A stretch of 64,000 nt of DNA, taken from positions 2,790,001 to 2,854,000 of the forward strand of contig NZ_CP004393.1 in assembly GCF_000819565.1 (NCBI RefSeq), read 5' to 3'. Made by a program: the position numbers and the translations under genes. The notes beneath the pieces are model-generated. The model did not search any database. It saw only the letters and a program-made list of their open reading frames with translations, and was not told where the DNA came from. Shown one piece after another: positions 1-64,000 of this stretch. The DNA is from Celeribacter indicus. GTDB lineage: Bacteria > Pseudomonadota > Alphaproteobacteria > Rhodobacterales > Rhodobacteraceae. Numbering within the stretch: position 1 is the stretch's first letter; each line of letters opens with the position of its first letter.

Positions 1-795
1 ACACTCACGATTCGACAGTTGAAAGCCCCGGTCGCAGCGCCAGCGATTACCGGACCGATCGAGATGGGCGTTTTCCGGCAGGTCGATCGCTACACAGGCG
101 TTGTTCTCGGGCTCATATCCCCGCTCGCAGCGCCATCCCGCTCCATAGGGATCAGGGTCGAGGAAGGCATTCGCCGGAAGCACTACCGGGTCGCAGCGGT
201 CATTGATCTCGAAGAAGCCCCTCTCACAGGCCCATTCCGCCCCATAGTCCGCATTGGTGAGATAGCCGTTCTCGGGCACCGCAATTGGAACGCAGGCGGC
301 AGAGGTCGCGGTGAAACCGCGCTCGCAGGCCCACCCGGAGTCCGAGGGATCGTCGGTCAGATAAGCATTGTCCGGAAGGGTGATCGGAACGCATGCGTCC
401 CGATCCTGCCGATAACCGCGCTCGCACTGCCAGTCATGTCCGGACGATTGCAGGAAAGCATTGAGCGGAACCGGGATCGCCTTGCAGGACGTGCCGCCAA
501 CCTCTTCGTATCCGCGCCGGCACGACCAGCCCGACCCGTAGGACCGTCCCGTCGCGTAAGCGTTTTCAGGAATGTCGATTGCGATGCATTCTGCACCGTT
601 CGCCCGGAACCCCAGGACACAATCCCATCCGCCGCCATAACTCCGCGCTTCTGCATTTTCCGGCACCGGCCCCATCCCGTCCTGCGCGAGGACCGGATAG
701 GCCAGCAAGGCAATCACGCCCGCGAAAGAAGCGACCTCTGCCAACCGGCTCGCCCGCGAAGACGCTGGAGAACCGATTGATGGTGCGCGGCTCAT
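1..795 (-). CDS. Cysteine-repeat exported protein, copy A (3' end outside window)
   Basis: The reading frame starts at ATG 795-793 and runs open to base 1, giving 265 codons with no stop, so the last few residues lie outside the window. An N-terminal hydrophobic stretch ending near Val-Leu-Ala-Gln looks like a signal peptide, so export is inferred. The mature part holds seven repeats of about 37 residues. Each has a core W-x-C-x-R-G-Y/F, a second Cys 7-9 residues later, and then P-x-N-A-Y/F-L. Two Cys per repeat suggest one disulfide per unit. Copy B at 21690-22493 matches repeat for repeat and ends only a few residues past the point where this copy is cut, so little is missing. The start overlaps the upstream stop as ATGA, implying translational coupling. 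I recognise no named family, and the function is unknown. Confidence 0.75.
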   Translation of the reverse strand, partial: MSRAPSIGSPASSRASRLAEVASFAGVIALLAYPVLAQDGMGPVPENAEARSYGGGWDCVLGFRANGAECIAIDIPENAYATGRSYGSGWSCRRGYEEVGGTSCKAIPVPLNAFLQSSGHDWQCERGYRQDRDACVPITLPDNAYLTDDPSDSGWACERGFTATSAACVPIAVPENGYLTNADYGAEWACERGFFEINDRCDPVVLPANAFLDPDPYGAGWRCERGYEPENNACVAIDLPENAHLDRSGNRWRCDRGFQLSNREC

Positions 796-1178
796 TCTCC
801 GTCCACCACGGATTCCGCGCGCTCCGGCGCCCCATCAACGTCGAGAGATGCCAGGCAGGCCTGCGCGATGTCGCGGTTCGGCGCCTCGGTGCCCGGCACA
901 GTCGCCCAGCCGGCCTTCATCAACGCATCCCGGCGCTGATAGCTCGAAGCCGCCCGGATCGTCGCGAACTTTTCCGCGCGTTCCGGATCGGTTCGGGCCA
1001 TGTCGAGGCAAATCGGCACCATCGCCGCGACCACATCGTCATGAGACATCGCCACCGCCCTGTCATGTGCGGTTCCGCCGGTCACCCAGCCACCCCAGGT
1101 AAAACCGGCGACGCCGACGAAAACAACGCCGATCAGGACACCGTAGATGCCCGGCTTGAGCCATTCGGGAGTTTTCAT
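792..1178 (-). CDS. Small membrane-anchored protein of unknown function, copy A
   Basis: 128 residues. The ATG at 1178 has a strong AGGAGG ribosome-binding site five bases upstream, which decides this start. The protein begins MKTPEWLKPGIYG and has one membrane span at about residues 10-33 that is rich in Gly and Val and ends in TWGGWVTGG. A soluble tail follows with paired Cys and a conserved MVP-x-C-L-x-MARTDPER segment. It is a clear paralogue of 23206-23550. Its C-terminal 14 residues differ from copy B. The stop TGA shares bases with the ATG of the cysteine-repeat gene, so the two are probably co-translated. The family is recurrent in alphaproteobacteria, but I know of no assigned function. 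Confidence 0.8.
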   Translation of the reverse strand: MKTPEWLKPGIYGVLIGVVFVGVAGFTWGGWVTGGTAHDRAVAMSHDDVVAAMVPICLDMARTDPERAEKFATIRAASSYQRRDALMKAGWATVPGTEAPNRDIAQACLASLDVDGAPERAESVVDGE

Positions 1179-1297
1179 TTCATATCCTCCTGCGGAGAAA
1201 GCGCCGCCTCGCTGTGAAAGGTCTTCCAGGTCGCAGTCAACTGCCGGTACAGCGCCTTCTCCTTCGCCTGGCTTGCGGGGAGGCCGCCGGCCTCCCT
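1175..1297 (-). pseudogene. Leftover 3' end of a gene next to the membrane-protein start
   Basis: Directly after the helicase stop, a frame without a start codon encodes 40 residues ending SEAALSPQEDMK, with its TGA overlapping the ATG at 1178. In copy B, the gene at 23547-23855 ends SETALSPSEDLK and overlaps the homologous start in the same way. This is therefore read as the surviving tail of a PAG-type gene whose 5' part was lost when the helicase gene came to lie upstream. The overlap may still serve as a coupling leader. It could also be part of a read-through product; no usable start is visible. Confidence 0.5.
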
Positions 1298-1300
1298 TCA

Positions 1301-2506
1301 TCATGCAACCATCCGCTCCGGACGCCCGCCAGCGCGCCGGCGCGACCGCCGCCTCTTCTGCGGCTTCGGCGTCTCGTCCGTGGCCTCCCAGGGGCGGCCG
1401 CCAGCAACCGCGACGCGCATGCCAAGCACCTTTTCGATGGCCTTGAGCTCCGTCACCTCATCGGCGGCACAGAACGCAATCGCGCGACCGTCACGACCGG
1501 CACGGGCCGTCCGGCCAATCCGGTGCACGTAGTTCTCGGGCACGTTCGGAAGGTCGAAATTGTAGACATGTCCCACGCCCGGAATGTCGATCCCGCGGGC
1601 CGCGACATCCGTCGCCACCAGCACATGCACCGATCCGTCCCGAAACGCACCGAGCGCCCTGTCGCGTTGGCCCTGGCTTTTGTTGCCGTGGATCGAGGCG
1701 GTCGCGAAACCGGCACGATCGAGCTGCTTCATCAACCGTTCCGCGCCATGCTTGGTGCGCGAAAAGACCAGTGCGCGGTCCTCCCGATGCCCATGCAGAA
1801 GACCGATCAGCAGGTCCTGCTTTCCTTCCTTGGTGACGAAATGCACCGAATGGGTCACCTTGTCGGCGACCTTGCCCGGCGGCGAGGCCTCGACGCGCAC
1901 GGGCTCGCTCAGGTATTCGCGGGACAGATCGGCCATCGTTTTCGGCATGGTGGCCGAAAACATCATGGTCTGGCGCTCCTTGCCGAGCATCGGCGCGATA
2001 CGGCGCAGGGCATGAATGAAACCGATATCGAGCATCTGGTCGGCCTCGTCCAACACGAGAAACCGTGTCTGGCCCAGGTCCACCGCGCGGCGGTCCAGAA
2101 GGTCGATCAAGCGGCCCGGGGTGGCCACGAGGATGTCGGTCCCGCGCGAAAGCCTCGCGGCCTGCGCGTTGATCGACTTGCCACCAACGACGAGCGTTAT
2201 GCGGAGATCCGAGGTCAGGCCGCCAAGGCTCTGGACGATCTGACCCGCGAGTTCGCGCGTCGGGGCCAGAACCAGCCCGCGGACCGATCGCGGCGCTGGC
2301 CGCTCCGGGCTCTTGGACAGCGCAACCACCAGGGGGATGCCGAAAGCGGCGGTCTTGCCGGTCCCGGTCTGGGCGATGCCCAGCACGTCGCGCCCCTGCA
2401 ATGCATGCGGGATCGCCTTTTGCTGGATCGGTGTCGGTGTATTCAGCCCCAGGCTGGCCAGCCGTGAGACCATGCGGGCATTCAGCCCGAGTTCATTGAA
2501 AGTCAT
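1301..2506 (-). CDS. rhlE: DEAD-box ATP-dependent RNA helicase, RhlE-like
   Basis: 401 residues. It unwinds short RNA duplexes using ATP in the cytoplasm, and helicases of this type help with RNA folding and decay, often in the cold. The motifs occur in order: Q motif (about 23-29, TPTPIQQKA), Walker A AQTGTGKT (45-52), PTREL (82-86), DEAD (153-156), SAT (184-186) and HRIGRTARAG in the second RecA domain. The C-terminal tail is short, rich in Arg and Lys, and typical of the RhlE group. The start at 2506 was chosen because MTFNEL begins the Q-motif domain; the 95 codons in frame upstream have no helicase content. It is divergent from the cold-shock gene, so a shared response to cold is plausible. 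Assignment to the DEAD-box family is secure; RhlE rather than another subgroup is less so. Confidence 0.9.
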   Translation of the reverse strand: MTFNELGLNARMVSRLASLGLNTPTPIQQKAIPHALQGRDVLGIAQTGTGKTAAFGIPLVVALSKSPERPAPRSVRGLVLAPTRELAGQIVQSLGGLTSDLRITLVVGGKSINAQAARLSRGTDILVATPGRLIDLLDRRAVDLGQTRFLVLDEADQMLDIGFIHALRRIAPMLGKERQTMMFSATMPKTMADLSREYLSEPVRVEASPPGKVADKVTHSVHFVTKEGKQDLLIGLLHGHREDRALVFSRTKHGAERLMKQLDRAGFATASIHGNKSQGQRDRALGAFRDGSVHVLVATDVAARGIDIPGVGHVYNFDLPNVPENYVHRIGRTARAGRDGRAIAFCAADEVTELKAIEKVLGMRVAVAGGRPWEATDETPKPQKRRRSRRRAGGRPERMVA

Positions 2507-2964
2507 GTCAATCCTTGTCCGGACCCTGGGTCCGGTATCGCCGACAAGCGCCCTCGCGCTCGTTCGGCCGGGATGCGCCCAAGCGAACACTCCGGCACCG
2601 CATTGCGCCGAGAGCCGCACCGGGCGGCGTCCCCCCTCTCGTGATGTGGGAAAACAGCGCGCCATGGCCGGGGGGCGAGAACGAACCCGCCTGCTCACGC
2701 GGCAAAGCAACGGCGCACTTCTGATGTGGGGGTTCGCAGGCTCGTTGTCAATGACGAACGGGAACGGCGCCCCTTCACCAACTAAAACCACGCCGGAGCT
2801 TTGCCGGCCTTGTATGTCGTGAACCGAAAGTCTATGTGGAAATCGCTTACGTTGTTCTATTCGAACCGCTGCCTCCGTTCATCCGGCTCTCAGTTGATCG
2901 ATCCAATCTGACTTTGCCGGGCTGCCGCATCCTGTGGGCAGCGCTTAAACAGGAGACCACGGAC
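2507..2964. other. Divergent intergenic region between helicase and cold-shock genes
   Basis: 458 bases without a convincing gene, presumably carrying both promoters. Just before the cold-shock start, GCTGCC at 2921-2926 can pair with GGCAGC at 2937-2942. This gives a small hairpin in the leader of the kind often found upstream of csp genes. I see no other structure. Confidence 0.5.
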
Positions 2965-3171
2965 ATGGCCAATGGCACCGTGAAATTTTTTAATCCTTCC
3001 AAAGGCTTCGGCTTCATCGAAACCGAAACGGGCGGCAAGGACGTCTTTGTCCACATCTCTGCCGTCGAACGCGCGGGCCTCACCGGCCTCGCGGACGCCC
3101 AGAAGGTGAGCTTCGACGTCGAAACCGGCCGTGACGGCCGCGAAAGCGCGACCAATCTCGCGCTCGTCTGA
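2965..3171 (+). CDS. cspA: Cold-shock domain protein, CspA family
   Basis: 68 residues, the normal size of a single cold-shock domain. RNP1 is seen as KGFGFIE and RNP2 as VFVHIS, the two surface motifs that bind single-stranded nucleic acid. The protein should act as a cytoplasmic RNA chaperone. The start at 2965 follows AGGAG at 2951-2955; the in-frame codons further upstream do not belong to the domain. It is divergent from the helicase gene and immediately precedes, and probably overlaps, the desaturase gene. The three together make a coherent low-temperature set acting on RNA structure and membrane fluidity. Confidence 0.92.
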   Translation: MANGTVKFFNPSKGFGFIETETGGKDVFVHISAVERAGLTGLADAQKVSFDVETGRDGRESATNLALV

Positions 3172-4441
3172 GCCGAATGTCGCCGGGCACCCTGAAGGGT
3201 GTCCGGCACCAGATGCTCTGCAAATCCGCAAAGCTCCTGTTTCCAAGCCGCCGCCGGCTCCGACAGCCACATCACGCGTCGCAGCGGCTCGCTGGACACG
3301 CCGTCTCGCTCCCTATCGAACCCCGATTCCGGCACGTAGCCGCTTCGAACTGGCCGTGACGGCCATTCCCTTTTCAGCGCTCTTCGCGCTCTCATGGGCG
3401 GCGCTCTCGGTCAGCCCTTGGCTCTCCGTCCTGCTTTCTGTGGTGAACGCGGCCTTCGTCGTGCGGCTCTTCATGATCCAGCACGATTGTGGCCACGGCG
3501 CATTATTCCGCCATCGGCGCTGGAATGACTGGGGCGGCCGCATCATCGGCGTGCTGACGCTGACACCCTACGCCGTCTGGCGCAGGACCCATGCCATCCA
3601 CCATGCCACGACCGGCAATCTGGACCGTCGCGGTGCCGGAGACATTCCAACGCTGACGGTTGCCGAGTATCGCGCGAAGCCGCTGGTCCATCGCGCCCTG
3701 TACAGGCTGGTGCGGCACCCTGCGTTCCTCTTCGGGATCGTCCCGTTCTACAGTTTCTTCCTTCAGAACCGCCTCCCGACCGGCCTCATGCGCTCCGGCT
3801 GGCGCTACTGGGCGAGCGCGCTTGGGACAGATGCCGCGATCCTGACCACGCTTGCCATACTCTACGTTCTCGGGGGCGTGCCGGTGCTGCTTTTTGTCTA
3901 TCTGCCGATGATGCTGCTCGCCGCCTCAACCGGCATGTGGCTCTTCTACGTCCAGCATCAGTTCGAGGAGACATCCTGGGACCCCGACACCGAGTGGTCG
4001 GTTCAGGCTGCGGCCATCCACGGCTCTTCCCACTATGTCCTGCCGCCGATCCTGAGATGGATCACGGCCAATATCGGCGTCCACCATGTGCATCACCTGG
4101 CGAGCCGCGTTCCCTTCTACCGCCTGCCCGAAGTCCTTCGGGACCATGCCGAACTCGCCGATATCGGGCGCCTCACCCTGCGCGACAGTCTCGGCTCCGC
4201 ACGGCTCACGCTCTGGGACGAAACCGGACGACGGCTCGTCTCGTTCTCCGAGGCACGGAAGCTGACGCCGCCGTCTCAACACGCAACGCCGTGCCTCCCC
4301 CATAACCCAGGAGATGATCCCCATGACTCGTTTCAATACTTCAGGTCGATCGAATACGGGCCACGACCTTTTCAAGGACAAGGCAAAGAAGAAAACCAAG
4401 GATCGCGCGCAGGACATGCCCGCGGCGATCCTCGTCGGTGA
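3131..4441 (+). CDS. Membrane fatty acid desaturase, copy A
   Basis: 436 residues from a GTG at 3131. The three histidine boxes of membrane di-iron desaturases are present: HDCGH (about 118-122), HAIHH (about 154-158) and HHVHH (about 317-322), between four or more hydrophobic spans. It should insert a double bond into membrane acyl chains at the inner membrane. The true start is unclear: no ATG, GTG or TTG lies between 3131 and the first conserved residues (about 65), so either this GTG, which overlaps csp, or a rare start is used. Similarity to copy B ends near SFSEARKL (about residue 379). The remaining 57 residues look unrelated and overlap the next gene by 119 bases, suggesting that the original stop was lost. 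Confidence 0.85.
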   Translation: MTAAKARPISRSSEPNVAGHPEGCPAPDALQIRKAPVSKPPPAPTATSRVAAARWTRRLAPYRTPIPARSRFELAVTAIPFSALFALSWAALSVSPWLSVLLSVVNAAFVVRLFMIQHDCGHGALFRHRRWNDWGGRIIGVLTLTPYAVWRRTHAIHHATTGNLDRRGAGDIPTLTVAEYRAKPLVHRALYRLVRHPAFLFGIVPFYSFFLQNRLPTGLMRSGWRYWASALGTDAAILTTLAILYVLGGVPVLLFVYLPMMLLAASTGMWLFYVQHQFEETSWDPDTEWSVQAAAIHGSSHYVLPPILRWITANIGVHHVHHLASRVPFYRLPEVLRDHAELADIGRLTLRDSLGSARLTLWDETGRRLVSFSEARKLTPPSQHATPCLPHNPGDDPHDSFQYFRSIEYGPRPFQGQGKEENQGSRAGHARGDPRR

Positions 4442-5000
4442 GCACGGCAGATATCAGATCAAGTCGGGCCGCCTTGCCGGGGAATATGTCGCCCGCGCGT
4501 TTCCGAAACCGCCGACGAACGCACGCGGCCTGATCGCCGAGGCGAGAGGGGCAACGGAAAAGGCAGCAATCACGGCCTTGCACAAGGCCATCGACGCCAG
4601 GGAAACCCGAAGAACCGAAGAACGCAGGATTGATCCGCGAACCGGATCCGCAATTCCGAGCATCGACGAATACATCGAAGCGATCGGCCAGGTTACCCTC
4701 TCCCACCCCCAGCGCGCGATGCTGATCGCGTTGTCTCTGGCAGACGGCGACGGATTAACAGAGCACCGGATGGCGAACGCCGCCGGGTACAAGTCTCAAA
4801 CATCGGCCCATCGATCTTTCGCGGGCGCGGGTCTGCTGATCGCCAACTACCTTTCCGTCGAGACGACCGCGGACGGGTCGTCAAGCGATCCGGAAGGCGC
4901 CTTGTTTCTGGGGTTCCGCGGAGAACCGCGCAACGAAGAGGACCCGGGAAACTGGATCCTCCACCCAGAACTGCGAGATGCTGTCCGATTTGCGCTGTGA
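4323..5000 (+). CDS. Hypothetical protein with a possible winged-helix C-terminal part
   Basis: 225 residues. The ATG at 4323 follows AGGAG at 4309-4313 by nine bases, which favours it over the in-frame ATG at 4314. The N-terminal 35 residues are Lys-rich and probably disordered. A central segment (about 35-95) is followed from about 120 by HPQRAMLIAL...HRMANAAGYKSQTSAHRSF. That order of residues resembles the small helical module in several HNH or restriction-like proteins, where an alpha-helical domain is followed by LA-x-x-x-GY. This is a weak similarity and I assign no function. It overlaps the 3' end of the desaturase gene in another frame. Confidence 0.6.
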   Translation: MTRFNTSGRSNTGHDLFKDKAKKKTKDRAQDMPAAILVGEHGRYQIKSGRLAGEYVARAFPKPPTNARGLIAEARGATEKAAITALHKAIDARETRRTEERRIDPRTGSAIPSIDEYIEAIGQVTLSHPQRAMLIALSLADGDGLTEHRMANAAGYKSQTSAHRSFAGAGLLIANYLSVETTADGSSSDPEGALFLGFRGEPRNEEDPGNWILHPELRDAVRFAL

Positions 5001-5260
5001 CCGAGACAACTTGCCGATGCCTAGAAGGACGGGCCCTTTCCGACTGGCTTGAGCAAGCCGGTTTACCTATCAAGCACAATTAATCTTTCCGCCGAACGCT
5101 GATTTGGATCAGCGCGGAAGCGGCGGATCTCTGCGATACTCCAAAATCGCACTAATGCACAACAGCGCAGCCTTCGGAATCCCAACCTGCAGCGCATGCT
5201 GTCTCCGCCTCACCGAGGCGAGATAACTTTCATATAAGCACAATCACTTAGGAGAATACC

Positions 5261-5392
5261 ATGGCGAAGGGCAAAAGCCGTCGCGGCCGTGAGGACAAGA
5301 AACCGAAGCAGAAGAAGGCTGAACCGGCTCCGGCGCCCTCCTTCAGCAAGGGCCTGACGATCGACACAAAGCCGAAGGGGAAAAAGGCCTGA
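5261..5392 (+). CDS. Small lysine-rich basic protein, 43 residues
   Basis: A short reading frame starting MAKGKSRRGREDKKPKQKK and ending in KPKGKKA. TAGGAG at 5249-5254 lies six bases before the ATG. About a third of the residues are Lys or Arg, with a Pro-Ala linker in the middle, so it is likely unstructured and able to bind nucleic acid or acidic partners. It is transcribed in the same direction as the glucan synthase gene, 96 bases upstream of that start. No homologue is recognised. The good ribosome-binding site and clean stop support it as a real gene. Confidence 0.6.
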   Translation: MAKGKSRRGREDKKPKQKKAEPAPAPSFSKGLTIDTKPKGKKA

Positions 5393-5488
5393 CCCGGCTC
5401 GTCTTGCGCGATCGCCTGGGCCTGGGAACAGAACGTGCATCCATGCGGCAAGTCGGCAAAATTGCCCGCTTGCCGACAGGGTTCTAGC

Positions 5489-8400
5489 ATGAATGCCTGG
5501 GCGCTACCTCAACTCAACCTCCGCGGCACACGCACCTCACCCTGGAAGAGCGTCGCGCCGGTGCGCGCGGAGCTTTTCGGTATCGAAAGGCTGGAGCAAC
5601 ATGCCGCCAGCCTGGCCGAGGTACAACGTATCTGCGCCTCTACACCGCGTATCGCATCACTGCGCCAGCGACTGAACGATAATGCGACGGCTCTGCGGGC
5701 CACCCGCAAGGCCTGTCTCTCAGAGTCGGCAGCGGGAAAACCTATTGTCCCCGCGGCCCAATGGCTGGTGGACAATTTTCACAGGGTCGAGGCGCAGGTG
5801 CGCGACTGCCGTACGGATTTGCCGCCCAGCTACTACAAGCTTCTGCCGAAACTTGCCCAAGGGCCGTTTCACGGTTATCCGCGAGTGTTCGAACTGATCT
5901 GGGCCTATGTCGCCCATACGGACAGCCATCTCGATGCTCCCGCACTGTCCCGCTTTCTGCGCGCCTATCAGCAGGTACAGCCCCTGACCATAGGAGAGCT
6001 CTGGGCGGTTCCGATAACGCTCCGCCTCGTCCTTCTGGAAAACCTGCGGCGGCTGGCCGACCAGATCACCTTCGGTCACAGGATGCGCCTCTCGGCGGAT
6101 GCCCTTGCGGATCGGCTCCTGGGGGACGGCCAGACCGGGATCGGGATGCCTGCAGATATTGGCGCGTCCGAGCCCCTTTCCGAGATCTTTGCCGCGCAGG
6201 TGGCGAAGAGGCTACGTGATTGCGACCCTGTCACGACTCCGGCCATCGGCTGGTTGGAGGATCGGCTGGCCAAGCAGGGGTCGAATGTCGACCTGGCGGT
6301 CCGGCATGCACAGGAGCGTCAGGGCGCCTCGAACGTCACGGTTCGAAACGTCATCACAAGCCTGCGCACGATCGCTGAGACGGACTGGCCAGAGCTCTTT
6401 GAAAGTGTCAGCCTGGTCGATGCGAAGCTGCGGGAGCATCCGGGATTTTCGGCGATGGATTTCGCCAGCCGCAACCTGTACCGCGATGCCCTCGAGGATC
6501 TCGCCCGCCACAGTGACTACAGCGAATTGGATCTGGCCGAGCAGGTGCTGGCGACGGCGGTGGCTGCGCCGGAAGCGGATGGCGACCGGATTTCCGAGCC
6601 GGAAATCCTGCGGAGAAGCGATCCGGGCTGGCATCTCCTCGCCGAGGGCCGGGAGGCGTTCGAACGCCAGATCGGCTATCGATACAGAGGATGGCATCGC
6701 CCGCAGTTCCGACCCGGTCTCGCAGGATACCTTGGCAGCATTCTTTGTGTCACTCTTGGGCTGCTTGCGCTGAGCGCATGGAGTCTGGTGGTCCTTTCCG
6801 GCCCATCCGTGTCGTGGACTGTGCTTGCGCTCTGGTTTCTCGCAGCGGTCATCCCGGCCAGCGCCGTCGCTCAACTTATCGTTGATCGCATGGTGACCTG
6901 GGCCGTACCTGCCACGGCACTGCCGGGACTGGCGCTTGAGAGCGGCGTGCCGTCTTCGCTGCGCACGCTCGTGGTTGTGCCGACAATGCTGACAAATGGC
7001 GCAGAGCTGACCGAACAACTCGAAGGGCTGGAAGTCCATTATCTGTCCGGCGCCCAAGGAGACGTGACTTTTGCAATCCTGACCGACGGGCTGGACGCCC
7101 CCGGACAGCACATGCCGGAGGATGCGCCACTTGTCGCGTTGATTGACGTCGAGGTTGCCCGACTGAACCAGGTCTACGGCGCGGGTCCCGCCGGTGCCCG
7201 CTTTCTGCACCTGCATCGTGACCGCCGTTACAACGCCGCCGAACAGATTTGGATGGGATGGGAGCGCAAACGCGGCAAGCTGCACGAGCTCAACCGTCTG
7301 TTGCGCGGTGCCGATGACACCGACTACCGCACGGCAGAGGGTCATGTGCCAGCCGTGCCTCCCGGTGTGCGCTACGTCCTGACGCTCGATTCCGACACCC
7401 GGATGCCGCGTGACGCGGCCTTGCGGCTGATCGGCAAGATCGCGCATCCGCTGAACCAGCCGATCTTCGATACGGCCCTCAGCCGGGTCAGTGCCGGTCA
7501 CGCCATTCTACAGCCGAGGATCACCCCCGCCCTGACACCGGAACGGCACGGCACGGCATTTCAGCGCGCGACCTCGGGTCCGGGCGGGATGGATCCCTAT
7601 GCTGCTGCTGCGTCGGACGTCTATCAGGATCTCTTCGGCGAGGGCTCCTTTACCGGCAAGGGTATCTACGACGTCGATGTCTTCCAGGCGGCGATGGCCG
7701 GGCGCGTGCCCGAAAACGCCCTTCTCAGCCATGACCTGCTTGAAGGCATCTTCGCCCGGGCCGGGCTCGTCTCGGACGTGGAACTGATCGAGTCCTTCCC
7801 CGACCGACAGGACCTCGCCGCGCGGCGCATCCATCGCTGGTGTCGAGGCGACTGGCAACTGCTGCCCTGGCTTGGCCGGGAAGGCGGGCTGGGCGCGCTG
7901 GGACGGGTCAAGGTGCTGGACACGCTGCGCCGCTCGTTGTTGGCCCCGGCCACGCTTGTCCTGTTGACACTGGGGTGGCTTCTGACTGGCCCGGCGGCCT
8001 TGCTGGCGACGGCTCTGGCGCTGGTCGCCATGAGCCTGCCCGCTTTCCTGCACGCAGCCCTTTCCGCCGTTCCGCATCAGCGCCGCCTTCACATGGGCAA
8101 CCACCTGCGCCTGATGCAGGAAGACCTGTCGCTTGCCGTGCTGCAAACCGGGCTGGCGGTCAGCTTTCTCGCCGACGCCGCCTGGCGCGCGCTCGATGCC
8201 ATCGCCCGCACACTCTGGCGATTGACGGTCTCACGGCGGCATCTCCTGGAATGGACCACGGCGGCCTCGGTCTCGGCCGCTCCGCGCCCCGATCTGCGGG
8301 GATTTTCCCGTGCCATGGCGCCGGGGATCCTGCTGGGGCTGTCGGCCACAGGCCTGGCCGGCTTGGCCGCCCCCGGTGCGCTCCCCCTGATCCTTCCCAT

Positions 8401-11400
8401 TGCAGCCCTCTGGCTTGCCGCGCCGCTCATCGCCTTTCGGGTCAGTCAGCCTTCCCGCGCACAACCCGACGCCGCCCTTACCCCGCAGGACGCCCAGGGA
8501 TTGCGCCTGATCGCACGCAGGACATGGCACTATTTCGAGACCTTCGTCACGCCAGAAGACAGCCATCTGCCCCCCGACAACTTTCAGGAGCAGCCACACG
8601 CGATGCTTGCGCACCGCACGTCGCCCACAAATATGGGGCTTTACCTTCTGTCCACTGTCACAGCCGGCGATCTCGGCTGGATCGGCCTGCGTCAGGCGGC
8701 CAGCCGGATCGCCGCGACCCTTGGCACGATGCAAGCGCTGCCGCGGGTAAAGGGGCATTTCTACAACTGGTACGACACGCGAGACGGCAGGGTTCTCGAC
8801 CCGCCCTATGTCTCGTCGGTGGACAGCGGCAATCTGGCCGGCCACCTGATCGCACTGGCCAACGCCTGCGAGGACTGGGCCGCGCATTCCGGCGAGACGC
8901 CACGTCAGAGATCTCAGGGGCTGACCGATATTCTTGACCTGGTGGAGCGTGACGCAGAGCGGTTAAAGTCCCCGCTCAGTGACTCCTGCTCCGAGGCGAT
9001 CGGATCGCTGCGCGATGGCCTGAAACAGGCTGAAGTGAACTGGCCCTTCCTGCAACGCCTGGCGGCCAAGGCCGAACACGCCACTCCGACGCCGGCGGCT
9101 ATGTCCCCGCATGCGCCCCGATGGCTGTCCTTGCTTCGCGACGGCTTGGCCGAAGCCGCGACAGATGCCGCATCGAGCGAGGCCGACCTTGCCGCTTTGG
9201 CCGCAGAATTGCATCGGCTGGGAGTGCAGGCCCGCCGGCTCGCAGTGGACATGGATTTCGGCTTCCTGCTCGACCCCGAGCGCAAGCTGCTGTCCATTGG
9301 CTACTCGGCCCACGAGAACAATCTCGACCCGTCCTGCTATGACCTCCTGGCCTCCGAGGCGCGTCTGGCCAGTCTCTTCGCCGTCGCCAAACAGGATCTG
9401 CCGCTGCGCCACTGGTTCCGTCTGGGGCGGACGGTCACCGCAACCCGTGGCGGCGCCATTCTCGTCTCCTGGGCCGGCTCGATGTTCGAATACCTGATGC
9501 CTGGACTGGTGATGCGAGAACCCGAAGGCGGTCAGCTGGGTCACACCTGTCGATTGGTCGTCGAGAGACAGATCGCCTACGGACGGGCGCAAGGCGTCCC
9601 TTGGGGCATTTCGGAATCCGGTTTCAACGCGCGGGATGTGGATCTCAACTATCAGTATTCCACCTTCGGTGTGCCGGGGCTTGGGCTCAAGCGCGGACTT
9701 GCCGGGGATCTGGTGATCGCGCCCTATGCAACCGGGCTGGCCGCGATGCTGGATCCCGGTGCTGCACGGCGGAACTACGACGACCTGGAGGCCATGGGTG
9801 GCCTTGGGCTCTGTGGCTTCTATGAAGCCCTCGACTTTACCCCCGACCGTGTGCTGCCGGGTCGTCGCGTTGCCGTGGTGCAAAGCTACATGGCGCATCA
9901 TCAGGGGATGACCATCGTGGCCATCGCCAACGCCCTGACCGGCGGCCTGATGCGCCAGAGGTTCCACCATGAACCGATGATCCATGCCAGCGAACTGCTG
10001 CTCCAGGAACGGCTGCCGCGCGATATCGACCGCGCCTTGCCGCCGCTTGAGGACGCCAGGCCCGGCGGTCCGACGCCGTCCGAAGCGGACCGGGGCCGCC
10101 GGATTACCGGCCGCCCGGGCGGCCCCCCGGTCACCCATCTCATGTCGAATGGACGCTACGCGGTTATGCTGACCGCCACGGGCGGGAGTTACAGCCGCTG
10201 GGGCGATATCGCGCTCACCCGCTGGCGCGAGGACGCGACCCGGGATCCGCATGGCGCCATCCTCCACATCCGGAATCTCTCGGACGGCTCTGACCAGAGG
10301 TTCGGACCTGGCGCGCCGGATACCGCCGACGCGGAGGACGTGCAGTTTTTCGAGGATCACGCGACCTTCACCGCCCGGACAGGCCAGCTCGAAACGGTGC
10401 TGGATGTTCTCGTCTCGGGCGAGGCCGATGCGGAGGTGCGACGCCTGTCGGTGACCAATGGCGGGCGCAAACCCCGGGAACTGGATGTAACCTCCTACGT
10501 CGAATTGACGCTGGCGGATCCGGCCTCAGAACTGGCGCACCCTGCCTTCTCGCGGATGTTCGTTCAGACCGAGTTCCTGCCCGAATACGGCGCGTTGATT
10601 GCATGGCGCAGGCGGCGCAGCCCGGAGGAACCGGAAATCTGGGTGGCGCAGTTCTCCGTGGTCGAGGGGACGACCGTCGCGCCGCTGCAATATGACAGTG
10701 ATCGCGACAGCGCTTTCGGCCGCGATCATGACCAGACCCAGCCGCACGTCATAACCGATCCGGCGCCTCTCGCCGGAACCACGGGCACGGTGTTGGATCC
10801 GGTTTTCGCATTGCGCAACCGGCTCCTGATCGCGCCTGGGCGCACCGCACGGATCCTGGTCTGGATGGTAGCTGCCGACAGCCGCGAAGCGCTGATGGAT
10901 CTGATCGACCGGCATCACGACCGCAGCGCCTATGACCGCGCACGGACCCTGGCCTGGACCCAGGCTCAGGTGCAACTGCGCCATCTAGGCATCTCGCCGA
11001 CCGAAGCCGCCGACTTCCAACGCCTCGCCGCCCCTGTCCTCTATCATGATCGCCGTTTCCGCCTGCCGTCTGCCACCTTGATACGGGGCGCCGGACGTCA
11101 ATCCGGCCTTTGGCCGCTCGCGATTTCCGGCGATTTGCCGATCGTGGTGCTGCGCATCGACGATCCCGCCGATATCGGACAGGTTCGCGCCCTGCTGCAG
11201 GCCCATGAATACTGGCTGGGAAGGCAGCTTGCGGTCGATCTGGTGATCCTCAACGAGCACCCGGCCTCCTATGTCAAGGATCTGCAGACCGCCATCGACA
11301 TCGCCTTGCGCAGCAGCCATTCCCGTCCCGGCGACGACACGCGACCGGCCCGGGGCGCCGTGTTTGCGCTGCGCTCCGACCTGATCGCACCAGATACGCG

Positions 11401-14113
11401 GGCGCTTCTCCTGGCTGCAGCGCGGGTTGTGATGCTGGCCCGGCGCGGCATGATCGGCGAACAGCTCGACGCCCTTCTTGCCGATCCTGTTACGGCTGAC
11501 ACCATGATCGCAGACACGCGACAGATTGGCCCCGCCCCGCAACCCGCCAATGCGCTCCGACTGCGCGCGAACAGACGTGACAGAACCGCCCCGCAGCGGG
11601 ACGAGGCCAGGCCGTTATCCGACCGCCCGGACCTCGAGTTCTACAATGGCACAGGCGGGTTCGACCGGGAGGGACGAGAATATGTCATCCGCCTTGGCCC
11701 ACCGGACAGTACGCCTGCCCCATGGATCAACGTGATCGCCAATCCGGACTTCGGATTCCAGGTGTCGGCCAGCGGCAGCGGTTTTACCTGGGCCGAGAAC
11801 AGCCGCGACAACCAGCTAACGCCTTGGTCCAATGATGCTGTGGCAGACCCTCCGGGCGAGGCAATCTACATCCGAGACGACGACAGCGGCCTGTTGTTTT
11901 CACCGACTGCGCACCCTCTGCCGCCTTCTGCAGGGGCCGGTCCGCACATCGTGCGCCACGGCTTCGGCTACAGCCGGTTCGAGCATCGGGCGAATGGCAT
12001 CGACTGCGAATTGGTACAGTTCGTGCCGCGCGCCGATCCGGTCAGGGTCTCGCGGCTGTTTCTGCGCAATACCGGGACGCACCCCCGGAGGTTGAGCGTC
12101 GTCACTTATAGCGAACCCGTCATGGGTCAATCGCGCGCCGCCTCGGCCCCGTTCCTCGTGACCTCGCACGAGCCGGAAACTGGCGCGCTTCTGGTCCAGA
12201 ATCCGTGGAACACCGCCTTTCCCGGCCGGGTGATGTTCGCGGTGCTCAACGCGCCTTCCGGTCCGGCCGAGGCCTGGACGGGAGATCGCACCGAGTTTCT
12301 GGGCTCGTGCGGCAGCCATGCCGATCCCGCCGCACTACGCCGGGGCGCCGTCATGTCGGGGCGGGTCGGAGCGGGGCTCGATCCCTGCCTCGCAATGATG
12401 AAGACCCTGACCCTGGCCCCTGGCGAGAGCATTGAGCTCGTCCATCTTCTCGGCCAATGCGCAGACGCGGCGGCGGTCGTCCCGCTTTTGAAAAGGATGC
12501 GGTCCGCCGACAGGCAGGCCGAGCTAGCCGCGGTTCAGACCTATTGGGACGACACGCTGGGCGATCTCCGGATCGAGACGCCGGACCGGGCGATGGATAT
12601 TATGGTCAACGGCTGGCTGCCCTATCAGGCGCTCGCCTGCCGGATCGAGGCGCGTGCGGCCTTCTACCAGGCAAGCGGCGCCTACGGGTTCCGCGACCAG
12701 CTGCAGGACAACATGGCCTTCATGCTGACGCGCCCTGACCGCACCCGCGCGCATCTGCTGCGGGTCGCCGCCCGCCAGTTTCCGGAAGGCGACGTGCAGC
12801 ACTGGTGGCTGCCGCACACCGGCCAGGGGGTGCGGACGCGCATTTCCGACGATTGCGTTTGGCTCGGCCATGCTGTCGCCGCCTATGTGACGAGTACGGG
12901 CGACAGGGCGATACTGGACGAACAGGTGCCCTTCCTCGAAGGGCATCGCCTCGGAGCGAGCGAGCACGACGCGTTCTTCCTGCCCGACGATGCGGGCCAC
13001 GGCGCGTCGCTGTTCGATCACTGCGCCCTGGGACTGGACCGCGCACTCAGCCTGACCGGGGAGCACGGTCTGCCGCTGATCGTCAGCGGCGACTGGAACG
13101 ACGGGATGAACCGCGTCGGCGCCGCCGGCCGCGGCGAAAGCGTCTGGCTGGGCTGGCTGCTGCTGCAGACGCTCGGCGCCTTCGTGCCGCTTGCGGAAAA
13201 GCGCGATCCGGCCCGGGCGCGGCGCTGGCGCGAGCAGGCCGAAACGCTGCGCCTCTCCATGGAGACCCATGCCTGGGATGGGGACTGGTACCGCCGCGCG
13301 ACCTTCGATGACGGAACATGGCTGGGGGCGGCCGGCTCCCCGGCCTGTTGCATCGACTCGATCCCGCAAAGCTGGGCGGTGTTGTCCGGACAGGCAGATC
13401 CCGACCGCGCGCGGCGCGCGATGGAGTCCGTCGACAGCCTTCTGGTCGATCGCGAAAACGATCTGGCGCGGCTGTTCACGCCGCCCTTCGGGATCGGTCC
13501 CGACTCGGGCTCGCAAGATCCGGGCTACATCGCCGGCTATCCGCCGGGGCTGCGCGAGAATGGCGGGCAATACAGCCATGCCGCGATGTGGGCCATTCTG
13601 GCCTGGGCGCGACTGGCGGATGGAGCGCGCGCTGCGGAGCTCTTCGCGATGCTCAATCCGATCAATCACGCCCGGACGCCCGAGGACGTACAGCGCTACA
13701 GGACGGAACCCTACGCCGTGGCCGCCGATGTCTATTCCGTTGCACCGCATATCGGACGCGGCGGCTGGAGCTGGTACACGGGCTCGGCCGCGTGGATGCA
13801 CCGCGCGGCCATCGAAGGCATCCTCGGCGTGACCCGGGACGGAGACCGTCTGCGGATCGCCCCCACCATGCCACCCGACTGGCCGGGATTTTCCATGACG
13901 CTGAGGGTGGCGGGCACGTCGTGCAGGATCCGGATCGAGAGAGCGGATCATCCGAGAGCCACGCTGGATGGCCACCCCATCACGGCCGGGCCGGTGGTGT
14001 TCCTGCCCCTCGACGGCGGGTCTCACGACCTGAACCTGACTCTCGGCCGCCTTGTGTCTACCGAGACGGCAGCCGAAATCGACAGTTCTGTGCTCCCGAT
14101 CCCCCCGGATTGA
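5489..14113 (+). CDS. ndvB: Cyclic beta-1,2-glucan synthase (NdvB/ChvB)
   Basis: About 2874 residues, the size of ChvB/NdvB (roughly 2830-2870). It polymerises UDP-glucose into a beta-1,2 chain and cyclises it at the inner membrane; the product goes to the periplasm. The GT84 domain shows LTLDSDTRMP (about 633), SHDLLEG (about 747) and RIHRWCRGDWQ (about 779), flanked by membrane spans near 420-460, 815-860 and 930-980. The C-terminal GH94 phosphorylase-type domain that sets chain length carries SGDWNDGMNR (about 2531). ATG 5489 is preferred over the in-frame ATG at 5435 because the extra 18 residues look non-coding, but neither has a strong ribosome-binding site. No ndvA/chvA exporter is adjacent, and a transglutaminase-like gene follows. 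Confidence 0.95.
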   Translation: MNAWALPQLNLRGTRTSPWKSVAPVRAELFGIERLEQHAASLAEVQRICASTPRIASLRQRLNDNATALRATRKACLSESAAGKPIVPAAQWLVDNFHRVEAQVRDCRTDLPPSYYKLLPKLAQGPFHGYPRVFELIWAYVAHTDSHLDAPALSRFLRAYQQVQPLTIGELWAVPITLRLVLLENLRRLADQITFGHRMRLSADALADRLLGDGQTGIGMPADIGASEPLSEIFAAQVAKRLRDCDPVTTPAIGWLEDRLAKQGSNVDLAVRHAQERQGASNVTVRNVITSLRTIAETDWPELFESVSLVDAKLREHPGFSAMDFASRNLYRDALEDLARHSDYSELDLAEQVLATAVAAPEADGDRISEPEILRRSDPGWHLLAEGREAFERQIGYRYRGWHRPQFRPGLAGYLGSILCVTLGLLALSAWSLVVLSGPSVSWTVLALWFLAAVIPASAVAQLIVDRMVTWAVPATALPGLALESGVPSSLRTLVVVPTMLTNGAELTEQLEGLEVHYLSGAQGDVTFAILTDGLDAPGQHMPEDAPLVALIDVEVARLNQVYGAGPAGARFLHLHRDRRYNAAEQIWMGWERKRGKLHELNRLLRGADDTDYRTAEGHVPAVPPGVRYVLTLDSDTRMPRDAALRLIGKIAHPLNQPIFDTALSRVSAGHAILQPRITPALTPERHGTAFQRATSGPGGMDPYAAAASDVYQDLFGEGSFTGKGIYDVDVFQAAMAGRVPENALLSHDLLEGIFARAGLVSDVELIESFPDRQDLAARRIHRWCRGDWQLLPWLGREGGLGALGRVKVLDTLRRSLLAPATLVLLTLGWLLTGPAALLATALALVAMSLPAFLHAALSAVPHQRRLHMGNHLRLMQEDLSLAVLQTGLAVSFLADAAWRALDAIARTLWRLTVSRRHLLEWTTAASVSAAPRPDLRGFSRAMAPGILLGLSATGLAGLAAPGALPLILPIAALWLAAPLIAFRVSQPSRAQPDAALTPQDAQGLRLIARRTWHYFETFVTPEDSHLPPDNFQEQPHAMLAHRTSPTNMGLYLLSTVTAGDLGWIGLRQAASRIAATLGTMQALPRVKGHFYNWYDTRDGRVLDPPYVSSVDSGNLAGHLIALANACEDWAAHSGETPRQRSQGLTDILDLVERDAERLKSPLSDSCSEAIGSLRDGLKQAEVNWPFLQRLAAKAEHATPTPAAMSPHAPRWLSLLRDGLAEAATDAASSEADLAALAAELHRLGVQARRLAVDMDFGFLLDPERKLLSIGYSAHENNLDPSCYDLLASEARLASLFAVAKQDLPLRHWFRLGRTVTATRGGAILVSWAGSMFEYLMPGLVMREPEGGQLGHTCRLVVERQIAYGRAQGVPWGISESGFNARDVDLNYQYSTFGVPGLGLKRGLAGDLVIAPYATGLAAMLDPGAARRNYDDLEAMGGLGLCGFYEALDFTPDRVLPGRRVAVVQSYMAHHQGMTIVAIANALTGGLMRQRFHHEPMIHASELLLQERLPRDIDRALPPLEDARPGGPTPSEADRGRRITGRPGGPPVTHLMSNGRYAVMLTATGGSYSRWGDIALTRWREDATRDPHGAILHIRNLSDGSDQRFGPGAPDTADAEDVQFFEDHATFTARTGQLETVLDVLVSGEADAEVRRLSVTNGGRKPRELDVTSYVELTLADPASELAHPAFSRMFVQTEFLPEYGALIAWRRRRSPEEPEIWVAQFSVVEGTTVAPLQYDSDRDSAFGRDHDQTQPHVITDPAPLAGTTGTVLDPVFALRNRLLIAPGRTARILVWMVAADSREALMDLIDRHHDRSAYDRARTLAWTQAQVQLRHLGISPTEAADFQRLAAPVLYHDRRFRLPSATLIRGAGRQSGLWPLAISGDLPIVVLRIDDPADIGQVRALLQAHEYWLGRQLAVDLVILNEHPASYVKDLQTAIDIALRSSHSRPGDDTRPARGAVFALRSDLIAPDTRALLLAAARVVMLARRGMIGEQLDALLADPVTADTMIADTRQIGPAPQPANALRLRANRRDRTAPQRDEARPLSDRPDLEFYNGTGGFDREGREYVIRLGPPDSTPAPWINVIANPDFGFQVSASGSGFTWAENSRDNQLTPWSNDAVADPPGEAIYIRDDDSGLLFSPTAHPLPPSAGAGPHIVRHGFGYSRFEHRANGIDCELVQFVPRADPVRVSRLFLRNTGTHPRRLSVVTYSEPVMGQSRAASAPFLVTSHEPETGALLVQNPWNTAFPGRVMFAVLNAPSGPAEAWTGDRTEFLGSCGSHADPAALRRGAVMSGRVGAGLDPCLAMMKTLTLAPGESIELVHLLGQCADAAAVVPLLKRMRSADRQAELAAVQTYWDDTLGDLRIETPDRAMDIMVNGWLPYQALACRIEARAAFYQASGAYGFRDQLQDNMAFMLTRPDRTRAHLLRVAARQFPEGDVQHWWLPHTGQGVRTRISDDCVWLGHAVAAYVTSTGDRAILDEQVPFLEGHRLGASEHDAFFLPDDAGHGASLFDHCALGLDRALSLTGEHGLPLIVSGDWNDGMNRVGAAGRGESVWLGWLLLQTLGAFVPLAEKRDPARARRWREQAETLRLSMETHAWDGDWYRRATFDDGTWLGAAGSPACCIDSIPQSWAVLSGQADPDRARRAMESVDSLLVDRENDLARLFTPPFGIGPDSGSQDPGYIAGYPPGLRENGGQYSHAAMWAILAWARLADGARAAELFAMLNPINHARTPEDVQRYRTEPYAVAADVYSVAPHIGRGGWSWYTGSAAWMHRAAIEGILGVTRDGDRLRIAPTMPPDWPGFSMTLRVAGTSCRIRIERADHPRATLDGHPITAGPVVFLPLDGGSHDLNLTLGRLVSTETAAEIDSSVLPIPPD

Positions 14114-14185
14114 CCGCCTGTCCAACCGACGCCACTCAAGCGACCCGACTCCGGGTGGCCGCATTGCAGCCGAAAGGCACCTAAC

Positions 14186-15058
14186 GTGACCACGCTGACG
14201 ACCTATCACAAGACCGAATACCGCTACGGCGAACCCGTTCTGCTTGGACCTCATCGGATGATGCTGCGCCCGCGCGAAGCCCGGGACCTGCGGCTGGTGT
14301 CGCATGAGATCACCCTCACGCCCCATGCCGATATCACCTGGGCCCATGACGTTGCCGGCAATGCGGTCGCCACGGCGCAGTTCAATCAGCCGAGCGACCA
14401 TCTGATCATCGAAAGCCGTGCAACCGTCGATCTGACCGCCGCGGTCTGGCCGGTATTCGCCATAGCGGCGGAGGCAATCAGCTTTCCCTTCCTTTATTCA
14501 GGCGACGATTGGGCCGACCTCGGCTCCCTGACGGCGCCACAATATCCCGACCCTGACGGAAAGTTTTCCAGCTGGGTCGAGGGCTTCGTCCTTCAACGCC
14601 CCACGGATACGCTGTCTCTGCTCAAGGATATCGCCAACGGGGTGTCGACGCAGATCGCATATCAGGGGCGAGAGATGGAAGGGACACAGTCGCCGCTGGA
14701 AACACTTTCCCGCGGTTGGGGCTCATGCCGTGACTTTGCGGTGTTGTTTGCCGAAGCCGCGCGCACGCTCAGTTTCGGTGCCCGCATCGTTTCCGGCTAT
14801 CTCTTTGATCCCGAAACGCGCCTTGTCGGATCTGAAGGGGCGGGTTCTACCCATGCCTGGGCCGAAGTCTTCATTCCCGGTGCCGGCTGGGTCGCGTTTG
14901 ACCCTACAAACCGGAGCGTCGGATCAAAGAACCTCATTCCCGTGGCGGTCGCCCGTGGCATTCATCAGGTCGTCCCGGTCACTGGGAGCTTCACGGGGTC
15001 GGGAAACACCCAGCGAAGCATGACCGTTGAGGTGCGCCACGTGGTCATCGAATACTGA
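14186..15058 (+). CDS. Transglutaminase-like cysteine protease-fold protein
   Basis: 290 residues from a GTG preceded by GAAAGG. An N-terminal beta domain typical of bacterial transglutaminase-like proteins (about 1-100) precedes a core with the full catalytic triad: Cys181 in WGSCRDFA, His223 in THAWAEVF and Asp239 in AFDPTN. Most bacterial members are thought to act as peptidases or amidases rather than cross-linkers. It starts 72 bases after the glucan synthase and is likely co-transcribed with it. No signal peptide is seen, so it is probably cytoplasmic. The substrate is unknown. A second, diverged member lies at 20849-21655. Confidence 0.85.
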
Positions 15059-15191
15059 TCACCGCAACCCCGGTCCGCGGCGGCCGATCGAGGAGGGCCC
15101 TGCGCCAGTCTTCGAGGCAGAGCGAGAACGAAAGACCACATATATCGCGACGTCAGGACCGCTCCGCCGTCGATGCACTGGAGACCCCGGA

Positions 15192-16973
15192 ATGACACAC
15201 CTGTACCCCTTTGAGCCTTATCTTGCGCTCGCGCTTCTTCTGGTTCTCTTCGCGGGCTTCCTTTACGAGCGGTTCGCCCCCGAGGTGACGGCCGCAGCGG
15301 TCGCGGCGTTGTTTGTCGTTTTTGGACTGGTGCCTCAAGACACTGTTCTATCGGTTTTTTCAAATCCCGCACCGATCACGATCGCCGCGATGTTTATCCT
15401 CAGCGGCGCCCTCGTGCGCACCGGGTTGCTCGATGCACTGGCAAATCGTGTCGTCGCCGCCGCCGGCCAGCGTCCCATTGCGGCTACCGGCGTGTTTCTG
15501 GCTTCGACCCTCGTGGCCTCGGCGCTCATGAACAACACACCCGTCGTGCTGGTACTGATCCCGGTCGCCATACGACTGGCCCAAAGCCTCGGCCTCGCAG
15601 CGACGCGTCTGTTGATCCCGCTCTCTTACATGGCGGTGCTCGGCGGGACCTGCACGCTGATCGGAACCTCGACCAATCTGCTGGTCGATGGCGTTGCCAG
15701 AGAGATCGGGCTGGCGCCCTTCTCAATTCTGGAAATCACACCGGTCGGTCTGGTGGCCGCGGCCACCGGCGGATTGACCCTGCTGCTACTCGGACCGCTC
15801 CTGCTTCCCAACCGCAAGGATCAGACGGATCTGGGTGCGGCAGGTGAGGCGGATTTCCTGACCGAGTTGCGCCCAAAGGATGATTTCTGGGGGCTGGGTC
15901 ACGCCTTGGGGGATATCGATGATCTGACCCGCCCGGGTGTGACGGTGGTCGGAATACGTTCCGGTGCAGAGGTTAGGCGTGACGACGTGCTCGATCACAT
16001 CCTTGCCGCTGGTGACCGGCTGATCGCGGTTATCCGCACCTCCGAACTGCTGACGTTGAGAAACAAGAAAGGATGGGATGTCGGACTGCGTCAGGGGCCG
16101 ACAGCCGGGGATAGTGCCGAAACAACAGTCGCGGAGGCGATCGTCACGCTCTCGCATCGCAGCCGCGGTGTACGGATCGCGCAGCTGACCATCGGGTTCA
16201 GGTATGGCATGCGTGTCCTGGGGGCACATCGTCATGGGGAAAGCCTCGGCCCCGACCTCTCGACCACGCTCCTCAGACCTGCGGACAAACTGCTACTGGA
16301 GGGAACCGACGAAAGCTACGACCGCCTGATCGAGGCCGGGGACCTGGCTGGCGTCACGATGGCCGGAGGGCGCCCCTTTCGACGCGGCAAGGCCCCGCTC
16401 GCGCTTGCGGCGCTGTTTGCGGTGGTGGCCCTGGCCGCCATTGGTGTGGCGGACATCAGCCTTGTTTCCCTCGTCGCCGTGGCCTTCATCCTCGTCCTGC
16501 GCTGCATCGACAACGATGAGGCCTGGAATTCCATCGACGCGGGCGTGCTCGTTCTGATCTTCTCGATGCTGGTGGTTGGTGCGGGGCTGCAGCACTCGGG
16601 CGCGATTGCCTTGATCGTCGGTGCCATTGCCCCCCCGCTTGCGGACATGCCCCCGATCATCGCCCTGGCCGCGGTCTATCTGCTCGCTTCGACCTTGACG
16701 GAGGCGGTCACCAACAGTGCGGTCGCGGTCGTCGTGACCCCTCTGGCGATCGGACTGGCGGACCAGATCGGGGTTGATCCACGCCCCTTCGTTGTCGCAG
16801 TCATGTTTGGAGCGAGCGCAAGCTTCGCGACCCCGATCGGCTATCAGACCAACACACTGGTCTATGGTGCGGGCAACTACAAGTTCACGGACTTCATCAA
16901 GATCGGTCTTCCAATGAACATCATCGTGGGGGCCGCCGCAGTTCTGACAATTCCGGTGTTCTTTCCCTTCTAA
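15192..16973 (+). CDS. SLC13/DASS-type permease with two RCK_C (TrkA-C) domains
   Basis: 593 residues. Hydrophobic spans fill residues 1-200 and 400-593, with SALMNNTPVVLVLIP and GGTCTLIGTSTNLLV matching the SNT substrate and sodium signatures of the family. The intervening part (about 210-390) contains two regions of TrkA-C type, such as VTVVGIRSGAEVRRDDVLDHI, that may bind a regulatory ligand. Family members import sulfate, di- or tricarboxylates; this architecture is often labelled as a putative sulfate or anion permease. The ATG at 15192 begins directly before the first span, whereas earlier in-frame starts would add 55 residues that overlap the upstream gene. The exact substrate cannot be read from sequence. 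Confidence 0.85.
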   Translation: MTHLYPFEPYLALALLLVLFAGFLYERFAPEVTAAAVAALFVVFGLVPQDTVLSVFSNPAPITIAAMFILSGALVRTGLLDALANRVVAAAGQRPIAATGVFLASTLVASALMNNTPVVLVLIPVAIRLAQSLGLAATRLLIPLSYMAVLGGTCTLIGTSTNLLVDGVAREIGLAPFSILEITPVGLVAAATGGLTLLLLGPLLLPNRKDQTDLGAAGEADFLTELRPKDDFWGLGHALGDIDDLTRPGVTVVGIRSGAEVRRDDVLDHILAAGDRLIAVIRTSELLTLRNKKGWDVGLRQGPTAGDSAETTVAEAIVTLSHRSRGVRIAQLTIGFRYGMRVLGAHRHGESLGPDLSTTLLRPADKLLLEGTDESYDRLIEAGDLAGVTMAGGRPFRRGKAPLALAALFAVVALAAIGVADISLVSLVAVAFILVLRCIDNDEAWNSIDAGVLVLIFSMLVVGAGLQHSGAIALIVGAIAPPLADMPPIIALAAVYLLASTLTEAVTNSAVAVVVTPLAIGLADQIGVDPRPFVVAVMFGASASFATPIGYQTNTLVYGAGNYKFTDFIKIGLPMNIIVGAAAVLTIPVFFPF

Positions 16974-17129
16974 GACAGCCGCTGCATGGCCTGCTCCTGG
17001 ATTCCTAGACAGCAGGGCAGGAAGCCGAGATGATCCTGGAACTCGGTGACGCCAAACACGCGCTTGAGTGGCATTCCGGCGTCTGTCGCGACCTCCTGAG
17101 ACGCTTGCTGAAGACTGAGGGCGACTCTG

Positions 17130-17864
17130 TCATTTCAAAAGCGGCCCGGTCTGATCCAGATACGCCGGATCGAACCCGGCAAGCTCCGCCAGCCCGCTGT
17201 AGTCGTGAAATGCCACGTGACCGTCGCGGAAAGTCACCAGACCGCGTTCACGCAATTGCCGCAACACACGGTTCACATGGACTGCGCTCAATCCAAGCGC
17301 GTCGGCAAGGTGATATTGTGTGAGCGGGCAGTCGTACCCCTCCTTGCTCCCCATGCCTACAAGAGCCAGCCGCGATCCCAACTCCAGCAGGAAATGCGCC
17401 ATCCGTGCTCCCGCGTCCCGCCGCCCAATCCCGACGAGATGTTCAACCACCATCGCCTCATCCCTGGACGCCGCCCAAAGGATGGCGGTTGCGAGCCGCG
17501 GTGTCTGCGCGAACGCCTCGAGCAGATCGCCCGTCAAGACTTCTACAGCCTCTACGTCCACGATTGGCTCGAAACTGTGGTCCGAGGTACGCAAAAGCAC
17601 GCTTCGCAATCCCAGAAAATCGCCCGGCACCTGAAAATCAACGATCTGCCGCGTTCCGTCCGGCTGGATCTTGTAGGAGCAGACCCAGCCCGCGGACAGG
17701 ATGTAGGCGGCCTGATCTGATTGTCCCTGATGGGCCATGTCTCGCCCGGCGACAAAAGACCGCCGACGCCCGTGCAGACGCGCTAGCACCGCAAGTTCGG
17801 CCTCTGACAAAGCGACAAATGCCGAGAGTTTTCGGGTGAGCGGGCTTGCCGCGGCCGGTGTCAT
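17130..17864 (-). CDS. Crp/Fnr family transcriptional regulator
   Basis: 244 residues. A cyclic-nucleotide-binding-type beta barrel (about 20-140) with PGDFLGLRS is followed by a C-terminal helix-turn-helix (about 180-225, QYHLADALGLSAVHVNRVLRQLRERGLV). The N-terminal Cys cluster of oxygen-sensing Fnr is missing, so an iron-sulfur sensor is unlikely. The recognition helix SAVHVNRVLRQL is the form common in the large group of uncharacterised Crp-like regulators of alphaproteobacteria. It is convergent with the SLC13 gene. Its target and ligand are not evident. No palindromic operator stands out in the region upstream of its start. Confidence 0.85.
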   Translation of the reverse strand: MTPAAASPLTRKLSAFVALSEAELAVLARLHGRRRSFVAGRDMAHQGQSDQAAYILSAGWVCSYKIQPDGTRQIVDFQVPGDFLGLRSVLLRTSDHSFEPIVDVEAVEVLTGDLLEAFAQTPRLATAILWAASRDEAMVVEHLVGIGRRDAGARMAHFLLELGSRLALVGMGSKEGYDCPLTQYHLADALGLSAVHVNRVLRQLRERGLVTFRDGHVAFHDYSGLAELAGFDPAYLDQTGPLLK

Positions 17865-18014
17865 GATCCTTTCCTTTCGGTTGCGGGGGACATTTCGAGA
17901 TGAGCTCAGGGACTGCTCTTGATCAGTCCAGCATAGAGCATTTCATGCAAGAAAGGGGAACACATCAGGCACGCTTCCCCGTCAGATTGTGACGCGATGA
18001 AAGGAACACACCGG

Positions 18015-18257
18015 ATGCCTACGTCGAACGACGCTGCAGGACTGGCCGCCCTGTCGATCTGCGAGTCACTTCTACTGGCCATGAACGATCGCGGATTGCT
18101 GCCGGAGAACGAGATCGTCGGAGTTCTCCGCGACGCCGCGGCCATCCATGAGAACACCATCGACACTGAGCCTGACGCGGAAATCCACCGGGCCGCGGCG
18201 GCCCTGATCAATCAGATCATCACTCAGGGCAATTCAGTGTACCGACCACCAGCATGA
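18015..18257 (+). CDS. Small conserved hypothetical protein, about 80 residues
   Basis: Begins MPTSNDAAGLAALSICESLL. AAGGA eight to nine bases upstream of the ATG at 18015 supports this start; an in-frame ATG at 17997 lacks one. The predicted fold is all-helical and soluble, with no Cys pairs or known motif apart from a Cys in SICESLLLAMNDRGLL. Similar short proteins occur across alphaproteobacteria without a known role. It lies 31 bases upstream of the second desaturase gene on the same strand, so they may share a transcript. Confidence 0.6.
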   Translation: MPTSNDAAGLAALSICESLLLAMNDRGLLPENEIVGVLRDAAAIHENTIDTEPDAEIHRAAAALINQIITQGNSVYRPPA

Positions 18258-18288
18258 TACATTCAATCGTAGAGGATCTGCATCACCC

Positions 18289-19599
18289 ATGACGCTTTCG
18301 TCCTACTCAGACAACAAGCAGCCTCAACGGCGTGGCCGACAGGACGCTACGGCGAATAAAAGAGGCGAACATGGCAACTCCGGACCCGACCTACAGGATG
18401 CCGGATCACACGCGGACGCGGTGAAAAGTGCTGGCCATTCTTCCGCCGAGACCGACCGCGCATCGAAGCAGTCGCAGTTCACCCCATCGGACTGGACACG
18501 AACGCTGGCGGCGTATCGACAACCTATCCCGTCGCGTAGCGTTTTCGAACTCACCATTACACTCGCGCCATTCGTGGCGCTCTGGGCTGTCGACTGGTGG
18601 GCGCTGTCGATCAGCACCGCGTTGGCAATCATTCTGGCGCTAGCGAATGCGGCCTTTCTCGTCCGTCTGTTCATGTTCCAGCATGATTGCGGCCACGGGT
18701 CGCTGTTCCGCAGCCGGCGCCTCTGCGACTGGATCGGGCGGGTGATCGGCGTTCTCACTCTGACTCCCTACGATGTCTGGCGCAAGACGCACGCGCTCCA
18801 CCACGCCACGACCGGAAATCTGGACCATTGGGGCGTCGGAGACATGCCGATCCTGACGGTCAGCGAATATCAGGACATGAGCCGAGTTGGCCGGGCAGGC
18901 TATCGGCTGATCCGCAATCCGTTGTTCCTGTTCGGCGTGGTGCCGTTCTATACATTCTTCCTGCAAAACCGCCTGCCCGTGCACCTGATGCGATCCGGCT
19001 GGCGGTACTGGCTGAGCGCGATGGGCACAAACCTCGCCATTGGCCTTTCACTGATGACGATCATCTGGCTGGGCGGCTGGGATGTTCTGCTGTTCGTGTT
19101 CCTCCCGACGATGTTTCTGGCAGCGGTCACCGGCATGTGGTTCTTTTACGTGCAGCATCAGTTCGAAGATACAAGCTGGCAGCACGACGGGGACTGGAAC
19201 ATTCAGGACGCGGCCCTGCACGGAAGTTCACACTATGCGTTGCCCGGTATCCTGCGCTGGATCAGCGCAAACATCGGCGTTCACCATGTGCATCATCTGG
19301 CCAGCCGCATTCCCTTCTACCGTCTGGACGAGGTTATCCGGGATCACGATGTCCTGGCGCAGACCAAGCGCATGACACTTTGGGAGAGCTTCCGCTGCGC
19401 GCGCCTCCACCTCTGGGACGAGCAAAGCCATAGACTTTTGTCGTTCGCGGAGGCTCGAAGAGGAATTTCAGGGGCTCTGATATCCGGTATTGCACCACCC
19501 ATTCCACGAGAGCGGCGTTCAGGTCCCCGGTTACCATCTCGGTTTCGCGGCGGCCATCGACCGGGCTTTGAAACGGATCCCCTGCACCCGGTGTTGTAA
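18289..19599 (+). CDS. Membrane fatty acid desaturase, copy B, with foreign C-terminal tail
   Basis: 436 residues from ATG 18289. The histidine boxes are HDCGH (about 132-136), HALHH (about 168-172) and HHVHH (about 331-336), with the same spacing as copy A. From TRTLAAYRQPIPSR (about 70) to SFAEAR (about 390) the two proteins are closely similar. The first 65 residues are hydrophilic and poorly conserved. After SFAEAR at about 19458 the frame runs into DNA that on the other strand encodes part of hflK. The last 47 residues are therefore antisense-derived and probably not native. The core enzyme looks intact and should desaturate membrane acyl chains. Confidence 0.87.
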   Translation: MTLSSYSDNKQPQRRGRQDATANKRGEHGNSGPDLQDAGSHADAVKSAGHSSAETDRASKQSQFTPSDWTRTLAAYRQPIPSRSVFELTITLAPFVALWAVDWWALSISTALAIILALANAAFLVRLFMFQHDCGHGSLFRSRRLCDWIGRVIGVLTLTPYDVWRKTHALHHATTGNLDHWGVGDMPILTVSEYQDMSRVGRAGYRLIRNPLFLFGVVPFYTFFLQNRLPVHLMRSGWRYWLSAMGTNLAIGLSLMTIIWLGGWDVLLFVFLPTMFLAAVTGMWFFYVQHQFEDTSWQHDGDWNIQDAALHGSSHYALPGILRWISANIGVHHVHHLASRIPFYRLDEVIRDHDVLAQTKRMTLWESFRCARLHLWDEQSHRLLSFAEARRGISGALISGIAPPIPRERRSGPRLPSRFRGGHRPGFETDPLHPVL

Positions 19600-19951
19600 A
19601 GCCGAATTCCTGTTTCAGCTGACGTTTCACGGGAACCAGCGTCGCCACATCGATTCCAAGCGGAAATTTGAAGTGAAGCCCCGGCGGAACCTCAGCGGTG
19701 TATTTTCCAAATCGCTGGACCACTGCGACTGAGTCACTTGGCACAGTATAGTAGGACGACCAAGCTACAACTGCGAAGAAAGCAACGGCCCCCACCACCG
19801 CGATACTCTTGGCGGGCGGCAGCCCACCTGGCAACAGCCCACCCAAGCGCTCGCGACCATGGCGAAGAATGGCATCGATCTCTGGTGGACCGCGGTTCTG
19901 TTTGGTGTTCCAAGGCCCTCGATCTTCCGGGCCGTCACCATGATCAGGCAT
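19457..19951 (-). pseudogene. hflK: Truncated hflK (N-terminal 165 codons only)
   Basis: From ATG 19951 the frame encodes a recognisable HflK start: a Pro/Gly-rich head, one membrane span (AKSIAVVGAVAFFAVVAWSS), then the SPFH domain with VAVVQRFGKYT and PGLHFKFPLGID. HflK with HflC forms the membrane complex that restrains FtsH, and full proteins are about 350-400 residues. Homology stops after KFLFE, exactly where the sequence becomes the reverse of the desaturase coding strand, so more than half the gene is missing. No hflC follows. The frame continues only as antisense of the desaturase gene. It is read as a recombination scar; an FtsH gene, also an extra copy, sits at 44356-46188. Confidence 0.8.
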
Positions 19952-20033
19952 GTTGTGTTCCTCTTTTTCTAGCACGGCCAACTCAGGGGAGACCGGGAGC
20001 CGAAGTGTCGGCGTACGCACTACGGCGCGCGGC

Positions 20034-20525
20034 TCAATTTGACCGCGGCGGCATTCCTTCGTTCTCCGCAGCCTGGATCGAAGACTTGTCCTGCGGAGTT
20101 CTAGCTTCACGGATGGGTGTCGTGACTTCACGCGCGGCCTCAGACGAACGTTTACCTGAGTAGATTTGCCGAAGCTGCATTGCAGAGACGCCGTCAGCCC
20201 GCATAACCAGCTGCACCATCGGGTCGGCCAACATCTCTTCGAGGAAGAATTCTGTGAGTTCTTTCCCGGTGAGTTCGTCTTTTGCGCGGGCCGCATCGAG
20301 ATCGGCCAGAGAAACCGTCAAGGTTCGTGATAGCCCAGGTTGTGAAGTTCGCGGATGCAGATTTATCAGGACCGAGGCCTTCCAGGCATCGGGGTTGCGG
20401 TCATCGGGCGGCGCACTCAGCTCGGTTTCGATGTCATAGGTTCCGGCCGGCAGCATTTCGTCAAAACCCGGGACCGTGAACGGTCTCGAAAAGACCGCAA
20501 CGCTCTTTAGTTTGGGGTATTCCAT
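20034..20525 (-). CDS. Conserved hypothetical protein of the PAG-Y type (long form)
   Basis: 163 residues beginning MEYPKLKSVAVFSRPF. The N-terminal half (PF-x-V/L-x-GFDEMLPAGTYDIETE) matches the pattern of the small protein at 23547-23855. Proteins of this kind are frequent in alphaproteobacteria and unnamed. The C-terminal 60 residues are charged and helical. The last residues, SIQAAENEGMPPRSN, are nearly repeated in the reading frame at 22418-22693, with the DNA also similar. The gene has a purine-rich GGAGGA upstream of its ATG and is followed by the hflK remnant. Function is unknown. Confidence 0.65.
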   Translation of the reverse strand: MEYPKLKSVAVFSRPFTVPGFDEMLPAGTYDIETELSAPPDDRNPDAWKASVLINLHPRTSQPGLSRTLTVSLADLDAARAKDELTGKELTEFFLEEMLADPMVQLVMRADGVSAMQLRQIYSGKRSSEAAREVTTPIREARTPQDKSSIQAAENEGMPPRSN

Positions 20526-20848
20526 CTGCGTCCTCCTTTTTCGGTCAATATGGTGATCTCATTTTCTGCCAGCGGCCTTCCTTTCATTGGAAGAACTGCA
20601 GATCCAGAGCCTTGCATCAGAAAGGATCAGAGCCGTACTCGTCGGATGGCCGATCCTCCGAGGCTTCGTCGAGATAGCAGAAGAGCGTTTCGCAGAAGGT
20701 GCGCCGAACCGAATGGCAGAGCTTCGAACGGCGCAAAATCGATTCCCCCCGATCTTGGGCGCTCCTGAACGGAAACTCGGGGGCCTAGCACAGATATGGG
20801 GATTGGCACCCTAATTTACGATGGCCGGCCACTTGGATTGAGGCCCGA
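20526..20848. other. Intergenic region without a convincing gene
   Basis: About 320 bases between two genes on the minus strand. Short open frames exist on both strands but have no ribosome-binding site or recognisable product. It may hold the promoter for 20034-20525. Confidence 0.4.
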
Positions 20849-21655
20849 TCAGGTCACTTGATCGGGCCAGACCCGGAACTCCAGCAGCGTGTTCGGTCCG
20901 AAGGTCTGCGTCAAAGGTACATCGGCTGCATCCCGGCCGCGCGCTATCAGGATCCTCGCGGTGCGCCGTGTGTTGTTGCGCGGATCGAAGACCCACCAGC
21001 GACCATCGAGAAAGACTTCCATCCAGGCAGCGAAATCTCCGGGCGGATAGGGCTCCGGCTCGCCAATATCGCTCAGATAGCCCGTGCAATAGCGGGACGG
21101 AATGTTCATGCAGCGGCAGAAGGCGATGGCGAGATGCGCAAAATCACGGCAAACACCGGCCCGGCCGGCAAGCGTCTGAGAGGCTGTGCGGGTCGCATTC
21201 GCCTGCATATAGTCGAAAGCCACAGCCTCGTGGACGAAATCGCAGATCGTCTGGACCCTGGCCCATCCGGGCTTTGTGTTCTCAAACAGCCGCCAGGCTT
21301 CGTCGGAAAGAAGATCCGTGTCGCAATATCGGCTGCCGAGCAGATAGACGAGCGTCTCGAAAGGCAGCTCCTGAACCGCGTGTTGGACCGCCCCCGGCGC
21401 AACTGGGTCGGGCAACCCGCCATCCCGGAAAACGCCATCCGAAGACAAGGTGAAATCGCCCGCTGGTGCCACCATGCGCGTGCACCAGTTTCCGAATCCG
21501 TCACGGTAGCTTTCGAGCGGGACGCTGGGAGAGGTCACGAGATAGTCGGCGCGCTCCAGATCACCGAAGCGCGAGTAGTGCACATTCAACATCGCGATCA
21601 ATGGCGTCGGCTGGCTCAACGCGTAGCGCAGACGGCATCCTATGCTCACACGCAT
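20849..21655 (-). CDS. Transglutaminase-like protein with altered catalytic histidine position
   Basis: 268 residues from ATG 21655; in-frame starts up to 21739 would overlap the upstream gene. The first 100 residues form the N-terminal beta domain. The core shows Cys169 in AGVCRDFAH and Asp224 in WWVFDPRNN. Where the classical form has His-Ala-Trp, this protein reads DFAAWMEVF, with Ala at 209, so the triad may be incomplete or a neighbouring residue may serve. Proteins of this subgroup are usually annotated as transglutaminase-like or peptidase-like and often sit with circularly permuted ATP-grasp partners, which are absent here. It lies 34 bases after the cysteine-repeat gene and is likely co-transcribed with it. 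Confidence 0.8.
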   Translation of the reverse strand: MRVSIGCRLRYALSQPTPLIAMLNVHYSRFGDLERADYLVTSPSVPLESYRDGFGNWCTRMVAPAGDFTLSSDGVFRDGGLPDPVAPGAVQHAVQELPFETLVYLLGSRYCDTDLLSDEAWRLFENTKPGWARVQTICDFVHEAVAFDYMQANATRTASQTLAGRAGVCRDFAHLAIAFCRCMNIPSRYCTGYLSDIGEPEPYPPGDFAAWMEVFLDGRWWVFDPRNNTRRTARILIARGRDAADVPLTQTFGPNTLLEFRVWPDQVT

Positions 21656-21689
21656 GCTGGACGCTCGAGAAGGGCCAAAGGCGTGTAGA

Positions 21690-22493
21690 TCATCGTCCAC
21701 GAGCACAGACCCCATCGGACAATTGAAAGCCTCGGTCACAACTCCAGCGATTGCCTGATCGATCGAGATGGGCGTTCTCCGGCATAACGATCACGACGCA
21801 GTTGCGATCCTTGCGCTCGTATCCTCGCTCACAGCGCCATCCCGGCCCATACGAATCCGTGTCCAGAAAGGCATTGGCCGGTAACACGATGGCATCGCAG
21901 CGACCGTCAACCTCGGAAAAGCCTCTTTCGCAACGCCATGTATCGCCGTAATCGGTGTTGGTCAGGTAGCCGTTGTCCGGCACGGCAATTGGAACGCACG
22001 CGCCATCGCCCGCTGCAAAGGCGCGATCGCAGGTCCAGCCGGTGCCCCCGGGATCTTCGGTGAGAAATGCGTGTTCCGGCAGGATGATTGGCACGCAGGT
22101 TTCGCGGTCTTGCCGATATCCGCGTTCGCACTGCCAGTCGAAACCTGAAGATTGCAGGAAGGCGTGGGCGGGCACAAGGATGGGGGCGCACGATGCCTCA
22201 CCCCTCTCTTCGTATCCGCGGCGACATTCCCACCCCGTTCCGTAGGATCGACCCGTCGCATAAGCATTCTCCGGCATGTCGATGGCAACGCATTCAGCGC
22301 CATCCACCCGGTAGCCCACGTCACAGTTCCACCCTCCGCCATAACTGCGTGCCCGCGCGTTCTCCGGGAGCGGTCCGGTCCCGTCCTGCGCAAAGATCGG
22401 AAACGCGAGAGAGGCGATCATGCCGGCCGCCGCCGCCAGCTTCGAAATAAGGCGCCTAGGGGGCCTGCTATGTGGATGTTCATCGCGTTCCAT
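21690..22493 (-). CDS. Cysteine-repeat exported protein, copy B (complete)
   Basis: 267 residues from ATG 22493, which has AAGGA and GGAG just upstream; an ATG at 22502 is the alternative. A basic N-terminus and hydrophobic stretch ending FPIFAQ looks like a signal peptide. Seven repeats follow, each with W-x-C-D/E-R-G-Y/F, a second Cys 7-9 residues on, and then P-x-N-A/G-Y/F-L. The final repeat ends VCARGR. The first repeat is the least regular (WNCDVGYRVDGAEC). Fourteen Cys in pairs suggest a disulfide-stabilised periplasmic or surface protein. It corresponds repeat by repeat to copy A at 1-795, which dates the duplication after the repeat array formed. No function is known. Confidence 0.8.
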   Translation of the reverse strand: MERDEHPHSRPPRRLISKLAAAAGMIASLAFPIFAQDGTGPLPENARARSYGGGWNCDVGYRVDGAECVAIDMPENAYATGRSYGTGWECRRGYEERGEASCAPILVPAHAFLQSSGFDWQCERGYRQDRETCVPIILPEHAFLTEDPGGTGWTCDRAFAAGDGACVPIAVPDNGYLTNTDYGDTWRCERGFSEVDGRCDAIVLPANAFLDTDSYGPGWRCERGYERKDRNCVVIVMPENAHLDRSGNRWSCDRGFQLSDGVCARGR

Positions 22494-22693
22494 TTGCTCC
22501 ATCCTTCAAGTTCTGGGGCGGTTCGTTTGCTTGTGGGATTTCGAGCGCATCGGCTGAAGTGTTCCGTTTGCTGCTCCGCCGCCGAGACAGTCGGCAACAC
22601 AGGCGCAGCATCCGGTCTTGTCGGCATGCCTTCGTTCTCGGCTGCCTGGATCGCAAACTCGCTCGGTCCAGTAGGTTGAACGCCGAGGGTCAT
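22418..22693 (-). CDS. Possible small gene or remnant sharing the AAENEGMP tail
   Basis: 91 residues. Its ATG at 22693 overlaps the upstream stop as ATGA, like most gene pairs in this block. It contains FAIQAAENEGMPTRPD, nearly the same as the C-terminus of 20034-20525. The remainder has no recognisable features, and the 3' part overlaps the cysteine-repeat start by 76 bases in another frame. It may be a degenerate relative of the 20034 gene that keeps only its tail. Confidence 0.35.
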   Translation of the reverse strand: MTLGVQPTGPSEFAIQAAENEGMPTRPDAAPVLPTVSAAEQQTEHFSRCARNPTSKRTAPELEGWSKWNAMNIHIAGPLGALFRSWRRRPA

Positions 22694-23196
22694 GGCAGGG
22701 ACAGCTTCAACAATGCCGCAGCTGCGTTGGCGTGCTCCTCTTGGTGGTAGTCGCCGCGAAAGACGCCATTGACCGTCACTTGCCATATGCCGTTTCTCTG
22801 CTTGACCAGAACCTGGTCGCGTTGCGCATGCGGATCGGAGCCCTCCAATCTATCGTTTTCAGAGGCGCTAGCGCGTTTCGCAGCCTCCGACGGATGGACC
22901 GGCGGCTGGCGCGGTTCACCGAGAAGCATCACGGCGCGGATGAATTCTTCCGCATAGTCGTCGGCCCCCCGATAGTCGTGCTCGTGCTGAGCCATGCGCA
23001 TCGGTTCCACGAACCGTTCTCTCAGATGATCGACAAACCGCGGCTCAGTTCGGGACATGTATGCGATCAGCGCCTGAAGGACCCTTTCATGAGCGAGCAC
23101 GCGACGTTCGAGCTCGGTTCTCTTAACTCGGGAAGCGGAAGACTGTTCCATCGCGGGCAGGGTCTTTTCGTTGCCGATATCCGGGGACTGTTGCAT
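22690..23196 (-). CDS. Hypothetical protein with a short C-terminal beta-rich module
   Basis: 168 residues. The N-terminal part is helical and charged (about 20-95, including ELERRVLAHERVLQALIAYM, with a likely coiled coil). A low-complexity linker leads to a C-terminal module, VLVKQRNGIWQVTVNGVFRGDY followed by a helix rich in Ala. The module resembles small single-domain proteins of the DUF2188 kind, where a beta hairpin with GxW is followed by a helix; this is a weak resemblance. It starts nine bases after the stop of the membrane-protein gene, so it belongs to the same operon. The equivalent gene is absent from copy A of the module. Confidence 0.6.
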   Translation of the reverse strand: MQQSPDIGNEKTLPAMEQSSASRVKRTELERRVLAHERVLQALIAYMSRTEPRFVDHLRERFVEPMRMAQHEHDYRGADDYAEEFIRAVMLLGEPRQPPVHPSEAAKRASASENDRLEGSDPHAQRDQVLVKQRNGIWQVTVNGVFRGDYHQEEHANAAAALLKLSLP

Positions 23197-23205
23197 TCGG
23201 AGGCT

Positions 23206-23550
23206 CTAAAGTTGGAGCTTTGCGAGACAAGCTTGCGCGATGTCGCGGTCCGGAGCGTCGGTGCCGGGTACGGTCGCCCATCCCGCCTTCATAAGCGCGT
23301 CGCGCCTCTGGTAAGTTGACGCAGCCTTGATTGTTTCCATCTTTGCGGCCCGCTCCGGATCGGTCCGGGCCATTTCCAGACAAACGGGCACCATGGCCGC
23401 GACAACATCCTCATGGGCCATGGTCAAGGCTCTGTCGCTCGAAGTTCCGCCGGTCACCCAGCCGCCCCATGTAAATCCGACGACACCGACAATGACCGCG
23501 CCGATTACGGCGCCGTAGATGCCGGGTTTGAGCCATTCGGGAGTGTTCAT
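23206..23550 (-). CDS. Small membrane-anchored protein of unknown function, copy B
   Basis: 114 residues beginning MNTPEWLKPGIYGAVIG. One membrane span (about 10-33) ends in TWGGWVTGG, followed by the conserved AAMVPVCLEMARTDPER and YQRRDALMKAGWATVPGT segments. It is closely similar to 792-1178 except that it is shorter at the C-terminus. The start codon overlaps the stop of 23547-23855 as ATGA, so expression is probably coupled. The topology places the tail on one side of the inner membrane; which side is not clear from the few flanking charges. No function is known. Confidence 0.8.
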   Translation of the reverse strand: MNTPEWLKPGIYGAVIGAVIVGVVGFTWGGWVTGGTSSDRALTMAHEDVVAAMVPVCLEMARTDPERAAKMETIKAASTYQRRDALMKAGWATVPGTDAPDRDIAQACLAKLQL

Positions 23551-23855
23551 TTCAAGTCCTCCGACGGGGAAAGCGCCGTCTCGCTATCTCGGGTCGGAAA
23601 TCTCCGGTCCAAGCCAAGTGCCGTTTCCAGATCTCGCTCGCTGGTCGATCGCAGTTCGACCCGTCCAGCCCTTTGCCCCTTTCCTCGTACGGTCAGATAC
23701 GTCGCCGTCCTTCGGTAAGCCGCGAAGCTGAGACCTTCCAAAAGCTCTTCCTGAACGACCACGTCATAATCGCCAGCGGGCAATTCATCCGTGTAACCGG
23801 ACAAGAAAAACGGGTGTTTGAACGTCACAGTCGAATTGGTCGAGCGCATGGCCAT
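23547..23855 (-). CDS. Conserved hypothetical protein of the PAG-Y type (short form)
   Basis: 102 residues. GGAGA seven bases upstream supports ATG 23855. It shows the family pattern TVTFKHPFFLSGYTDELPAG followed by DYDVVVQEELLEGLSF-AYRRTATYL, a small beta-rich domain frequent in alphaproteobacteria and without a known role. The final residues SETALSPSEDLK match the leftover tail at 1175-1297. It is the first gene of a minus-strand run of coupled genes that continues to about 20034 and so probably sets its expression. Confidence 0.7.
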   Translation of the reverse strand: MAMRSTNSTVTFKHPFFLSGYTDELPAGDYDVVVQEELLEGLSFAAYRRTATYLTVRGKGQRAGRVELRSTSERDLETALGLDRRFPTRDSETALSPSEDLK

Positions 23856-24210
23856 ACCTGATCTCCGTGCAACCTGCAGGGGTCCAGCACCAAGTCCGAG
23901 CCCTCCCTGGCTTCGGGAAGGAGGCTCAGCTTGCTGGTATCAATGCTTCTACCTGGTGATAGGAATTCACGCGCTGACCCATGTTAGCCTCGCTCGCAAT
24001 GGTGAGCTTGCAGACAAGGCCGGGGCCGGTATGGCGGTCAGGAACGACGGCTTGGCGGCAGACTGATCTGCGTCAGCCCGCATAAGGCCGGATTCGGGCA
24101 GGATCAAAGCAATCCGAAATATCCTCGGTCGGTCTTGGCGAACCAAATCGTTCTGCGTCTAAACCTGCCGCGATCCGGAGCCATATATCACATATATCGA
24201 GGAAACAACG
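23856..24210. other. Divergent intergenic region
   Basis: 355 bases between genes transcribed in opposite directions. Promoters for both are expected here. The only notable feature is the direct repeat CATATAT at about 24182-24196, just before GAGGA and the ATG at 24211. No gene is supported. Confidence 0.4.
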
Positions 24211-24630
24211 ATGTCCGCAGCCGATATTCTCAACCCCCATGACCCCGCACTGGAACGGTTTCTCTTCGCCTCCGTCGGCGAAGACCGAGATGGCTCCATC
24301 GTGACCGTGCTCTCAGCGCTTGCCAGGCTAGAGCTCGATCCATGGGAAGTGGCCGCCGAGCTTGCGTCTTCGGGTCGTCAAGCTGCGGTTTCGCGATTGG
24401 GAACGCTGCTGTCACGCTGCAAAGACGTGCCTGCACTCGCGACGGAGAATGGAGAGGTGGCCCGCACCCTTGCCCCTCTCCTTCCGGGTGCCGCACCGGC
24501 CGCTACGAGTTTTAGCGATGCGTTGCATAAGGGCATCGCCTTCTCGCCGGGAACAATCCTGTCAGTGGCGGTCGTGATACTGATCCTGATCCAGGTAATC
24601 CTTTCCGGTACATGGGAGACAGCCGAATGA
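24211..24630 (+). CDS. Hypothetical protein with C-terminal membrane anchor
   Basis: 139 residues. GAGGA lies about nine bases before the ATG. The first 100 residues are soluble and helical with an aspartate/leucine-rich region (SVGEDRDGSIVTVLSALARLELDPWEVAAELA) that predicts a compact helical domain. The C-terminus has one membrane span (TILSVAVVILILIQVILS), so it is tail-anchored. The last four bases, ATGA, are shared with the start of the next gene, implying a two-gene translationally coupled unit. I do not recognise the family. Confidence 0.65.
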   Translation: MSAADILNPHDPALERFLFASVGEDRDGSIVTVLSALARLELDPWEVAAELASSGRQAAVSRLGTLLSRCKDVPALATENGEVARTLAPLLPGAAPAATSFSDALHKGIAFSPGTILSVAVVILILIQVILSGTWETAE

Positions 24631-25040
24631 CCCTCTCCGTGCCGCGAAAGACTACTCTCGAGCATGCCGCAAATAAGATCGGCAAGCCCTCTCCAACGGA
24701 TCAGGAAATTCTCTGGGATATGGAAGAGCGCTTCTGGACCAGTGACTCCGACAACGCGCGCGCGACAACCGCGGAAAACGCTATCATGATCTTTCCATAC
24801 CCTCCGGGTATCCTACAGGGTGAGCAGATCTGGCACGGCCTGAAGCGCAGAACCGGCTGGCGGTCCGTGGCGATGACTGGGCGCAGAGCAACGCAATGTG
24901 GTGACATTGTCATTCTCAGCTACCATGCCTCCGCTGAGAAGCCCGATCTGCCCATCTATGAAGCACTTTGCGCCTCCACATATCTGAACGATGCGGGTGG
25001 CTGGCTCCGTACGTCACACCAGCAAACTCTAGTTGTCTGA
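24627..25040 (+). CDS. SnoaL/DUF4440-like cytoplasmic protein
   Basis: 137 residues from the ATG that overlaps the previous stop. It begins with a helix DQEILWDMEERFWTSDSDNA and continues with FPYPPGILQG and WRSVAMTGRR, then a C-terminal beta sheet ending SYHASAEKPDLPIYEALCAS. This is the layout of the NTF2-like cone fold used by SnoaL and ketosteroid-isomerase relatives. Such proteins bind small hydrophobic ligands or act as small isomerases. No catalytic residues can be assigned. Its partner is the tail-anchored protein just upstream. Confidence 0.65.
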   Translation: MTLSVPRKTTLEHAANKIGKPSPTDQEILWDMEERFWTSDSDNARATTAENAIMIFPYPPGILQGEQIWHGLKRRTGWRSVAMTGRRATQCGDIVILSYHASAEKPDLPIYEALCASTYLNDAGGWLRTSHQQTLVV

Positions 25041-25679
25041 GCCGCGGGAGAGATAAGAGAGCCAGCCAGCTCACTCCGCGATCATCAGGTCTAGGTTTTC
25101 TGAAGGCAACAGAGCCCAATTTGCCTTCAGGGGAGCATCGCGCCGCAAAAAATTTGGTACTTGGTACATGCAAAATACTCTTTCACATTGTAAATAAACG
25201 GATTTTTCAAATCAACCCGTCCAATCCATCATCGGGGCGATGGACAGCCTGGTTGATTGATATTTATTCATTTGTTCTCAGCACCATCAACTCATTGCGC
25301 GGCGGCGTGCGTACTCCAGCTCACGACCCGACACGCCCCTTCTCGCCCGGTTTCTACCGCGCATCGCACACATCGAGCACATGACATGGCGACCCTATCA
25401 AAGCGTCCGTCTTCGGTCGGGGCGAACCTATACACGCAGGCGCCGCCACGGCAAAGACATTCGCGGAACATCGACAGCGAGGATTTAGTGGAAGTCGACA
25501 GTCGCAAGTCCCGATTTTCTGGCGTGGCGCCTCGGGACTTCGAGGCCCGCCGTGTCGAGCCGCGAAACGCTCATGGTCCTCGCCCCGGCGCCCAAAGGAG
25601 GGAACCACGAGCGGTCACAAGTTCCGCCATGACCGGAGACCTGGCGCGAACCACTCGGACAGCGACGTGCTGTCAGCGC
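25041..25679. other. AT-rich intergenic region marking a module boundary
   Basis: 639 bases without a convincing gene. A perfect 10-bp inverted repeat lies near the left end. From about 25140 to 25290 the sequence is clearly richer in A and T than its surroundings and contains a tandem TTGGTAC (25154-25167). The function changes here from small stress-type genes to catabolic operons, so this may be an old insertion point. Several short frames on the plus strand have no ribosome-binding site. Confidence 0.5.
25100..25130. repeat. Inverted repeat, 10-bp perfect arms
   Basis: CTGAAGGCAA (25100-25109) pairs with TTGCCTTCAG (25121-25130) around an 11-base loop, 60 bases after the stop of 24627-25040. 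It could act as a transcription terminator for that gene, although no T run follows. The arms could also be a scar of an insertion element. Confidence 0.45.
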
Positions 25680-27158
25680 CTATCGGACCCCGATCCTCAT
25701 GCCGAGAACGCCGGGCAGCGCCGCGACGATGCGCGGTAACGGTTTGGGTGACTGGCCGGCAGCCTCCGCGTCTTCGCACGACAGGATCGCCCGCCGGATG
25801 AGACGGGCGCCGAAGGTGCGGAACGGTTCGGGCGGCAATTCTGGCATTTTTCTTTCGAAGATCGGCAGGCGGCGCCAATCTTCTGCCCTGCCGTCGACCA
25901 GTTCGGCCAGACAGGCGCCGGCAATATAGGTGGGATTAACGCCATGGCCGCAAAACCCACAGGCGTAATGGACCTTGCCCGGCACGAGGCTGCCGACCCG
26001 AGGCAGGCGATCCGACGACATATCGATCGGTCCGCCCCAGCTTTTCTCCACCGCGATCCCCTCCAGCTCCGGGATCAGGGCGGAGATGGCCCGCACGGCG
26101 CGGCCGGCGGCGACCCTGTCCCGCGTCATCGGCGCGGATTCCCAATGGTTCGCAAAAGCGACCGGGCCCGCGCCGGCGCCCATCAGGAGACGGCCCTCAT
26201 CCGTCCGGCGGAAGTAATGCAGGAACATCCGTGCATCGGCAAAGCCCACGTGGCTGGTCCAGTTGAGTTTTTCGAGCCGCTCCGTGGGCTCGGTGATCGC
26301 CGCATAGCTCGAAAACACACTCAGCCAGGGACGGATGAGAGGTTCCCGCGCCAATGCCGCATTGGTGGCCAGGACGATCTGCCTGGCTCGAATGGATCCC
26401 TGGCGCAGCGTCACCCGACAGGGCGTATCGGCATGGTAGGACACCATCGGGCTGTCCTCGAACACGCGGATGCCGGCGTCGATGGCCGCGATCCGCAAGG
26501 CGCGCGCCAATCGCGCGGGCTGGACCGTTGCTCCCTCGCCGAACATGACGCCGCCACGAAAGGCGCTGGAGGCCAGATAGGCACGCAACTCGTCGCGCGC
26601 GAGCGGTCGGACACTGTCCCCGGCGCCGCATTTCGCCGCATGGCGCAAATAGGCATGCAGCTTCTTGTCCTGTTCGGGACTGACCGACACGCGGATATTT
26701 CCGGCCTCACGCCACTGGACATCCAGCCGCGCCTCCTTGCTGAAGGCCCTGAGCGCATCCTGCGCCCGATCGCCGGCCCGTGCCATCGCCAGGGCATTTT
26801 CGCTGCCGATGGTGTCCGAAAGCGCGGGCAGTTGCGCCCAATAGCCATGGGCCTTTCCGCCATTCTTGCCACTTGCCCCGCCGCCACATTTCCCCGCCTC
26901 GATCAGCACGATCGAAAGCCTTGGATTGCGCCTTTTCAGCAAAAGCGCGGTCCAGAGACCCGTGAAGCCGCCGCCGACGACAACCACATCGGCCACGGTC
27001 TCTCCGTCGAAGGCCGCAGGATCGAATGCGGCGGGTGCATATCCACCCGCCCCGAAGCTGCGGTCTTCGGCGGCCAGAGCCTCGTCGAACCACCAGGAGG
27101 TGCCCGAAGGCGCGTGGAGCACCGGCCCCGACGCGGGCCGGTCGACGACAGCCGTCAT
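25680..27158 (-). CDS. FAD-dependent amine/amino acid oxidoreductase (DAO family)
   Basis: 492 residues. The FAD-binding Rossmann motif VVVVGGGFTGLWTALLL begins near residue 57, followed by a Glu that would bind the ribose (about 85, IEAGKCGGGASG). This placement and the C-terminal HGVNPTYIAG are typical of glycine/D-amino acid oxidase and gamma-glutamylputrescine oxidase relatives. It should oxidise a secondary or primary amine with FAD in the cytoplasm. Its start overlaps the hyuB stop as ATGA, so it is the third gene of the hyuA-hyuB operon and may act on the amino acid released by the ring-opening step. The substrate is unknown. Confidence 0.85.
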   Translation of the reverse strand: MTAVVDRPASGPVLHAPSGTSWWFDEALAAEDRSFGAGGYAPAAFDPAAFDGETVADVVVVGGGFTGLWTALLLKRRNPRLSIVLIEAGKCGGGASGKNGGKAHGYWAQLPALSDTIGSENALAMARAGDRAQDALRAFSKEARLDVQWREAGNIRVSVSPEQDKKLHAYLRHAAKCGAGDSVRPLARDELRAYLASSAFRGGVMFGEGATVQPARLARALRIAAIDAGIRVFEDSPMVSYHADTPCRVTLRQGSIRARQIVLATNAALAREPLIRPWLSVFSSYAAITEPTERLEKLNWTSHVGFADARMFLHYFRRTDEGRLLMGAGAGPVAFANHWESAPMTRDRVAAGRAVRAISALIPELEGIAVEKSWGGPIDMSSDRLPRVGSLVPGKVHYACGFCGHGVNPTYIAGACLAELVDGRAEDWRRLPIFERKMPELPPEPFRTFGARLIRRAILSCEDAEAAGQSPKPLPRIVAALPGVLGMRIGVR

Positions 27159-28876
27159 TTCGCGAGCGCCTCCTGCCCGTAGAGTTCCAGGTCCTCGACG
27201 CCGATGATGCCGTCCTCGAGATCCGCGAGAACCTGGTCACGCGGCCGCCGGTGCGGATCGCCGAGTCCGCCGCCGCCCCCGGTCTCGAAGCGGATGTTCC
27301 TGCCGTAATCCATGATCAGGTGGGTTTCCTTCGATCCGAGCCGCTTCTCATCGGGCTTGCCGTAATCCCAATAGAGGCGGGCCGTCCGCCCCTCGCCTCC
27401 GCCGTCAACGCCGGTGGCGGCGTGCAGTTGGCCGTCGGAGCGGACCGAGAAGATCGTTCCATCCTGCAACGACGTATACTGGCGCACGAAGCCCAGTCCT
27501 CCGCGATAGCGCCCGGCACCGCCCGAACGCTCGACCAGCGCATATTCGTCCACCATCAGCGGATATTCATTCTCAAGGGCCTCGATCGGCAGGTTTGAGG
27601 TGTTGGTAACGTGGACATGCACGGCGTTCATTCCGTCTGTCCGCCCGGTGGCGGGCCCGCCTCCGCCAAGCGTTTCCAGATACACATAGGTTCCGTCGCG
27701 GCGCAGGTGGTTCCCCGAGAAGACGACGGTCGGCAGATCATCCGCCCCCGACGACATCAGGCGCTCCGGCGGAAGAACATCGCGGAACGCCCCGAAGATC
27801 GCGCGCGCGATCTTCTGACAGGTGATCGACCGCGCGCCGGTCGCGGCGGGGCTTCTGGCATTGACGATCAGGCCGTCATCGGCCCGGATCTCGATGGAGG
27901 ACATCATCCCCTCGTTGGGCATGAGTTGCGGATCGAGCAGCGCCTTCACGGCATAGAAAACCGTCGCTTCCAGCCCCGTCCTGGACACATTGAGCCCGCC
28001 CTTCGCCTGCGGCCCCGTCCCCTGGAAATCAACCACCAGCCGGCTGTCCTCGACGCTGACATGCGTGGTGATCGGCACCGGCGCGCCGCCGGAACCATCA
28101 TCGTCGAGACAGGCGGTGAAGCTGCCCTTCATGCCCGAAATCGCGTCGATGCGCTTCTGAAGCCGGAGGGCCGTATAGGACAGGACATCCTCGACCGCTT
28201 GCAGAACCTGCTCCAGCCCCATCTGGCCGATCAGCCCTTCCAGCGCCCTGTTGCCCTGATTGTTGGTCGCGATCTGTACCCGCAGATCCAGAATGCGCTC
28301 TTCCGGCTCGCGGGTGTTCTGTGCGATGAAATCGAGAATGTCCTCGCGGATCTCACCGCCTTCGACAATCAGCAGCGGCGGAATCCGGATGCCTTCTTCG
28401 AAGACGGTTCGTGCGCCGGCGGAAATCGAGCCTGGCACAGCCCCGCCGACATCCGAATGGTGCGCGATATTGGCGGTGAAGAACACGAGCCTGCCGCCGG
28501 AAAACATCGGGGTGACGATCGAGATATCGGGCGTATGCGTTCCACCCGCGAGATAGGGATCATTCGAGATGAAGGCCATTCCCGGCTCGATGCTGTCGAC
28601 CGGGAACCGGTTGAGGACCTCCCGCACGGATCCCCGCAGCGAACCGAGATGCAGCGGAATATGCGATGCCTGGGCAACGAGGCGCCCGTGCCTGTCGAAC
28701 AGGCCGACCGAACAGTCCTTGCGTTCCTTGATGTTGGTCGAAAAGGACGACCGGATCAGCGTGTTGCCCATCTCTTCGGTGATCGTGAGCATGCGGTTGG
28801 AAAAGACTTCCATCGCGATCGGATCCGCCATCGCGAGATCGGGCGCTCCGGGTCTTGTCTGATGCTGCGAAGTCAT
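27155..28876 (-). CDS. hyuB: Hydantoinase/oxoprolinase subunit B, operon 1
   Basis: 573 residues from ATG 28876. The start of the conserved domain, DPIAMEVFSNRMLTITEEMG, lies shortly after this ATG; earlier in-frame starts sit in the upstream gene. The protein has FFTANIAHHSDVGG, IPLHLGSLRGSVREVL and C-terminal GGGGGLGDP, all characteristic of HyuB/OplB. With HyuA it forms an ATP-dependent enzyme that opens hydantoin, 5-oxoproline or acetone-carboxylase-like substrates. ATGA overlaps join it to both neighbours, so the three genes are strictly coupled. Which cyclic amide is hydrolysed cannot be told from the sequence. Confidence 0.88.
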   Translation of the reverse strand: MTSQHQTRPGAPDLAMADPIAMEVFSNRMLTITEEMGNTLIRSSFSTNIKERKDCSVGLFDRHGRLVAQASHIPLHLGSLRGSVREVLNRFPVDSIEPGMAFISNDPYLAGGTHTPDISIVTPMFSGGRLVFFTANIAHHSDVGGAVPGSISAGARTVFEEGIRIPPLLIVEGGEIREDILDFIAQNTREPEERILDLRVQIATNNQGNRALEGLIGQMGLEQVLQAVEDVLSYTALRLQKRIDAISGMKGSFTACLDDDGSGGAPVPITTHVSVEDSRLVVDFQGTGPQAKGGLNVSRTGLEATVFYAVKALLDPQLMPNEGMMSSIEIRADDGLIVNARSPAATGARSITCQKIARAIFGAFRDVLPPERLMSSGADDLPTVVFSGNHLRRDGTYVYLETLGGGGPATGRTDGMNAVHVHVTNTSNLPIEALENEYPLMVDEYALVERSGGAGRYRGGLGFVRQYTSLQDGTIFSVRSDGQLHAATGVDGGGEGRTARLYWDYGKPDEKRLGSKETHLIMDYGRNIRFETGGGGGLGDPHRRPRDQVLADLEDGIIGVEDLELYGQEALAK

Positions 28877-30930
28877 TGTGACATCCTGATATTGGTGATG
28901 ATGATGTTTCCCGCGCGATCCACATGGAAACGGGTTCCCGGCGGGATCAGCGTGGTCGAACTCATCTCCTCGATGACGGCGGGCCCGAGAAGGGAGTCCC
29001 CGATGGGCAGTTTCGCCCGGCTGTAGACCGGCGTATCGGCTCTGGCCTCGCGAGGGTCGTAACAGATCATGCGTCTTTCGATCAGAGCGGCTTCGACGGA
29101 TGCGTCCTCGGGCGCCTCGAAGAGATTGTACGGACGGGGAACCAGCCCGATGGCCTTGAGGCGGCAATTGACGACTTCAATCGCACGGCCGGGAATGGAA
29201 TACCCGTATTCGGAGTGATGCACGGCCGAAAACCGGCTGACGAACGTCTCGTAATCCAGCGCCTCGTCCTGCTCGACGGGAACGGACACCTCGAAATTCT
29301 GACCGACATACCGTGCCTCGATCACCTGCTGGAAACGCGACATCCGCGCCTCCACCTGTTCGGAGGCCAACCAGGCGCGCCCTTCCTTGCGCAATTCCGA
29401 AAACAGGCCGATAAGGTCGGGCCAGGTTTGCGCATCGACGAGATCTATATAGGTTTTCACGAAATCGAGACTGATCTCGGAAAGCAGGATGCCCCTGGCG
29501 CACATGGTGCCGGGTTCGCGTGGAATGATCACCGTGGGAATTCCGCATTCCGCCGCCACGTCGCAGGCGTGGATCGGCCCCGCCCCTCCGAAGGCCATCA
29601 GCGCGAATTGCGACAGATCATGACCGCGCTCGGTGGAAACAGACCGGATCGCGCGTCCCATGTTGGCGTTGGCGATGCGCAAGATCCCGGTTGCGGCATC
29701 GTCGACACCGATGCCAAGCGGCTCGGCGATCCGCGTTCTGATCGTCTCGTGCGCGGCTTCGGCCTGCACGTCGAGCTTGCCGTCAAGCAGCGAGACCGGG
29801 CTGAGGCGGTGCAGGATGACATTCGCATCGGTGACGGTGGGCTGCTCCCCGCCTCGCCCATACGCGACGGGTCCCGGCACCGCGCCGGCAGACTGCGGCC
29901 CGACCTTCAACGCATGGGCGTCGTCCATCCATGCGATCGAACCGCCGCCGGCACCGATGACATGAATATCGATCATCGGCGTTTTCACCGGGTAATCGGC
30001 AACGGTCCGGTTGGAGGTGAATTGCGGCTGACCGTCGACGATGATCGAAACGTCGGTGCTGGTCCCCCCGACATCGAAGGTCACGACATTTTCGAAACCC
30101 GCTTCACGCGCCACTCCGGCCGATCCCACCACACCTGCGGCCGGTCCCGAAAGGCAGGTTCGGACGGGATATTGCCGAACCGTCGGAATCGACATCAACC
30201 CGCCGTTGGAATGGATCGTATAGGGCGTAACGGTCACGCCCATCTCCTTCACCTCGGCGGCCATGCTGTCGAGATAGGATTGCATCCGCGGCCCGGCATA
30301 GGCGTTCAGAACGGTGGTGGACATCCTCTCGAATTCGCGGAACTCGGGGAGAAGACCGGAGGATCTCGTGATATAGAGGCCGGGCATGGCCTCCCGCAGC
30401 CGGGCCTCGGCCGCGCATTCGTGCTCGGGGTTGCGGTAGGAATGCAGAAAGCAGATCGCGGCCGCCTCCACCTTTTCCGCCTTCAGGGCCTCGACGATCC
30501 GGTCAAGGTCTTCCAGCCGGATCGGTGTCTGAACCGTTCCGTCCGCGAGGATGCGTTCCTCGACCTCGAAGCGGAGCTTGCGCCGCACCAGAGGTTTCGG
30601 GTTCTGGATCTGGTAGTCGTAAAGATTCGGACGGGTCTGCCGGCCGATTTCCAGCACGTCCCGAAAGCCTTTCGTCGTGATCAGCGCCGTCCGCGCGCCC
30701 TTGCGTTCAATCGTCAGGTTGGTGGCAACCGTCGTGCCGTGTCCGACAAAGGAGACATCCGACGCGGCAAAGCCGTGCAGCTCCAGAAATTCCCGCATCC
30801 CGCTGACAATGGCGCGGGAAGGATCCGATGGGGTGGACGAAACCTTGTGGAACAGAACCCCTCCGTCCGCCTCGTTGAGAAGGGTAAAGTCGGTGAAGGT
30901 TCCCCCGACATCGACGCCGATCCGATACAT
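28873..30930 (-). CDS. hyuA: Hydantoinase/oxoprolinase subunit A, operon 1
   Basis: 685 residues from ATG 30930, which starts MYRIGVDVGGTFTDF, the phosphate-1 loop of the ASKHA ATPase fold. Further motifs are FVGHGTTVATNLTIERKG (about 60-78) and a second ATP-binding stretch VVTFDVGGTSTDVS (about 295-308). ATP hydrolysis here drives the ring opening done with HyuB. Length and motif order match HyuA of about 690 residues. The gene is divergent from a LysR-type regulator at 31060 with a T-N11-A site between them, so regulation by that protein is likely. A second HyuA is present at the right end of the window. Confidence 0.9.
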   Translation of the reverse strand: MYRIGVDVGGTFTDFTLLNEADGGVLFHKVSSTPSDPSRAIVSGMREFLELHGFAASDVSFVGHGTTVATNLTIERKGARTALITTKGFRDVLEIGRQTRPNLYDYQIQNPKPLVRRKLRFEVEERILADGTVQTPIRLEDLDRIVEALKAEKVEAAAICFLHSYRNPEHECAAEARLREAMPGLYITRSSGLLPEFREFERMSTTVLNAYAGPRMQSYLDSMAAEVKEMGVTVTPYTIHSNGGLMSIPTVRQYPVRTCLSGPAAGVVGSAGVAREAGFENVVTFDVGGTSTDVSIIVDGQPQFTSNRTVADYPVKTPMIDIHVIGAGGGSIAWMDDAHALKVGPQSAGAVPGPVAYGRGGEQPTVTDANVILHRLSPVSLLDGKLDVQAEAAHETIRTRIAEPLGIGVDDAATGILRIANANMGRAIRSVSTERGHDLSQFALMAFGGAGPIHACDVAAECGIPTVIIPREPGTMCARGILLSEISLDFVKTYIDLVDAQTWPDLIGLFSELRKEGRAWLASEQVEARMSRFQQVIEARYVGQNFEVSVPVEQDEALDYETFVSRFSAVHHSEYGYSIPGRAIEVVNCRLKAIGLVPRPYNLFEAPEDASVEAALIERRMICYDPREARADTPVYSRAKLPIGDSLLGPAVIEEMSSTTLIPPGTRFHVDRAGNIIITNIRMSQ

Positions 30931-31011
30931 GCTGCCTCCGTTGAATTGAGTCGCGGCGAGATTAATACGAGCTGCCGGGCGACGTAGAACGGAGTTTCCG
31001 GATGGTCTTCC

Positions 31012-31026
31012 ATAAGGATTCGTTAT
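31012..31026. promoter_or_regulatory. Candidate LysR operator between hyuA and its regulator
   Basis: ATAA-N7-TTAT, containing the T-N11-A core TAAGGATTCGTTA. It lies 82 bases upstream of the hyuA start and 34 upstream of the LysR start, the usual place for a LysR autoregulatory and activation site. Only one copy is seen, so this remains a candidate. Confidence 0.45.
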
Positions 31027-31059
31027 ACTATCTTCCACACGCCTCAGCATTGTCGTGAA

Positions 31060-31947
31060 ATGAACCTCAACTCTCTTAAATCCTTCGTGACCGTCGCCCA
31101 TCTCGGAAACTTCACCCGTGCTGCCGAACGGCTCAACCTGAGCCAGCCGGCGATCTCCGGTCATATCCGCAGCCTCGAAAGCGAACTGGGGGTGCAACTG
31201 TTCCTGCGACGGTACCGGAGCACCCTTCTCTCCGAACACGGACGGGCCTTGCTCGGACATGCTGAAACTGTCCTGAAAGAGCTCGACAGACTGACCGAGG
31301 CAGCACGGGAGGTTGCGCACAGGCCGTTGCGGGCGATGCGGATCGGTTTCGTGGTCGGCGCCGATGTCGTTCATATGGCGCCCCTGCTGAACCGGGCCGG
31401 CGAGATCATGCCCCATGTTCGCATCGACGTTGCGCAGGGGCTGTCGGGCTGGGTGGCCGCCGGGGTCGAGGCGGGGCGTTTTCAGGGGGGATTCTTTCTC
31501 GGCCCCACACCGCCGAAAGGCGTGCACTCAATCGAACTGACGCGATTGACCTATCTGCTGTGCATTCCGGTGGACTGGAAAAGGCGCGTCGCGAATGCGA
31601 TCCCCGAAGATCTGGCCCAACTCCCCTGGATATGGGCGCCCGAAGGTGCCTCTTACCCGCTCATCGTAAGGGACCTGTTCAGCCGCTACGGCGTCACACC
31701 GCGTCAGGTCATCGAAGCCGACAGGGAAGCGACGATCGCAGATCTCGTTGCCAGCGGAATTGGGGTTGCGATCCTTCGCGAACCGCTTGCCCGGCGCAGC
31801 GCAAGCGAGGGGCGGATCGAGATTCTGGATGCCTATCGCGCGCATGTGCCGCTCTTCTTCATTTCGCCGCAGGAGGCCGATCAGGATATGCGGACGCTGC
31901 GGGACTGCGTTCTTGACGTGTTCGACGTCGAAGCGGGGGCCGATTAA
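31060..31947 (+). CDS. LysR-family regulator of the hyu operon
   Basis: 295 residues. The helix-turn-helix is NFTRAAERLNLSQPAISGHIRSLE (about 17-40), the standard LysR form, followed by a linker helix and a periplasmic-binding-like effector domain (about 90-290). The gene is divergent from hyuA with 129 bases between the starts. LysR genes in this position usually activate the divergent operon when an inducer, often the substrate or a product, binds. It is convergent with the ABC transporter ATPase gene. The inducer cannot be predicted. Confidence 0.9.
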   Translation: MNLNSLKSFVTVAHLGNFTRAAERLNLSQPAISGHIRSLESELGVQLFLRRYRSTLLSEHGRALLGHAETVLKELDRLTEAAREVAHRPLRAMRIGFVVGADVVHMAPLLNRAGEIMPHVRIDVAQGLSGWVAAGVEAGRFQGGFFLGPTPPKGVHSIELTRLTYLLCIPVDWKRRVANAIPEDLAQLPWIWAPEGASYPLIVRDLFSRYGVTPRQVIEADREATIADLVASGIGVAILREPLARRSASEGRIEILDAYRAHVPLFFISPQEADQDMRTLRDCVLDVFDVEAGAD

Positions 31948-31996
31948 GCGGCAAGAGGCATTCCGGAAACTCCGGCCGCCCGATCGGACCACCGCC

Positions 31997-32998
31997 TCAG
32001 ACGCCGTTCACCGCATCGACCGCCACATCCCGGCTACAGGCAACGAGCTGTCCACTGTCCAGGCGCCTCAGTTCCGGTCTGGCAGCCGCGCAGTCAGCGA
32101 TGGCAAACGGGCACCGCGTGCGGAACGTGCATCCGCTCGGCGGATTGGCCGGCGACGGAGGATCCCCTTGCAGGATCTGGCGCTTGCGGGCGCGGGCGCG
32201 GCGCGGATCGGGCTCGGGAGACGCCGAAAGAAGCGCTCTCGTATAGGGATGGCGGGGATTTCCGAAGATCTCGCCCGTCGATCCGATCTCCACGATCCGG
32301 CCGAGATACATCACCATCACCCGGTCGGCGATGAATTCCACAAGGCCGAGGTCGTGCGAGATGAACAACAGGGACACGCCGGTTTCGCGCTGGAGGTCGG
32401 CGATCAGATTCATGATCTGCGCCTGGATCGAAACATCCAGCGCGGCCACCGGCTCGTCCGCCACGATCAGCTTGGGGGACACTGCAAGCGCACGGGCGAT
32501 GGACAGGCGCTGACGCTGCCCTCCCGAAAACTCATGCGGGAAACGCCTGAGATGCTCGGGAGAAAGCGAGACCTGCTCCAGCAATTCGAGCACCCGGCGC
32601 CGGCGCTCCGCCGCGGAGAACATTCCCACGAGCTCGAGCCCTTCGCCGATGATGGTTTCGACGCGCGCACGCGGGTTCAGGCTGGAGAACGGATCCTGGA
32701 AGATCATCTGCATCCGGGCCCGCAGGCGGCGCATCTGCGCATGCGTTGCGTGGCAGATGTCCCTGCCCTCGAACAGGATTTCCCCGGATGTCGGGCGATG
32801 CAGGTTGAGAACCGTGCGGCCGACGGTCGTTTTTCCCGATCCCGATTCACCCACGAGGCCCACCACCTCTCCCGGCGCGATATCGAAGCTCACCCCGTCC
32901 ACGGCACGCACCGGATGCGCGTTTCCGCCGAACAGCTTGCGCCCGCTGTCATAGTGCTTGGCGAGGTTGCGGACCGAAAGGAGTGGTTGTGTTGTCAT
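31997..32998 (-). CDS. Peptide/opine ABC transporter ATPase (DppF type)
   Basis: 333 residues. Walker A GESGSGKT (50-57), ABC signature SGGQRQR, and Walker B LIVADEPVAALD are present. The C-terminal CTFRTRCPFA segment is the oligopeptide-transporter C-terminal extension found in Dpp/OppF. It energises import through the membrane components encoded upstream. The ATG at 32998 overlaps the preceding stop as ATGA, so it is the last gene in a coupled run. The strand is shared by the whole importer (37496 to 31997). Confidence 0.92.
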   Translation of the reverse strand: MTTQPLLSVRNLAKHYDSGRKLFGGNAHPVRAVDGVSFDIAPGEVVGLVGESGSGKTTVGRTVLNLHRPTSGEILFEGRDICHATHAQMRRLRARMQMIFQDPFSSLNPRARVETIIGEGLELVGMFSAAERRRRVLELLEQVSLSPEHLRRFPHEFSGGQRQRLSIARALAVSPKLIVADEPVAALDVSIQAQIMNLIADLQRETGVSLLFISHDLGLVEFIADRVMVMYLGRIVEIGSTGEIFGNPRHPYTRALLSASPEPDPRRARARKRQILQGDPPSPANPPSGCTFRTRCPFAIADCAAARPELRRLDSGQLVACSRDVAVDAVNGV

Positions 32999-34890
32999 AG
33001 CGCAATGTCCTTCCAGCGACGGCAACGGGTGGTATGGCGTCCTTCAACGGTTTCGAGCACCGGCACACCCTTGTCGCAGGCGGGCCTTGCGAAGTCGCAG
33101 CGCGGCGCATAGCGGCACCCCGAAGGAAGATCGAAGGGGCTCGGAACGGTTCCCCGGATCGAGAGCAGGCGCTTTTCCGTCTTGTCGCCCAACTCGCCAT
33201 GTTTCGGAACGGAATCGAGAAGGCCGCGCGTGTAGGGATGGCGTGGATGATAGAATATCTCCTCCACCGAACCGTCCTCGACCACCTGACCGCAATACAT
33301 GACGACGACCCGGTCCGCCAGTTGCGCCACGACACCCAGATCATGGGTGATGAAGATCAGCCCGATATTCCGCTCGCGCCGGATGCGATCGAGCAATTCG
33401 AGGATCTGGGCCTGAACCGTCACGTCCAGCGCCGTGGTCGGCTCGTCGGCGATCAGCAGCCTGGGATTGCCGCAAAGTGCAATCGCCAGCGCCACACGCT
33501 GCCGCATTCCGCCGGACAACTGGTGCGGGTATTCTTCGATCCGGCGCGCGGGATCGGGGATGCCGACATCGGCAAGCGCGGCGATCGAGCGTTTCCGCAG
33601 CTCCGCCGTGGGGCATGCATCATGCGCCCGGATCGCCTCGGCCAGTTGCCGACCGACGGTATAGACGGGGTTAAGACAGGCCATCGGCTCCTGGAACACC
33701 ATTGCGATCTCGTTTCCGCGATACTGGCGATAGCTTTCCGGCGGAAGCCGGTCGAGCCGTTCGAGCGGTCCATGTCCCTCGGGATCGCGGCTGTAATGGA
33801 TGCTTCCTCCCGTCACCCGGCTGATCCGGTAGGGCAGCAGTTGCATGATGGAAAATCCGGTCACCGACTTGCCCGAACCGGATTCGCCCACCAGCGCGAT
33901 GACCTCGCCGGGATTGACCACCAGCGACACGCCGTCGACCGCGTTGATCGTGCCGCGGGCGGTGCGGATTTCGGTGGAGATGTTGTCGACGTCGAGCAAC
34001 CGGCCTTCGGGATTGTCGCGGCGTTCGGGCTGCGGCAGCGCGCGCGCCCATCGTCTCAAGAGGCCCGGTGCAGGCAGGAGCTTGACCGCCCCACGCGGAT
34101 CGAGAACGTCGCGCAACTGGTCGCAGAGGCGGTTCACCGACCAGACCGTCAGGACCAGGGCCAGGCATGGCCAGATCAGGCCCATCGGATTTTGCCCCAT
34201 ATGGGGCCGGGCGTCGCGGATCATCAGCCCCCAGGAGGAATTCGGAGGGGTCACCCCGAGGCCAAGGAAACTGAGCCCGGACTCGAGCACGATGCAGGCC
34301 GCGACCACCAGCGAGAACTGGACGAAAACCGGCCCCGCGACATTCGGCAGAACCGTGCGGAACATGATGCGGGCATGTCCGTGCCCAAGCGCACGCGCCG
34401 CATCCACATATTCGAGATTGCGCACGCTCAGGGTCTCCCCATAGGTGATCCGCGCATATGTCGGCACGAAGAGGATCGACAGAAGCAGGGTCAGGGTCAC
34501 CGTCCCCGGCCCAACCAGGGCCACCGTCAGAAGCGCCAGCAGCATCGGCGGGAAGGAAAGGATGATGTCCATCGGCCGCAGGGCCGCGAGCTCGATCCAG
34601 CCCCGGAAGTACCCGGCGATCAGGCCGACAACGACCCCGACGGCCGCCGAGGCCAGCGCCGCCAGGACGGCAACCGAAAGCGAGGCCCTCGCACCGTGAA
34701 CGATCCGCGCAAAGACATCGCGGCCAAACGCGTCGTTGCCGAGCCAGTTCGCGGAACTGGGGCCGGCGAACCGCTTCAGCACATCCATGACGACCGGATC
34801 CTTCATCGGCAACACGGGGGCCAGGACGGCAAGAGAAACGATGGCCAGCAGAAAGACCGCCGCGAAATAGCTGGAGAGGGAAATTCTCAT
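32995..34890 (-). CDS. Fused permease-ATPase of a peptide/opine ABC transporter (DppC-DppD)
   Basis: 631 residues, about twice the length of either single subunit. Residues 1-265 are a DppC-type permease with five or six spans and an EAA loop (about 162-182). After a 35-residue linker, residues 298-631 form a DppD-type ATPase with Walker A GESGSGKS (335-342), SGGMRQR and LLIADEPTTALD. A C-terminal cysteine-containing oligopeptide extension follows. The fusion is in frame with no internal stop. Such C-D fusions occur in some alphaproteobacterial dipeptide transporters. The junction would fix the ATPase to this permease. Confidence 0.9.
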   Translation of the reverse strand: MRISLSSYFAAVFLLAIVSLAVLAPVLPMKDPVVMDVLKRFAGPSSANWLGNDAFGRDVFARIVHGARASLSVAVLAALASAAVGVVVGLIAGYFRGWIELAALRPMDIILSFPPMLLALLTVALVGPGTVTLTLLLSILFVPTYARITYGETLSVRNLEYVDAARALGHGHARIMFRTVLPNVAGPVFVQFSLVVAACIVLESGLSFLGLGVTPPNSSWGLMIRDARPHMGQNPMGLIWPCLALVLTVWSVNRLCDQLRDVLDPRGAVKLLPAPGLLRRWARALPQPERRDNPEGRLLDVDNISTEIRTARGTINAVDGVSLVVNPGEVIALVGESGSGKSVTGFSIMQLLPYRISRVTGGSIHYSRDPEGHGPLERLDRLPPESYRQYRGNEIAMVFQEPMACLNPVYTVGRQLAEAIRAHDACPTAELRKRSIAALADVGIPDPARRIEEYPHQLSGGMRQRVALAIALCGNPRLLIADEPTTALDVTVQAQILELLDRIRRERNIGLIFITHDLGVVAQLADRVVVMYCGQVVEDGSVEEIFYHPRHPYTRGLLDSVPKHGELGDKTEKRLLSIRGTVPSPFDLPSGCRYAPRCDFARPACDKGVPVLETVEGRHTTRCRRWKDIAL

Positions 34891-34902
34891 GGGTCGATCT
34901 TC

Positions 34903-35853
34903 CTAGCGTTCGCGAATGCGGGGATCGAGCAGGCCGTAAAGCGTCTCGATGCAGAAATTGATGAGAACGAACAGCACACAGACCACCAGCACGATCGCCT
35001 GCACCGCCGGATAGTCGCGCTGTTCCACCGACTGAACCAGCATCCCGCTGAGTCCGGGCCAGTTGAAGACGTATTCGACCAGCACCGTGCCGCCCAGCAG
35101 CGTACCCATCTGCAACGCCAGAACTGAAATGACCGGGGTGATCGCATTTCTCACCACATGGCGGCGCAGCACCTTGCGTTCTTCGAGCCCCTTGGCCCGA
35201 GCCGTGCGCACCCATTCGCGCTCCATCACTTCCAGCACCGCCGTGCGCATCATGCGGAACACGACCGGGATCAGGCTGATCGCGATCGCGCAGGATGGCA
35301 TCAGCAAGTAAACGAGATGCTGGCCAGGGTTCTGTGCAAAAGACACGTATCCCCCGGCCGGCACCAGCCGTAAAATCTGTGAAAAGAACAGGATCATGAT
35401 CGTTCCAGTCACGAAAATGGGCACCGAAAGGCCGAAACTGGCGATCGCCGAAAAGAAGTTGTCGACGACACCGCCCCTTCGCAGCGCGGCGATCAGACCG
35501 GCCGGCACCCCCACGATCATGGCGATCAGGCCCGCCGCTCCGATCAGTTCCAACGTCCGGGGGATACGCCGCATGATCTCGGGGCCGATCGCCGCCCCGT
35601 CCTGAAATGACACCCCGAGGTCGAGGCGGAAAAGCCCCGCAAGATACTGGCCGTATCGTACCAGCGCGGGCTGATCGAGACCCAGGTTCCGTCGAAGGGC
35701 CGCAACCGCTTCAGGGCCCGGCGCCATGCCGCCGCTGCTGAGCAGAATCTCGGCCGGATCACCGGGCACCAGATAGAGCAGGAGGAAAATGAGGGTTGCG
35801 ACGATATAGATCGTCAGCATTCCGCTCAGGAAGCGGCCGATCAAGTAGTTCAT
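34903..35853 (-). CDS. Peptide/opine ABC transporter permease (DppB type)
   Basis: 316 residues with an N-terminal span, a periplasmic loop containing LYLVPGDPAEILL and five further spans. The conserved region MEREWVRTARAKGLEERKVLRRHVVRNAITPV (about 212-245) is the EAA loop that contacts the ATPase. It pairs with the permease half of the downstream fusion to form the channel. The gene starts 68 bases after the substrate-binding protein gene and lies 12 bases before the fused gene. Length and topology are those of DppB/GsiC. Confidence 0.92.
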   Translation of the reverse strand: MNYLIGRFLSGMLTIYIVATLIFLLLYLVPGDPAEILLSSGGMAPGPEAVAALRRNLGLDQPALVRYGQYLAGLFRLDLGVSFQDGAAIGPEIMRRIPRTLELIGAAGLIAMIVGVPAGLIAALRRGGVVDNFFSAIASFGLSVPIFVTGTIMILFFSQILRLVPAGGYVSFAQNPGQHLVYLLMPSCAIAISLIPVVFRMMRTAVLEVMEREWVRTARAKGLEERKVLRRHVVRNAITPVISVLALQMGTLLGGTVLVEYVFNWPGLSGMLVQSVEQRDYPAVQAIVLVVCVLFVLINFCIETLYGLLDPRIRER

Positions 35854-35921
35854 AGGGTATCCAGAGGATGCACGTCAGAGACCCGGCAGGCGGACTCCCC
35901 CACCTGCCGGCATTGTTCGAA

Positions 35922-37496
35922 TTAACCCAGCGAGACGCCGTCGAGCGCCAGGGCCGTCTGGAAGACGAGGAAGCCCGGAAGCGGCTGGAAATCATGGACG
36001 CTGTCCTGAACGCCATAGGCCTGCGGGCGCCACAAAAGCGGCAGAAGCGGCAGATCCTCCTCGATGAAGATCCGTTCGATCTCCGCATACAACTCTGCGC
36101 GGGCGCCTGTATCGACCTCCTGCCGGGCCTGCTGGAGCAACTCGTCCACCCGAGGATTGCCATAGCCCCAGGGCCGGTTGTAGCTGGGGCTTTGCCCGCC
36201 GCCGAGCCAGGTGGAAATCGAATCCGGATCGTTGTAGGCCCCCGAGGTGCCATTCACGCCGATATGGTATCGCCCCTCATTGCCTTCGGAAATCCGCGTC
36301 GCCCAGTCGGGCAGGTTCATGTTCACCGAGATCCCGATCTGCGCAAGCGACTGCTGCACCACGAGCGCGGTATCGTTGTGTTGCGGATATTGCGCCGTGG
36401 AAAGCAGTTCGAGGGTGATGTTCTCCGCTCCCGCCTCCGCAAGCAGAGCCCTTGCCCGTTCGGGATCGTAGACGAGACGCTCGGAGACCAGCGAGGGATC
36501 GTAGGCGTCGTTCGGGTGGACCGGCAGACCGTCGATCGTGTTGCCCATACCGGTAAAGCCGAATGCGTTCAGGGCGTCGCGGTCGATCGCATAGCCGATG
36601 GCGCGGCGCACACGCGGATCTGCGGTCGGCCCTTCGGTGGTGTTGAAGACGAGATACATGAACGGACCGTTGACGCTGGCGACATGGGTGCCGTCCGCAT
36701 CTTCGATGGGCTGCATGTTATGCGTGGACACGTATTCGATGATATCGACATCCCCGGAAGCCAGGGCCGCGGTGCGCAGGTTTTCATCGGGCATCGCATT
36801 GAAGAAGATGCGGTCGACGACAGGGACGCCCTCACGCACGAATTCCGGCGCCTTCTCGACCGTGATGGACTGGCCCCGCTCGACCTGGCCGAGGGTGAAA
36901 GGGCCGGCGCCGATGAAATCCGGGGCGACCGAATTGCGCGAGACGACCGGCGCGTAACCGCTTGCCAGAGTCTGGGCGAACGTCACGCTCGGCTCGCTCA
37001 GCCGGACGGTCAGCGTCTGGGCGTCCTCTATCTCGATTGCCTCGATCGCCTGGAAATCGGCGCGCAAATGCGCGGTCGACTCCTCGGCGGCAATCCACTC
37101 GAAGCTCCAGCGCACATCCTCCGCCTCCACGGGCGAGCCATCGTGAAACACCGCGCCCGGACGGAGGCTGAAGCGGTAGGTCGACGCATCGGGCTGGCTC
37201 CACTCCTCGGCAAGCTCGGGACGCAGGTTCCCGTTCGCGTCGTAACTCAGCAATCCGCGATGCAGCGTCAACTTCACGGACAGGGCCGCGGTGCCGGTGT
37301 ATTCGTAGGGATGCAGGTTGGGCGGGAAGGACGACAGCCCGAAACGCACGGTCGACGCGGTTTGCGCACGCCCGATCCCGACAGGAAGGCCGCCCAGCGT
37401 AAAAGCTGCGCCGGCAGCGGCCGTCTCCAGGAACCTGCGCCGGGAAACCCCGCCTGCCATGTGCCCGGAATCCTGATTCAACTTCTTGTCACGCAT
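35922..37496 (-). CDS. Tat-exported substrate-binding protein, SBP family 5
   Basis: 524 residues from ATG 37496; earlier starts add 26 unrelated residues. A twin-arginine signal (GVSRRRFLETAAAG) indicates export as a folded protein. The mature part has the layout of family 5 solute-binding proteins for dipeptides, opines and related compounds, with the start of the fold VRFGLSSFPPNLHPYEYTG and the typical LRPGAVFHDGSPVEAEDVRWS. It delivers ligand to the permeases that follow. The ligand is not clear from the sequence; the neighbouring amine-dehydrogenase operon makes an opine or N-substituted amino acid more likely than a plain dipeptide. Confidence 0.88.
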   Translation of the reverse strand: MRDKKLNQDSGHMAGGVSRRRFLETAAAGAAFTLGGLPVGIGRAQTASTVRFGLSSFPPNLHPYEYTGTAALSVKLTLHRGLLSYDANGNLRPELAEEWSQPDASTYRFSLRPGAVFHDGSPVEAEDVRWSFEWIAAEESTAHLRADFQAIEAIEIEDAQTLTVRLSEPSVTFAQTLASGYAPVVSRNSVAPDFIGAGPFTLGQVERGQSITVEKAPEFVREGVPVVDRIFFNAMPDENLRTAALASGDVDIIEYVSTHNMQPIEDADGTHVASVNGPFMYLVFNTTEGPTADPRVRRAIGYAIDRDALNAFGFTGMGNTIDGLPVHPNDAYDPSLVSERLVYDPERARALLAEAGAENITLELLSTAQYPQHNDTALVVQQSLAQIGISVNMNLPDWATRISEGNEGRYHIGVNGTSGAYNDPDSISTWLGGGQSPSYNRPWGYGNPRVDELLQQARQEVDTGARAELYAEIERIFIEEDLPLLPLLWRPQAYGVQDSVHDFQPLPGFLVFQTALALDGVSLG

Positions 37497-37569
37497 TGTA
37501 TTTTCCCCGTTGATTGACCTTTGAATCCGGCCGGTTCCGAAGCAACCGAACCTATTCTTGGACCGTTGT

Positions 37570-37586
37570 GGCAATCTTTTGTTGCC
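37570..37586. promoter_or_regulatory. Candidate LysR operator, GGCAA-N7-TTGCC
   Basis: A 17-base interrupted palindrome in the divergent region between the binding-protein gene and the LysR gene. The size and position fit a LysR site. A second palindrome lies 43 bases to the right. Confidence 0.45.
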
Positions 37587-37629
37587 GTTATAGGTTGATT
37601 TCAGCGTAAGGTTCGGAGATGAAAGCGCT

Positions 37630-37643
37630 CAAATGCCCATTTG
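37630..37643. promoter_or_regulatory. Candidate operator, CAAATG-CC-CATTTG
   Basis: A perfect 6-bp inverted repeat with a 2-base spacer, 28 bases before the LysR start. It probably works with the site at 37570-37586 as the second contact of the same regulator. Confidence 0.4.
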
Positions 37644-37671
37644 CGCCCATTCTATTCAATAATGTTATGGC

Positions 37672-38664
37672 ATGATCAACCACCGCCAAATCGAAGCGTT
37701 CAATGCCCTGATGGTGATGGGGAGCACGGTCAAGGCTGGCGAACTGCTGGGCATCTCGCAACCCGCCGTCAGCCGGCTCATAAAGCAACTGGAGATCGAG
37801 ACGCAGCTCAAGCTTTTCGATCGGGAAAGCGGCCGCATGCGTCCGACCCGCGAAGGTCTCGCCTTTCACCGCGAGGTCGACCGCGCCTTCCTGTCCCTGC
37901 GGCGGCTCGAATTCGTTGCTCATGAGATCCGAACCTACGACCAGGGGCAGATCAGGATCGGCGCTCTGCCCGCTCTCGGATTTTCCTTTATCCCGCAGGT
38001 CGTCCACAAATACAGCCAGGAGAATCCCAAGGTCCTGATCAAGATCGAGACCACCAGCTCGGCCATCATCCGGGACGTGGTCGCAGGCGGGCAGTTCGAC
38101 CTGGGATTCGTCGCCGACGAGGTCGATATTTCCGGTGTTCTCTCCGAACGGTTCGCCGCCCCGCCGGTCGTGTGCATCATGCCGCTGGGCCACCCGCTCT
38201 CCCGGAAATCCGTCATCAGGCCAGAGGATCTGGAAGGTGAGCCCTTCGTGTCCCTCTCCCATGTGGATCGAACCCGGCAGCGCATTGACGCCCTGTTCGA
38301 AAAGGCGGGCATCCTGCCGAATGTCGTGGTGGAGACGCATTTCGCCCTGTCGATTTGCCAGCTGGTCGCATCGGGCCTCGGGGTCGGGCTGATCAATCCC
38401 TACAGCCTGGGCGGCATTGCTCCCGGCCAGCTCGTTGCCAGGCCATTCGTTCCGAGATTGTCCTTCCAGACCCTGATGATCTATCCGCCGGACCGCAGGA
38501 TGTCTTCGGCAGTGCAGGCGTTCCGCAACATCGCCCACCGCGAAATCGTGCAGTCGCTCGAACAGATTTTCGCAACCTATGACGTGACCCCCGACGCCGA
38601 AAGCCGCAAGGCAATCGGACGCATAGCGCCGCCGGGCCCCTGGATCAGAAATCCCCGCGTCTGA
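37672..38664 (+). CDS. LysR-family regulator, NocR/OccR-like
   Basis: 330 residues. The helix-turn-helix (STVKAGELLGISQPAVSRLIKQLE, about 18-41) and the effector domain resemble the group that includes the octopine and nopaline regulators OccR and NocR, with the Q-I-E-A-F start of that group (MINHRQIEAFNAL). It is divergent from the substrate-binding protein and presumably controls the transporter and perhaps the dehydrogenase operon on the same strand. The two palindromes in the intergenic region are candidate targets. The NocR/OccR assignment is from memory of family patterns, not a search. Confidence 0.85.
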   Translation: MINHRQIEAFNALMVMGSTVKAGELLGISQPAVSRLIKQLEIETQLKLFDRESGRMRPTREGLAFHREVDRAFLSLRRLEFVAHEIRTYDQGQIRIGALPALGFSFIPQVVHKYSQENPKVLIKIETTSSAIIRDVVAGGQFDLGFVADEVDISGVLSERFAAPPVVCIMPLGHPLSRKSVIRPEDLEGEPFVSLSHVDRTRQRIDALFEKAGILPNVVVETHFALSICQLVASGLGVGLINPYSLGGIAPGQLVARPFVPRLSFQTLMIYPPDRRMSSAVQAFRNIAHREIVQSLEQIFATYDVTPDAESRKAIGRIAPPGPWIRNPRV

Positions 38665-38675
38665 GACGCTATCCG

Positions 38676-39677
38676 CTAATATCCCAACCGGGGATCGACG
38701 TGGTTGCGCAAGGGCGCCCCGCGAAGCATTGCGGCGAGGTTATCGGCCAGGATCGAGGCACAGGCGGACGCATAGCTCGTCGGATCGTCGGCCGAGACAT
38801 GCGGGAATACCATCAGGTTCGGCACGGTCCACCAGCGCGCGTCCGGCGGCAGCGGCTCGGTCTCGAACACGTCGAGAATGGCACCGCTCAGATGGCCCTC
38901 CTCGAGCAGGTCGGCCAATGCGGTGTAATCCATCAACCCGGCCCGCGCGATGTTCAGAACGCCGGCGCCCGGCGGAAGCGACCGCAGTTCCGCAAGGCCG
39001 AACCGTCCCCGCGTCTCGTCGGTCAGAGGGGCGGACACGACGAGAATGTCCGCTGTCGGCAAAAGCCTCATCAGATCGTCGGGCCCGGCGATCTCTGCAA
39101 AGCCGGGGCGCGGTCCGGTCGGACGCCGGGCCACCCCCGTTACATGAAAACCCAGGGACGCGAGAGCTTCGGCCACCGCACCGCCCAGAGCGCCCGCGCC
39201 GTAGATGAGGACATGCTGGCCGCGCGGCGCCGGGCGCAGCGTGCGGTCCCACCGGCGCCGGTTCTGGGCGGCGATCCTGGCCGGAACCCGTTCGTGCAGC
39301 ATCATCACCGCCATGGCGCCAAAGGCTGAGACCTTTGCCGCATGCGCGCCACTTGCGTTGAAAAGCTCCACCCCCGGCGGCATCCAGTCGAGCGGCAGAT
39401 ATCCTTCGACACCGGCGCTCGTGCACTGGATCATCTTCAGGTTCTTCATCTGTGCGACAGCGGCCGTGTCGAGCCGCCCCGCCACGAGAATATCGGCCTG
39501 CGCCCACGCCGCCGCATCGCGCGCATCGTCGCAGGCGACCTTGACCCAGAGCGGTGTCACCCGCCCGGCGGACGCACGGCTCAAGGCTGTGCGCAACAGG
39601 GTCTCGGTCATGCCATAGGCCGGGTCCCGGTCACGCCGGTTCTCCACGTAAATCCTCGGGGTCGTACACCACTCCAT
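38676..39677 (-). CDS. D-2-hydroxyacid dehydrogenase family protein
   Basis: 333 residues. The NAD(P)-binding motif GAGALGGAVAEALASLG (about 160-176) and the conserved LNIARAGLMDYTALADLLEEGHLSGAILDVFETEPLP segment with Arg and His-type catalytic positions place it in the 2-hydroxyacid dehydrogenase family. It should reduce a 2-oxoacid or oxidise a 2-hydroxyacid. It begins three bases after the stop of the enolase-superfamily gene and ends the operon. That pairing suggests it reduces the keto acid made by the dehydratase. The substrate is not known. Confidence 0.85.
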   Translation of the reverse strand: MEWCTTPRIYVENRRDRDPAYGMTETLLRTALSRASAGRVTPLWVKVACDDARDAAAWAQADILVAGRLDTAAVAQMKNLKMIQCTSAGVEGYLPLDWMPPGVELFNASGAHAAKVSAFGAMAVMMLHERVPARIAAQNRRRWDRTLRPAPRGQHVLIYGAGALGGAVAEALASLGFHVTGVARRPTGPRPGFAEIAGPDDLMRLLPTADILVVSAPLTDETRGRFGLAELRSLPPGAGVLNIARAGLMDYTALADLLEEGHLSGAILDVFETEPLPPDARWWTVPNLMVFPHVSADDPTSYASACASILADNLAAMLRGAPLRNHVDPRLGY

Positions 39678-39680
39678 GCC

Positions 39681-40847
39681 TCACGCCTTTTCGACCTGCG
39701 AATAGAGATGCTCCGCCATCGCCTCAGAGCTCAGGTTCACACCATAGCCCGGCCCGCTCGGGAGCGTAACCCTGCCGTTTTTGACGCGCGGCTCGACGGG
39801 ATCGTCGACCAGAGCGAAATGTTCGGGAACACGGAACGGATACAGCTCCTGAATGACGAAATTCGTGAGCGACGCGTCGAGATGCAAGGCCACTGCCGAA
39901 GCCACCGGACCGGCGCAGACATGAGGCGCCACCCGCAAACTGTAGGCTTCGGCCATGGCCGCGATTTTCTTGGCCTCCCAGAGACCGCCGGTATTGCCGA
40001 TGTCGGGTTGAAGGATTCCCGCCGCCTGGGACTCGATCACATCGCGGAAGCCATATCGCGAATACAGCCGTTCGCCCACGGCGATGGACACGTTCAGCTT
40101 GTCGGCAACCGCCCGCAGGGCGGCGACGTTGCTCGGTTCCACCGGCTCCTCAAGGAACATCAGGTCGAATTCCTCCAACGCCTGTCCGACCTGGATGATG
40201 GCGTCGGCCGAAAGTTCCGCGCTCATGTCGACCATCAGCTCCACGTCCGGGCCGACAGCATCGCGCACCGCCCTCACCATCTCGACCGCATGATCCCGCA
40301 TCTCGCGGTCGTAGCGACGTTGAGAAACGTGGCGGAAGATGCCATTCGGGTGAGATGGATCGACTTCGCTGAGCGGGTACATCTTCAACGCGTCATAACC
40401 CGCCGCCACCGCCCGCTCGGCCGCCAGAGCGATATCCCTGGGCGTGTCGGCGCTGAACGACCAGCCGTTGGCATAGACACGCACGTCGTCGCGGACCTTC
40501 CCGCCCAGGAGTTCGTAGACCGGCACGCCCAGTGCCCTGGCCTTGATATCCCACAGCGTCTGCTCAAGCGCGCTGATCGCCGCGTAGATGACGGGCCCGC
40601 CGCCCCGCGCCCAGAAGGTATGATCGTAGAGGTCGGCATAGATGGCTTCGATCTCGAACGGATTTCGTCCGATCACGAAGCGTTGCGCCAGTTCCTCGAT
40701 CATCACACAGGCGGCAGGCGCCGCGCTCCCATAGGCGAGAGCCGCTTCTCCCAGCCCGGTTATACCTTCATCGGTATGCGCTTCGACAATGACCGGAGAT
40801 CGCCCGTTGATTTTCGCCAAGTAGATGTTGATGCAAGTAATTTTCAT
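39681..40847 (-). CDS. Enolase-superfamily dehydratase (mandelate racemase/muconate lactonizing type)
   Basis: 388 residues from ATG 40847. The active-site set is complete: Lys155 in ALKMYPL, Asp207 in LMVDMS, Glu233 in FLEEPVEP, Glu259 in VGERLYSRY and His309 in APHVCAGP. These hold the magnesium ion and the general acid/base. The His309 form and the residues around Glu259 resemble acid-sugar dehydratases such as galactonate dehydratase, so dehydration of a sugar acid is the best guess, but racemisation or N-acyl chemistry is possible. Its partner in the operon is the 2-hydroxyacid dehydrogenase. Confidence 0.87.
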   Translation of the reverse strand: MKITCINIYLAKINGRSPVIVEAHTDEGITGLGEAALAYGSAAPAACVMIEELAQRFVIGRNPFEIEAIYADLYDHTFWARGGGPVIYAAISALEQTLWDIKARALGVPVYELLGGKVRDDVRVYANGWSFSADTPRDIALAAERAVAAGYDALKMYPLSEVDPSHPNGIFRHVSQRRYDREMRDHAVEMVRAVRDAVGPDVELMVDMSAELSADAIIQVGQALEEFDLMFLEEPVEPSNVAALRAVADKLNVSIAVGERLYSRYGFRDVIESQAAGILQPDIGNTGGLWEAKKIAAMAEAYSLRVAPHVCAGPVASAVALHLDASLTNFVIQELYPFRVPEHFALVDDPVEPRVKNGRVTLPSGPGYGVNLSSEAMAEHLYSQVEKA

Positions 40848-40953
40848 GGTGTGGCTCTCCTTTGACCCCAACCATATCCGCCGGAAATTCCGCCCGTCCA
40901 ATGACCTTTCCAGGGCTATCTATGCGAAGTTGGCATAGCCTGCCTCGCCCTGC

Positions 40954-42084
40954 TCACCCGGCCTGGACCCTCGCTTCCCGAAGACGTTCGACAGCGAAGG
41001 GTGCGATCTCGCGGGCGGTGCCGGCCTGTGTCACCAGGTCGGCCATGATCGCGCCGACGACCGGAATCAACTCGAAGCCGTGTCCCGAGAACCCGAAGGC
41101 ATGCCAGACGTCCGGGACCGTCGCGGACGGGCCGATAACGGGCAGAAGATCCTCCGTTCTCGCTTCGATTCCCGCCCAGCTTCGGGTTATGCGCACATCT
41201 GCGACACCGGGAAAGACCGCGACAGCCGCGCGCGCGCCCTTCGACAATTCGGCAAAATCGACAAAGCTCTTTTGCACGTCGATATCCGCCTTTCCCTGCA
41301 AACCTCCGCCGATCACCAGCGTCCCTTGTGCCGTCTGCTTGAAAGAAAGCGCCCTGCCCTGCGCACTGACAACCGGCCGGAGGAACGGGTACAGGCGTTC
41401 GGTGACGATCATCATCGACGCCTTGAGCCCGAGAGGGATTTCTTCGCCCCAGAGGGCCGCGAGTTTCGCCCCCCAGGCGCCCGCGCAATTGACGATCTGT
41501 CCGGCGACATGATCGCCGCGGCTGGTGGACAAGCGCCATGCCGCCCCCTCGCGCCGGACCTCATGAACCGCGGTGTACTCCAGAATGCACACTCCGTCCG
41601 CTTCCGCGGCGGCGCGAAAGGCACGGATCGTGCGATGTGGATCGGCCGCTCCATCGGCCGGGGCGTGAAGCGCCCCCACAAGATGCGGCGAGGCGGCCGG
41701 CAGCAGCTCCCGCAACAGCTCGGCACCAATCAACTGCTCATTGCCGAAACCACGGCGACGCCCCTCTTCAGCACGCATGCGAAGCGCATGCATTTGAGCG
41801 TCGTCTTCGGCAACGCGGACCTGCCCCGACGCGGAAAACCCGCAATCGTCGCCCACGATCTCCTCGATCCGGTGCCACATGTCCATGGCTTCGAGCGCGA
41901 TCGGCATTTCCTGCCATGCACGGCCAAGAGTTCTCACCCCCGCCGCGGTGGCCCCCGAGGCGTGCCGGCCTATCCACGCGGCCTCCAACAGCGTTACCTT
42001 CAATCCGGCGCGCGCGATATGCAGCGCCGCCGACAGGCCATGTAGCCCGCCGCCAACCACGATGACGTCCGAACAGCGGCTCAC
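40954..42084 (-). CDS. FAD oxidase/dehydrogenase subunit B (opine or sarcosine oxidase type)
   Basis: 376 residues from a GTG that overlaps the preceding stop (GTGA). The N-terminal VIVVGGGLHGLSAALHIARAG binds FAD; the C-terminal HAFGFSGHGFELIPVVG is characteristic of the DadA/sarcosine-oxidase-beta group. In octopine/nopaline oxidases and D-hydroxyproline dehydrogenases this subunit removes hydride from an N-substituted amino acid. The gene follows subunit A and the small ferredoxin-like gene. Subunit B of this type generally contributes the substrate site. Confidence 0.88.
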   Translation of the reverse strand: MSRCSDVIVVGGGLHGLSAALHIARAGLKVTLLEAAWIGRHASGATAAGVRTLGRAWQEMPIALEAMDMWHRIEEIVGDDCGFSASGQVRVAEDDAQMHALRMRAEEGRRRGFGNEQLIGAELLRELLPAASPHLVGALHAPADGAADPHRTIRAFRAAAEADGVCILEYTAVHEVRREGAAWRLSTSRGDHVAGQIVNCAGAWGAKLAALWGEEIPLGLKASMMIVTERLYPFLRPVVSAQGRALSFKQTAQGTLVIGGGLQGKADIDVQKSFVDFAELSKGARAAVAVFPGVADVRITRSWAGIEARTEDLLPVIGPSATVPDVWHAFGFSGHGFELIPVVGAIMADLVTQAGTAREIAPFAVERLREARVQAG

Positions 42085-43475
42085 TCCATCACCTTCAGGG
42101 ATGCAAGCTCTCCCAGCGTCACAGGTTTGAGCGGCGGGCGAATGCGAAATAAATCGCTCTGATCCGGTGTTTCGCCCCGCATCTCCGCCAGCATCCGGCT
42201 TACCACATGCCCGCATTGGCGACCTTGGCACGGCCCCATGCCGCAGCGGGTGAGCGCCTTGAGCTGGTTCGCGTCCATCCGTGTGGCGCCGACCGTCTTG
42301 CGGATGTCCAGGGCGGAAATCTCCTCGCACCGACACACCAGAGCATCATCCGCGGGACTCGCGGTTCCGGGAAACGGACGGTAGCAGGCCTCGAGGAACG
42401 GTCGCAACCTGGTGGCCCGCGCCAGGGCGCGACGCAAGGACTGCGTGCCCTCCGCAGGCACCGCCCCGAGGCTGTCCGCGATCCGCCCGGCCACGTCCGC
42501 CCCGTGAAGCGCGGCGGCATCCGCACCCTGAATCCGCGCGCCATCTCCGGCGACATGGAGACCCGGCACGCTGGTGGCACCGCTCCCGATCTCCACGGGG
42601 GGGGAAAAGTACCGCCCCCCACGATCCCACCGAATATCGCAATCTGCCGAAAGCGGCCCGTGGATCGAAGGCATCAAACCGTCGTGAAGGAGAAGAAGAG
42701 AGGCCGGAACCGTCCGAACCTCACCCCGTCCCGTGGTGAAGCGGAACGCCTCGAGCCTGTCCTGCCCCTCGGCCCGCAGCGGGCGTCCGCGAAAGATGGG
42801 AAAGCCGGCGCGGCGCAGGCGTCCTTGCCATCCGAGTCCCGTCCGGACCTGCCGGCTCCCCTCGGTGCTGAACAGCCCGGCGGCCAGCTCTCGCCACGCC
42901 CGCGCCGCCGCAAAAGCCGGCGAGGTCTCCACATGGCCGGCGATCCGCCCCCCCGCGGCAAGAAGCTGAACCATGTAGAGCAGCACCAGCGGACCGGTGC
43001 CGACGATCCAGACCGGTTCCGCCGGAACCTGGCGGGAAGACTTCAGCAGGATCTGAGCCGCTCCGACAGTCATCACCCCCGGCAAGGTCCAGCCGGGGAA
43101 CGGCAGCGGCCGTTCCTGCGCACCGGTTGCGAAAAGCACGCGGCGGCTTTCGAAGCTGTCCAGCCCGCGATCCGACGTTGCAAACAGCCGGAATGCCGCC
43201 TCGCGTCGTTCGACATGCCAGATCTGCGTTTCCGGCCGATAGTCGCATCCACAGGCGCGAAACTCTGCGATAACCCGCAGCCCCTTCTGATACTCCGTGC
43301 CGAGAATTCCTTCGATACGGTTCCCCGCATTCCTTTCTGCATCGCGCCAGATTTGCCCCCCCGGCGCAGGCTGCTCATCGACGACGCAGACGGACAGGCC
43401 CCGCGCTCTGGCCGCGATCGCGGCGCTCATCCCGGCGGGGCCAGCCCCTATGATCGTCAGGTCGACGCAAGCCAT
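42081..43475 (-). CDS. FAD/iron-sulfur dehydrogenase subunit A (opine oxidase type)
   Basis: 464 residues. The N-terminal Rossmann motif is LTIIGAGPAGMSAAIAARARG, and a second dinucleotide-binding segment (about 150-190) follows. Near the C-terminus (about 378-430) is a BFD-like 2Fe-2S site with CRCEE and GMGPCQGRQCG. This is the layout of OoxA/NoxA and of HcnB-like subunits, which accept electrons from subunit B. Its start at 43475 shares a base with the stop of the ferredoxin gene. Together the three genes code for a heterotrimeric dehydrogenase. Confidence 0.9.
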   Translation of the reverse strand: MACVDLTIIGAGPAGMSAAIAARARGLSVCVVDEQPAPGGQIWRDAERNAGNRIEGILGTEYQKGLRVIAEFRACGCDYRPETQIWHVERREAAFRLFATSDRGLDSFESRRVLFATGAQERPLPFPGWTLPGVMTVGAAQILLKSSRQVPAEPVWIVGTGPLVLLYMVQLLAAGGRIAGHVETSPAFAAARAWRELAAGLFSTEGSRQVRTGLGWQGRLRRAGFPIFRGRPLRAEGQDRLEAFRFTTGRGEVRTVPASLLLLHDGLMPSIHGPLSADCDIRWDRGGRYFSPPVEIGSGATSVPGLHVAGDGARIQGADAAALHGADVAGRIADSLGAVPAEGTQSLRRALARATRLRPFLEACYRPFPGTASPADDALVCRCEEISALDIRKTVGATRMDANQLKALTRCGMGPCQGRQCGHVVSRMLAEMRGETPDQSDLFRIRPPLKPVTLGELASLKVME

Positions 43476-43765
43476 CAGACCACGCTCCGCATGCCGTTCT
43501 GTCGATCAATCCGCATTCCATGCCGCGCCCGGACAAGGCAACTTTGCTGCGAACTGCGTCCGTCGATCGTGACCAGGCAGTCGAAACAGGCCCCCATCAT
43601 GCAATAAGGTGCCCGAGGCTGGTGTCCGACAGGGCTCCTCCGCGTCGGGAGCGACGACGAGCGCAGCAGGATCGCCGCAACGCTTTCGCCAGCTTCCGCC
43701 TCGCAGGGGACGCCGTCGACCATGACTTCGATCGGATCAAGAATGGGTTCGAGTCTTCGGAACAT
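43475..43765 (-). CDS. Small 2Fe-2S ferredoxin-like subunit of the dehydrogenase
   Basis: 96 residues from ATG 43765; earlier in-frame ATGs up to 43825 would add unrelated residues. The fold of a plant-type 2Fe-2S ferredoxin is shown by four Cys, C55-x4-C60-x2-C63-x12-C76. The start IEVMVDGVPCEAEAGESVAA is the normal beginning of this subunit (compare HcnA or the small subunit of hydroxyproline dehydrogenase). It passes electrons from subunit A onward. It is the first gene of the operon. Confidence 0.88.
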   Translation of the reverse strand: MFRRLEPILDPIEVMVDGVPCEAEAGESVAAILLRSSSLPTRRSPVGHQPRAPYCMMGACFDCLVTIDGRSSQQSCLVRARHGMRIDRQNGMRSVV

Positions 43766-44355
43766 TGTCGTCTTAGCGTCACTCTGCCACAGGAAAAGAG
43801 CCTGACCTCTGCTCATCACCGCCATCGGGAGGAGTGCCTCAAAGGTTAGGCTTCGAGACCGCGCCGATCAAAGACCGAAGCGGCAACATCCTATTCAGGA
43901 TTGTTATTGGCGGCTGTCCTGGTTTCTCCGGGCAGCGGAGATCCTCCGTGGCGTCCAGGTTTCACGTCCACTGGCGCGGGAGGCCGTGGCTGTCGCAGGC
44001 TGCTCGGTTGCCGGCTCATCAAGGCGCTCCGGGGATCGGCCGGGACGCAGCGATACGCCCCCACGGCGAAGGCTCTGCCCGGCTTTCCGGCTGTCACAGG
44101 GACATTTTCCCGGAAGCCGGACGAAGCGAACGGGCGAAGGATCGCGTCGCGACCGTCCGGCGTTCGCCGCGCAACCTCGTCCCGTTCGGCCTTGAGCAAA
44201 AGCTGCGCCTTCCCCGCCTGCGGGCGCTCCCGCGACACGCCCCTCGCCGGCATCCCTGCGTCCGCCGCGGACGCGCGGCCCCCGGCGGGACGGGATGACC
44301 GCCGGACCGGAGCGCCTCCGCCACGTTCTTCCCGCGGGTCCGCCTCCGCGCGCGC
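43766..44355. other. Intergenic region without a recognised gene
   Basis: 590 bases between the dehydrogenase operon and ftsH, both on the minus strand, so the operon promoter should be at its left end. Open frames on both strands are GC-driven and lack ribosome-binding sites or recognisable products. Confidence 0.4.
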
Positions 44356-46188
44356 TCAGGCGACCGCGATCTGCCGGGTGCGGACCTTGTCGGCGACGGC
44401 CCGCAGATCCGCCTCGTCCAGCGTCTCGCGTTCCAGAAGATCGCGGGCCGTGTCCTCGAGCAACGCCCGGTTGGCATCGAGCAGCGCCACGGCGCGCGCG
44501 AAGATCTCGTCGAGGATCTCCTTCACCGCCGCATCCATCCGCTCCGCCGTGGCCTCGCTGTAGCGGCGATTGAGCCAGGAGGACTGATCGCCGGTGCCGA
44601 GATAGCCGGGCCGGTCGGCGTCATAGCTGACATGGCCGAGCTCCGCGTCCATCCCGTATCGCGCGACCATGGCGCGGGCGATGTCGGTGGCCTTGACCAG
44701 GTCGTCCGCCGCCCCGGTGGAAAGATGGCCGAACACGATCTTTTCCGCCGCGCGCCCGCCCAGCAGCACGGCGATCTTGTTGTCCAGCTCCTCCCGTGTC
44801 ATCAGGAAACGATCCTCCGTCGGTCGCTGGATCGTGTAGCCGAGCGCGCCGATGCCGCGCGGGATGATCGAGACCTTGTGCACCGGGTCCACCCCCGGCA
44901 GCGCCATCGCCACCAGCGCATGCCCCATCTCGTGATGTGCCACGATCTCGCGCTCGCGCGGGTTGAGGACGCGGTTCTTCTTCTCGAGCCCTGCGATGAT
45001 CCGCTCCACCGCGTCGTTGAAATCGGCCATGCTGACCGCTGCGGCCCGGCGCCGCGTGGCGAGCAGGGCCGCCTCGTTGACGAGATTGGCGAGATCGGCG
45101 CCGGAAAAGCCCGGCGTCAGCGCCGCCACCTTTTCGGCGTCGACATCGGGGGCAAGGGTCACCTTCTTCATATGCACGTTCAGGATCGCGATGCGCCCCG
45201 TCTTGTCGGGCTTGTCCACCAGCACCTGCCGGTCGAACCGCCCCGCGCGCAGGAGCGCGGGATCCAGGATCTCGGGCCGGTTGGTCGCCGCCAGGAGCAC
45301 GATGCCCGCACTCGGATCGAAGCCGTCGAGTTCGGAGAGGAGCTGGTTCAGCGTCTGCTCGCGCTCGTCGTTGCCGCCGCCATAGGGACCGGAATTGCGG
45401 GCGCGGCCCAGGGCGTCGAGCTCGTCGATGAAGATGATCGCGGGCGCGTTCTTGCGCGCCTGTTCGAACAGGTCGCGCACCCGCGCCGCGCCGACCCCCA
45501 CGAACATCTCGACGAATTCCGAGCCGGAGATCGACAGGAAGGTCACCCCCGCCTGCCCCGCCACCGCACGGGCGAGCAGCGTCTTGCCGGTGCCCGGCGG
45601 GCCGACCAGCAGCACGCCCCTGGGAATGCGGGCGCCGAGCCTGCCGTATTCCTCCGGGTTGCGCAGGAAATCGACGATCTCCTCAAGCTCCCGCTTGGCC
45701 TCGTCCACGCCCGCGACATCCTCGAATGTGACGCCCGTCTCCTTCTCCATATAGACCTTGGCGCGGCTCTTGCCGACCTGCATGAAGCCGCCGAACCCCT
45801 GCTTGTCCGCGAGCTTGCGGAACAGCAGCATCCAGAGGGCGAAGAAGACGAAGGCCGGGAGGAGCCAGGACAGGATCGTGCCCAGCCAGGTGTTCTGCCG
45901 GACGCCCGAAATCTCCACATCCGCCGCGTCGAGCCGCGCGAGGATCGCCGGGTCCACGATCGTGGTCACGAACTGGCTGCGACCGTCGACCGGGCTCTCG
46001 AAACTGCCGGTGATCGTGTCGCTGCCGACCATGACCGAGGCGATGCGCCCCTCGTCGAGATAGGTTTCGAACTGGCTGTAGCTGATCGGCGCCACTTCAC
46101 GCGCGCCGGCGATGACGTCCTGAAGGAAGATGACCGCGATGAACGCCAGCACCCAATACCAAATGTTGAATTCCGTCTTCTTCTCCAT
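44356..46188 (-). CDS. ftsH: ATP-dependent zinc metalloprotease FtsH (additional copy)
   Basis: 610 residues. Two N-terminal spans (about 10-27 and 101-123) hold the enzyme in the inner membrane around a periplasmic domain. The AAA module has Walker A GPPGTGKT (196-203), Walker [11 protein letters not shown] (251-260) and an SRH region. The protease zinc site is HEMGH (419-423), not the usual HEAGH; both keep the zinc ligands. FtsH degrades damaged or short-lived membrane and cytoplasmic proteins. The gene lacks the usual partner ftsJ/tilS, so this is likely a second FtsH rather than the housekeeping one. ATG 46188 was chosen because [12 protein letters not shown] leads directly into the span. 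It is divergent from bioR. Confidence 0.9.
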
Positions 46189-46343
46189 CTCAGCCCTTTC
46201 CGCCCTCGCCGCATGCGCGGGTCCCGATGCCACTGCCTGTGGAAACAGTAGCGAAAAACCCTTGCAGACACATTAAAAAACCGGGCGCGCAGGTCACGGA
46301 CCGTTAACCTCACGGCAGGGATCGACAGCGGCTGCTTCCCGAA

Positions 46344-46353
46344 TTATCTATAA
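46344..46353. promoter_or_regulatory. BioR operator upstream of bioR
   Basis: TTATCTATAA, the established BioR recognition pattern of alphaproteobacteria, four bases before the bioR start. Its position over the start region suggests that BioR represses its own gene. Confidence 0.85.
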
Positions 46354-46356
46354 TTC

Positions 46357-47025
46357 ATGACACACGCTGCCGAAGAAACCCGATCCAAGCGCATCGCGCG
46401 CATCCTGGCCGACCGCATCGTCTCGGGTGAGATCCCGCCGGGCGCACGGCTGCGGCAGGATCACATCGCCGCGGAATTCGGGGCGAGCCACGTCCCCGTG
46501 CGCGAGGCCTTTCGCGAGTTGCAGACGCAGGGACTGGCCGAGAGCGAACCGCGGCGCGGCTTCCGCGTGACCGAGTTCGACGTGGCCGAACTGCGCGAGG
46601 TGGCGGAGATGCGGGCGAGCCTCGAATCCCTCGCGCTGCGCCATGCCGCCCCGCACATCACCCGCACGATTATCGAGGAAGCGGAGGAGGTTACGCGCCA
46701 TGGCGACAGTGCCAGCACGGTGCGCGACTGGGAAGCCTCGAACCGTCGGTTCCATCGGATGATCCTCGCCCCCTGCCGGATGCCGCGCCTCTTGCGCAGC
46801 ATTGATGACCTCCAGTCCGCCAGTGCGCGGTTCCTCTTCGCCGCCTGGCGCCGCGACTGGGAGGCGCGCACGGACCACGACCACCGCGCCATCCTCGAGG
46901 CGCTGCGCAGGGGGCAGACCGACCTCGCCTGCGCCACGCTGGCGCGACATGTCGGCTGGATCGGCAAGCGCAAGACTTCGGTGAAAAATTCCGATTTGAG
47001 AGAGACTTACGAAATTCCCGGATAA
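46357..47025 (+). CDS. bioR: GntR-family biotin regulator BioR
   Basis: 222 residues. An N-terminal winged helix (about 10-75) with GARLRQDHIAAEFGASHVPVREAFRELQTQG precedes an FCD helical domain with histidine and arginine positions for a metal or ligand (about 85-205). This is the GntR/FCD group. BioR is the alphaproteobacterial repressor of biotin genes. Two perfect BioR sites, one before this gene and one before bioY, and the bioY-bioB neighbours support the name. It is divergent from ftsH. Confidence 0.9.
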   Translation: MTHAAEETRSKRIARILADRIVSGEIPPGARLRQDHIAAEFGASHVPVREAFRELQTQGLAESEPRRGFRVTEFDVAELREVAEMRASLESLALRHAAPHITRTIIEEAEEVTRHGDSASTVRDWEASNRRFHRMILAPCRMPRLLRSIDDLQSASARFLFAAWRRDWEARTDHDHRAILEALRRGQTDLACATLARHVGWIGKRKTSVKNSDLRETYEIPG

Positions 47026-47035
47026 TTATCTATAA
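47026..47035. promoter_or_regulatory. BioR operator upstream of bioY
   Basis: TTATCTATAA, identical to the site before bioR, 75 bases upstream of the bioY start. It is the likely site for repression of the bioY operon when biotin is sufficient. Confidence 0.85.
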
Positions 47036-47069
47036 TCATGATTGCCCGAACTGTGCGGACGCGCCGTAA

Positions 47070-47079
47070 TTGTAGATAG
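47070..47079. promoter_or_regulatory. Possible second, weaker BioR half-site upstream of bioY
   Basis: TTGTAGATAG differs from the reverse-strand BioR pattern TTATAGATAA at two positions. It lies 35 bases downstream of the strong site and may provide cooperative binding. Confidence 0.35.
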
Positions 47080-47109
47080 ATTCGACATCTATCCTCGGAG
47101 GCCCGTACA

Positions 47110-47667
47110 ATGTCATCTCTCACCCTCTCACCGACCCGTTCCGCCGCGCTCTGGCGCGGGCTCGGTCTTGCCCTTTGCGGCGCCGCGCTCATCACGCTGG
47201 GCGCCAAGGTGCAGGTCCCGTTCTGGCCGGTGCCGATGACCCTGCACACGCTCGCCGTGTTCGTCCTCGCCGCCACCCTCGGTCCGCGGCTCGGCACCGC
47301 CGCCGTGGCCACCTATCTCGCGGCGGGGGCGGTGGGGCTGCCGGTGTTCTCCGGCACGCCCGAGCGCGGCATCGGGCTCGCCTATATGGTCGGGCCGACC
47401 GGCGGTTACCTGCTGGGCTACCTGCTGTCCGCCCCGGTGACCGGCCGGCTCGCGCGTGGGCGCGACTGGGCGGGACAGGCGCTGGCGATGCTCGCGGGGC
47501 TCGCGGTGGTCTATGCGCTCGGGCTGCTCTGGCTCACGCGCTTCGTGCCGCCCTCCGGGCTGATCGCGGCGGGCTTCACGCCTTTCCTCCTCGGCGATCT
47601 GATCAAGCTCGCGATCGCCTCGGGACTGGCCGCGGGCCTGCACCGGCTGGGGGAGCGCGCGCAATGA
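47110..47667 (+). CDS. bioY: Biotin transporter substrate-binding subunit BioY
   Basis: 185 residues. A small membrane protein with six hydrophobic spans, containing [13 protein letters not shown] and the signature [14 protein letters not shown] in the middle. BioY binds biotin in the membrane and takes it up either alone or with an ECF energising module. No bioM or bioN gene follows, so it would act alone or with shared components. The stop overlaps the bioB ATG (ATGA). The BioR site upstream indicates control by biotin status. Confidence 0.92.
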
Positions 47668-48662
47668 TCCGCCCAGAGATCCGCCCGGAGATCCGCACCG
47701 ACTGGACCATGGAGGAGGCACGGGCGCTCCACGCCCTGCCCTTTCCCGACCTGCTGCACCGCGCGCAGACCACGCATCGCGCACATTTCGACCCGACCAC
47801 GATCGAGACTGCGAGCCTGCTCAGCATCAAGACCGGCGGCTGCCCCGAGGATTGCGGCTATTGCGCGCAATCCGCCCATCACGACACCGGCGTGAAGGCG
47901 ACGAAGCTGATGGGCACGGAGGAGGTTCTGGCCGCCGCCCGCCGCGCCAGGGCCGCGGGCGCGCGGCGCTTCTGCATGGGGGCCGCCTGGCGCAGCCCCA
48001 AGGACCGCGACATGGACAGGCTCTGCGACATGGTGCGCGGCGTGGCCGATCTGGGGCTCGAGACCTGCATGACGCTGGGGATGCTTTCCCCCGATCAGGT
48101 CGCGCGGCTGAAGGCGGCGGGGCTCGATTTCTACAACCACAATATCGACACCTCGCCGGAGTATTACGCGCAGATCGCCAGCACCCGGACGATGGAGGAT
48201 CGGCTCGACACCGTCGCGCAGGTGCGCAGGGGCGGCATCAAGGTCTGCTGCGGCGGGATCCTCGGCATGGGCGAGGCGGAGGAGGACCGGATCGCCCTGC
48301 TGGTGACGCTGGCCACCCTGCCTGCGCACCCAGACAGTGTGCCGGTGAACCTGTGGAACGAGGTCGAAGGCGTGCCGGTGCAGGACCGCGCGCAGGCGCT
48401 CGATCCCTTCGCGCTGGTGCGCATCGTGGCGCTGGCGCGGATCCTGATGCCGGCCTCGGTGGTGCGCCTGTCGGCCGGGCGCACGGGGATGAGCGACGAG
48501 GTGCAGGCGCTGTGCTTTCTTGCCGGGGCGAACTCGATCTTCGTGGGCGACACGCTCCTGACCACCGGCAACCCGGCGGCCTGGAAGGATCAGGATCTTC
48601 TGGGGCGGCTGGGGATGCATGTCGCGCCCGCGCGGTCCCGCCCGCAGGTCGCGGCGGAATAA
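47664..48662 (+). CDS. bioB: Biotin synthase BioB
   Basis: 332 residues. It inserts sulfur into dethiobiotin as the last step of biotin synthesis, as a radical SAM enzyme. The cluster motif C60-x3-C64-x2-C67 ([13 protein letters not shown]) binds the 4Fe-4S, and [11 protein letters not shown] near the C-terminus, with its conserved Arg, belongs to the 2Fe-2S site region. Length is normal. Its start overlaps bioY's stop. bioA, bioD and bioF are not in the window. Confidence 0.95.
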
Positions 48663-48765
48663 CCCGCGCAAAAGGGGTCGCCTGTCGCGGCAAACCGGCG
48701 TATCTGCTGTCCGGGCGCGGGGGCCGGCGCCCCCTGTCCCGGACCTGCACAACACGCGAGACGCC

Positions 48766-49461
48766 ATGACCGACACGCCCAGCCCCCCGATCATCCTCCT
48801 GACCGGCCGCGCCGCGCCCCTGCCCGGCAGCGGCGCGCAAAGCGGCATTGCCAAGAGCCCCGTGGACCGGCCGCTGGCGCTGGGCCCCGAGGGGGTGGAG
48901 GGCGACGAGCAGGCCGACCGGCGGGTGCATGGCGGCGTCGAGAAGGCGGTGCATCACTATCCCTTCGATCACTATGCGACGTGGCGGGACGAGCTCGGCG
49001 ACCTGCCGCCGCTCGACGCACCGGGCGGGTTCGGGGAGAACATCTCCGCCGCCGGCCTCACCGAGGCCACGGTCGCGGTGGGCGATGTCTTCCGGCTGGG
49101 CGGCGCGCTGCTCCAGGTCTCGCAGGGGCGGCAGCCCTGCTGGAAGCTCAACCGGCGGTTCGACCTGCCCGACATGGCACGCCGGGTGCAGGAAAGCGGG
49201 CGCACCGGCTGGTATTACCGCGTGTTGCAGCCCGGCACCGTGGCCCCCGGCGACCGTCTGGAGCGGATCGACCGCCTCGCCCCCGACTGGACCTTGCGCC
49301 GATTGTGGCACGCGCTTTATGTGGACCGGCTGAACCTCGCCGAACTCGAGGGCATCGCGGCACTCGATGTGCTCGCGGAGGGATGGCGCAAATACGCGGT
49401 CCGGCGGCTGGAGAGCCGCCGGGTCGAGGACTGGAGCAAGAGACTGGACGGCACATCATGA
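48766..49461 (+). CDS. MOSC-domain protein, YiiM-like
   Basis: 231 residues from ATG 48766. Residues about 10-150 form a MOSC domain with HGGVEKAVHHYPFDHY, GENISAAGLTEATVAVGDVF and the conserved Cys in SQGRQPCWKLNRRF; a C-terminal 3-alpha helical domain follows. YiiM of E. coli belongs to the molybdenum-dependent system that reduces N-hydroxylated bases. The gene follows bioB by 103 bases and pdxY starts at its stop (ATGA), so it is likely part of the BioR-controlled unit. A link to biotin through sulfur handling or biotin sulfoxide reduction is conceivable but not shown. Confidence 0.87.
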   Translation: MTDTPSPPIILLTGRAAPLPGSGAQSGIAKSPVDRPLALGPEGVEGDEQADRRVHGGVEKAVHHYPFDHYATWRDELGDLPPLDAPGGFGENISAAGLTEATVAVGDVFRLGGALLQVSQGRQPCWKLNRRFDLPDMARRVQESGRTGWYYRVLQPGTVAPGDRLERIDRLAPDWTLRRLWHALYVDRLNLAELEGIAALDVLAEGWRKYAVRRLESRRVEDWSKRLDGTS

Positions 49462-50306
49462 CCCGCCCCCCTTTCGTGATCTCGATCCAGAGCCAGGTCG
49501 TCTTCGGCCACGTCGGCAATTCGGCGGCGCTCTTCCCGATGCAGGCGGCGGGGCTCGAGGTGGCGGCGATTCCCACCGTGGTCTTCTCCAACACCCCCGA
49601 TTACCCCACCCTGCGCGGCCGCGCCCTGCCGCCGGAATTCTTCTCCGACCTGTTGCAGGGGGCACGGGAACGCGGGCTGCCGGAGCGGGCGGATTACATC
49701 CTGACGGGCTATATCGGCTCTCTCGACGTCGCCGGGATGGTGGCGGATTTCGTGGCCGAGGCGAAGGCGGTCAATCCGGCGCTCACCTATCTCTGCGATC
49801 CGGTGATGGGCGACACCGGGCCCGGCCTCTATGTGCCCGAGGCGATCGCGGACGTGATGCGCGACCGGCTCCTGCCGATGGCCGATCTCGCGACGCCGAA
49901 CCCGTTCGAGCTGGCCTGGCTCACCGGGCAGGAGATCGCCACCCTTGCCGATCTCGAGGCGGCGAAGGCGCTTCTGCACATCGCGCCGGGCTCCCGGCTG
50001 ATCGCCACCGGCTGTGCGCTCGCCGACACGCCGCCCGGCCATATCGAAAGCGTCCTCCTCGGCCCCGAAGGCATAACCCGCCACCCAACGGAGCACCTTC
50101 CCATCGCCCTGCCCGGCACGGGCGATCTCTTTGCCGGGCTGATCGTGGCGGGGCTGGGGCGCGGGCTGTCGCTGCCCCGTGCGGTGGAGACGGCCCAGAC
50201 CCTCACCTCCCACGCGCTCCGCCATGCTCGCGCGCTCGGCGCCGGCGAGGTGGTGCTGAGCGCGCCGGAATTCCGCCGTGCGCTGCTGACGCTCGACCGC
50301 TGCTGA
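49458..50306 (+). CDS. pdxY: Pyridoxal kinase PdxY
   Basis: 282 residues, ribokinase fold. The N-terminal SIQSQVVFGHVGNSAALFPMQAAGLE, the mid-protein TPNPFELAWLTG and the GTGDLFAGL motif that holds the catalytic Asp near the C-terminus mark PdxY/PdxK. It phosphorylates pyridoxal to pyridoxal 5'-phosphate. It overlaps the MOSC gene stop by four bases. Pyridoxal phosphate is the cofactor of BioF and BioA, so co-expression with biotin genes is sensible. Confidence 0.92.
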   Translation: MTRPPFVISIQSQVVFGHVGNSAALFPMQAAGLEVAAIPTVVFSNTPDYPTLRGRALPPEFFSDLLQGARERGLPERADYILTGYIGSLDVAGMVADFVAEAKAVNPALTYLCDPVMGDTGPGLYVPEAIADVMRDRLLPMADLATPNPFELAWLTGQEIATLADLEAAKALLHIAPGSRLIATGCALADTPPGHIESVLLGPEGITRHPTEHLPIALPGTGDLFAGLIVAGLGRGLSLPRAVETAQTLTSHALRHARALGAGEVVLSAPEFRRALLTLDRC

Positions 50307-50579
50307 GCGGAGCCCCGCGCGGTGTCGCGGCCCGCGCGCGGGCCCTTCCCGCAGGAGAGATGACGAAATCTCCTCCCCTGCCGAGCTCTCTCAGTCGGCC
50401 ATACGGCGCCTGCCCGCTAGCCTGTCCGAAAGGGCGCAGGATGGCGAGGCGGGCATCATGAGGTTGAAGGATCTGAGGACGGGCGGGCCGATGCCTGCGG
50501 GATGCGCCGCGCCAGGGCCATCGGCGGGTGCCGGGACCGCTGACGCCCGGCCGCCTTCCGGCCCGCCGCTCCCGCCGGG

Positions 50580-51194
50580 TCAGTTCCGGCCGAGCGCCTC
50601 CTCGACGGAGACCACATCGGCATATTTCGCCTGCATGTCGAACAGGCTCTGCTCATGCGCGGCCTGCGACCGGTCGCCGACCGCCTCCCGGACCACGATC
50701 GGGCGAAAGCCGTTCTGCAACGCATCCACCGCCGTGGCGCGCACGCATCCCGAGGTCGTGCAGCCGGTGATGATCAGTGTGTCCACCTGCGCGGCCACCA
50801 GCCGGCTCGACAGGTCGGTGCCGAAGAAGGAGGAGGCGTATTTCTTCACGATGAGCTGGTCGCCCGGAACGCGCACCAGCCGCGGATCGAGTTCCGCCCC
50901 GTCGGTGTCGCCGGCCAGCGTCACGAGACCGGACTGTTTCAGCGGCCAGATTCCCGCGTCGGAAAGATCCGGGGCGTCGTAGCGGACCGTGGTGAAGAAA
51001 ACGGGCTCCCCGCGCCGCGCGACATCCCCGATCAGCCGGTTCGTCGCCTCGATCTGCGGCGCGAGCTCGGCGCCGAGGGGACGATCCGGATCGGTGAATC
51101 CCCGGATCAGGTCGATCACCACAAGGGCCGCCCTGCGCCCAAATCCCATCCGCAGGCCAAAGCCGCGTTGTGCGAAAAATTCTGCGTCGTTCAT
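50580..51194 (-). CDS. Isochorismatase-fold amidase (N-carbamoylsarcosine/maleamate amidohydrolase type)
   Basis: 204 residues. The catalytic triad is Asp28 in VVIDLIRGF, Lys117 or Lys118 in VKKYASSFF, and Cys150 in GCTTSGCVRATA. The segment TTSGCVRATAVDAL and the downstream VVREAVGDR are the form seen in N-carbamoylsarcosine amidase and maleamate amidohydrolase. It should hydrolyse a terminal amide or carbamoyl group and release ammonia. It starts 13 bases after the IclR gene, so the two are co-transcribed, and the cluster's HyuAB and racemase-fold enzymes are within 12 kb. The substrate is open. Confidence 0.87.
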   Translation of the reverse strand: MNDAEFFAQRGFGLRMGFGRRAALVVIDLIRGFTDPDRPLGAELAPQIEATNRLIGDVARRGEPVFFTTVRYDAPDLSDAGIWPLKQSGLVTLAGDTDGAELDPRLVRVPGDQLIVKKYASSFFGTDLSSRLVAAQVDTLIITGCTTSGCVRATAVDALQNGFRPIVVREAVGDRSQAAHEQSLFDMQAKYADVVSVEEALGRN

Positions 51195-51207
51195 GTCGAT
51201 CCTCCGA

Positions 51208-52041
51208 TCAGTTCGTGTCCCGATATCCCAGAGAATGAGAGATCGAATGTGCGTAAAGGCGGTTGAGCTTTCCGGTGCCCGCGAGGCGTTCGTCGGGATC
51301 GCCGGGGCGGTCGAAGATCGTGCTCAGCACGCCGACGGGACGGCCGCTCTCGTCGAGGAAGGCGCTCGCCGTGCCCTGGATGTGATCGAGTCCGCCGCCG
51401 AGATTTTCGGCATAGCCGCTCTCCCGCGCGAACCCGACCCTCTCCAGCAGCGAATCGTAGCTGACGTCGGTTTCGGCCAGATGGTCGCGGATCTCCGCCT
51501 CGCGCGCGGCGAGTTCGGCTTCGGGCAGGGCCGCGATATAGGCGACCTGGAAGGCCACGAAATCCGACCAGCCGCGGATCAGCCGCCAGACCGGCACGCG
51601 CGCGCCGGTCGGCCAGAGCCGCCGCATCGGATGGGCGATCGGCACGCCGATCCGCTCGTAGAGCACAAGTTCCTCCCCCGCCGCGTCGGCCAGCGTCACA
51701 TGGACGAGGCATCCCGTCTTGGCCGCGAGCCCGTCGGCATCGTCGAGCGCGGCCTGGCCCGCGCGCGACTTCAGCCAGACCTCGTAGCCCAGCTCCCAGT
51801 AGCGCAGAGACGGCCGGTAGCGCGATTTCGCGTCCTTCTCGACAAAGCCGAAGGCCATCAGGGTCTGGAGCAGGCGGTGCACGTTGCTTTTCGTCAGATC
51901 GAGCGAGGCCGCGAGGTCGCTCACCCCGACCGAGCCGTCGCATTCGGTCATGCGTTGCAGCAAAGTGAGACCTTTTGCAAAGGCCTTGTCGGTGGGCGCC
52001 TGTTTTTTGATCACGACGTCGGCTTTCGGGGTCATAGACAT
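51208..52041 (-). CDS. IclR-family transcriptional regulator
   Basis: 277 residues. An N-terminal winged helix (about 20-80, containing VSDLAASLDLTKSNVHRLLQTLMAFG) is followed by a GAF-like effector domain (about 100-260) with the small-molecule pocket typical of IclR. It is divergent from the TRAP transporter gene at 52129, and the AT-rich palindrome between them is its likely target. The same palindrome occurs before the second TRAP operon, so it may control both. The ATG at 52041 or 52035 may be used. Confidence 0.88.
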   Translation of the reverse strand: MSMTPKADVVIKKQAPTDKAFAKGLTLLQRMTECDGSVGVSDLAASLDLTKSNVHRLLQTLMAFGFVEKDAKSRYRPSLRYWELGYEVWLKSRAGQAALDDADGLAAKTGCLVHVTLADAAGEELVLYERIGVPIAHPMRRLWPTGARVPVWRLIRGWSDFVAFQVAYIAALPEAELAAREAEIRDHLAETDVSYDSLLERVGFARESGYAENLGGGLDHIQGTASAFLDESGRPVGVLSTIFDRPGDPDERLAGTGKLNRLYAHSISHSLGYRDTN

Positions 52042-52077
52042 CTCACTTTTCTTGACTACGGCGGTTTATCAAATTAG

Positions 52078-52092
52078 TTCCATAATACGACA
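52078..52092. promoter_or_regulatory. Candidate IclR operator, imperfect copy
   Basis: TTCCATAATACGACA. It shares the half-site TTCCATAATA with the sites at 52099-52113 and 57337-57351, and lies between the IclR gene and the first TRAP operon. Confidence 0.45.
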
Positions 52093-52098
52093 TGAGAA

Positions 52099-52113
52099 TT
52101 CTATAATATAGAA
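52099..52113. promoter_or_regulatory. Candidate IclR operator, perfect palindrome
   Basis: TTCTATAATATAGAA, a perfect 15-base palindrome 16 bases before the first TRAP start and in an otherwise GC-rich setting. An almost identical sequence precedes the second TRAP operon. Confidence 0.6.
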
Positions 52114-52128
52114 CAGGAAGGTGTCAAC

Positions 52129-53181
52129 ATGAACCGTCACTCTCTCCCGGCGCTTTTTGCGACCGCGATCCTGGCGACCGCCGCCGCCCCCACGCACGCA
52201 CAAGATCTGACCGAAACCCGGCTGAACGTCATCGGATCGGCCAGCTTCATGCCCCTCTACTCGGAACAGGAATATCCGTTCTGGACCGAAACGCTCCCCG
52301 CCGCCTCGGACGGCAAGATCGCCGCCGAGGTCCGCCCCTTCAACGAGGCCGGGCTGACCGGCACGGAACTCCTGCGCCTGCTCCAGCAGGGCGTGGCCGA
52401 TGCGGCGACCCCGATCCTCGGCTATCTCGCCGCGGATGACGCCGTGGCCGAGGCCGTCGACCTCGCCGGCATCGCGCCCGACGCGGCAACGGCGCGGGCC
52501 GTCTCCGCCGCCTGGGCGCCGGTGCTCGACGCGCATTTCCGCGAGACGAACGGCGCGCGGGTGCTGGGCATCCTCGCCTATCCCTCGCAGGTCCTGCTCT
52601 GCAAGAACAGCTTCGAAAGCCTCTCGGATCTCCAGGGCCGCAAGGTGCGGACCGGCAACCGCTCCCTCGCGGAACTCGTCGAATCGCTCGGCGCCAGCAG
52701 CGTGACCATGCCCATCGGCGATGTCGTGCCCTCGCTGGAACGCGGCGTGGTCGACTGCGCGATCACCGGCACCCTCACCGCCTACAATCAGGGCTGGTAC
52801 GAAGTCGTGAGCTATGCCTCCGACCTCGGGCTCGGCTGGAGCCAGCTTGCCACGATCGTCGGCCAGCAGTCCTGGGACCGGATGTCGGAAGCCAACCAGG
52901 CCTTCATCGAAACGCAATATGCCGAATTCGCCGAACAGGTCTGGGACGAGGTCGATGTGCAGACCGAGGTCGGCTTCGACTGCCTCACCGGACGGGCGGA
53001 ATGCCCGCTGGGTGAGCCTGCGAACATGACGCTGGTCGAGGCCACCGATGCGGACCGCGAGCTGCTGCGTGAGAAGCTGAGCGACACCGTGGTGCCGGCC
53101 TGGGTCGCGCGCTGTGGCGAGGGCTGCGCGGAGAACTGGAACGAGGCGATGGCCGATATCGTCGGCGTCCGGGCCGAGTGA
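52129..53181 (+). CDS. TRAP transporter solute-binding protein (DctP type), operon 1
   Basis: 350 residues with an N-terminal signal peptide (cleavage near THAQ, about 25). The mature protein has the TRAP SBP fold; the segment LSDLQGRKVRTGNRSLAELVESLGA includes the conserved Arg (about 180) that binds carboxylates in most members. It should capture an organic acid in the periplasm. Cys pairs near the C-terminus (FDCLTGRAECPLG and RCGEGCAENW) may form disulfides. The three TRAP genes are in the order P-Q-M. Its ligand is unknown. Confidence 0.9.
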   Translation: MNRHSLPALFATAILATAAAPTHAQDLTETRLNVIGSASFMPLYSEQEYPFWTETLPAASDGKIAAEVRPFNEAGLTGTELLRLLQQGVADAATPILGYLAADDAVAEAVDLAGIAPDAATARAVSAAWAPVLDAHFRETNGARVLGILAYPSQVLLCKNSFESLSDLQGRKVRTGNRSLAELVESLGASSVTMPIGDVVPSLERGVVDCAITGTLTAYNQGWYEVVSYASDLGLGWSQLATIVGQQSWDRMSEANQAFIETQYAEFAEQVWDEVDVQTEVGFDCLTGRAECPLGEPANMTLVEATDADRELLREKLSDTVVPAWVARCGEGCAENWNEAMADIVGVRAE

Positions 53182-53185
53182 TCCC

Positions 53186-53800
53186 GTGACCCGTTCCCCG
53201 ACCGAACAGCCGGACGCGATCCGAAGGATCGTGTCCGCCACCTCACAGGCCCTGGCGCTCGTCGGCGGGCTCTGCATCCTGGCCATCGTGGTCCTGACCG
53301 TGGCGGAAGTCGTCTCCCGCCGGCTGACGGGACGCTCGCTCGGCCCGGTCGACGAGCTGTCGAGCTATCTCTTCGCCGCCGGCATCGCGCTGTCGCTGGC
53401 CTGGGCGCTGGACAACCGCGCCCATATCCGGATCGACATCCTCTATGCGCGCCTGCCGCGCGGGATGCGCACCGCGTCCGACATCCTCGCGCTCCTGTCC
53501 CTGACGGCGTTCGCCGCCGTCCTGCTCGCGCGCGGCTGGCAGGTCTTCGCGATCTCCTGGGCCTCCGGGTCGCGCTCCGCCTCGACGCTGGGCCTGCCGC
53601 TGGTCCTGCCGCAGGGCGTCTGGCTCGCGGGGATCGCCATCTTCCTGGCCGCGCTGCTCTGTCAATGTGTCGCCGCCCTGCTGGCGCTGCTGCGCCGCCG
53701 GCCCGACTGGATCGCGCGCCACCTGTCCCCGCCCAACGTGGACGAACTCGTGGCCGAGGAAACCCGCGACCTGCCCCTGCACGAGGTCTCAGACCGATGA
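53186..53800 (+). CDS. TRAP transporter small permease (DctQ type), operon 1
   Basis: 204 residues from a GTG at 53186, five bases after the SBP stop. Four membrane spans (about 20-45, 60-80, 95-115 and 135-165) form the small DctQ domain. In the TRAP family it helps fix the large permease and the binding protein. Its stop overlaps the DctM start (ATGA). The Arg/Pro-rich C-terminus lies in the cytoplasm. Confidence 0.85.
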   Translation: MTRSPTEQPDAIRRIVSATSQALALVGGLCILAIVVLTVAEVVSRRLTGRSLGPVDELSSYLFAAGIALSLAWALDNRAHIRIDILYARLPRGMRTASDILALLSLTAFAAVLLARGWQVFAISWASGSRSASTLGLPLVLPQGVWLAGIAIFLAALLCQCVAALLALLRRRPDWIARHLSPPNVDELVAEETRDLPLHEVSDR

Positions 53801-55068
53801 TCGCCACAACCGTTCTCCTGCTGCTGGGCCTCATGGCGCTCAGCATTCCCGTCGCCGCCGTCCTCGGCATCCTCGCGATCGTGCTCGACAAGAGCTATGC
53901 GGTCTTCCCGCTGACCAACGCCATCGGGGAAATCGCCTGGTCCACCAGCACCGCGCCCTCGATGGTCGCGATCCCGCTCTTCATCCTGCTCGGCCAGCTC
54001 ATGCTCCATTCCGACATGGCGGGCGACATGTACCGCTCGATGCGCGCCTGGCTCGGCTGGCTTCCCGGCGGGCTGATGCACGCCAATATCGGCTCCTCCT
54101 CGCTGTTCGCGGCGACCTCCGGGTCGAGCGTCGCGACCGCGGCGACCATCACCTCCATCGCCCTGCCCGAGGCGCGCGCCAACGGCTACAACGAAAAGCT
54201 CTTCTGCGGCACGCTCGCGGCGGGCGGCACGCTCGGCATCCTGATCCCGCCCTCGATCAACCTGATCCTCTATGCGGTGATCACCGAGACCTCCGTCACC
54301 CGCCTCTATGTCTCCGCCGTGGTGCCGGGGCTGCTTCTGGCCGGGCTCTTCTCCGCCGTGCTCATCGCCCTCTGCCTGATGAAACCGGAGTTCGGCGGGC
54401 GGCGCGAGACCTTCGATCTGCGAAACGCGCTGCGCGGGTTGCCGATGCTGCTGCCGCCGCTGCTGGTGTTCTTCGCCATCCTCGGCTCGATCTACACCGG
54501 GCTTGCGACACCGAACGAGGCAGCCGCCATGGGCGTCGCCGCCGCGGCCGTCATCTGCCTCTGGCGCGGCAAGCTCAGCCTCGAGATCTGCCGCCGCGTG
54601 CTGCTCAGCACGATGGAGACCACGGCGATGATCATGCTCATCGTCATCGCCGCCGCCTTCCTGAACTTCGTCCTCTCCGGCATCGGCCTCGTCGCCGCCG
54701 TGACGCGGATGGTGGATGCGGTGAACCTGACGCCGTTCTGGACCATGGTGCTGATCATCCTCTTCTATGTGGCGCTCGGATGCGTGATGGAATCCCTGTC
54801 GCTGATGATCGCCACCACGCCGATCTTCGCGCCCATCGTCTTCGGCCTCGGCTACGATCCGATCTGGTTCGGCATCGTGCTGATGATCGTGATCGAGATG
54901 GCGCTGATCACCCCGCCCGTCGGCATGAACCTCTATGTCGTGCAAGGCGTGCGAAAGACCGGCTCGATCGGCGACATCATGGCGGGCAGCGCGCCCTTCG
55001 TGGTGGCGATGACCCTGATGATCGCGCTCCTGCTCGCCTTCCCGCAAATCGCACTCCTCTCCCGATAG
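53797..55068 (+). CDS. TRAP transporter large permease (DctM type), operon 1
   Basis: 423 residues with about twelve spans. Conserved TRAP stretches are seen, including ATSGSSVATAATITSIALPE, GTLGILIPPSINLILYAVI and ITPPVGMNLYVVQG. DctM carries the sodium-driven transport of organic acids. It completes the P-Q-M set and is followed after 36 bases by the racemase-fold enzyme. Confidence 0.92.
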   Translation: MIATTVLLLLGLMALSIPVAAVLGILAIVLDKSYAVFPLTNAIGEIAWSTSTAPSMVAIPLFILLGQLMLHSDMAGDMYRSMRAWLGWLPGGLMHANIGSSSLFAATSGSSVATAATITSIALPEARANGYNEKLFCGTLAAGGTLGILIPPSINLILYAVITETSVTRLYVSAVVPGLLLAGLFSAVLIALCLMKPEFGGRRETFDLRNALRGLPMLLPPLLVFFAILGSIYTGLATPNEAAAMGVAAAAVICLWRGKLSLEICRRVLLSTMETTAMIMLIVIAAAFLNFVLSGIGLVAAVTRMVDAVNLTPFWTMVLIILFYVALGCVMESLSLMIATTPIFAPIVFGLGYDPIWFGIVLMIVIEMALITPPVGMNLYVVQGVRKTGSIGDIMAGSAPFVVAMTLMIALLLAFPQIALLSR

Positions 55069-55104
55069 CTCTTCCAAACATCCTTCAGCAAGAAAGGCAT
55101 CAAC

Positions 55105-55845
55105 ATGACTGACCTCATGGGATGGCGGCGCAAGATTGCCGTTCTGATCCCCTCGACGAACACCATCGTCCAGCCGGAATTCGACGACATGCGCGTCGAG
55201 GGCGTCACCAACCACATCTCCCGCGTCGCGGTTCCCAATGCCGCCCTGAAGTCCGACGCGGACATGGAGCGCTTCATGGGCCTGATCGAGGAAGGCACCA
55301 GGGCCGCGCTGGAGTCCGCCCTGTCCTGCGAGCCCGACCATGTCGTCATCGGCATGTCGTCCGAGACCTTCTGGGGCGGGCTCGAGGGCAGCCGCAAGCT
55401 CGCCGCCCAGCTCGCGGAATGGACCGACCTTCCCGTCACCATGGGATCGGACGCCGCCGATGCGGCGCTGAAAAGCTACGGCGCGCGGCGGATCGGCATC
55501 CTGACCCCCTACCTCCCCATCGGGGATGCGAACGTCCACCGCTTCTTCACCGATCTCGGCTATGACGTGGCGCAGATCATCGGCCTGAAACGCTCGAGCC
55601 CCACCGACATCGCGGCCACGACCCTCGCGGAGATGGACGCGGCGCTCGACGAACTCGGCGCGCTGGACGTCGACGCGATCCTGCAATGCGGCACCAACCT
55701 GTGCATGGCCCGCCATGCGCCCCGCGCGGAAGACCGGCTGGGCAAGCCGGTGATCGCCATCAACACCGCCCTCTACTGGCACGCCCTGCGCAGCAGCGGC
55801 ATCAACGACACCCTGGAAGACTACGGGAGCCTGTTCCTGAAATGA
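55105..55845 (+). CDS. Asp/Glu-racemase-fold enzyme with a single catalytic cysteine
   Basis: 246 residues. The fold is that of maleate isomerase and arylmalonate decarboxylase: IAVLIPSTNTIVQPEFDDM at the start and GILTPYLPIGD in the middle. Only the second catalytic cysteine is present (Cys195 in ILQCGTNLC). The first catalytic position, usually Cys in racemases and isomerases, is Ser in VIGMSSETF. Single-Cys members such as arylmalonate decarboxylase use it alone for decarboxylation, so a lyase or decarboxylase is more likely than a racemase. The DUF4392 gene starts on its stop codon (ATGA). Substrate unknown. Confidence 0.8.
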   Translation: MTDLMGWRRKIAVLIPSTNTIVQPEFDDMRVEGVTNHISRVAVPNAALKSDADMERFMGLIEEGTRAALESALSCEPDHVVIGMSSETFWGGLEGSRKLAAQLAEWTDLPVTMGSDAADAALKSYGARRIGILTPYLPIGDANVHRFFTDLGYDVAQIIGLKRSSPTDIAATTLAEMDAALDELGALDVDAILQCGTNLCMARHAPRAEDRLGKPVIAINTALYWHALRSSGINDTLEDYGSLFLK

Positions 55846-56987
55846 CCGACACATTCACCCCCGATCTCGATCTCGCCCATGCCGTCGCGGATTCCGCCGA
55901 CCGGCTGATTTCCGTCCAGGTCTTCATGTCCGGCGGCAGCGCCGAGCTGACCGGCGCCAACATCACCCGCGAACTCTACGACGCCGCCCGCGCCAACCGG
56001 GCCGAGCCGCTGATCTACACCGCGGCGAAGGAACTGCTCGACCGGGTCAAGCCGCGCGACACGGTGGTGTTCTGCACCGGCTTCTTCGACCCGCCCTCGA
56101 TGATCGACGAGATGGACGGCCCGCTCGGCGCGGTGGCGCTGGCACGGATGCTCTGCGTGACCCTCGACATCACGCCGGTCTTCCTGACCGAGGTGGCCAA
56201 CATGGAGCGCATGGCCGGGCTCGCCGCCTCCCTCGGGCTCGAGGTGCTGGACTACGAGCTCGCCCGCACCACGCCGTTCAAGGCGGCGGTCATGCCGCTG
56301 CCCATCGACCACGACCGCGCGAAGGCCGAGGCCGAACGCCTCTGCGACCTCGCGCCCGCCGCGATGATCGCGATCGAGAAGCCCGCGCCCTGCCCGCGCG
56401 GCCGCTACCACACCGGCAAGGGGCTCGACGTCACCGACACCGTCGGCAAAGTCGACCACGTCTTCGCCGAAGCCCGCCGCCGCGGCATCCTGACCATCGG
56501 CATCGGCGATGGCGGCAACGAGGTCGGCATGGGCAGCATCCTTGAGGACATCCTGCGCGTCGTCCCCACCGGCGACGTGATCGGCACCCCCGTGGAGACC
56601 GACCTGCTCGTGGTCGCGGCCATCGCCAACTGGGGCGCCTATGCGATCGGCGCGACCATCGCCGCGGCGCTGCACATGCCCGAGGCGATCCACAGCCTCG
56701 AAGAGGAACGCCGCCTGACCGGGACCGCCGCCGCGCTCGGCTTCATCGACCCGGCGACGGGGCTCGCGAACGGCTGGACCGACGGCACCCCGCCGGTCTG
56801 CGCGGAGGCGGTCCTGGAACTGCTCCGGCAGATGGTCCTGCTGCGGCTCGGGCGGAAGAATCCGCAAAACCCGCTCCAGATCCCCAAGAAATGGGCGGAA
56901 CGGCACGATCCGAACACCACCGTCGCGATCTGGGCGGATCATCTCGCGCGCAAGGAAGCCGATTACTTCGGCCGCCTCTCCGCCTGA
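55842..56987 (+). CDS. D-glutamate cyclase-like protein (DUF4392/GLUCM C-terminal family)
   Basis: 381 residues. The conserved elements FCTGFFDPPSMIDEMDGPLGAVAL, IAIEKPAPCPRGRYHTGKG and TIGIGDGGNEVGMGSI match the C-terminal domain of D-glutamate cyclase, the mitochondrial enzyme that turns D-glutamate into 5-oxo-D-proline. In bacteria this domain is found alone, as here, and its reaction is mostly untested. The GDGGNE motif with two Asp and a Glu suggests metal binding. It overlaps the upstream enzyme by four bases, so they are co-expressed. A link to the oxoprolinase-type HyuAB at the window end would be logical. Confidence 0.82.
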   Translation: MTDTFTPDLDLAHAVADSADRLISVQVFMSGGSAELTGANITRELYDAARANRAEPLIYTAAKELLDRVKPRDTVVFCTGFFDPPSMIDEMDGPLGAVALARMLCVTLDITPVFLTEVANMERMAGLAASLGLEVLDYELARTTPFKAAVMPLPIDHDRAKAEAERLCDLAPAAMIAIEKPAPCPRGRYHTGKGLDVTDTVGKVDHVFAEARRRGILTIGIGDGGNEVGMGSILEDILRVVPTGDVIGTPVETDLLVVAAIANWGAYAIGATIAAALHMPEAIHSLEEERRLTGTAAALGFIDPATGLANGWTDGTPPVCAEAVLELLRQMVLLRLGRKNPQNPLQIPKKWAERHDPNTTVAIWADHLARKEADYFGRLSA

Positions 56988-57000
56988 TCCTTCCCGCACC

Positions 57001-57034
57001 GGGGCCCGCACCGCGCACCGGCGGTGCGGGCCCC
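57001..57034. terminator. Probable transcription terminator after the DUF4392 gene
   Basis: A perfect 14-bp GC stem, GGGGCCCGCACCGC paired with GCGGTGCGGGCCCC, around a 6-base loop, 14 bases after the stop. There is only a weak T run, so termination could depend on Rho or on stem strength. Confidence 0.65.
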
Positions 57035-57557
57035 GTCCTCCCCCGGCGGCGCGGCAGGAGTTTTCCCCTGACCCCCGCCCACCCGGACGCCCGCAGCCGC
57101 CGCCCTGGCCGGCCTGACGTCCGACCCGCCGGGGGCCTTTTCCTCCCGCTGTCCCATAGCCGACGCCATGCGGAACAGAGGCCCCGCACGGCTCCCGCCT
57201 TCGCCGTTTTTTTCTCGCCCTCACGCGGCCCGGCATTGCCTAGAGTTTAATCTTCTGCACGCCGCTCCTTCCGCCATCCCGGCACAGAACTTGACCGGAA
57301 CCGGCACGATCCATATCCTACTATTTAGGATAAATGTTCCATAATGTAGAACAACGGATACGCACAACGATGACGCAACCGACTCCTCTCCCGCCAGTCG
57401 CCCCCGATCCCCGACGCGCCGGCCGTCCCGGCCCCGTCCCCGCGACACGGTGAGCCGGGGCGCGATGCCGCCCCGGAACCCAGACCAAGACCCATAAAAA
57501 AGAACGCTCCTCGACCGAAGGCGCGTCGACACGCAACCTTTCCAACAGATGAGACCA
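57035..57557. other. Intergenic region before TRAP operon 2
   Basis: About 520 bases without a supported gene. The first half is very GC-rich. Near 57300-57360 the sequence turns AT-rich and holds the palindrome at 57337-57351. The promoter for the second TRAP operon should lie around it; the untranslated leader would then be long, at about 200 bases. Confidence 0.5.
57337..57351. promoter_or_regulatory. Candidate IclR operator before TRAP operon 2
   Basis: TTCCATAATGTAGAA, which differs at two positions from the perfect palindrome TTCTATAATATAGAA at 52099-52113. The flanking bases G and CA are also shared (TGTTCC...GAACA here and GAACA there), so both operons look to be controlled by one protein. 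Confidence 0.6.
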
Positions 57558-58541
57558 ATGATGACCAACCTCTTCCTTTCCGCGACGCTCACCTGCGCGA
57601 TGACGGTGACAGCCACTTTCGCGACCGCAGAAACCTGGGACGTCTCCCTTCCCTGGGGCCCGTCGGAATATCACGTCGGCAATGCCGAGCGCTTTGCCGA
57701 AGCGGTCGAGGAGGCGACCGGTGGCGAGCTGTCGCTGAAGATCCACGCCGGCGGCGCGCTCGGCGTGCGGCCCACTGAAACGGTGCGCGCGCTGGAAGAC
57801 GGCATCGTGCCGATGGGGGAAACCGCCGCGATGATGAACGTGGGCGACCTGCCCCTTCTGGGGCTCGACGGCATTCCCTTCCTGTTCGACGACGAGAGCG
57901 ATGTGGAACGCTACTACCAGCTCATCCGCCCGGTCTGGGAAGAGGCGCTCGAGACGCGGAACCAGAAGCTGCTCTATTCCGTGCCCTGGCCGACGCAGCT
58001 CATCTTCACCAACCGGAAGATCGAGAGCCTCGACGATTTCGAGGGCCTCGCCGTCCGCACCATGGACACCAATACCTCCAACCTCGCGGAAAGCCTCGGG
58101 ATGCTGCCGCTGATCATGGGCTCCGCCGACGTGATCCCGGCGCTCGCGACGGGCAAGCTCGACGCGGTGATGACCTCCGGGACGACCGCCGTCGCCCAGC
58201 AGCTCTGGGAATTCCTCGATTACGGCTATGTCACCAACCACATGGTCTCCTTCAACCTCATGTCGGTGAACATGGATTACTGGAACGAGCTCGCGCCCGA
58301 GACGCAGCAGACGGTCCTCGACCTCGCCGCGACGATGGAGCCGGAGTTCTGGGAGGTCGCCCGCCAGGAACACGACATGCGGATGAAACAACTCGAGGAG
58401 AACGGCCTCGAAGTCTCCGTGCCCTCGCCCGACATGCTGGCCGCGATGCGTGACGCCACGGCCTCGCTCGAGCAGAATCTGGTCGCAAGTACCGGTGCCG
58501 ACGCGGAACGCGTGCTGAACGCCTATCACGCCGAGGACTAA
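57558..58541 (+). CDS. TRAP transporter solute-binding protein (DctP type), operon 2
   Basis: 327 residues; the start may also be 57549 or 57561, and none has a strong ribosome-binding site. An N-terminal signal ends near FATAE (about 23). The mature fold has GPSEYHVGNAERFAEAVEEATGGEL, GLAVRTMDTNTSNLAESLG with the ligand Arg (about 170), and the usual helical C-terminus. It should bind a periplasmic organic acid for the permeases that follow. It is not closely similar to the SBP of operon 1, so the two TRAP systems probably carry different ligands. Confidence 0.88.
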   Translation: MMTNLFLSATLTCAMTVTATFATAETWDVSLPWGPSEYHVGNAERFAEAVEEATGGELSLKIHAGGALGVRPTETVRALEDGIVPMGETAAMMNVGDLPLLGLDGIPFLFDDESDVERYYQLIRPVWEEALETRNQKLLYSVPWPTQLIFTNRKIESLDDFEGLAVRTMDTNTSNLAESLGMLPLIMGSADVIPALATGKLDAVMTSGTTAVAQQLWEFLDYGYVTNHMVSFNLMSVNMDYWNELAPETQQTVLDLAATMEPEFWEVARQEHDMRMKQLEENGLEVSVPSPDMLAAMRDATASLEQNLVASTGADAERVLNAYHAED

Positions 58542-58640
58542 GATCCGGTCCGGTCGCATGCTCCGGCTGCGACCGGATCCGACCGGCGCGGCCAGACGGC
58601 CGGACCGCCGCCCGTTCCCCGATTCAGGAAAGATCAGACC

Positions 58641-59162
58641 ATGCAGACACTCCATCGGGCCTGCCGTCTCGCGACCCGCGCCGGAGCCGTTTTCGCCGCC
58701 GCCGCCCTCGCCGTCCTGGCGCTCATGCTGGTGCTCGAGGTGGTGCTGAACTCGGCCTTCCGCATCTCCCAGCCCTGGGCGACGGAATATTCCGTCTACC
58801 TTCTCGGCGCGAGCCTCTTTGCCGGAAGCGGCTGGGTCTTTACCGAGGCCGGGCATATCCGCGTCACCCTGCTCAGCGACCGGCTCTCCGCCCCGCTCGC
58901 CCGCGGCATGGCGGTGGTCACGGAGGCCATCGGCCTCGCGGTGGCCAGCTTCGCCGCCTGGCACATGACGCTCTATGCGCTCGCGAGCCTCGAGCGCGGT
59001 TCGACGAGCCTCTATCCCAGCGCCACGCCGCTCTGGATCCCGCAGATGATGCTGGCGGTCTCCCTCTGGCTGATCTGCACCGGGATCGTCGCCTGCATGA
59101 TGGAAACGCTCGGCTTCGTGCGGCCGCGTGCCGCCGCCCCCGACCTCGCAAGGGAAATCTGA
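58641..59162 (+). CDS. TRAP transporter small permease (DctQ type), operon 2
   Basis: 173 residues with four predicted spans (about 14-36, 50-68, 88-110 and 130-152). A short loop contains the conserved GAFAGSGW-like element GASLFAGSGWVFTEAGHIRV. The gene lies 99 bases after the SBP gene and two bases before DctM, so it belongs to the same transcript. It supports the transport step with the large permease. Confidence 0.85.
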   Translation: MQTLHRACRLATRAGAVFAAAALAVLALMLVLEVVLNSAFRISQPWATEYSVYLLGASLFAGSGWVFTEAGHIRVTLLSDRLSAPLARGMAVVTEAIGLAVASFAAWHMTLYALASLERGSTSLYPSATPLWIPQMMLAVSLWLICTGIVACMMETLGFVRPRAAAPDLAREI

Positions 59163-59164
59163 TC

Positions 59165-60448
59165 ATGGCCGTCCCGGCAACATTCATCCTGACCGCCCTG
59201 GCCGTCCTGCTGCTGAGCGGCACCTGGATCGGCCTGTCCCTCATGGGCACGGGCATCCTGTCGCTGGAACTCTTTCGCAACATGAGGGTCGGCACCTTCC
59301 TCGCCTCCGACATCTGGGGCACGGCGACCTCGCAGGAACTCGTCACCCTGCCCCTCTTCGTGCTGATGGGCGAACTCCTCTACGTCACCAACCTGTCGCG
59401 CAACCTGTTCGACGGGCTGGCGCCCTTCGCGCGCCGGCTGCCGGGCGGGCTGATCCAGGTGAACGTGCTGGCCTCGGCGCTGTTCGCCGCGATCAGCGGC
59501 TCCTCGGCCGCGACCACCGCGACCGTCGGGCGCATCACCGTCGAGGAACTCGACAAACGCGGCTTCGACCCGATGCTGAACCGCGGCTCGCTGGCGGGCG
59601 CGGGTTCGATCGGGCTGCTCATTCCGCCCTCCATCCCGATGATCGTCTACGGCGTCATCGCACAGGTCTCCATCCTCGACCTCTTCATCGCCGGGCTGCT
59701 TCCGGGCCTCCTGCTCTGCGCGATGTTCATGGCCTGGATCGGCCTGCGCTCGCGCGCCCCCGACGACCCGGATGCCAGACCGCTGACCTTCCGCCAGGCG
59801 GCGCAGTCCATCGGCCGGCTGCTGCCGACCCTGCTGCTCATCCTCTGCGTGATGGGCTCGATGCTGACGGGCCTCGCCTCCGTGACCGAGGCGGCCGCCG
59901 TCGGCTCGGCGGGCGCGCTTGTCCTGCTGCTGCTCGATCCCGGTTTCCGGCTGCGCAAGCTCACCGGCGCGCTGATGAGCGCGGTGCGGACATGCAGCAT
60001 GATCAGCCTCATCCTCGCCGGCGCGCTCTTTCTGACGAAGGCCATGGCGCGGCTGTCCATTCCCTCCGACATCGCCCAGGCGATCGAGGCGCTGCACCTG
60101 TCGCCCTTCGCGCTGATCGCGCTTCTGGTGGTGTTCTACCTCGTGCTGGGCTGCGTCATCGACGGGCTGTCCACCATCGTCATGACCCTGCCGGTCACGC
60201 TGCCCCTCGCGGTCTCGGCGGGCTTCGATCCGGTCTGGTACGGGATCTTCCTCATCGTGACGATCGAGATGGCGCAGATCACCCCGCCGGTCGGGATCAA
60301 CCTGTTCGTGATGAAACACCTCACCGGCGACCCCATCGGCCGGCTCGCCCGCGCGGCCGCGCCCTTCTGCCTGGTGATGATCCTGCACGTCTTCGTCCTG
60401 ACGCTCTTCCCGCAGATCGCGACATGGCTCCCGCAGGCGCTCAAGTGA
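59165..60448 (+). CDS. TRAP transporter large permease (DctM type), operon 2
   Basis: 427 residues and about twelve spans. The signature ISGSSAATTATVGRITVEEL (about 112-131), GSIGLLIPPSIPMIVYGVI and ITPPVGINLFVMK show it to be DctM. It is the sodium-driven carrier of operon 2. The last bases overlap or touch the following racemase-fold gene, which implies co-expression and a shared substrate path. Confidence 0.92.
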   Translation: MAVPATFILTALAVLLLSGTWIGLSLMGTGILSLELFRNMRVGTFLASDIWGTATSQELVTLPLFVLMGELLYVTNLSRNLFDGLAPFARRLPGGLIQVNVLASALFAAISGSSAATTATVGRITVEELDKRGFDPMLNRGSLAGAGSIGLLIPPSIPMIVYGVIAQVSILDLFIAGLLPGLLLCAMFMAWIGLRSRAPDDPDARPLTFRQAAQSIGRLLPTLLLILCVMGSMLTGLASVTEAAAVGSAGALVLLLLDPGFRLRKLTGALMSAVRTCSMISLILAGALFLTKAMARLSIPSDIAQAIEALHLSPFALIALLVVFYLVLGCVIDGLSTIVMTLPVTLPLAVSAGFDPVWYGIFLIVTIEMAQITPPVGINLFVMKHLTGDPIGRLARAAAPFCLVMILHVFVLTLFPQIATWLPQALK

Positions 60449-60459
60449 CGGAGGCGAAG

Positions 60460-61218
60460 ATGACCCGCCCCGCCTCGAGCTATTCGATGCGCGCCCGGAT
60501 CGGCCTGATCGTTCCGCCGACCAACACGGTGAACGAGGCCGAATGGTCCCGCCTCCTGCCCGAGGGCGCCACGGCCCACAGCCACCGCATGGCACTGCAC
60601 ACCGACACGCAGAGCACCGAGGGCATCGCCGCTCTGAAGACCGATCTCGAGGCGGCGGTCGCGATGCTGGCGCCGATGCGGCCGGATGTGGTGGCCTATG
60701 CCTGCACCGCCGGGTCGCTGGTCACGCCCTCCGACGCGCTCGGGGCGGAGATCTCCGCACGCAGCGGCGTGAGCGTGATCACGACGGCGGACAGCCTCGT
60801 GCAGGCGCTGCGCCATCTCGGTGCCGGACGGATCGGCCTCGCCACCCCCTATTCGGAGGCGATGAACGCGCATGAGGTGGCCTTCCTCGCGGCGCACGGG
60901 ATCGAAACCCTGGCCGTCGCCGGGCTGGGGCTCGGCGCGCGGGGGGCGTGGGAATATCCCAAGATCGCGCAGACGCCGCTTGCGACCGTGGAGCGCCTTG
61001 CCCGGCAAGTGGGGGCCGCGGATGTCGCGGCGCTGGTGATCAGCTGCACCGATTTTCCGACCCTGCCGCTCATCGCGCCGCTCGAGCGGGAGCTGGGCAT
61101 TCCGGTCCTCACCTCGAACACCGCGACGCTGTGGCGCTGTCTCGGCCATGTCCCGGACCCGGAGGAGACCCGGCGCGACCCGCGCCTGCGCGCCGCCGGA
61201 CGCCTGTTCGGGGCCTGA
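60460..61218 (+). CDS. Asp/Glu-racemase-fold enzyme with both catalytic cysteines (maleate isomerase type)
   Basis: 252 residues from ATG 60460, with GGAGG at 60450-60454; a GTG at 60445 overlapping the previous stop is the alternative. Two cysteines in the positions expected for this fold are present: Cys82 in AYACTAGSL and Cys196 in VISCTDFP. This matches maleate isomerase and Asp/Glu or hydantoin racemases, which use the cysteines as the base pair. It is clearly different from the single-Cys enzyme at 55105-55845. It ends TRAP operon 2. Racemisation or cis-trans isomerisation of a dicarboxylic acid is the likely reaction. Confidence 0.82.
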   Translation: MTRPASSYSMRARIGLIVPPTNTVNEAEWSRLLPEGATAHSHRMALHTDTQSTEGIAALKTDLEAAVAMLAPMRPDVVAYACTAGSLVTPSDALGAEISARSGVSVITTADSLVQALRHLGAGRIGLATPYSEAMNAHEVAFLAAHGIETLAVAGLGLGARGAWEYPKIAQTPLATVERLARQVGAADVAALVISCTDFPTLPLIAPLERELGIPVLTSNTATLWRCLGHVPDPEETRRDPRLRAAGRLFGA

Positions 61219-61257
61219 GGCACCGACACGGCGCCCGTCCACCCGTCGAAAATCGGA

Positions 61258-61291
61258 CACCCCGGCCACGCCATTCCGCGTGGCCGGGGTG
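61258..61291. terminator. Bidirectional terminator between convergent genes
   Basis: A 14-bp stem, CACCCCGGCCACGC paired with GCGTGGCCGGGGTG, around a 6-base loop, lies 39 bases after the racemase-fold gene and 30 bases before the end of hyuB on the other strand. It can serve both operons. Confidence 0.7.
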
Positions 61292-61320
61292 CGCCCTTCA
61301 CGACGGCACCTCGCGCCGGG

Positions 61321-62952
61321 TTACACCCAGTCGCCCGCACCGCGGACGGTGACGTAGCCTTCGGCGAGATCCCGTTCGATCATCCGCCGGTCGCGTTCCC
61401 CGGCCGGGCCGTAGCCGCCCGCCCCCGGCGTGCGCAGGGTCAGGACATCGCCCGAGGAGAGCGACAGCGACCGCTCGCCGAGGATCGGCTCCCCGTCGTT
61501 CACGATGATCTCCCCCACGGCCCCGGCCTCGCCGCCGAGAATGCCCTCGGGAACGGACCGGGTACGGTCGGCCTGAAGGTAGATCTCGATCGGGGAGGTC
61601 TCGAGCACCCGCATCGCGACCTCGAGACCGAGCCCGCCGCGGAACCGGCCGCGCCCGCCGGAATCCGCCCGCAGCCTCTTGTAATCCACCCGCATCGGCG
61701 CCAGCCGCTCCATGATCTCGACCGGAACGCCGGAGATGTTGGACGGCCAGCTCAGCACGCTCGGCCCGTCATGCCGGCAGGTCGCGCCATAGCCGCCGTT
61801 GAAGAAGAAAAGGTTGGCATAGGGCCCCTTCTCGTTCGTCCCGGTCTGGTGCATCGCCCAGGTGGCCACGCCGCAGGGGGCCATCACCCGCTCCGGCACC
61901 GCCTCCGCAAGCGCGGTGATCGAGGCGACCGGCAGGTGGTGGCCGATCATGTTGCGCGAGAAGCCCGCGCAGGGATACCTGTGGTTGAGGATGCTGCCCT
62001 CGGGCACCGTCATCGTGATCGGCCGCAGCACGCCCTCGTTGTTGGGCAGGTCCGGCGCGATGACCGATTTCAGGCCATAGACGGTATAGGCGAAGGTATA
62101 GGCATAGACCACGTTGAGGGAAGTTCCGTCCATCTGGGGCGGCACGTCCTCGAAATCGACGAGGCAGTCCCCGTCCTTCAGGGTGATGACCATGTTGACC
62201 TCGAAGGGCTCGGTCAGCCCGTCGGGGGTCACGGTATAGCGGTATGTTCCCTCCGGCATGGCGGAGATGGCGGTGCGCATCGCGCTTTCGGAGCGGTCGA
62301 GGATCTCGCGGCCGAGATCGGTCAGATCCTCCAGCCCGTATTCCGCCATCAGCTCGGTCACCCGCTGCGCGGCGACGTCGAGGCTGGTCATCTGCGCCCA
62401 GAGGTCGCCCATGACCTGATCCGGCGCCCGGACGTTGGTCCGCAACAGCCGCACCAGCGTCTCGTCCACCTGGCCGGCGCTGATCAGCTTGCAGCGCGGG
62501 ATCTGGAACCCCTCCTCGAAGATGTCGCGCATGACCAGGCTGCCGGAGCGGCCGCCCACGTCCATCGCATGCGCCGTCGAGGCCGCGAAGCCCACGAGCC
62601 GCTCGCCCACGAAGATCGGCCGGCACAGGTTGATGTCCGGGAGGTGGCCTGTGCCCTGCCAGGGGTCGTTGCAGATCATCACATCGCCGGGATGGATGTT
62701 CTCGAGGCCGAAGCCCTCGATGAAATGGCGCACCGTGCGCGGCAGGGTGCCGATGAAGGAAGGGATCGACTGTGTCGCCTGGGCGAGCAACTGCCCCTCG
62801 ACATCGGTCACGACCACCGCGAAATCATGCGATTCCCGCACGATGGTGGAAAAGGCGGTGCGCACGAGGATGGCCGAGGCTTCGTCCACCGCCGAGATCA
62901 GGCGGTTCCAGAGGATTTGCAGGCTGACAGCGTCGAATTGAACTGAACTCAT
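61321..62952 (-). CDS. hyuB: Hydantoinase/oxoprolinase subunit B, operon 2
   Basis: 543 residues. The conserved elements are the start VSLQILWNRLISAVDEAS, GDVMICNDPWQGTGHLPDINLC and GFAASTAHAMDVGGRSG, the last with the His and Asp positions expected at the metal site, plus a Gly-rich end LRTPGAGGYGPAG. With HyuA it forms the ATP-dependent ring-opening enzyme. It follows HyuA by 24 bases. It differs from the operon 1 protein along most of its length, so the two sets probably have different substrates. Confidence 0.88.
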   Translation of the reverse strand: MSSVQFDAVSLQILWNRLISAVDEASAILVRTAFSTIVRESHDFAVVVTDVEGQLLAQATQSIPSFIGTLPRTVRHFIEGFGLENIHPGDVMICNDPWQGTGHLPDINLCRPIFVGERLVGFAASTAHAMDVGGRSGSLVMRDIFEEGFQIPRCKLISAGQVDETLVRLLRTNVRAPDQVMGDLWAQMTSLDVAAQRVTELMAEYGLEDLTDLGREILDRSESAMRTAISAMPEGTYRYTVTPDGLTEPFEVNMVITLKDGDCLVDFEDVPPQMDGTSLNVVYAYTFAYTVYGLKSVIAPDLPNNEGVLRPITMTVPEGSILNHRYPCAGFSRNMIGHHLPVASITALAEAVPERVMAPCGVATWAMHQTGTNEKGPYANLFFFNGGYGATCRHDGPSVLSWPSNISGVPVEIMERLAPMRVDYKRLRADSGGRGRFRGGLGLEVAMRVLETSPIEIYLQADRTRSVPEGILGGEAGAVGEIIVNDGEPILGERSLSLSSGDVLTLRTPGAGGYGPAGERDRRMIERDLAEGYVTVRGAGDWV

Positions 62953-62976
62953 CGCGTATGACTCCGTACTGTCGTT

Positions 62977-64000
62977 TCAGGATTGGTCGAGGGTGACGAC
63001 GAGGTTGCCGCTTCGATGCACGCGGGCGCGCGCGCCGGGCGGCACGACCAGCGTGGAGACCGGCTCCTCGATGATCGCGGGCCCCTCCACCTCGGATCCG
63101 GGCCCCATGAGAGCGCGGGTATAGACGGCGGCCGCGACGCTCTCGCTGCCGAACCGGACCTGCCGCAGGCCCTTCCGCGCCTCCGGCAGCGTGCCGCCGG
63201 ACGGCGGGGCAAGCAGCCCCGCCGCGTCCGAGGCCGGGGATTGCACCGAGACGCGGATGTTCATGATCTCGATCTCCGAGTCCGGCAGCCGCTGGAAGAC
63301 GCGGCGATATTCCGCCTCGAACCGCTCCCGGATCACCGGCAGGGATGCGGCATCGAAGGGGCCCGAGGGCAGATCGACGACGAGTTCGAAGCCCTGCCCG
63401 ACATAGCGGATATCGGCGGCGCGCCGGATCGCCGGCTGCGGCGCGGCGCCCGTCGCGCGGCTGACGGCGGTCGCATCCTCCTCGAGGGCGCGATACTCCG
63501 CCTCGAAGGCGTCCCAGTCGAGCTCGTTCAGCGGTGTCGCCACCGAGAGGGAGCGGTCGACGCGCACCGGCGCCACGAGCAGGCCACTGGCCGAGGCGAC
63601 ACCGGCCGAGGGCGGGCAGATCACCTCCCGGATGCCCAGCTTGCCGGCGACCGCACAGCCGTGCAGCGGCCCGCCGCCGCCGGTGGCGAGCAGCGCGTAG
63701 CGGCGCGGATCCTTGCCGTTTTCCGCGATATGCATCCGCGCGGCGCTCACCATGTTCTCGTTCACCACGTCATAGATGCCCCAGGCCAGTTCCTCGACCC
63801 CGAGGCCGGTCGCCTCGCACAGCGGCGCGAAGGCGTCGCGCGCGATTTCCGGGCTGATCGCGATGGTCCCGTTGGCGAAGGTCTCGGGATCGAGATAGCC
63901 CAGCAGCAGCGTGGCATCGGTCACGGTCGGATCGGTCCCGCCACGGCCGTAGCAGGCCGGGCCCGGCGTCGATCCGGCGCTCCGCGGACCGACCTTCAGC
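62977..64000 (-). CDS. hyuA: Hydantoinase/oxoprolinase subunit A, operon 2 (5' end outside window)
   Basis: The visible part is about 340 residues, open to base 64000; the N-terminal ATP-binding motif is outside. LKVGPRSAGSTPGPACYGRGG, LATGGGGPLHGCAVAGKLGI and the C-terminal IRYVGQGFELVVDLP region mark HyuA/OplA. The ATG at 63924 is internal to the domain, so it is not the start. It works with the HyuB that follows. In combination with the DUF4392 and racemase-fold genes it could open 5-oxoproline or a hydantoin. Confidence 0.88.
   Translation of the reverse strand, partial: LKVGPRSAGSTPGPACYGRGGTDPTVTDATLLLGYLDPETFANGTIAISPEIARDAFAPLCEATGLGVEELAWGIYDVVNENMVSAARMHIAENGKDPRRYALLATGGGGPLHGCAVAGKLGIREVICPPSAGVASASGLLVAPVRVDRSLSVATPLNELDWDAFEAEYRALEEDATAVSRATGAAPQPAIRRAADIRYVGQGFELVVDLPSGPFDAASLPVIRERFEAEYRRVFQRLPDSEIEIMNIRVSVQSPASDAAGLLAPPSGGTLPEARKGLRQVRFGSESVAAAVYTRALMGPGSEVEGPAIIEEPVSTLVVPPGARARVHRSGNLVVTLDQS

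Follow-up and report, generated by a model that had tools for sequence, protein, structure and literature searches.

A putative IclR-controlled catabolic regulon with two TRAP importers, two racemase-fold proteins and a stand-alone DUF4392 protein in Celeribacter indicus

Do two TRAP importers, two racemase-fold proteins, an amidase, an IclR regulator, a stand-alone DUF4392 protein and the HyuAB subunits, found side by side, form one catabolic unit, and for what kind of substrate? The question is raised by positions 50580-64000 of the 64,000-nucleotide stretch of DNA from the marine bacterium Celeribacter indicus analysed here (the window), in which an earlier note, made from the letters alone, had seen a ring-opening island. 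Profile scans located all of these families where that note had put them, in a source genome of 4.97 Mb, and its statement that it knew of no described pathway with this exact set agrees with our search of the open-access literature, which found no description of the set. Our best reading is that the island is a variant catabolic regulon for small amide or lactam dicarboxylates, with a putative substrate.

Gene layout and a palindrome before both TRAP operons

The minus strand carries an isochorismatase-fold amidase (ISOC, 50580-51194, PF00857) of the N-carbamoylsarcosine/maleamate amidase group and an IclR-family regulator (51208-52041, PF09339) divergent from the TRAP1 operon. TRAP1, on the plus strand, consists of the solute-binding protein DctP1 (52129-53181, PF03480), the small permease DctQ1 (53186-53800, PF04290 in the longer frame) and the large permease DctM1 (53797-55068, PF06808 and TIGR00786). 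These are followed on the same strand by AMD1 (55105-55845), a protein of the maleate-isomerase/AMDase fold that lacks the canonical pair of catalytic Cys, and by the stand-alone DUF4392 (GLUCM-like_C) protein (55842-56987; PF14336 at 6.9e-58 in the longer frame), the two genes overlapping by 4 bases. The second plus-strand operon encodes DctP2 (57549-58541, PF03480), DctQ2 (58641-59162, PF04290) and DctM2 (59165-60448, PF06808), the solute-binding protein, small permease and large permease of TRAP2, and then AMD2 (60463-61218, PF17645 in the longer frame), a two-Cys maleate-isomerase-like racemase-fold enzyme. Between AMD2 and the convergent HyuB lies a hairpin with a 12-bp stem (61259-61290), which we infer to be a terminator, although the plus strand has no T run after it.

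A 17-bp palindrome, the candidate operator, precedes each TRAP operon. Site 1, ATTCTATAATATAGAAC (52098-52114), ends 14 nt upstream of the start of DctP1, and site 2, GTTCCATAATGTAGAAC (57336-57352), lies 196 nt upstream of that of DctP2 (both sites, like the hairpin, are strandless features). At up to 2 mismatches these are the only two occurrences in the whole genome (the reversed pattern, searched as a control, gave one match per strand), and at up to 3 mismatches the count expected in the window is 0.08. Because so rare a palindrome precedes both operons, eleven genes (amidase, IclR, DctPQM1, AMD1, DUF4392, DctPQM2 and AMD2) look like one IclR regulon. The set probably serves the use of small nitrogen-containing organic acids as food, the substrate being putative; to the fuller statement, that IclR controls all eleven genes as a single catabolic regulon whose substrates are small dicarboxylic acids containing nitrogen, namely amides and five-ring lactams, we give a little less than even credence.

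Such a regulon might work as follows. IclR would occupy both palindromes, and the presence of substrate or product would release both TRAP operons. TRAP2 would import a 5-oxoproline-like acid, and TRAP1 a related acid with an open chain, or a half-amide. The amide nitrogen would be taken off by the isochorismatase-fold amidase, and the Cys pair of AMD2 would isomerise (or racemise) the acid, a step that maleate isomerase performs in the nicotine/nicotinate route once maleamate amidase has acted. AMD1 and the DUF4392 protein with its metal site may together catalyze a coupled step (ring closing or opening, or isomerisation) by chemistry independent of the canonical Cys pair. HyuAB would be a separately transcribed ATP-dependent enzyme of lactamase or 5-oxoprolinase type, possibly sharing the lactam. 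If this is right, DUF4392, a domain also present in a mammalian mitochondrial enzyme, is placed in a bacterial regulon together with importers whose ligands can be tested, and its substrate can be sought directly.

The pyroglutamate-type receptor, the DUF4392 protein and the HyuAB neighbour

One alternative, the first of two routes that the earlier note had considered, is a D-glutamate/5-oxo-D-proline pathway, in which the DUF4392 protein would cyclise D-glutamate, HyuAB would open 5-oxoproline with ATP, the racemase-fold proteins would adjust stereochemistry and TRAP2 would import pyroglutamate. DctP2 argues for it, and for our preferred regulon as well. The three best PDB entries for this receptor, by sequence and by fold, are pyroglutamate receptors: 2pfz and 2pfy (DctP6/DctP7 of Bordetella pertussis) and the marine 6wgm, whose ligand class is taken from its PDB title. 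Closest to DctP6/DctP7 among solved receptors, DctP2 is predicted to bind pyroglutamate as well, at an identity to the three of only 28-29%. Among 149 genomes, the four closest relatives of DctP2 (40-41% identity) include one with HyuAB alongside (L146) and two found with LamB/YcsF, CT_C_D and D-amino-acid transaminase genes (L144, L145). HyuA or HyuB lies within about 1.5 kb of DctP2 relatives in 8 of 29 loci, a further point for the D-glutamate route, and neither is in the flank in the other 21, a count against the regulon; a D-amino-acid-dehydrogenase-like gene is found instead in L125 and L142, and an aminotransferase gene in L120. The PDB matches of DctP1 are weak (best 7e-14) and name no ligand, and an amidase-like gene is in the flank of its relatives in only 2 of 29 loci (L151, L154).

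The D-glutamate-cyclase label for the DUF4392 protein is weak because the source genome has no match to PF07286 (DUF1445, D-Glu_cyclase) at E 0.001; the window protein is thus without the N-terminal domain of the mammalian-type enzyme, and the D-glutamate route is weakened in turn. Published work points both ways: D-glutamate cyclase activity is reported for the mouse DUF1445-DUF4392 protein in PMC5339696, whereas the archaeal stand-alone DUF4392 protein TON_0340 is described as a Mn-dependent phosphatase in PMC5132392. The six acidic metal ligands of TON_0340 given there are matched at invariant positions of the PF14336 domain, shared with the C-terminal part of mammalian D-glutamate cyclase, by E90, D92, E179, D223, E227 and D303 of the window protein, an intact GLUCM-like_C acidic site in a protein about 110 residues longer than TON_0340. 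The earlier note had regarded the island as chance proximity should its genes lack co-regulation and DUF4392 and HyuAB never be found together in homologous neighbourhoods. The two are found together: HyuA or HyuB lies within 5 kb, on the same strand, in 5 of 80 distant DUF4392 loci, which also favours the D-glutamate route. In 10 of the 80, archaea included, a racemase-fold gene lies within 5 kb, a point for the preferred regulon (the profiles behind these counts were iterated on the same loci). Close DUF4392 relatives, among them those of 55-68% identity, are mostly metagenomic, and none was found in the viral contigs searched. The closest genome-derived one among the matches listed (L007, 61%) is on a 3.8-kb contig with an adjoining NMT1-type binding protein and cupin and with neither TRAP nor AMD, a context that counts against a fixed partnership; near two others (L008, L009, 40-41%) lie genes for NMT1-type receptors and an amidohydrolase.

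The HyuB-like subunit (61321-62952, PF02538 at 2.1e-144) and the HyuA-like subunit (62977-65355, of which the 3' part, 62977-64000, is inside the window; PF01968, PF05378 and PF19278 in the whole gene) are both on the minus strand, convergent on AMD2, a point missing from the earlier note. Membership of HyuAB in the operon was rejected for its opposite strand and the absence of any palindrome site within 2 mismatches. HyuAB is also absent from the conserved locus in Salipiger abyssi and from all eight neighbourhoods in which AMD1 and AMD2 are both encoded (the locus and the neighbourhoods are taken up below). The catabolic island of the earlier note does look real, with both TRAP systems joined by the shared palindrome, but HyuAB as a co-regulated member of it is not supported. 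This missing operator tells against the D-glutamate route, which moreover leaves the amidase, AMD1 and TRAP1 unexplained, and we consider that route unlikely. HyuAB as a pure chance neighbour is not accepted either, given how often HyuA or HyuB accompanies DctP2 relatives; their gene neighbourhoods may reflect a functional link between HyuAB and TRAP2, and HyuAB may use the same lactam. Among fetched loci, the nearest relative of the window HyuA is the L146 HyuA (44.7%), directly upstream of a DctP2-type TRAP system. Compared with 5-oxoprolinase/hydantoinase HyuAB and caprolactamase CapAB, the domains of both window subunits are complete, but their best NCBIfam models, the caprolactamase subunits, score only 504 and 183 bits, far below cut-offs of 1000, and the pair is a transcription unit apart from the island. 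If our reading is right, it parts a recurrent amidase-AMD1-AMD2 module from its HyuAB neighbour.

The amidase, AMD1 and AMD2 and their recurrence elsewhere

In the PDB the amidase is matched best by 26st, an N-carbamoylsarcosine amidohydrolase (2.5e-58), followed by 4l07 and 3ot4, which we take to be maleamate amidases, with 1nba fifth. D28, K117/K118 and C150 provide the Asp-Lys-Cys catalytic triad of the N-carbamoylsarcosine/maleamate amidase group. A second alternative makes the island solely the lower branch of an N-heterocycle pathway of maleamate type: the amidase would yield maleate-like acids, AMD2 and AMD1 would isomerise them, the TRAP systems would import ring-opened products from other organisms, and DUF4392 would be accessory. 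The matches to 4l07 and 3ot4 are in its favour, as is the best PDB match of AMD2 (2xec, a putative maleate isomerase); the first place of 26st and the pyroglutamate type of DctP2 are not.

Neighbourhoods in other genomes bear on the maleamate-type route and on our preferred regulon alike. Of 23 neighbourhoods, eight encode AMD1 as well as AMD2, and all eight also encode the amidase and a flavin monooxygenase resembling HspB/PnpA, HspB being of the maleamate (nicotine) route; this supports both readings. No HspB-like flavin monooxygenase was found in the island itself, which counts against both readings, and DUF4392 is missing from all eight neighbourhoods, which counts against the regulon; no dioxygenase or deformylase was recognised among the island genes. 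We think the maleamate-type route by itself improbable. The eight loci are not independent (L224, L226 and L227 come from one genus, L221 and L222 from another), and the misses include L223, L225 and L228 with AMD2 only and L108, L111 and L112 with AMD1 only. The 23 neighbourhoods included six regions representing 7 of 14 AMD1 matches other than the source genome's own, the best 9 of 13 such AMD2 matches, and eight plasmid regions taken from sets of 298, 599 and 69 records with matches; L199 and L200 were chosen partly for a nearby DctP match. Labels of neighbouring genes (FADMO, PEPM_ICL, PUUE, MBL, TAXI, HMGL, CoAT and others) denote phmmer matches to single proteins whose families had been assigned. 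None of 49 control loci, a weak control drawn mostly from other lineages, has the amidase, AMD1 or the monooxygenase at 1e-10; one of them (L025) shows one isochorismatase-like gene at a looser threshold.

The nicotine cluster of Pseudomonas putida S16 (hspB, iso, nfo, hpo, ami), as described in PMC3812094, brings hspB, iso and ami into one pathway, a point for the preferred regulon. With that cluster the island shares the amidase superfamily group and a maleate-isomerase-like two-Cys enzyme; the HspB-like monooxygenase is present in the island's conserved relatives and missing from the island. Beyond what that account describes, the island has AMD1, DUF4392, a pair of TRAP importers and an IclR regulator.

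Both catalytic cysteines of the fold are present in AMD2, C81 and C195 being invariant in an alignment of 17 rows that left out L010 and L203 (the L203 match is distant, at 67 bits, and has no second Cys). HyuB is inside the flank of four AMD2-like loci (L179-L182, 38-41% identity), and the source genome's AMD2 paralogue (L183/L206) forms a row with TRAP genes, HyuB and HyuA. In the tree, window AMD2 groups (99/97) with the AMD2 proteins of Thioclava and Allorhizobium, from clusters that contain AMD1 and amidase and no HyuAB, while L179-L182 form a separate clade; AMD2 as a HyuAB-tied racemase was set aside on these grounds.

AMD1 has three cysteines (C75, C195 and C200), one of them at the two canonical catalytic positions of the maleate isomerase/Asp-Glu racemase fold. 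In 136 aligned AMD1-subfamily proteins (the 120 best-listed of 5236 matches, the window protein and 15 from the loci) the first catalytic position is never Cys, and position 195 is mostly V (120), with C in 14 and L and A in one protein each. The description "single-Cys" in the earlier note is thus true of the window protein at the canonical positions but is not a feature of the subfamily. Published AMDase criteria (PMC4996985, Table 4) are a single catalytic Cys, C188, together with G74, the motif LMGTSLSF and the dioxyanion-hole residue Y126, similar residues also being accepted. AMD1 C195 aligns with C188 by phmmer, whereas profile comparison with AMD2 instead puts G196 at the Cys position. 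Y126 has its counterpart in Y136, found in 133 of the 136. At the G74 position, however, AMD1 has M84, within IGMSSETF, and the subfamily, unlike AMDase and the TRAP-linked clusters treated in PMC4996985, has I or M in 134 proteins (I 113, M 21, V 1, L 1), neither being similar to G; the motifs LMGTSLSF and ILLSCGGL are absent. The criteria in that table rule out AMD1 as a true AMDase. Should our reading hold, a large number of racemase-fold proteins would carry the names maleate isomerase or arylmalonate decarboxylase in databases without having the residues that such names imply. It is conceivable, if doubtful, that the AMD1 subfamily (large, with no function found) works without the canonical Cys, that C195-clade AMD1 and DUF4392 form a two-enzyme amide/lactam-acid step, that the monooxygenase-amidase-AMD1-AMD2 cluster is an undescribed alphaproteobacterial N-heteroaromatic or lactam-acid pathway, and that the island is an oxygenase-less, importer-fed version of it.

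Conservation in Salipiger abyssi and in the genus

The order amidase-IclR-TRAP1-AMD1-DUF4392 is kept on the Salipiger abyssi plasmid pPABY1 at 81-94% identity, and so is site 1, at the same distance to the DctP1 start. Since PF14336 occurs once in the source genome, its presence here is not chance. Against the regulon, AMD2 has no match in the S. abyssi locus, the second TRAP system there is only 23-30% alike to TRAP2, and the linkage of TRAP2-AMD2 to TRAP1-AMD1-DUF4392 was seen in the source genome only. A locus with only the first unit, and a linkage seen in one genome, are what would be expected if two or three unrelated sets of importers and enzymes (TRAP1-AMD1-DUF4392, TRAP2-AMD2 and HyuAB) had come to lie side by side by accident, and the detection of DUF4392 (1e-30) and of HyuB (1e-150) each in one genome, that of the source, among 20 of the genus is consistent with it. 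Such an accident is hard to square with the presence of one rare palindrome ahead of each TRAP operon and with amidase, AMD1 and AMD2 occurring together in eight other places, and we regard it as quite unlikely. The second route of the earlier note, an N-methylhydantoin/creatinine-type one joining HyuAB to an N-carbamoylsarcosine amidase, draws on the 26st match and the adjoining HyuAB and is very improbable, with HyuAB outside the regulon and far from its caprolactamase cut-offs, TRAP2 of pyroglutamate type, and amidase relatives in other fetched loci mostly within AMD1 or AMD2 neighbourhoods, which have no HyuAB.

The six listed AMD1 relatives of at least 78% identity all share an equally long longest contig with a DUF4392 match, an equality judged by eye that short contigs can show by chance (1820 and 2391 are in both lists); among the 120 AMD2 relatives listed of 859, none has a longest contig sized like those of these six assemblies. 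A gene at 65417-66304 looks by eye, from its sequence, like a LysR regulator.

Gene layout and a shared palindrome

The host genome comprises 4.97 Mb in 6 contigs, and the window spans bases 2790001-2854000 on contig 1. All of the families named in the earlier note were found, each where it had been placed: an isochorismatase-fold amidase (50580-51194, - strand); an IclR regulator (51208-52041, - strand); the importer DctPQM1 with AMD1, a maleate-isomerase/AMDase-fold protein, and a stand-alone DUF4392 protein (52129-56987, + strand); a second importer, DctPQM2, with the two-Cys racemase-fold enzyme AMD2 (57549-61218, + strand); and HyuB with HyuA, of the 5-oxoprolinase/hydantoinase type (61321-65355, - strand), which extend beyond the window end.

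A palindrome of the form GTTCYATAWTRTAGAAC occurs ahead of each TRAP operon. The copy at 52098-52114 ends 14 nt ahead of where DctP1 starts; that at 57336-57352 lies 196 nt ahead of where DctP2 starts. A whole-genome pattern search allowing at most 2 mismatches finds it at these two places only (the reversed pattern, as control, gives 1 match per strand; chance expectation is 0.08 matches in the window at up to 3 mismatches), in keeping with the proposal that two different TRAP systems belong to one island. Salipiger abyssi keeps the first site at an unchanged distance from the gene. Because the same palindrome precedes both operons, the simplest reading is that the adjoining IclR controls both through these predicted sites. 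HyuAB, which the earlier note placed in the island, carries no palindrome in the same search and is convergent with AMD2, a hairpin with a 12-bp stem (61259-61290) lying between them. We would read the regulon as a single unit with HyuAB outside.

The gene divergent from HyuA appears by eye to encode a LysR regulator, and an NlpA/MetQ-type ABC system lies past it. Right of HyuAB (L002, the locus extended past the window, 9960-12379) are genes for the large subunit of ethanolamine ammonia-lyase and for a choline/ethanolamine kinase-like protein. Elsewhere on contig 1, near 3.00 Mb (L206 9766-17840), a second racemase-fold gene stands in a row with TRAP genes, HyuB and HyuA.

An accessory block and its DUF4392 protein

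On its plasmid pPABY1, S. abyssi preserves the gene order amidase-IclR-DctPQM1-AMD1-DUF4392, with identities of 81-94% (DUF4392 94%, AMD1 91%), and also the 4-base overlap of AMD1 and DUF4392 seen in the window. There the block is followed by TetR and fatty-acid-type genes, and a second TRAP system nearby is only 23-30% identical to DctPQM2. The DUF4392 gene is found in 1 of 20 genus genomes (the host itself; threshold 1e-30; S. abyssi evidently falls outside this sample) and in 2 of 394 family genomes, the host included (threshold 1e-40), so the block, judged by this distribution, is accessory. Indirect evidence for AMD1-DUF4392 linkage in relatives comes from longest-contig sizes: among the matches listed, all six AMD1 relatives at least 78% identical share theirs exactly with a DUF4392 relative (250394, 6174, 79417, 39085, 19157 and 18286). 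The nearest AMD1 relative in 149 family genomes (L199, 56%) is accompanied by DctPQM1-type genes, an amidase, and HMG-CoA-lyase-like and CoA-transferase-like genes.

Among 80 DUF4392 loci of other genomes, a racemase-fold gene lies within 5 kb in 10 (in 8 of these on the same strand and at most 67 bp away, 6 of the 8 being in related proteobacteria), HyuA/HyuB in 5, and TRAP genes in 4. One Gracilibacteraceae locus (L010, 39%) has DUF4392, TRAP and racemase-fold genes together; the nearest genome-derived DUF4392 relative among the matches listed (L007, 61%) sits on a short contig without racemase-fold, HyuA/HyuB or TRAP genes. A UbiD decarboxylase gene adjoins DUF4392 in L016 and L027/L090, L090 adding UbiX, a racemase-fold gene and an aminotransferase. 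DUF4392 genes also occur in twos or threes within a few kb, often in tandem (L023, L028, L029, L038, L049, L062, L069, L071, L072, L077, L093, L100).

The earlier note had entertained a D-glutamate cyclase role for the DUF4392 protein, an activity reported for a mammalian DUF1445-DUF4392 protein (PMC5339696). The archaeal stand-alone protein TON_0340 is described as a Mn-dependent phosphatase with a metal site of six acidic ligands (PMC5132392); these correspond to E90, D92, E179, D223, E227 and D303 here, invariant in 24 aligned relatives. PF07286, the Pfam D-Glu_cyclase model, has no match in the host genome and matches 1 of 14 control genomes, Bacillus subtilis; PF14336 (DUF4392) matches none of the 14. 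Given the phosphatase report and a genome without PF07286, the cyclase label cannot simply be transferred to the C-terminal domain by itself.

The amidase-isomerase module and the proposed substrate range

A survey of 23 neighborhoods (6 AMD1-centred, 9 AMD2-centred, 8 plasmid regions) shows AMD1 and AMD2 together in 8, every one with the amidase and a flavin monooxygenase and none with HyuA, HyuB or DUF4392; in one (L203) AMD2 is only a distant relative. A control set of 49 loci around distant DUF4392 genes, a weak one because the loci come from many other lineages, has amidase, AMD1 or monooxygenase in none and an AMD2-like gene in 9. A plasmid of Thioclava groups AMD1, AMD2 and amidase with the monooxygenase and a TAXI-TRAP system, and Allorhizobium has the same set. 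The nearest solved relatives of the Thioclava monooxygenase are PnpA and HspB; nicotine breakdown in P. putida S16 is described as using hspB, iso (maleate isomerase) and ami (maleamate amidase) (PMC3812094). In PDB comparison the window amidase best matches N-carbamoylsarcosine amidohydrolase.

The monooxygenase-amidase-AMD1-AMD2 cluster recurs in alphaproteobacteria (L106, L107, L203, L221, L222, L224, L226, L227), sometimes with TAXI-TRAP, PEP-mutase/ICL-like, PuuE-like or MBL genes; we matched it to no described pathway. AMD1 (55105-55845) and its listed relatives (P0121-P0240, the best 120 of 5236) form a large subfamily named maleate isomerase/AMDase that lacks the canonical catalytic Cys pair.

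Two themes come together in the evidence: an importer of the pyroglutamate type, with relatives that often accompany 5-oxoprolinase-type enzymes, and a maleamate-type module of amidase and isomerase. Since both point to nitrogen-containing small dicarboxylic acids, the island may be a single catabolic regulon for their lactams and amides. The component families are already known; the gene combination and the Cys-poor AMD1 are, to our knowledge, new.

DctP2-type TRAP genes elsewhere (L144, L145) accompany LamB/YcsF, CT_C_D, a D-amino-acid transaminase and a DapA-like gene, an arrangement suggestive of a unit for 5-oxo-D-proline or D-amino acids. At L146 (4795-18730) the arrangement is head-to-tail, HyuAB-TRAP-TRAP-HyuAB.
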